DNA of 21,513 nt from a virus. Of the stretch, positions 1 through 21,513 are shown piece after piece. Numbering within the stretch: position 1 is the first letter of the stretch; every line of letters starts with the position of its first letter. The stretch lies in the IMG/VR virus record IMGVR_UViG_3300047359_001240, positions 1-21,513 of that record. The stretch is one strand, 5' to 3'. Position numbers and translations under genes: made by a program. The notes beneath the pieces were generated by a model. That model did no database searches. It saw only the letters and a list, made by a program, of their open reading frames with translations, and was not told the DNA's origin.

Positions 1-1
1 A

Positions 2-2848
2 TCTACTGATATCCAAGACGGAAGTTTAGTTGAAGAAGCACCGGTTCCAGGAAACAACTTTGCATTTATGTATAGAAATGATACACAAGGTCCTGGTAGT
101 AGTAACACAGGATTTTTTGCACACTTCCGTCAAGGTAGATTAGAAAGTGGACAATTTAATGTAGCACAGCCTACACCAAATTCAACAGTGTCAATAGACA
201 CTCAAAACATAAATGATTCAGATGTATGGTTATTTGGACTAGATGGTAATAACAATGAATCTGATCTATGGACTAAACTTGATGCTGTAGAAGGTAACAA
301 TGTAATCTACAATAGCATTAATAAAAAAATAAGAAATATTTACAGTGTACTAACAAGAGTTGATGACAGAATTAATTTAGTTTTCTCAGATGGTGTATTT
401 GGTAATTTACCAAAAGGAAACTTTAAAGCATATTATAGAACAAGCGAAAATAGAAACATGGTTATTACACCAGGTGCTATAAACAATATTGCTATTAATT
501 TACGTTACCTAAGTAAAAAAGGTAGAGTACAAACACTTACCCTTACAATGGGTTTACAAACAACTGTATCAAATAGTTCAAGAAGCGAAAGCAATCAAAG
601 TATTAAACAAAACGCTCCGGCAACATACTATACTCAAAACAGAATGGTTACAGGCGAAGATTATAATGTTGCACCGTTAGGAGTTAGCCAAGAAATTGTA
701 AAAGTAAAAAGTGTAAACAGAACATCAAGTGGTATTTCAAGATACTTTGACTTGATCGATTCAACTGGAAAATATAGTAATACTAACTTATATGGTAACG
801 ATGGTGTTCTGTATAAAGAGTATGTAACAAATAAATCTAGTTTTAATTTTACTACACAAACAGATATTGAAGGCATCATTATAAACAATATTGAGCCTAT
901 TCTAGCAGATCAAAAAGTTAAACATTATTATCTAGATAAGTTTCCAAAAATTAATACATTTGATTTAAACGTATTTTGGAATGTTGTAAGTGAAGACACA
1001 AATACATTTACAGGAAATTTCCAATCAACAGACGGAACTGGATATAATGTTGGCACATTTACAACAAACAGTTTAAAATATATCGAAGCAGGTACGGCAG
1101 TTAAATTCCAAGCACCTGAAGGCTTCCACTTTATGCAAGATGGTTCGCTTATGGCAGGCGCTGCAGATCATCCAGGAAGTTCAATATACAAGTGGACAAA
1201 GGTTGTAGCGGTTGCAGGCAACGGGCTAACAGTAGGGTTGTCAGATGCACAAGGTGCTATTGCATTAGCAGACAAAATACCAAGCCTATGTAGACTTATA
1301 CAAATTCGTCCTAAACTAGCAAGTAGTCTTATAGATGATGTAAAAGTAGAAATTATTGATCAAACTTTTGCATACAATGACTTTGGTTTACGTTATGATG
1401 ATGTTAACAGAGTTTGGAGATTAATTAAAGCAAGTGACCTTGATAAGAGAAGTAATTTTAGTACAGGTTTTGCAGGCAATGTAAGTAACGGAAATCTTGA
1501 TGCAAGTTGGTTGTTGTTATTTGAAACAAACGGCGAAACATACAAAGTAACTTACAGAGGTTTAAGATACGTATTTGAAAGTGATAGAGAAATTAAATTC
1601 TACTACGACAGTGGTGATAAAATTTATGATTCACAAACTGGTAAAACAATTAAAGACAAATTAAGTATTTTAAGTATTAATACACAGCCTGACAGCACAT
1701 CACCATTTACAGATAATTTTGATTTTGATATCTTAGAGTCTTATAGAGATAAAGAAGGGTACGTAGATACTAAAAAGATAGAAATAACTTTTGCTGATAA
1801 AGATGCAGATGGTATTATTGACGACCCTGAACTATTTTTACATATTGTTGATGAAGCTACAGCACCATTAACAAAACTTATTATACACGAAAAATATTTT
1901 ACAGAAGCAGGTGTTGAAGATTTTAGATATATTGATGCTTCTAATATACAAATTTTAGAATCGCAAACAGCAATACAACCGTTAAGCACATATACAAATG
2001 GACAATTATTTTACTTTAGAGATGCAGACGTATTTAAAAAGTTAAATGCAACAACACTTGAATTAGAAACTAACAGTGACTACAAAGCGTTTGTTGGTAG
2101 AGACAAGTTAAAATTCCATTATGTGCATGTTGCAGATACTAACAATAGAATAGATCCAAGTGCAAGTAATATGATTGATACATATATGCTTACAAAAACA
2201 TATGATAGAAATTATAGACTTTATTTAGATGGACAACTTACACAAAAACCGTTACCACCAAGTTCGGATGAATTGTTTAGGTCCTACGGTGCTGAGCTCA
2301 ATAAGATAAAATCTATTAGTGACGAAGTTGTTTACCATCCTGTGAAATACAAAGAATTATTTGGTAGTGCTGCAAAGTCAGACTTGCAAGCAACATTTAA
2401 ATTAGTAAAAAATCCAGGTGTTGTACTAAACGATAATGATATTAAAACAAGATGTATTGAAGCAATTAACCAATATTTTGCTTTAGAAAATTGGGACTTT
2501 GGAGATACTTTTTACTTCCAAGAATTAGCAACTTATATTATGAACAGGATTGCTCCTGACTTAGTGAGTGTAGTAATTGTTCCAAATCAAATTACACAAG
2601 GGTTTGGAAGTTTGTTTGAAATAAGAAGCGAAGTTGATGAAATTTTTATTAATAGTGCAACTGTTGCAAATATTGAAATAATAGATCAAATTACAGCAAC
2701 TAGATTAAACGCATCAGGTAACGTTGTTACTTCAAGCGAAACAACAAATACTGGTATAACAAGCTCTGCTTCGTTTACTAGTTCAAACAGTTCAAACAGC
2801 AATAGCTCAAACAACAGCGGATCAAATAGTGGAGGAAGTTACTACTAA
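2..2848 (+). CDS. Baseplate wedge protein, gp6-like (baseplate J family), 5'-partial
   Basis: Reading frame 2 is open from the first complete codon to the TAA at 2846-2848, giving 948 visible residues; the true start lies upstream. The ATG at 68 is rejected as the start because protein-like sequence continues before it. Residues 123-225 look like the baseplate-J core: LVFSDGVFGNLPKGNF, then NAPATYYTQNRMVTGEDY, the 'AP..Y..QNR.VT..DY' signature of gp6/gpJ-type proteins. Residues about 778-906 resemble the J-family C-terminal domain (IKTRCIEAINQYFALENWDF, later IAPDLVSVVIVP). Residues 599-610 (DKDADGIIDDPE) match an EF-hand loop. The last ~35 residues are Ser/Asn/Gly-rich. In T4, gp6 dimers form the inner wedge ring of the baseplate; T4 gp6 is about 660 residues, so this one is markedly longer. 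It overlaps the next gene by one base. The family call is fairly secure; one-to-one orthology with T4 gp6 is inference. Confidence 0.8.
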   Translation, partial: STDIQDGSLVEEAPVPGNNFAFMYRNDTQGPGSSNTGFFAHFRQGRLESGQFNVAQPTPNSTVSIDTQNINDSDVWLFGLDGNNNESDLWTKLDAVEGNNVIYNSINKKIRNIYSVLTRVDDRINLVFSDGVFGNLPKGNFKAYYRTSENRNMVITPGAINNIAINLRYLSKKGRVQTLTLTMGLQTTVSNSSRSESNQSIKQNAPATYYTQNRMVTGEDYNVAPLGVSQEIVKVKSVNRTSSGISRYFDLIDSTGKYSNTNLYGNDGVLYKEYVTNKSSFNFTTQTDIEGIIINNIEPILADQKVKHYYLDKFPKINTFDLNVFWNVVSEDTNTFTGNFQSTDGTGYNVGTFTTNSLKYIEAGTAVKFQAPEGFHFMQDGSLMAGAADHPGSSIYKWTKVVAVAGNGLTVGLSDAQGAIALADKIPSLCRLIQIRPKLASSLIDDVKVEIIDQTFAYNDFGLRYDDVNRVWRLIKASDLDKRSNFSTGFAGNVSNGNLDASWLLLFETNGETYKVTYRGLRYVFESDREIKFYYDSGDKIYDSQTGKTIKDKLSILSINTQPDSTSPFTDNFDFDILESYRDKEGYVDTKKIEITFADKDADGIIDDPELFLHIVDEATAPLTKLIIHEKYFTEAGVEDFRYIDASNIQILESQTAIQPLSTYTNGQLFYFRDADVFKKLNATTLELETNSDYKAFVGRDKLKFHYVHVADTNNRIDPSASNMIDTYMLTKTYDRNYRLYLDGQLTQKPLPPSSDELFRSYGAELNKIKSISDEVVYHPVKYKELFGSAAKSDLQATFKLVKNPGVVLNDNDIKTRCIEAINQYFALENWDFGDTFYFQELATYIMNRIAPDLVSVVIVPNQITQGFGSLFEIRSEVDEIFINSATVANIEIIDQITATRLNASGNVVTSSETTNTGITSSASFTSSNSSNSNSSNNSGSNSGGSYY
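1796..1831 (+). other. EF-hand-like Ca2+-binding loop within the gp6-like protein
   Basis: The twelve residues DKDADGIIDDPE (599-610 of the visible protein) have acidic residues at loop positions 1, 3, 5, 9 and 12, Gly at 6 and Ile at 8, which fits the DxDxDGxIxxxE EF-hand pattern. No canonical flanking helix pair is obvious, so a standalone calcium loop, as in dockerin-like or thrombospondin-type repeats, is more likely than a paired EF-hand. Calcium binding is inferred, not shown. Confidence 0.55.
2735..2845 (+). repeat. Ser/Asn-rich low-complexity tail of the gp6-like protein
   Basis: The last ~35 codons before the stop encode almost only Ser, Asn, Thr and Gly. At DNA level the 9-mer AGTTCAAAC occurs twice in direct tandem at 2780-2797, followed by degenerate copies (AGCTCAAAC, GGATCAAAT) up to about 2830. 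The tract looks like a flexible linker or disordered tail, and it is a plausible spot for slippage-driven length variation. The Shine-Dalgarno site of the next gene is embedded in its 3' end. Confidence 0.7.
2831..2838 (+). promoter_or_regulatory. Strong ribosome binding site for the giant gene, with TAATG overlap
   Basis: GGAGGAAG lies inside the final codons of the upstream gene, 9 to 12 bases before the ATG at 2848 depending on which part pairs. The upstream stop (2846-2848) and this start share one base, TAATG, an arrangement typical of translational coupling. This fixes the start choice of the giant gene. Confidence 0.75.
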
Positions 2849-5800
2849 TGTCTTACGATAACGATCAGACAGACGCACCTTTGCCAGCAGGCGGAAAAGG
2901 CGATAGAAAGAGTGTAGATTTACTTCCTAAGTATTTTAGAACACAAGCAAATAAGAAAATACTTTCGAGTACAATAGACCAACTTGTACAACCTGGCACA
3001 GCAGAAAAAATAAACGGTTACATGGGCCGCAAAAATGCAAAAGCATTTAAGGCAGGTGACACGTATATTGCTGACGTTACACAACAAAGACAAGATAGAC
3101 AGTTAGAACCTGCTACTGTATCTGTAGACGATTTAGGCAATGTAAACTTTTTTGCAGATTACGCCGATTATATTAACCAAGTTAAAAACTTTTCAGGTAA
3201 CAACGAAGATCAAAGCAGATTAAACAGTCAAGAATATTATGCATGGAATCCAAATGTAGACTGGGACAAGTTTACAAATTTCCGTGAATATTATTGGTTA
3301 CCAAACGGTCCACAAACTGTTTCAGTATTTGGAAAAACTTTAGAAGAAGTAAGCACATATACAGTTACTACAGAGGACCAAGGTGATAATGTAGTATACA
3401 AATTTTCTCCTCCGGGGTTTGAACCAAATCCTGCACTTACTTTATATAGAGGACAAACATATACATTTGAAATAGACACACCAGGACATCCGTTTTCATT
3501 CTCAACTGATAGACGTTTTGCAGACGCACCGTTTACACTTGAAAAACAAGATGACGGTAGTTATAAAGTTATATCAGGAAGTGCAGACAATGTGTCAAGC
3601 CTTTATGTACAAGGACTTACAGCAATAGATTTAGAGGGTAATGAAATTGATCCTGTAAATGTTGAAAAAGGTAGAATTACTTTTACTGTACCATTTGAAG
3701 CACCAGAGCAATTATATTACACAAGTGGTAGTGACATTAACACAAGTGGCTATATTAAAGTTTTTGATATTATTGAAAACACACAAATTGATGTAAGCGA
3801 TATCATCGGTAAGAAAAACTACACAAGTTCAAACAAAGTACAATTTACTAATGGACTTAAAGTAAAATTTGCTGGTAAAGTAACTCCGGAAATATATGCT
3901 AACGATGAGTGGTATGTTGAAGGTGTTGGTACTGATATTAGATTAGTTAAAGAAAGTGATTTAGTTATACCTGCAAGTTACGTAGGTGACAAATTAGTTC
4001 CATTTGATAGCGAAGGTTTTGACAGATTGCCGTTTGGTAATGCTAGTGCGTTTGCAGGAACAAAAGATTATGTTGTTATTAACAGATCAAGTGTTGACAG
4101 AAATGCTTGGACACGTTACAATAAATGGTTCCACAAAGATGTAATTGAAAAGTCTGCAGAATACAACAACGAAGTAGCAAGCATTGATCAAAGTGGCAGA
4201 GCATCAAGGCCAATTATTGAATTTAACGCAGGACTAAAATTATTTAATTTTGGTACTCAAGCAAAAGACGATGTAGACTTAATTGATTACAAAACTACTG
4301 ATGCATTTAGTACAGTAGAAGGCGGCACAGGATACAATGTAGACAATACAAATCTTGCAGACGGTATGCGTGTTATCTTTAATGCTGATACTGATAGAAA
4401 TGTAAGAGGTAAAATTTACAAAGTTAACTTTATCTTAATTGACAATATTAGACAAATTAGTTTAGTAGAAGAAACTGATGCTACAGCACAAGTAAATGAA
4501 ACAGTATTAATTAAAGGTGGCGACACATATAAAGGTAGACTGTTTTACTTTGATGGCACTAATTGGAAAGAGTCACAAAGAAAGATACAAGTAAACCAGC
4601 AACCATTATTTGATGTTTTTGACGAAAGCGATGATAGTTTTGGTACTTACAATGCAAGCACATTTAGTGGTACAGAATTATTTGCATATGCAAAAGGCAC
4701 AGGTACAAATGATGCTGAATTAGGATTTCCATTATCATATAGAGCTATTGAAAACTTTGGCGATATACAATTTAAATTTCCATTAGTAAGTGACTCATTT
4801 GTTTATGAAGAAAATAATAGTAATATTACTGTAAACGTTGAAACTGGTTATGTAAGAAAGTATACTGACCTAACATCATACGTAAGTGAAAACGGTTGGA
4901 TCAAAGCAAACAAGCCAAGTTCACAAGCAATAGTAAGACAGTATGTAGCAGATACTACTGTAAATGATTTTGCTGTAGATGTATTTGACCGTAGCGGTGA
5001 CTTAAACGACCTAGTTGTTAAAGTTTATGTAAACAATACTTTTAAGAAAGAATCAACACATTACGATATTAACAGAATAAATGGTGTTGCTTATGTAACA
5101 TTTAAAACTGATTTAGAAACAGATGATATTGTATTATTAAGATGCTTTAGTAAAGCAACAAAAACAGACAACGGTTATTACGAATTAGCATATAACTTAG
5201 AACGTAATCCTATGAATGAAAACATAGGAGATTTTACTATTGGTGAAGTTACAGATCATGTAAGCACAATAATTGAAAACACTTTTGATTATAACGGCAA
5301 TAGATTTCCAGGCGTTAGTAATTTAAGAGATATTGGTAACCTAAGTCAATTTGGTACACGTTTTGTAAAACATACGGGACCTATTGCACTTGCAAGTTAT
5401 CATCTTACAGACAAAAATGCAAATATTATAAAAGCACTAAAGTATGCTAGATTAGAATACGCAAAATACAAAAGATTATTTTTGCAAGTAGCAGATACTT
5501 TAGGGTACGATGGTCCAATTAAAGATCATGTAGATAAAATTATTGAAGAAATAAACAGTCAAAAAACTGACGGAATGCCGTTTTATTTCTCAGACATGAT
5601 ACCACATGGTGCGTCTAAGCGTACATTACATATTGTAAGAGCAAGTGATGGCGTGTTTTATCCGCTTACTAAAACATTTAGTTTATCAAATTTAAGTGAA
5701 AGAGGAGTGTTAGTATATCTTAATGATGTAGCTCTATGTCACGGTACAGATTACACATTTACAGCAGAAGGATTTGTAAAAGTATCAGCAACACTTGCTG

Positions 5801-8800
5801 TTGATGACGAACTAGAAATTTACGAGTATGATACAACTGACGGTTGTTTTGTTCCTACTACACCAACTAAGTTAGGATTGTATCCTGCTTATAAGCCTGA
5901 ACTGTATTTAGACACAACGCAAGAAACACCGCGTAACGTAATTCAAGGACATGACGGAAGTATTACTGTTGCGTATGGCGATTATCGTGATAATCTAATA
6001 TTAGATTTTGAAAGAAGAATTTATAATAATCTAAAGCAAGCCTATAACACAGATGTTTTTGATGTACATGAATTTGCAGGCGGCAACTATAGAGATACAG
6101 GGTTTAGCAGGCAAGACGTTGATAGTGCAATGGTAAGTGATTTTGTACAATGGTCAATAATTGCAGGCGATCCAAATTATACAGCAAATACTTTTTGGAA
6201 AGACACGGATACATTTAGATACAACTATAAAAATATGTCATCTCCAACAGGTAAACTTTTACCAGGATTTTGGAGAGGTGTATACAAAGATGCATACGAC
6301 ACTGATCGTCCTCATACTCATCCTTGGGAAATGCTTGGCTTTACTATTAAGCCTTCATGGTGGGAAGCAGAATATGGTCCAGCACCGTATACTAGAAATA
6401 ATTTTGTACTTTGGGAAGATCTTGAAAAAGGCCTAATTAAAGAGCCAGGTAAACCAGCAAAAGTTGATAACAGATATAAGCGTCCTGGATTAACAAATCA
6501 TATTCCTACAGACGAAAATGGAAATTTATTAAGTCCGTTAGATAGTAACTATGCACAAAACTTTGTTGCTGTAAGAACAAGAGATTCATATGCATTTGGA
6601 GATCATACTCCTACTGAAAGTGCGTGGAGAAAAAGTAGTGAATATCCATTTGCACTAATTACAAGTTGGATATTAAATCAACCAGCAAAAGTAATGGGTA
6701 CCGGTTTTGACTTATCAAGAATGCTAAGAAATAAAACAGGCAATCTTGTTTACAGTCCATCTAATACAATTATTAGATTAAAAGATTTAGTATTTCCAAA
6801 TACGTATACAGACAATCAACGTGTTATTACAAGTGGTCTTGTTAACTTTGTATACAACTACATAGTTAGTGATATAAACACTAGTTATAATGAGTACCAA
6901 GCAGAATTAAAAACGTTAAAGAATCAACTAGCACTTAAAGTTGGCGGCTTTACTGATAAAAGTAAATTTAAATTAATACTAGATAGCAGAACACCTTTAA
7001 ATGAAGGCAATGTATTTGTACCAGAAGAAAACTATAAATTATTTTTAAACACATCTGTACCTATAGAAATTGCAAATTACAGCGGTGTTGTAATTCAGAA
7101 AAATACAAATGGTTATGTTGTAAAAGGATACGATCAGGCTTCAGCTGCATTTAACTATTATGAACCTATACAAGCATCATCAGATCCTGTAATAAACATA
7201 GGCGGCATTTCAGAGTCATTTGTAAATTGGGATAGCGGAAAACAATATGTTAAAGGACAAAATGTTCGATATAATAATTTTTATTATAGAGTAAATTCAA
7301 GCCATGTTAGTGGTCCAAATTTTGACGATACTAAAATGTCTAAGTTAGCAGAGCTTCCACTTGTAGGCGGTAGATCAAATGTACTTAGAAGAAAGTTTAC
7401 AAATCGTGTTAACACTATACCTTATGGAACATTGCTTACAAGTACACAAGAAGTTGTTGACTTTTTATTAGGATATGAAGCATACTTAAAAGCACAAGGT
7501 TTTAAGTTTGAATATTATAACAAAGATATAAGTGTTGTTGAAGATTGGACATTTAGTGTAAAAGAATTTATGTTCTGGACTACACAAAATTGGGCGGCTG
7601 GTAGTGTACTAACACTAAGTCCGGGCGCACAACAGTTTACATTCAACAGACAATATATGGTTGTAGATAATATCTTTGATAATTTTTATGATTATAGTTT
7701 GTTAAAAGCAGACGGTCAAAAATTACAAAGATCGTTTAGTAGCATTGCTAGAGATACTGAAAATGATTTTGGTCTAAGTGTTAGAAATACAGCAGATGGT
7801 ATTTACAGCGTTAAACTACCATTGGTACAAAGAGAACATGTAATATTATTAGATAATAAAACTGTGTTCGGCGATGTTATATATGACCAAGAAGCAGGTT
7901 ACAGACAAGAAAGAATTAAAGTTACTGGATATAGAAGTGATAACTGGTCCGGTGGACTAAACATACCAGGCTTTATATATGACGAAGCAGAAGTAAGAGA
8001 CTGGCAACAATACAAAGATTATGGTATTGGCAAATTAGTTAAGCATAAAGAATTTTATTACGTTGCATTGGCTAACGTAACTGGAACAGAAGTGTTTATT
8101 GATTCACAATGGGAACGTTTAGAAAATCGTCCACAGGCACAATTAGTTCCTAACTTTGAATATAAAATTAATCAGTTTGCAGACTTTTATGACTTAGATA
8201 CAGACAACTTTGATCTTGAACAACAAAAACATGCACAGCATTTAATTGGATATCAAAAACGTAAGTACTTAGAAAACATTATAAATGACGATGTAAGTCA
8301 GTATAAGTTTTATCAAGGAATGTTACAAGATAAAGGTACAAAAAATAGTTTAGTAAAACTGTTTGATGCTCTTGCAAGTGCTGATAAAGAAAGTTTAGAA
8401 TTCTACGAAGAATGGGCAATTAGAGTTGGCCAGTACGGTGCTACTGATAATTTTGACGATGTTGAATTTTTAATTGACGAAAAGCAAATTAAAACTAATC
8501 CACAGCCAATAGAGCTTGTAACTAATTTACCTGCTAATGATACCGACACTATTTATAAACTCACCCCAGCAGACGTATATAAAAGACCTCAAAACTACGA
8601 TCATAAACCGTTTCCGACTGTTGTAGATTACAAACAATTTACTAAAGACGCCGGATTTGTGTTTGATGCAGATGTTGCATATAGGATTAATGATAAGGCA
8701 GATATACTTACAGCTAATATTAATGTAATTGGTGCTAAGGATTATGTTTGGGTAACAGGCGACGAACAGCCATGGGACGTTTTACAACATGTAACTACTG

Positions 8801-11800
8801 ATATTAGAGTAACTAATATAACAGGGTTTGACGAAGGTGCTGACGCATTTGTTGGTGTAGACAATCCAGGCGGCACAATCGAATTTGACAGATCACACTC
8901 TTTTAAAAGAGGTGATATAATTGGCTTGCAAAATACATCAACACAGAATGATGGTTTTTACACTGTAGAAGTTGTAAAGCCAACTAGTGTAAATGTTCTT
9001 GCTGGTACAAACAATAGCATCGAAGACCTAAGTGATATTAATGGTTACGTAAGTATTTTACGATCAGTAAATTTTGACACTATAAAAGAAGCAAACATTG
9101 TATTAGAAGAAAAAATAGCTGAAGACCAAAAAGTTTGGATTAATGGATCAACTAAAAATGACTGGGTAGTTGCTATACAAGATAATGTATACAATGATAA
9201 GTCGCATTATAATAATCCTAGCGATTACGACATTACATCTGCATATGAGTTTGGCTCTGCTATATCATCTAATAAAGCAAACACTAGATTAGCACTTGGC
9301 GATCATAGTGCAAATAATTTAAATGGTAATGTTTACACTTATCAAAGAGGATCAAATTTAAGAGATTTATTATTTGAAGACACGTTAACCTTAGACACTG
9401 ATGCATATCCAATGGCAGACGGACATCGCTTTGGAGCAGACATTGACATAAGTGAAGACGGCAAATATTTAATTATTGGGTCAAGTACAGCAAGTGAAGT
9501 TGCTTCTAATTACCAAAGCGATTATAGTAAAACTATAGCGTATAATGAAAACGATATTGTTAAGTATAGCGAAAACTATTGGAAGGCTGTAAGAACAATT
9601 ACTCCTGAAAGTAACAGTATTGCATTTAGTACTTTTGACAGTTATGCAAACTTTGAAAGATCAAGTGACAGTAGTTTACTAACACTAATTTTACAAGGTA
9701 GTCCATACTTACCAAACACACAAACAGATCACTTGTTAATTGCTGCACCTTTTGATCAATATAGAGGTTCTAAGCCACAAGACAAACTAGTTCTTAAGTG
9801 GAACAATTATACAAACTTTAATAGAAACATAGGTAGTGCAAGTCCTGTAGAAGTATTCCCAGAAGGTATTAACGCACAGAATTCAGCAGCATCATATACA
9901 GAGCCAACATCAACATTTATAAATGGCGAACATGTTATTGTAGAAAAGATTGATGCTGTATTATTAGTAGAACCGTTTACTGATCCTCCAGTAGATGGCG
10001 ACATAATAAATGCAGTTGGCGGCTCAGCAACAGTTTACAAAGCATTCCAAAGAGACTTTAAACTTGTACTTTACATAAAAGATACAAATGGAGTTTTTGG
10101 ACCAACTGGAACTATTACAAATAGTAACGGAACACCAATTGGCGATTATACACAACCAAACTATAACGGCACAACTGGTGCTGTAGGTGGCTGGTGGTAT
10201 ATTAACACAGGCACAAACTACTTAACATCAGATGAATTTACAGAAACAAAAGATTTTGGCGTACCAGCTTACGGTCTAGTATATCAAGATGTATTAGTTT
10301 ACAATGAAAATACTCAAACATATGCTAGAACTATACCAAACTTTTATGCAAATGGATTAGATGATGTTGCAAGCACTATATTCCCAGATAGAGACGAACC
10401 AGTATTTGTTAGTGTTCTTTCTCATAGAGGTGCGGCATACGTAAATGTTGACGTTGACGGCGTACAAAATATTGTAGACAACAGATGGTTGATGAGAGTT
10501 CCGTCAAACTTAGCTGGAGAAATTACAACCGCAGGTGATCAGTTTAGAGCATATATTAATGATCAAGCAGATTCTCCAGACTTTGATTTGTTAGGTATTG
10601 ACCCTAGTTACATCAACGACAACTTACACACTGTTGTAGATATGTGGGAAGGATATATTGACTTTACATTTACTAAAACACAGGGTGCTGATGTTGATAT
10701 GTTATCAGATCCAGACGTTGACACTGGTGACTTCTTTGAACCTGCTTATGAAGGTAAAGTATTTTCAGATATAAACGGAAATATTATTAACATTAACGGA
10801 GCAGATGGCGACTTTATTAGAGATGAAATTACTGGCGCTAGAGGCCGTGTTGCATATTATATAAGACGTGCTGGAACCCAAGGTAGAGTATATCTTAAAG
10901 ATGTTACAGGAACATTTACTCAAGGTAACAGATTACTATTAGAAACATTAGAAGGACCATCGCAATTACCAAACCAACGTATTATGGGTCCAATTAACAA
11001 AATATCTGTTACAGGAAGTAATACAGGTAAAATTGCTGTTATGCAAAGGGGAACTAACTTTCCTGCACACCCAGAATCATATGGCGGTTTACAGCAGTTT
11101 AGAGATTTAAATGCATTTGCACACATTAATAAAGAATTTTGGGTATACCAAGAAAACTTAACAGAAGCAGGTAAAGAAGCAGAAGCAAGCATACCTAGCA
11201 CAGCAAATAGTGACTGGCGTCTTGTTTATAATTTACCAGTAGACACTAGCGGTTCGCAAGTAAGCAAACCTGTAAATCAAGGTGTATACAGTATCTTTAA
11301 TAGGGTAGGAAACACATGGACCAACAGAGGAACATGGACAATTCCGGGAAGTACTACAAACAGTAATGTTGGTAAGCAAGTTGCTGTAACACAAGACGGC
11401 GAACTATACAGATTTTATGTAGGTTCAAAAGAAAACCTAACAGTTTTAAAACACGGTATAGACAAGTACGGTAAAAAATATAATTATGCATTAGATATTA
11501 ATCCTCATTATAGAGGACCATACTCAGCTGATGCATCATATAAAACAGATGAGATAGTTTTATATAACAATCAATTATATTCAGCACTTACATTTCTAAA
11601 AGGTGTTTTACCCACTGACACACTTAAATGGACAACATTAAATAGTACAGTAAATTATCTTCCATCATTACCAAATGATGTAAACATTTACAATGACCCA
11701 GTGTTTAATGATTTAGGCGAAGGTGTATTAGACTTTACAAAAGAAATAAGTGTAAGCGAAAACGGTCAAGTACTTGCAATAAGTGTAATTACTGATACAA

Positions 11801-14800
11801 GTGTTGACCCTGATAACAAAGTACTTGTTTATAGAATATTAGATGACAGATATGTTTTTGATCAAACTATTGTTGCACCTATATCAAACACTGGTTGGGG
11901 AAGTAGTATAAGCCTTAGCGAAGACGGTGACACTTTAATAGTTGCTGATCCTGAGAGTGATGTACAAGGCTACAACACAGGAAAAGTATATGTCTATGCA
12001 AAAGTAAATGGAGCGTTTGAATTACATCAAACATTATCAGGTACAGGAACACTCAGTGAAAAGTTTGGTACTAAGGTTAGCATTTCACAAGATATTATTG
12101 CTGTAACAAGCGGCAATGGCGACATTATTACTGAAACAATATTTGATAACGGTACTACGTCATTTGATGATACATTTACAACATACCCTGATAAAAGAAT
12201 AGACAGTGGTAGTGTTAGACTATACCAAAAAGTTAAAGACGCATACATACTTGCAGAAGAATTAGATTATGACGGCGATGATAATGTACTAGTTGCAAGT
12301 AGATTTGGCGAACAAGTTTTAATTAATGACAATCACATTTATGTAGGTGTTCCAGCAGATCCAAACTCATATTATGATGAAGATATAAATCCTGGAAGTT
12401 TTGTTGACTATCAAGTTACACAAGATAAAAAACCGTGGACATTATTAAGAACACCAAATGAAGTTGTTGACACACAAAAAATTAAATCAGCATTTTTGTA
12501 CAACGTAAAAACAAATCAATTATCTACATACTTAGATTATATTGATCCTGTACAAGGTAAAATTGCAGGACCGGCAGAACAAGAATTAACATTTAAATCA
12601 AACATTGATTTTGCACGTTACAATGTTACAACATTACCTGACTACTTTAGTGAAACTTCTAATTGGGAAGAACAACATGTTGGCAAACTATGGTGGGATT
12701 TATCTACAGCAAAATTCTTTAATGTATATCAAGAAGATATTACTAACCAGGCAAACAACTGGAGCAAGTTAATACCTAACTACTCGGTTGATATTTATGA
12801 ATGGGTAGAAAGTGATATTGTTCCAGCAGATTGGGATAACCAAGCAGACACAGCCGCAGGCTTTGCAAAAGGTATAAGTGGGTTATCTAAATACGGCAAT
12901 GATGCATACAGCCAAAAATTAGTTTACGATCCTGTATCACAAACATTTAGCGACAAATATTACTTTTGGGTTAAAAATAAAGTAACTGTTCCTGTTCAAG
13001 AAGCAAGAACAATTAGTGCATCTGAAGTTGCAAAATTAATTGCTAATCCAAGAGGACAAGGTTATAGTTTTGTAGCATTATTAAGTAATGATAGATTTGT
13101 TCTTTACAACTGTGAAAGTTTAATTAAAGACAAAGACATTGCTTTACATGTAAGTTACTATACACAAGATACACAAGAACAAAATAGACATTTTGAATAT
13201 AGTCTGTTAACAGAAGGACTAGAAACAAGTGTACCTAAAGCAGACATAGAAAGAAAATGGATTGACAGTTTACTTGGTTACGATTCAAGAGGACGTATTG
13301 TTCCAGATCCTGAGTTAAGTGCAAAAGACAAATATGGTACATTAAATAGTCCAAGACAAAGTTGGTTTGTTAATAGACAAGAAGCATTTAAGCAAGTTGT
13401 TGAAAGAGCAAACTTAGCACTTCAAGAAACTATTATTGTAGATGACTTTAGTTTTAAAACTCTTAACAGTGAAGATGTCCAACCGTTTGTAACTGACAGA
13501 ACATATGATTATAAAATTGATACATTAGATGAATTAAACTTTATTGGTATTAATAAAATTAAAACCGCAACACTACAAGCATCAGTGCATAGTGGTGTAG
13601 TAACTGATATTAGAATTACTGATACTGGTAGAGGTTATAACGATCCTACATACGACAATACTACAAGTGTTGTAAGACACGGACCAAGTTTTGAATTGTT
13701 TGGTAACGGTAGCGGATTAGACTTTAATTTAGAAATTAATAACTTAGGACAAGTTAGCAAAGTAAACATTATTAACGGTGGTTCTGGTTATGATGAAAAT
13801 TTAATAATTGAAGTAAGACCGCTTACAGTATTAGTTGAAAACGATAGTACAGTAAATAACAAATGGGCTATTTACGAATGGAATAAATCATCAAGTCTTT
13901 GGGATAGAGTAAAATCACAAAGTTACGATACAAAAGAATATTGGGATTATGTAGACTGGTATGCAACAGGTTATACACAATTTACAAGAATTGATCATAG
14001 AGTAGATGAAAGTTATCAGTTAGCATCAGCAAATGCTAAGATTGGCCAAATTGTTAAGATTGATAATATAGGTAACGGTGGCTGGTTATTATTAAAACGT
14101 GTTGCAGATACTAATTCTTTAGACTATACAATTGATTATGAAACTATTGGTAGAGAAAACGGTACAATAGAAATTAGTAGTAAAATTTATAATGTAATAG
14201 AAAATACAGTTGGTTATGATTTACTAGGCTACGACAATAGATTCTTTGATACTGAACCAGTAACTGAAGGTAGACAAATATTAACAGCATTAAAGAACGA
14301 TATATTTGTAGATAACTTAGCAATTAAATGGCAAGAATTATTCCTTGCAAGTGTTAGATATGTATTGTCAGAACAACAAAATGTTGACTGGGTATATAAA
14401 ACAAGTTTTGTAAAAGCAAAACATAATGTAGGCGAACTAGAGCAAAAGATAAATTATCAAAATGATAATCTAAGTAGTTATAATGATTACATTAACGAAG
14501 TTAAACCTTATAAGACAAACATACGTGAATATCTAAGTTCTTATGAAAATGTAGACAATACTAATACTCAAACAAGTGATTTTGATGTTCCTCCGTATTA
14601 CGATTATACACAAAACGGAATAAAAACTAAATCTGTAAAAATTAAAGATAACGAGTTGCTTGGAGCAGATGCGTTCTTTGATGAATATCCATACCAGTCA
14701 TGGAAAGAAAATTACGGATATAAAGTTACAGCAATTAATATTTACAATAGCGGAAGCAAATATACATATCCACCAACAGTAACTATTGCAGGCGGTGGCG

Positions 14801-17800
14801 GCACTGGCGCAACAGCAAGAGCATATATTGGTGCAGGCAAAGTAGTTAACATTGAAGTTACTAATCCAGGAAGCGGATATACTAGTGCGCCAACTATAAC
14901 TATTAGCGGATCACAAGCAGATGGTTCTACAACAGCAATAGCATCAGCACAAATTGGTAACAGTGTTGTTAGAAGTCTACAAGTTGGTATTAAGTTTGAC
15001 AGAGTGTCTGGACAATACTTTATTACAACGTTGCCTGAAACAGAAACATTTACAGGTACAGCAATAAACAATAAGTTTGATTTAAAATGGCCTATTAATT
15101 TAAAACGTAATAAAATAAAAGTTACAATTAATGGCACATTATTGTTACGTAGTGAATATGCATTTACTAACATAGATGATAAAACATATACATATGCTAG
15201 ACAAAAAGGTCAAATACAGTTTAGTAACACTCCTGCATTAGGAAGTATTATTGTAGTTGAATACGAAAAAGATCCTGCAATATTAAATGCACAAGATAGA
15301 ATTAATCACTTGTACAATCCTACAACAGGAATGCTTGGTAAAGATTTATCACAACTAATGGTTGGTGTTGACTACGGTGGTGTAGAAGTTAAGAGCTTTG
15401 GCTTTGAAGGTACATCAGGATGGATGACTGACGAATATGGAACAGACACTTGGGACAGTTACGATAACACATTTGAAGATGAAATATTCTTTGCAGATGG
15501 TACAACTGTTGCTATTGAACTTGCTAAACCTTTAGAAGACGGTGTTGAGTATAATGTTTACTTAAAACGCTTTAGTCAAACAAAGGCAATTAGAATTGAT
15601 GATCCTAACTATGGTAATAATCCTACTAATAAATTAGCAATGATGCAAACACTAACAGGTGACGGTGTAACACAAACAATAAACTTAGCAGAAAATGATA
15701 TTGAAGTTTCAGATGGTGATATTGTTACTATTAGAAAAACAACTTCAGATGGTAGTTTTAAACCAGACGGTGATAGTTACGATACAATACTTGAAGGCGG
15801 CGCCCTAACTTATGGTAATGCTGGTGGTATTAACGCAGACGACATTATCTTAGACGGAGATTTATTTGTTACTCCGTTAACAACAGGCGGCCCAGAAGAA
15901 TTAGTTAATGGTCAAGTTATGGACTCTGTTAATATAACAGTTTATGAAAGAAACGGTGAAGGTCAGGGACAAATATATAATCAAAATTACTTAACTGATG
16001 GCACAACTACAACTTATCCACTAGGATTAGCGCCACACGGTAACGATGCTGTAATTGTTAAACTAGGTAATACAATAGTTGATAAAGCACAGTACACATT
16101 AGATTACAAAGCCCTTACAGTAACATTTAATAATGCACCTACAACAGACCAAGTACTAACAATACTTACAGTTGGAATAAACGGAGAAAATATAATTGAT
16201 CTTGGAGTATTGTTTACAGAAGAAGGACAAAGTTCGTATGTAACAAATATTTTATGGAGTGATAGTTATGCAGTTTATCTTAGAAAAGATGGACAAGAGC
16301 CAGACGGACCTGAATTGATTGCTAAGAAAAGTGATACAGGCTTTATTGAATTTGTGTTTAGTCCAGTACCGCCTCCAGAAGGCACAAGACTAGATTATGA
16401 AATTTACTCTAATAATACACAAATTAATTATAGTAAAATACAAAAAGACAATATTATTGCTGACGGCTCAAGTGTTACATATAACTTATCAACTAGTGCA
16501 ATATACGAAACACCTGCAGAGTTCTTTAGCATTGTAGAAGTTAATGGTGCTATTAAAAAGCCAGGCTACTCAAAAGTATTCCATATTACAGATGCAACAC
16601 GAAGAGAATATACTTTAGAAACATTCCAAGTACAAGAGTCAACTCTAAGTCCTGCTGATACTGAAATATATCTTAATGGTAAATTATTAAACCAGCAAGA
16701 TAGTTATGCTGTTAACATTGGTCAAAGTAGTATTACAATAGGAAGTAATATTTTGTCACAAGGTGATATACTAACTGTTTACTTTAGAAATGGTGATTAT
16801 CGTGTTATTGGTAACCAAGTTACATTTACGGATTTACCAGCAGAAGACGATATTATAAATGTTTACACATTTAGTAATCATGATATATTAGATATTAACC
16901 GCATAAGTTATGATGTTATTAATAGAAGTGCATTAACGCCTGGATCAGATAACTTTTCAGCGTACCATCAATTAACAGGTGGTAGAGTATTGTTAAATCA
17001 ACCAGCCAGCGGTGTTGAATATGTTTGGTTATTTAAAAACGGTTCCATGTTATCACCAAGTGTAGATTATAAGTTACAGAGTAACATGAAAATAATTGAG
17101 CTTGTTAACGAACCTGCTGAAAATGATACAATAGATATTATACACTTTACAGCACCAATTAGTACACCAACTATTGCATGGCAACAGTTTAAAGATATTC
17201 TTAATAGAACGCACTATAAACGTGTTGACAATAACGATGGTGTAAAACTAGCACAAGATTTAGCATTTAATGATCTTAGAATTGTTGTTGTTGAAGGAGC
17301 AGATAGATTACCAAGGCCAGATAAGCGTTCTAATAAACCAGGCATTATTTGGATTGGCGGCGAACGTATTGAGTACTTTGCAAAAACAGGCAATGACTTA
17401 AGACAGTTACGTAGAGGCACATTAGGAACAGGTATTGCATCAATACACAGTGCAGGATCTAGAGTTTACGGCGCAGGAGTAGAGAAAAATATTCCATATA
17501 CTGATCAAACTATAGCTTGGACACCAGTTGATGCTGTAACCGAAGGACAAACTGAATTTACACTTGATTTTACACCTAATAGTGTAAATGAGTTTGAAGT
17601 GTTTGCTGCAGGAAAGAGGTTAAATAAGGCTGCTATAGCTACATTTGATCCCGTACTTGCAATTGATTCACCTGAAGGTGATGTAAATACACCAGCAGAG
17701 TTCACTGTAAATGGCAATACATTAACACTAACAAGTCCAATGAAAGCAGATCAAAAGTTAGTTGTTATTAGAAAAGTAGGTAAATTGTGGACAGACCCGG

Positions 17801-17874
17801 GCACTCCATTAAAAGATGCTCAAAACGACATTGGTAGTTTCTTACGTGGAGCAAGAAGTGAATTACCCGAATAA
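2848..17874 (+). CDS. Giant modular virion structural protein, 5008 aa, at the T4 gene 7 position
   Basis: One unbroken frame of 5008 codons, roughly 550 kDa, starts at an ATG with a strong upstream ribosome site. Modules seen in order: conserved N-terminus (LLPKYFRT, then INGYMGRKNAK, ~25-70) and EYYAWNPNVDWDKF (~130); cupredoxin-like domain (197-305); NKWFHKDVIEKS (~425); Trp-rich core ~1080-1205 (YRDTGFSRQDVDS, DTDRPHTHPWEMLGF, KPSWWEAEYGPAPYT); carbohydrate-binding-module-like motifs (1461, 1719, 2232, 2892); YKFYQGMLQDKGTK (~1830); FG-GAP-like blades (2133-2218, ~2840, 2963-3172); VGKLWWDLSTAKFFNVYQ (~3285); GSGY/GRGY repeats (3583-3658, 3960-4039); C-terminal beta repeats (4067-4760); IIWIGGERIEYF...LRQLRRGTLGTG (4833-4863). 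These motifs recall large structural proteins of marine T4-like phages. Its position after a gp6-like gene suggests a wedge role like T4 gp7 (1032 residues), but I see no sequence resemblance to gp7. No signal peptide or membrane segment is evident, and only four cysteines occur. Confidence 0.85.
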   Translation: MSYDNDQTDAPLPAGGKGDRKSVDLLPKYFRTQANKKILSSTIDQLVQPGTAEKINGYMGRKNAKAFKAGDTYIADVTQQRQDRQLEPATVSVDDLGNVNFFADYADYINQVKNFSGNNEDQSRLNSQEYYAWNPNVDWDKFTNFREYYWLPNGPQTVSVFGKTLEEVSTYTVTTEDQGDNVVYKFSPPGFEPNPALTLYRGQTYTFEIDTPGHPFSFSTDRRFADAPFTLEKQDDGSYKVISGSADNVSSLYVQGLTAIDLEGNEIDPVNVEKGRITFTVPFEAPEQLYYTSGSDINTSGYIKVFDIIENTQIDVSDIIGKKNYTSSNKVQFTNGLKVKFAGKVTPEIYANDEWYVEGVGTDIRLVKESDLVIPASYVGDKLVPFDSEGFDRLPFGNASAFAGTKDYVVINRSSVDRNAWTRYNKWFHKDVIEKSAEYNNEVASIDQSGRASRPIIEFNAGLKLFNFGTQAKDDVDLIDYKTTDAFSTVEGGTGYNVDNTNLADGMRVIFNADTDRNVRGKIYKVNFILIDNIRQISLVEETDATAQVNETVLIKGGDTYKGRLFYFDGTNWKESQRKIQVNQQPLFDVFDESDDSFGTYNASTFSGTELFAYAKGTGTNDAELGFPLSYRAIENFGDIQFKFPLVSDSFVYEENNSNITVNVETGYVRKYTDLTSYVSENGWIKANKPSSQAIVRQYVADTTVNDFAVDVFDRSGDLNDLVVKVYVNNTFKKESTHYDINRINGVAYVTFKTDLETDDIVLLRCFSKATKTDNGYYELAYNLERNPMNENIGDFTIGEVTDHVSTIIENTFDYNGNRFPGVSNLRDIGNLSQFGTRFVKHTGPIALASYHLTDKNANIIKALKYARLEYAKYKRLFLQVADTLGYDGPIKDHVDKIIEEINSQKTDGMPFYFSDMIPHGASKRTLHIVRASDGVFYPLTKTFSLSNLSERGVLVYLNDVALCHGTDYTFTAEGFVKVSATLAVDDELEIYEYDTTDGCFVPTTPTKLGLYPAYKPELYLDTTQETPRNVIQGHDGSITVAYGDYRDNLILDFERRIYNNLKQAYNTDVFDVHEFAGGNYRDTGFSRQDVDSAMVSDFVQWSIIAGDPNYTANTFWKDTDTFRYNYKNMSSPTGKLLPGFWRGVYKDAYDTDRPHTHPWEMLGFTIKPSWWEAEYGPAPYTRNNFVLWEDLEKGLIKEPGKPAKVDNRYKRPGLTNHIPTDENGNLLSPLDSNYAQNFVAVRTRDSYAFGDHTPTESAWRKSSEYPFALITSWILNQPAKVMGTGFDLSRMLRNKTGNLVYSPSNTIIRLKDLVFPNTYTDNQRVITSGLVNFVYNYIVSDINTSYNEYQAELKTLKNQLALKVGGFTDKSKFKLILDSRTPLNEGNVFVPEENYKLFLNTSVPIEIANYSGVVIQKNTNGYVVKGYDQASAAFNYYEPIQASSDPVINIGGISESFVNWDSGKQYVKGQNVRYNNFYYRVNSSHVSGPNFDDTKMSKLAELPLVGGRSNVLRRKFTNRVNTIPYGTLLTSTQEVVDFLLGYEAYLKAQGFKFEYYNKDISVVEDWTFSVKEFMFWTTQNWAAGSVLTLSPGAQQFTFNRQYMVVDNIFDNFYDYSLLKADGQKLQRSFSSIARDTENDFGLSVRNTADGIYSVKLPLVQREHVILLDNKTVFGDVIYDQEAGYRQERIKVTGYRSDNWSGGLNIPGFIYDEAEVRDWQQYKDYGIGKLVKHKEFYYVALANVTGTEVFIDSQWERLENRPQAQLVPNFEYKINQFADFYDLDTDNFDLEQQKHAQHLIGYQKRKYLENIINDDVSQYKFYQGMLQDKGTKNSLVKLFDALASADKESLEFYEEWAIRVGQYGATDNFDDVEFLIDEKQIKTNPQPIELVTNLPANDTDTIYKLTPADVYKRPQNYDHKPFPTVVDYKQFTKDAGFVFDADVAYRINDKADILTANINVIGAKDYVWVTGDEQPWDVLQHVTTDIRVTNITGFDEGADAFVGVDNPGGTIEFDRSHSFKRGDIIGLQNTSTQNDGFYTVEVVKPTSVNVLAGTNNSIEDLSDINGYVSILRSVNFDTIKEANIVLEEKIAEDQKVWINGSTKNDWVVAIQDNVYNDKSHYNNPSDYDITSAYEFGSAISSNKANTRLALGDHSANNLNGNVYTYQRGSNLRDLLFEDTLTLDTDAYPMADGHRFGADIDISEDGKYLIIGSSTASEVASNYQSDYSKTIAYNENDIVKYSENYWKAVRTITPESNSIAFSTFDSYANFERSSDSSLLTLILQGSPYLPNTQTDHLLIAAPFDQYRGSKPQDKLVLKWNNYTNFNRNIGSASPVEVFPEGINAQNSAASYTEPTSTFINGEHVIVEKIDAVLLVEPFTDPPVDGDIINAVGGSATVYKAFQRDFKLVLYIKDTNGVFGPTGTITNSNGTPIGDYTQPNYNGTTGAVGGWWYINTGTNYLTSDEFTETKDFGVPAYGLVYQDVLVYNENTQTYARTIPNFYANGLDDVASTIFPDRDEPVFVSVLSHRGAAYVNVDVDGVQNIVDNRWLMRVPSNLAGEITTAGDQFRAYINDQADSPDFDLLGIDPSYINDNLHTVVDMWEGYIDFTFTKTQGADVDMLSDPDVDTGDFFEPAYEGKVFSDINGNIININGADGDFIRDEITGARGRVAYYIRRAGTQGRVYLKDVTGTFTQGNRLLLETLEGPSQLPNQRIMGPINKISVTGSNTGKIAVMQRGTNFPAHPESYGGLQQFRDLNAFAHINKEFWVYQENLTEAGKEAEASIPSTANSDWRLVYNLPVDTSGSQVSKPVNQGVYSIFNRVGNTWTNRGTWTIPGSTTNSNVGKQVAVTQDGELYRFYVGSKENLTVLKHGIDKYGKKYNYALDINPHYRGPYSADASYKTDEIVLYNNQLYSALTFLKGVLPTDTLKWTTLNSTVNYLPSLPNDVNIYNDPVFNDLGEGVLDFTKEISVSENGQVLAISVITDTSVDPDNKVLVYRILDDRYVFDQTIVAPISNTGWGSSISLSEDGDTLIVADPESDVQGYNTGKVYVYAKVNGAFELHQTLSGTGTLSEKFGTKVSISQDIIAVTSGNGDIITETIFDNGTTSFDDTFTTYPDKRIDSGSVRLYQKVKDAYILAEELDYDGDDNVLVASRFGEQVLINDNHIYVGVPADPNSYYDEDINPGSFVDYQVTQDKKPWTLLRTPNEVVDTQKIKSAFLYNVKTNQLSTYLDYIDPVQGKIAGPAEQELTFKSNIDFARYNVTTLPDYFSETSNWEEQHVGKLWWDLSTAKFFNVYQEDITNQANNWSKLIPNYSVDIYEWVESDIVPADWDNQADTAAGFAKGISGLSKYGNDAYSQKLVYDPVSQTFSDKYYFWVKNKVTVPVQEARTISASEVAKLIANPRGQGYSFVALLSNDRFVLYNCESLIKDKDIALHVSYYTQDTQEQNRHFEYSLLTEGLETSVPKADIERKWIDSLLGYDSRGRIVPDPELSAKDKYGTLNSPRQSWFVNRQEAFKQVVERANLALQETIIVDDFSFKTLNSEDVQPFVTDRTYDYKIDTLDELNFIGINKIKTATLQASVHSGVVTDIRITDTGRGYNDPTYDNTTSVVRHGPSFELFGNGSGLDFNLEINNLGQVSKVNIINGGSGYDENLIIEVRPLTVLVENDSTVNNKWAIYEWNKSSSLWDRVKSQSYDTKEYWDYVDWYATGYTQFTRIDHRVDESYQLASANAKIGQIVKIDNIGNGGWLLLKRVADTNSLDYTIDYETIGRENGTIEISSKIYNVIENTVGYDLLGYDNRFFDTEPVTEGRQILTALKNDIFVDNLAIKWQELFLASVRYVLSEQQNVDWVYKTSFVKAKHNVGELEQKINYQNDNLSSYNDYINEVKPYKTNIREYLSSYENVDNTNTQTSDFDVPPYYDYTQNGIKTKSVKIKDNELLGADAFFDEYPYQSWKENYGYKVTAINIYNSGSKYTYPPTVTIAGGGGTGATARAYIGAGKVVNIEVTNPGSGYTSAPTITISGSQADGSTTAIASAQIGNSVVRSLQVGIKFDRVSGQYFITTLPETETFTGTAINNKFDLKWPINLKRNKIKVTINGTLLLRSEYAFTNIDDKTYTYARQKGQIQFSNTPALGSIIVVEYEKDPAILNAQDRINHLYNPTTGMLGKDLSQLMVGVDYGGVEVKSFGFEGTSGWMTDEYGTDTWDSYDNTFEDEIFFADGTTVAIELAKPLEDGVEYNVYLKRFSQTKAIRIDDPNYGNNPTNKLAMMQTLTGDGVTQTINLAENDIEVSDGDIVTIRKTTSDGSFKPDGDSYDTILEGGALTYGNAGGINADDIILDGDLFVTPLTTGGPEELVNGQVMDSVNITVYERNGEGQGQIYNQNYLTDGTTTTYPLGLAPHGNDAVIVKLGNTIVDKAQYTLDYKALTVTFNNAPTTDQVLTILTVGINGENIIDLGVLFTEEGQSSYVTNILWSDSYAVYLRKDGQEPDGPELIAKKSDTGFIEFVFSPVPPPEGTRLDYEIYSNNTQINYSKIQKDNIIADGSSVTYNLSTSAIYETPAEFFSIVEVNGAIKKPGYSKVFHITDATRREYTLETFQVQESTLSPADTEIYLNGKLLNQQDSYAVNIGQSSITIGSNILSQGDILTVYFRNGDYRVIGNQVTFTDLPAEDDIINVYTFSNHDILDINRISYDVINRSALTPGSDNFSAYHQLTGGRVLLNQPASGVEYVWLFKNGSMLSPSVDYKLQSNMKIIELVNEPAENDTIDIIHFTAPISTPTIAWQQFKDILNRTHYKRVDNNDGVKLAQDLAFNDLRIVVVEGADRLPRPDKRSNKPGIIWIGGERIEYFAKTGNDLRQLRRGTLGTGIASIHSAGSRVYGAGVEKNIPYTDQTIAWTPVDAVTEGQTEFTLDFTPNSVNEFEVFAAGKRLNKAAIATFDPVLAIDSPEGDVNTPAEFTVNGNTLTLTSPMKADQKLVVIRKVGKLWTDPGTPLKDAQNDIGSFLRGARSELPE
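3436..3770 (+). other. Cupredoxin-like domain with lost metal ligands (within the giant protein)
   Basis: Residues 197-220 (LTLYRGQTYTFEIDTPGHPF) and 281-305 (VPFEAPEQLYYTSGSDINTS) fit the two ends of a cupredoxin-like fold seen in many marine phage and bacterial proteins, whose second half usually reads LYYxCxxHxxMxG. Aligned without gaps, Cys is Ser293, His is Asp296 and Met is Thr299, while the first His (His214 of GHPF) and the final Gly301 are kept. The fold is inferred; the substitutions are read directly from the codons. It is probably a structural remnant that does not bind copper. Confidence 0.55.
6070..6462 (+). other. Trp-rich conserved core of the giant protein
   Basis: Residues ~1075-1205 are dense in Trp, Tyr, His and Pro: YRDTGFSRQDVDS, then PGFWRGVYKDAYDTDRPHTH, then PWEMLGFTIKPSWWEAEYG, then APYTRNNFVLWEDL. 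I recognise this as the most family-specific part of very large myovirus structural proteins. No catalytic motif is visible. It is a good anchor for finding homologues because it is not low-complexity. Confidence 0.6.
7228..7300 (+). other. Carbohydrate-binding-module-like motif 1 (giant protein)
   Basis: Residues 1461-1482 read WDSGKQYVKGQNVRYNNFYY and onward, the 'W....Y..GD.V.Y.g..Y.a' pattern of CBM5/12-type (ChtBD3) modules. Three further copies of the pattern occur in the same protein, starting at 8002, 9541 and 11521. Sugar binding is inferred from the motif only. Confidence 0.45.
8002..8118 (+). other. Carbohydrate-binding-module-like motif 2 (giant protein)
   Basis: Residues 1719-1757 begin WQQYKDYGIGKLVKHKEFYY and end with a Trp-Glu-Arg-Leu segment, keeping the aromatic spacing of CBM5/12-type modules (W, Y, then G..V.....YY, then a distal W). 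It is followed directly by an alpha-helical stretch (residues ~1790-1880) containing YKFYQGMLQDKGTK. Confidence 0.45.
9244..9501 (+). other. FG-GAP-like beta-propeller blades, first group (giant protein)
   Basis: Residues 2133-2218 contain two units: FGSAISSN...LALGDHSANNLNGNVYTYQR, and FGADIDISEDGKYLIIGSST. Each has the 'FG..v..s.dG..l.vG.....G.vyvy' layout of FG-GAP/integrin-alpha-type propeller blades. The group is cut off from the second group (from residue ~2840) by more than 600 residues of other sequence. Confidence 0.5.
9541..9612 (+). other. Carbohydrate-binding-module-like motif 3 (giant protein)
   Basis: Residues 2232-2255 read YNENDIVKYSENYWKAVRTI and onward, the core 'Y..nDIV.Y...YW.A' pattern. 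It follows the first propeller group by only ~15 residues, so it looks like an insertion after a blade. Confidence 0.5.
11521..11640 (+). other. Carbohydrate-binding-module-like motif 4 (giant protein)
   Basis: Residues 2892-2931 read YSADASYKTDEIVLYNNQLY, with a downstream KWTTL, fitting the same aromatic pattern as motif 3. It lies between a lone blade-like unit near residue 2840 and the second propeller group from residue 2963. Confidence 0.5.
11734..12363 (+). other. FG-GAP-like beta-propeller blades, second group (giant protein)
   Basis: Residues 2963-3172 hold four consecutive blade-like units: ISVSENGQVLAISV...DNKVLVYR; GWGSSISLSEDGDTLIVADP...GKVYVYAK; FGTKVSISQDIIAVTSGNGD, followed by GSVRLYQK; and RFGEQVLINDNHIYVGVPAD. 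The repeat is clear at protein level and absent at nucleotide level, so it is old. Such propellers usually make protein or glycan contacts; the role here is inferred. Confidence 0.6.
13594..14963 (+). repeat. Dispersed glycine-rich GxGY repeats (giant protein)
   Basis: A repeat of the form 'v..i.i.n.GsgY...P.v.i.ggg..GatA.a...G.v..v.v.n.GsGY' appears at residues 3583-3658 (DTGRGYNDPTY, INGGSGYDENLIIEV) and again at 3960-4039 (NSGSKYTYPPTVTIAGGGG, NPGSGYTSAPTITISG). The copies bracket ~300 residues of different, Trp/Tyr-rich sequence. Such repeats are frequent in marine phage tail proteins and are thought to form beta-rich shafts or sandwiches. Confidence 0.6.
15046..17150 (+). repeat. C-terminal run of beta-domain repeats (giant protein)
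   Basis: Residues ~4067-4765 show at least five units of the form 'dG....f.l.......v.V.vNG..l....Y.......i.f...p..gd.i.v.y'. Clear landmarks are IKVTINGTLLLRSEYAF, VIVKLGNTIVDKAQYTL, TEIYLNGKLLNQQDSYAV, and VWLFKNGSMLSPSVDYKL. Divergence between units is high. The layout suggests a string of small Ig-like or jelly-roll domains; a further degenerate unit may sit at ~4885-4990. Confidence 0.55.
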
Positions 17875-17877
17875 ATA
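17870..17877 (+). promoter_or_regulatory. T4-late-promoter-like octamer
   Basis: AATAAATA matches the T4 late consensus TATAAATA at seven of eight positions and overlaps the stop codon of the giant gene (17872-17874). Transcription would start a few bases downstream, leaving a leader of only about a dozen bases before the ATG at 17896. In such an A/T-rich genome the match could be chance; its position in the widest intergenic gap of the window is the main support. Confidence 0.35.
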
Positions 17878-17884
17878 TACTAGT

Positions 17885-17889
17885 AGGAA
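17885..17889 (+). promoter_or_regulatory. Ribosome binding site of the 206-aa gene
   Basis: AGGAA ends six bases before the ATG at 17896, inside the 21-base gap after the giant gene. It is the only purine-rich site near a start codon here and supports this start. Confidence 0.6.
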
Positions 17890-17895
17890 TAGAAA

Positions 17896-18516
17896 ATGAC
17901 AAACACAATTAATGAACAAAACGGTGTATTTGTACAGGGGCATATTAAAATAAGTGACCCTAGCAGCGGCGAAGTCTTTGTTAACAAAAAGAACGCCATA
18001 CACTATGAAAATATGAGTATTGCTCTTGCAGAATCTTTAGGTAATGCAGGACAAGGGCCTATTGCTGTAATGAGCTTCGGCAACGGCGGTACAAATATAG
18101 ATACAACAGGAGTAATAACATATCTTACTCCAAACTCAACAGGAACAAACGCAGGTTTGTACAATCAAACGTTTACAAAGATAGTTGACGATAGAAATAC
18201 AGATAATTTAGATCCTACTAGAAACAAGATTGAAACTAGACACGTAAATGGTACAAATTATACTGATATTGTTATTACATGTTTACTAGATTACGGCGAA
18301 CCAAATGGTCAAGATGCATTTGATACAGCATCTGATACAGATAACAGTTTTGTATTTGACGAATTAGGGTTAAGAAGTGCTAGTGCAGACGGTATTATAG
18401 GCAACGGTAGATTATTAACACATGTTATTTTCCACCCTGTACAAAAGTCACTAAACAGATTGATCCAAGTAGACTATACGGTTCGAGTACAAAGCCTTAG
18501 CGGAGGTAACAGCTAA
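17896..18516 (+). CDS. Virion/baseplate-associated protein of unknown function, 206 aa
   Basis: The gene is complete, with AGGAA six bases before its ATG and a stop that overlaps the next start (TAATG). I do not recognise a named family with certainty. The N-terminal part (GHIKISDPSSGEVFVNKKNA, then IHYENMSIALAESL, residues ~15-50) and the C-terminal part (LLTHVIFHPVQKSLNRLIQV, residues ~175-195) read like a conserved myovirus structural protein. There is no signal peptide, membrane helix or catalytic motif, and no cysteine-rich site. It sits between the giant wedge-type protein and the fibre genes, the T4 gene 8/9 neighbourhood. A wedge or fibre-attachment role is therefore plausible, but it is shorter than T4 gp8 (334) and gp9 (288), and I see no resemblance to either. 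Confidence 0.7.
   Translation: MTNTINEQNGVFVQGHIKISDPSSGEVFVNKKNAIHYENMSIALAESLGNAGQGPIAVMSFGNGGTNIDTTGVITYLTPNSTGTNAGLYNQTFTKIVDDRNTDNLDPTRNKIETRHVNGTNYTDIVITCLLDYGEPNGQDAFDTASDTDNSFVFDELGLRSASADGIIGNGRLLTHVIFHPVQKSLNRLIQVDYTVRVQSLSGGNS
18502..18507 (+). promoter_or_regulatory. Strong ribosome binding site of the collar-fibre gene, with TAATG overlap
   Basis: GGAGGT lies eight bases before the ATG at 18516, within the last codons of the upstream gene. The upstream stop and this start share one base, as at 2848, so translation of the two genes is probably coupled. Confidence 0.75.
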
Positions 18517-20594
18517 TGGCATATCAAATCCAATTTACAGATTTTACAAATAAAGGATCTATTGTTGTAGAAGACAGAGAAATAAACAATACTGATACTA
18601 GTTTATCTCTACCTGGCAGAAACAGCACAGCATACGGCGAAGCGATTGCAAGCAACTTTTTGCATATTATAGAAAACTTTGCAAATAACAATCCGCCTGC
18701 TAATCCTGTTGAAGGACAAACATGGTATGATACAACAGTTGGCGTCGATGCACTTAAAGTATATGACGGAACAAATTGGATTGAATCAGGAGGCATCAAA
18801 AAAGGTGCGTCACAGCCTGAAGTTGGAAACAGCGTAATTGGCGACCTTTGGGTAGATACTAGTAATCAGCAATTATATTTGAACAACGGTTCAAGTTGGA
18901 TACTTGTAGGACCAGAATTTAGTGAAGGATTATCTTCGGGTACAAAAGCAGAACTAATTCAAGGTACCGATGACAAAAGTTATAGAATATTAAAAATTGA
19001 AGTAGATGCACAACCTATAGCAATTATAACAAATGCACAATTTACACCTAAAGTAAACATTAGAGGCTTTTCAGTTCTTAAGCCAGGATTTAATTTAACT
19101 AATTTAACATTGTCAAGTACTATTGCCAAATATAACGGCACAGCAGAATCAGCAGAAGCACTTAGAATTGGAAACAATAATATTCCATCTAGTAACTTTT
19201 TACGTGCTGATGTAGATACAACGTCAAATGGTATACTTTATGTTAAGAATAACCAAGGTGTGCAAGTAGGTGCAAATTCACAGTTAGCATTAGAAGCATC
19301 AGGAGAAAGCGGAGTTGTAAAAAGCAACTTCAATGGTGCTAGTTTAGACTTCAAAGTTAAAAATGATCAAGGCGAACAAACAGCAATTAGAATTAAGTCT
19401 GACACTAATGTTGGTATCAATCAAGAAAATCCACAAGTACCGTTAGATGTAACAGGTAGTGGTCGTTTTTCAGGTAACTTAGATGTTAATGGCATTGAAG
19501 ATGCAGATGATAGTTTTAATGATACATTAACTGAAGGTACTATTGTAACATCAGGTGGTGCAAGTGTTGCTAAGAATCTTAAAATTGGCGCAAAACTTAC
19601 TGTAAAAGGTCAAACAAATATCGGTGGCGATGTTGTTGCTGACCCAGATGCATTAACTAAACCTAATATGGAAGGGTTTGGCACTGTTAAAGCAGATACA
19701 TTTGAAGGTTTCTTTAACGGAAGTGTGTCAGGTACTATTAACGGTACAGCATCAAGCGCGGCAAAACTTAACAATAAAACTGTGTTTGAAATGACAGGTG
19801 ATGTAAGTTCAGATCCAATAACATTTGATGGTGCAGGCGATCTTACAAAAACATTTACAACTACATTAAGTGATAGATTTATATCAGATAAAAGTGTTGT
19901 TGTTACTCCTCAAACAGGAGACGAATTATTAATTAACAGAACACAAGGCGAAGGCGGATTATTTAGAATATCTCAAACAAACTTGTTGAAAGGTGTTCCA
20001 AAAAATCCAGTAGCAATGATTGTACCTTTTGCAGGCGAAGTTGCACCTCCGGGTTGGTATTTGTGTGATGGAAAAGAAATTAGACAAACAGAAGCATCAG
20101 CATTATACAACGTTATTGGATTTAAATTTAAAAATCCGGTTGATATGGATAATTCGTCAGCATCATTCTTTACTTTACCAGATTTTAGAGGTAGATTTTT
20201 ATTAGGTGCTGATAACATGGGCGGCTTACCAGCAAATACTACAACAAATACTAATGCAGATGCTGTAGGTAAAACAGCAGGTTCAGAATTTATAGATATT
20301 AAGAAAGAAAACTTACCAGAACACGAACACGACATGAAGTCACCTGGCGGTACACAGCATTATGCAATTATTGATGATACTGTACCACCCGGCGAGCAAG
20401 GAAGTATTAACCAACCGTTAAATATTTCCCAAGGCACACAAACAACTAGCGGTATTCCATCAAGCGGTGGAATAAAAGAAGGCGGAACAGACGGACAAGG
20501 ATCATTTAGAGGTGCAGAACAATTAGGTACAGCAATTGATGGGTTACCACCGTTCGCTACAGTAAACTACATAATATTTGCCGATAATGTTTAG
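18516..20594 (+). CDS. Tail fibre protein with phage tail-collar domain, 692 aa
   Basis: The ATG follows a GGAGGT site at eight bases. Residues ~27-65 (LPGRNSTAYGEAIASNF, IIENFANNNPP) form an N-terminal block shared with the next gene. Two 'G..W.DT....L...G..W' modules follow, with WYDT at 70-73 and WVDT at 112-115. The middle is a beta-repetitive shaft: NVGINQENPQVPLDVTG (298-314), TSGGASVAKNLKIGAKL (~345), and a GSVSGTINGTA-type stretch (~405-425). Residues 499-571 are the tail-collar domain (VAMIVPFAGEVAPPGWYLCD ... FFTLPDFRGRFLLG). After it come LPEHEHD (600-606), whose HxH pair recalls the metal-binding site of T4 gp12, and a C-terminal PPFATVNYIIF, typical of the family. The likely role is a trimeric receptor-binding fibre, short-tail-fibre-like. 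Collar membership is secure; the receptor is unknown. Confidence 0.88.
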   Translation: MAYQIQFTDFTNKGSIVVEDREINNTDTSLSLPGRNSTAYGEAIASNFLHIIENFANNNPPANPVEGQTWYDTTVGVDALKVYDGTNWIESGGIKKGASQPEVGNSVIGDLWVDTSNQQLYLNNGSSWILVGPEFSEGLSSGTKAELIQGTDDKSYRILKIEVDAQPIAIITNAQFTPKVNIRGFSVLKPGFNLTNLTLSSTIAKYNGTAESAEALRIGNNNIPSSNFLRADVDTTSNGILYVKNNQGVQVGANSQLALEASGESGVVKSNFNGASLDFKVKNDQGEQTAIRIKSDTNVGINQENPQVPLDVTGSGRFSGNLDVNGIEDADDSFNDTLTEGTIVTSGGASVAKNLKIGAKLTVKGQTNIGGDVVADPDALTKPNMEGFGTVKADTFEGFFNGSVSGTINGTASSAAKLNNKTVFEMTGDVSSDPITFDGAGDLTKTFTTTLSDRFISDKSVVVTPQTGDELLINRTQGEGGLFRISQTNLLKGVPKNPVAMIVPFAGEVAPPGWYLCDGKEIRQTEASALYNVIGFKFKNPVDMDNSSASFFTLPDFRGRFLLGADNMGGLPANTTTNTNADAVGKTAGSEFIDIKKENLPEHEHDMKSPGGTQHYAIIDDTVPPGEQGSINQPLNISQGTQTTSGIPSSGGIKEGGTDGQGSFRGAEQLGTAIDGLPPFATVNYIIFADNV
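20010..20226 (+). other. Phage tail-collar domain
   Basis: Residues 499-571 show the hallmark order 'G...aPPGWYLCDG', then 'ALYNVIG', then 'F.LPDFRGRFLLG.D'. This is the collar family found in gp12-type and lambdoid fibre tips. It marks the gene at 18516 as encoding a fibre. Confidence 0.85.
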
Positions 20595-20596
20595 GA
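20593..20596 (+). promoter_or_regulatory. Ribosome binding site of the second fibre gene
   Basis: AGGA begins within the TAG stop codon of the upstream gene (20592-20594) and ends six bases before the ATG at 20603. The gap between the two genes is only eight bases, so they are very likely co-transcribed. Confidence 0.6.
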
Positions 20597-20602
20597 AACG
20601 AT

Positions 20603-21513
20603 ATGAGTTATAATTTAAATAAAACAGATGGAACACTACTTACAGAACTTGTAGATGGTATATTAGATAACAACACTACTGACATAAGTTTAGTAGGTAG
20701 AAACTATTCTGGATACGGCGAATTTATAAATGAAAACTTTATAAAGATGCTAGAAAACTTTGCTAATCCAAATAGTCCTGTAACTCCACTAAAAGGACAA
20801 CTGTGGTATGATACAAGCGAAAACAAATTAAAGGTCTTTGATGGCACTAGTTTTCAATCAGCGGCTGGTAGTTTTATTAGCGAAACTTTTCCTTCAGGAC
20901 CAGTACCAGGCGATACATGGTTTAGCACAGAAGAAAAACAATTTTATTTGTATGACGGCGAAACATGGACATTAATTGGTCCAGCATTTAGTAGATTACA
21001 AGGCAAAAGTGGTGTTATTACAGATACAATTTTTGATACAGATCTTAATGCAAAAACAGTACTAAAAGTTTTTGTAGACGAAATATTACAGGCTGTAATA
21101 GCAGGTGAAACTTTTACACCAAACCCAATACCTAACAACTTAGTACCAGGACTAGTTACATCTGATAATGCTACAGGCACTATTTTTAAAGGTGTAAACT
21201 TAATAGACAGAACAAACTTCAAATATAGAGGTACCGCTGAGTTTGCAGAAAACTTAATTAATTCAGAAACTGGGTTAGAAGTTAAAGAATCCGAATTAAT
21301 GAAAAATAATACTGATCAGGTATTAGAAGGAAGATTAGACGTTAGAGTAAGTGCAGGTATATCAATTGGTGAAAACGATGATACTAGATTGTTTATGGAT
21401 AACGGTTTTACTATTAGGAATACTAGAGCAGGCGATGATTTTAATATTCTTGTACGTGGTGCTAATGATGTACTTGACCAAACAAATGCGTTAGTAATTA
21501 AACCTACATCAAA
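20603..21513 (+). CDS. Second tail fibre protein, paralogue of the upstream gene, 3'-partial
   Basis: An open frame runs from the ATG at 20603 to the end of the window, 303 full codons with no stop. The N-terminus is parallel to that of the preceding protein over ~215 residues. It has DISLVGRNYSGYGEFINENF against the upstream LPGRNSTAYGEAIASNF block, ENFANPNSPV against ENFANNNPPA, two 'W' modules (GQLWYDTSENKLKVFDG; GDTWFSTEEKQFYLYDG), then WTLIGPAFS against WILVGPEFS, ETFTPNPIP against AQFTP, and FKYRGTAEFAENL against AKYNGTAESAEAL. This is a tandem duplication that has diverged. Whether it also ends in a collar domain cannot be seen. It is likely another fibre or adhesin sharing the same attachment site. 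Confidence 0.82.
   Translation, partial: MSYNLNKTDGTLLTELVDGILDNNTTDISLVGRNYSGYGEFINENFIKMLENFANPNSPVTPLKGQLWYDTSENKLKVFDGTSFQSAAGSFISETFPSGPVPGDTWFSTEEKQFYLYDGETWTLIGPAFSRLQGKSGVITDTIFDTDLNAKTVLKVFVDEILQAVIAGETFTPNPIPNNLVPGLVTSDNATGTIFKGVNLIDRTNFKYRGTAEFAENLINSETGLEVKESELMKNNTDQVLEGRLDVRVSAGISIGENDDTRLFMDNGFTIRNTRAGDDFNILVRGANDVLDQTNALVIKPTS

Follow-up and report, generated by a model that had tools for sequence, protein, structure and literature searches.

The window analyzed here, a stretch of 21,513 nucleotides of viral DNA, is largely taken up by a single gene for a giant virion protein of the PHROG 10938 family (2848..17874, plus strand), and we consider that this is probably a baseplate protein of T4-superfamily jumbo phages that replaces the wedge proteins gp7 and gp8. 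The frame codes for 5,008 aa, starts with ATG, ends with TAA and has no internal stops, against a chance expectation of ~366 stops per 5,008 codons at the base composition of the window. It covers 15,027 of the 21,513 bases (69.9%), in agreement with the earlier note on this DNA, which had described one intact 5,008-codon frame over about 70% of the window. A mass of 561.7 kDa and a pI of 4.7 were computed from the sequence, and ~4 cysteines (0.08%) and ~30 methionines (0.6%) were counted among the residues. Directly upstream, and on the same strand, lies a homologue of the baseplate wedge protein gp6 (2..2848, with the 5' end outside the window), which matches phrog_10646 (E=6e-211) and phrog_219 (E=3.6e-11), the latter being the T4 gp6 family (T4 gp6 itself matches at E=1e-216). 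The ATG of the giant overlaps the TAA of this gene, which places it in the gene 7 slot as had been claimed. While gp25 itself is outside the window, the gene order gp25-gp6-giant is found in PA5oct, CBB and Atu_ph07, and the ORF sizes in two further contigs (L015, L024) are compatible with it. In Salicola phage SCTP-2 (L004 2609-11899), the gp6-slot gene before the giant itself encodes 3,096 aa.

The giant gene is real and selected along its whole length. Near-identical full-length frames of 5,008-5,011 aa were recovered from the separately assembled contigs L007, L008, L016, L017 and L054, and 44 family ORFs of more than 2,500 aa were closed at both ends in metagenomic viral contigs (median 5,005, maximum 5,550 aa). 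In homologues at 45-80% identity, the frames stay open over 4,500-5,550 aa. The strong selection supposed to keep the frame open was confirmed by codon comparison with L054, L016 and L014, which gave dN/dS values of 0.04-0.19 for all blocks of 500 codons. In two contigs (L015 23389-25035, L103 18903-21878), the frame is interrupted at one point and the rest of the gene is read in another frame; these breaks look like single frameshifts, possibly sequencing errors, and no clear case of a natural split of the giant gene was identified.

The window protein is a longer member of a known family already represented in databases: in profile searches, its two halves match PHROG 10938, annotated as "virion structural protein", at E=1.4e-245 and 1.5e-83. 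Relatives are present in 87 isolate phage records, including RaK2 (ORF070, 3,326 aa), CBB (CBB_236, 3,340 aa), SCTP-2 (gp140, 3,807 aa), PA5oct (gp355, 3,857 aa) and Atu_ph07 (AUZ94962, 4,449 aa), and scans of viral contigs for the giant retrieved 516 and at least 586 stretches. The five isolate giants share the two conserved blocks A and B described below, occupy the same slot after gp6 and are 25-29% identical to the window protein over aa 1-2000. The latter is 560-1,680 aa longer, mainly due to an insert at aa 1970-3200 and a gp9-C-terminal-like module. SCTP-2-like relatives were not found in the viral contigs, the bacterial genomes searched for host clues gave no contig with a confirmed relative, and an NCBIfam search with the giant gave nothing relevant. 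CBB_236, identified by its locus as the CBB homologue of the giant, was detected in CBB virions by mass spectrometry (MS), where 21 unique peptides covered 7.72% of it (PMC5259590, Table 4), and the database record of its PA5oct counterpart gp355 carries an ESI-MS/MS mark. The virion location is thus experimental for these two relatives and, through homology with them, the window protein can be taken as the virion protein that the earlier note had seen in it. In PHROG, the category assigned to the family is "head and packaging".

Conserved blocks were defined from an alignment of 43 complete copies, and all features given here are on the plus strand. Block A (aa 1-1970; 2848..8757) is delimited by the alignment profile, phrog_10938 matches and invariant residues and is common to RaK2, CBB, PA5oct, SCTP-2 and Atu_ph07. 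Block B (aa 3200-3990; 12445..14817) is delimited by the alignment and was modeled by AF2 with a pLDDT of 78. Both blocks are present in all aligned relatives. The block B model has no PDB match at E≤0.001 (Foldseek), and in BFVD its top significant matches are to members of the family, among them the Atu_ph07 structural protein. Within block A, a gp9-C-terminal-like module (aa 167-308; 3346..3771) was identified by phrog_677 (E=8e-10) and by hhalign against the C-terminus of S-CAM22 gp9 (E=7e-5); an alignment gap shows it to be largely absent from RaK2, CBB, PA5oct and SCTP-2. Further on, a CBM5/12 chitin-binding-type module (aa 1460-1491; 7225..7320; PF02839, 29.5 bits vs. a cut-off of 26.2) recurs in 22 of 25 family members. 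A second CBM5/12-like fold (~aa 1710-1760; 7975..8127) was recognized by structure only, its coordinates being inferred from the model: local pLDDT is ~88 in the AlphaFold slice aa 1500-2010, and Foldseek relates it to the CBMs of chitin deacetylases over 46 columns (probability 1.0, rmsd 1.8 Å, E=0.04). Near the end of the block, a conserved helical segment with a KGT motif and the invariant residues K1829 and G1830 (aa 1780-1870; 8185..8457) is a candidate gp7/gpI-type core.

The variable insert between the two blocks (aa 1970-3200; 8755..12447), defined by the alignment and a slice profile search, contains an FG-GAP propeller and CBM5/12 modules. RaK2, CBB, PA5oct and SCTP-2 lack this insert or have a short version of it, and it occurs in a divergent form in the Atu_ph07 giant; FG-GAP_2 was detected in all 20 members inspected and CBM5/12 in 18 of these 20. 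The FG-GAP_2 repeat of the window protein lies at aa 3017-3050 (11896..11997; PF14312, E=3.4e-7, 30.8 bits vs. a cut-off of 23). At the end of block B, a GxGYTxxPTxxI module (aa 3953-4042; 14704..14973) matches phrog_460, 701, 708 and 19630 (E=1e-14 to 1e-15); this module also occurs in many proteins of the baseplate, neck and fibres of cyanophages, and hhalign relates it to the P-SSM4 and S-CAM22 giants at E ~1e-9. The remaining C-terminal arm of putative beta-modules (aa 4050-5008; 14995..17871) is assigned through weak matches in relatives, namely DUF2460 in 12 of 24 members (best 1e-5) and T7-tail-fibre-N in seven of 24 (best 1e-7). The proposal that wedge, decoration and host-contact functions are merged in one chain is reasonable and in part supported: the CBM5/12, FG-GAP, gp9-C-like and GYTxxPT modules are shown, while their functions, host contact among them, are read from the modules only.

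Downstream of the giant, a gene for a 206-aa protein (17896..18516, plus strand; phrog_11259) co-occurs with it: this family is found in 87 isolate records whose host and genus breakdown is the same as that of the giant's 87, and in PA5oct its copy adjoins the giant and is ESI-MS/MS positive. Its product is a likely partner of the giant. Further copies are located at L003 23714-24319 and L002 26142-26738, and in some enterobacterial phages the gene is ~12 kb away from the giant and on the other strand. It is followed by a gene for a 692-aa tail-collar-domain protein (18516..20594, plus strand; PF07484, E=1e-12), which has the N-terminal module phrog_15511 (TDxSLxGRNxxxYGExxxxNF...ENFANP...GQxWYDT) in common with the next gene (20603-21513), suggesting a tandem duplication of a tail protein. 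Giant-family phages carry a gp23-type capsid protein and one relative is encoded on a 330-kb contig (L175), which fits T4-superfamily jumbo phages.

In the explanation that we favor, the giant would be translated directly after gp6, built into the virion, as MS has shown for relatives, and substitute for gp7 and gp8 of the T4 wedge; giant-bearing genomes have no recognizable copy of either. Each baseplate would contain about six chains, a number taken from T4 gp7, which occurs in the wedge as a monomer in six copies (PMC3004832). The scaffold that docks on gp6 would be formed by block A and perhaps also by block B, while the insert with its propeller and CBMs and the beta-modules of the C-terminus would extend outwards as an integral periphery, possibly serving to decorate the baseplate, attach fibres and bind surface glycans reversibly. 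Copy number, gp6 docking and the gp7-type role are what we infer for the giant, as is glycan binding, which is suggested by the module names. Against this explanation, no significant similarity to T4 gp7 was found in sequence or in fold, the AF2 model is poor at the candidate core, and the PHROG category mentioned above is not one of the tail.

T4 gp7, with the 1,032 aa correctly given in the earlier note, likewise follows gp6 and is a single-chain multidomain protein, but it is five times smaller than the window protein and has no significant sequence similarity to it. In T4, gp8 comes next after gp7, whereas the lineage of the window has no recognizable gp8. Indeed, neither phrog_964 (gp7) nor PF09215 (gp8) had a match in Atu_ph07, PA5oct, SCTP-2, RaK2, CBB or three long contigs including the 330-kb one, while the controls T4, P-SSM2 and phiM12 match both profiles; divergence could account for these absences. 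A scan with PF09684 was uninformative for gp7, as this model misses T4 itself. We also built KG[TIS] core profiles of gp7 from T4-type phages, Kyanoviridae and rhizobio/stenophages. True gp7 core groups (T4, cyanophage, rhizobiophage) unite at E=1e-10 to 4e-15 in profile-profile comparisons (hhalign), whereas the giant family reaches E=0.044-0.29 with single core groups and E=0.018 with the pooled profile. The claim of a gp7 counterpart thus holds for the position after gp6, while the sequence comparisons do not establish it.

It is nevertheless possible, if somewhat short of probable, that the giant is genuinely homologous to T4 gp7 and P2 gpI and that its helical core was split by a huge insertion, with an N-terminal LLPxYFRT helix at aa 26-45, the KGT helix at aa 1829 and ~1,700 residues between them. 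Besides the position after gp6, the best local match to the pooled gp7 cores is the KGT segment, in phase on the invariant K1829-G1830, and an equally good score came from three of 150 column shuffles. In-phase hhalign placements on gp7 KG[TIS] motifs have E=0.018-0.08. S-CAM22 and P-SSM4 are organized in this way too, and there a gp7 core can be demonstrated ~700 residues in. The E-values remain far from those among genuine gp7 groups, however, and for 13 of the 15 single gp7/gpI sequences the top hit lies elsewhere. With these and reversed controls, the KGT-core comparison is no more than suggestive. PDB profile searches of the giant gave no direct match to gp7, and in the PDB structure search neither slice matched T4 gp7. 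In the model of aa 1500-2010, which is poor at the KGT core, pLDDT falls below 40 at this segment, perhaps since the N-terminal partner helix is outside the slice.

Giant proteins in the gp7 slot are already annotated in cyanophages, such as gp7 of P-SSM4 (7,312 aa) and P-SSM2 (5,195 aa), with further cases in S-CAM22 (6,273 aa) and S-CAM7 (4,314 aa), and therefore the size of the window protein is not exceptional. It is close to the family median as well, and the expectation that it would be among the largest proteins for a phage of this type was not upheld. As with the window giant, those of Kyanoviridae are encoded directly after gp25-gp6, and GYTxxPT modules are found in both. In the Kyanoviridae giants, unlike in the window family, a gp7 core can be demonstrated by hhalign against T4 (E=4.5e-10), and outside the repeat modules no significant similarity between the two was found. 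In S-CAM22, the gp7 KGT core is in the 6,273-aa protein after gp6 (L097 2469-21290), and it is not obviously there in the 1,375-aa product labelled gp7 (L097 22543-26670). The gp7 core seen in P-SSM2 and P-SSM4 conflicts with a publication according to which gp7 is absent from cyano/pelagimyophages (PMC7029224).

A giant adhesin or fibre that is encoded in the baseplate operon, is suspended from the rim of the baseplate and takes no part in the scaffold is quite unlikely. CBM5/12, FG-GAP, gp9-C-like and GYT modules do recur in phage fibres, and the module-rich insert is the most variable part of the protein; however, the two most conserved blocks are not those modules, purifying selection is strong throughout, the gene directly follows gp6 in the examined isolates, and no gp7 or gp8 match was found elsewhere in giant-bearing genomes. 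Finally, an assembly chimera, frame error or read-through artefact, for which nothing but the unusual length would speak and of which the earlier note had named the first two as grounds for refutation, is rejected with near certainty, because dozens of contigs from separate assemblies carry this frame unbroken, homologues of 3,300-4,450 aa exist in isolate genomes and selection is purifying in every block.

Returning to the giant as a replacement of gp7 and gp8, one may speculate, and we regard it as rather unlikely, that in two lineages of T4-superfamily phages, the RaK2/Atu_ph07-like jumbo phages and the marine cyanophages, the gp7 position has grown into a single chain of 4-7 thousand residues, here with the core split by ~1,700 residues, gp8 lost and one protein replacing several wedge and periphery proteins. 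This family of giant baseplate-operon proteins is abundant, with more than 500 viral-contig stretches, and little studied. Of its two most conserved blocks, block B has a fairly confident predicted fold without a solved counterpart. For PA5oct and RaK2, this raises the structural question of a contractile baseplate in which one chain seems to replace both gp7 and gp8.
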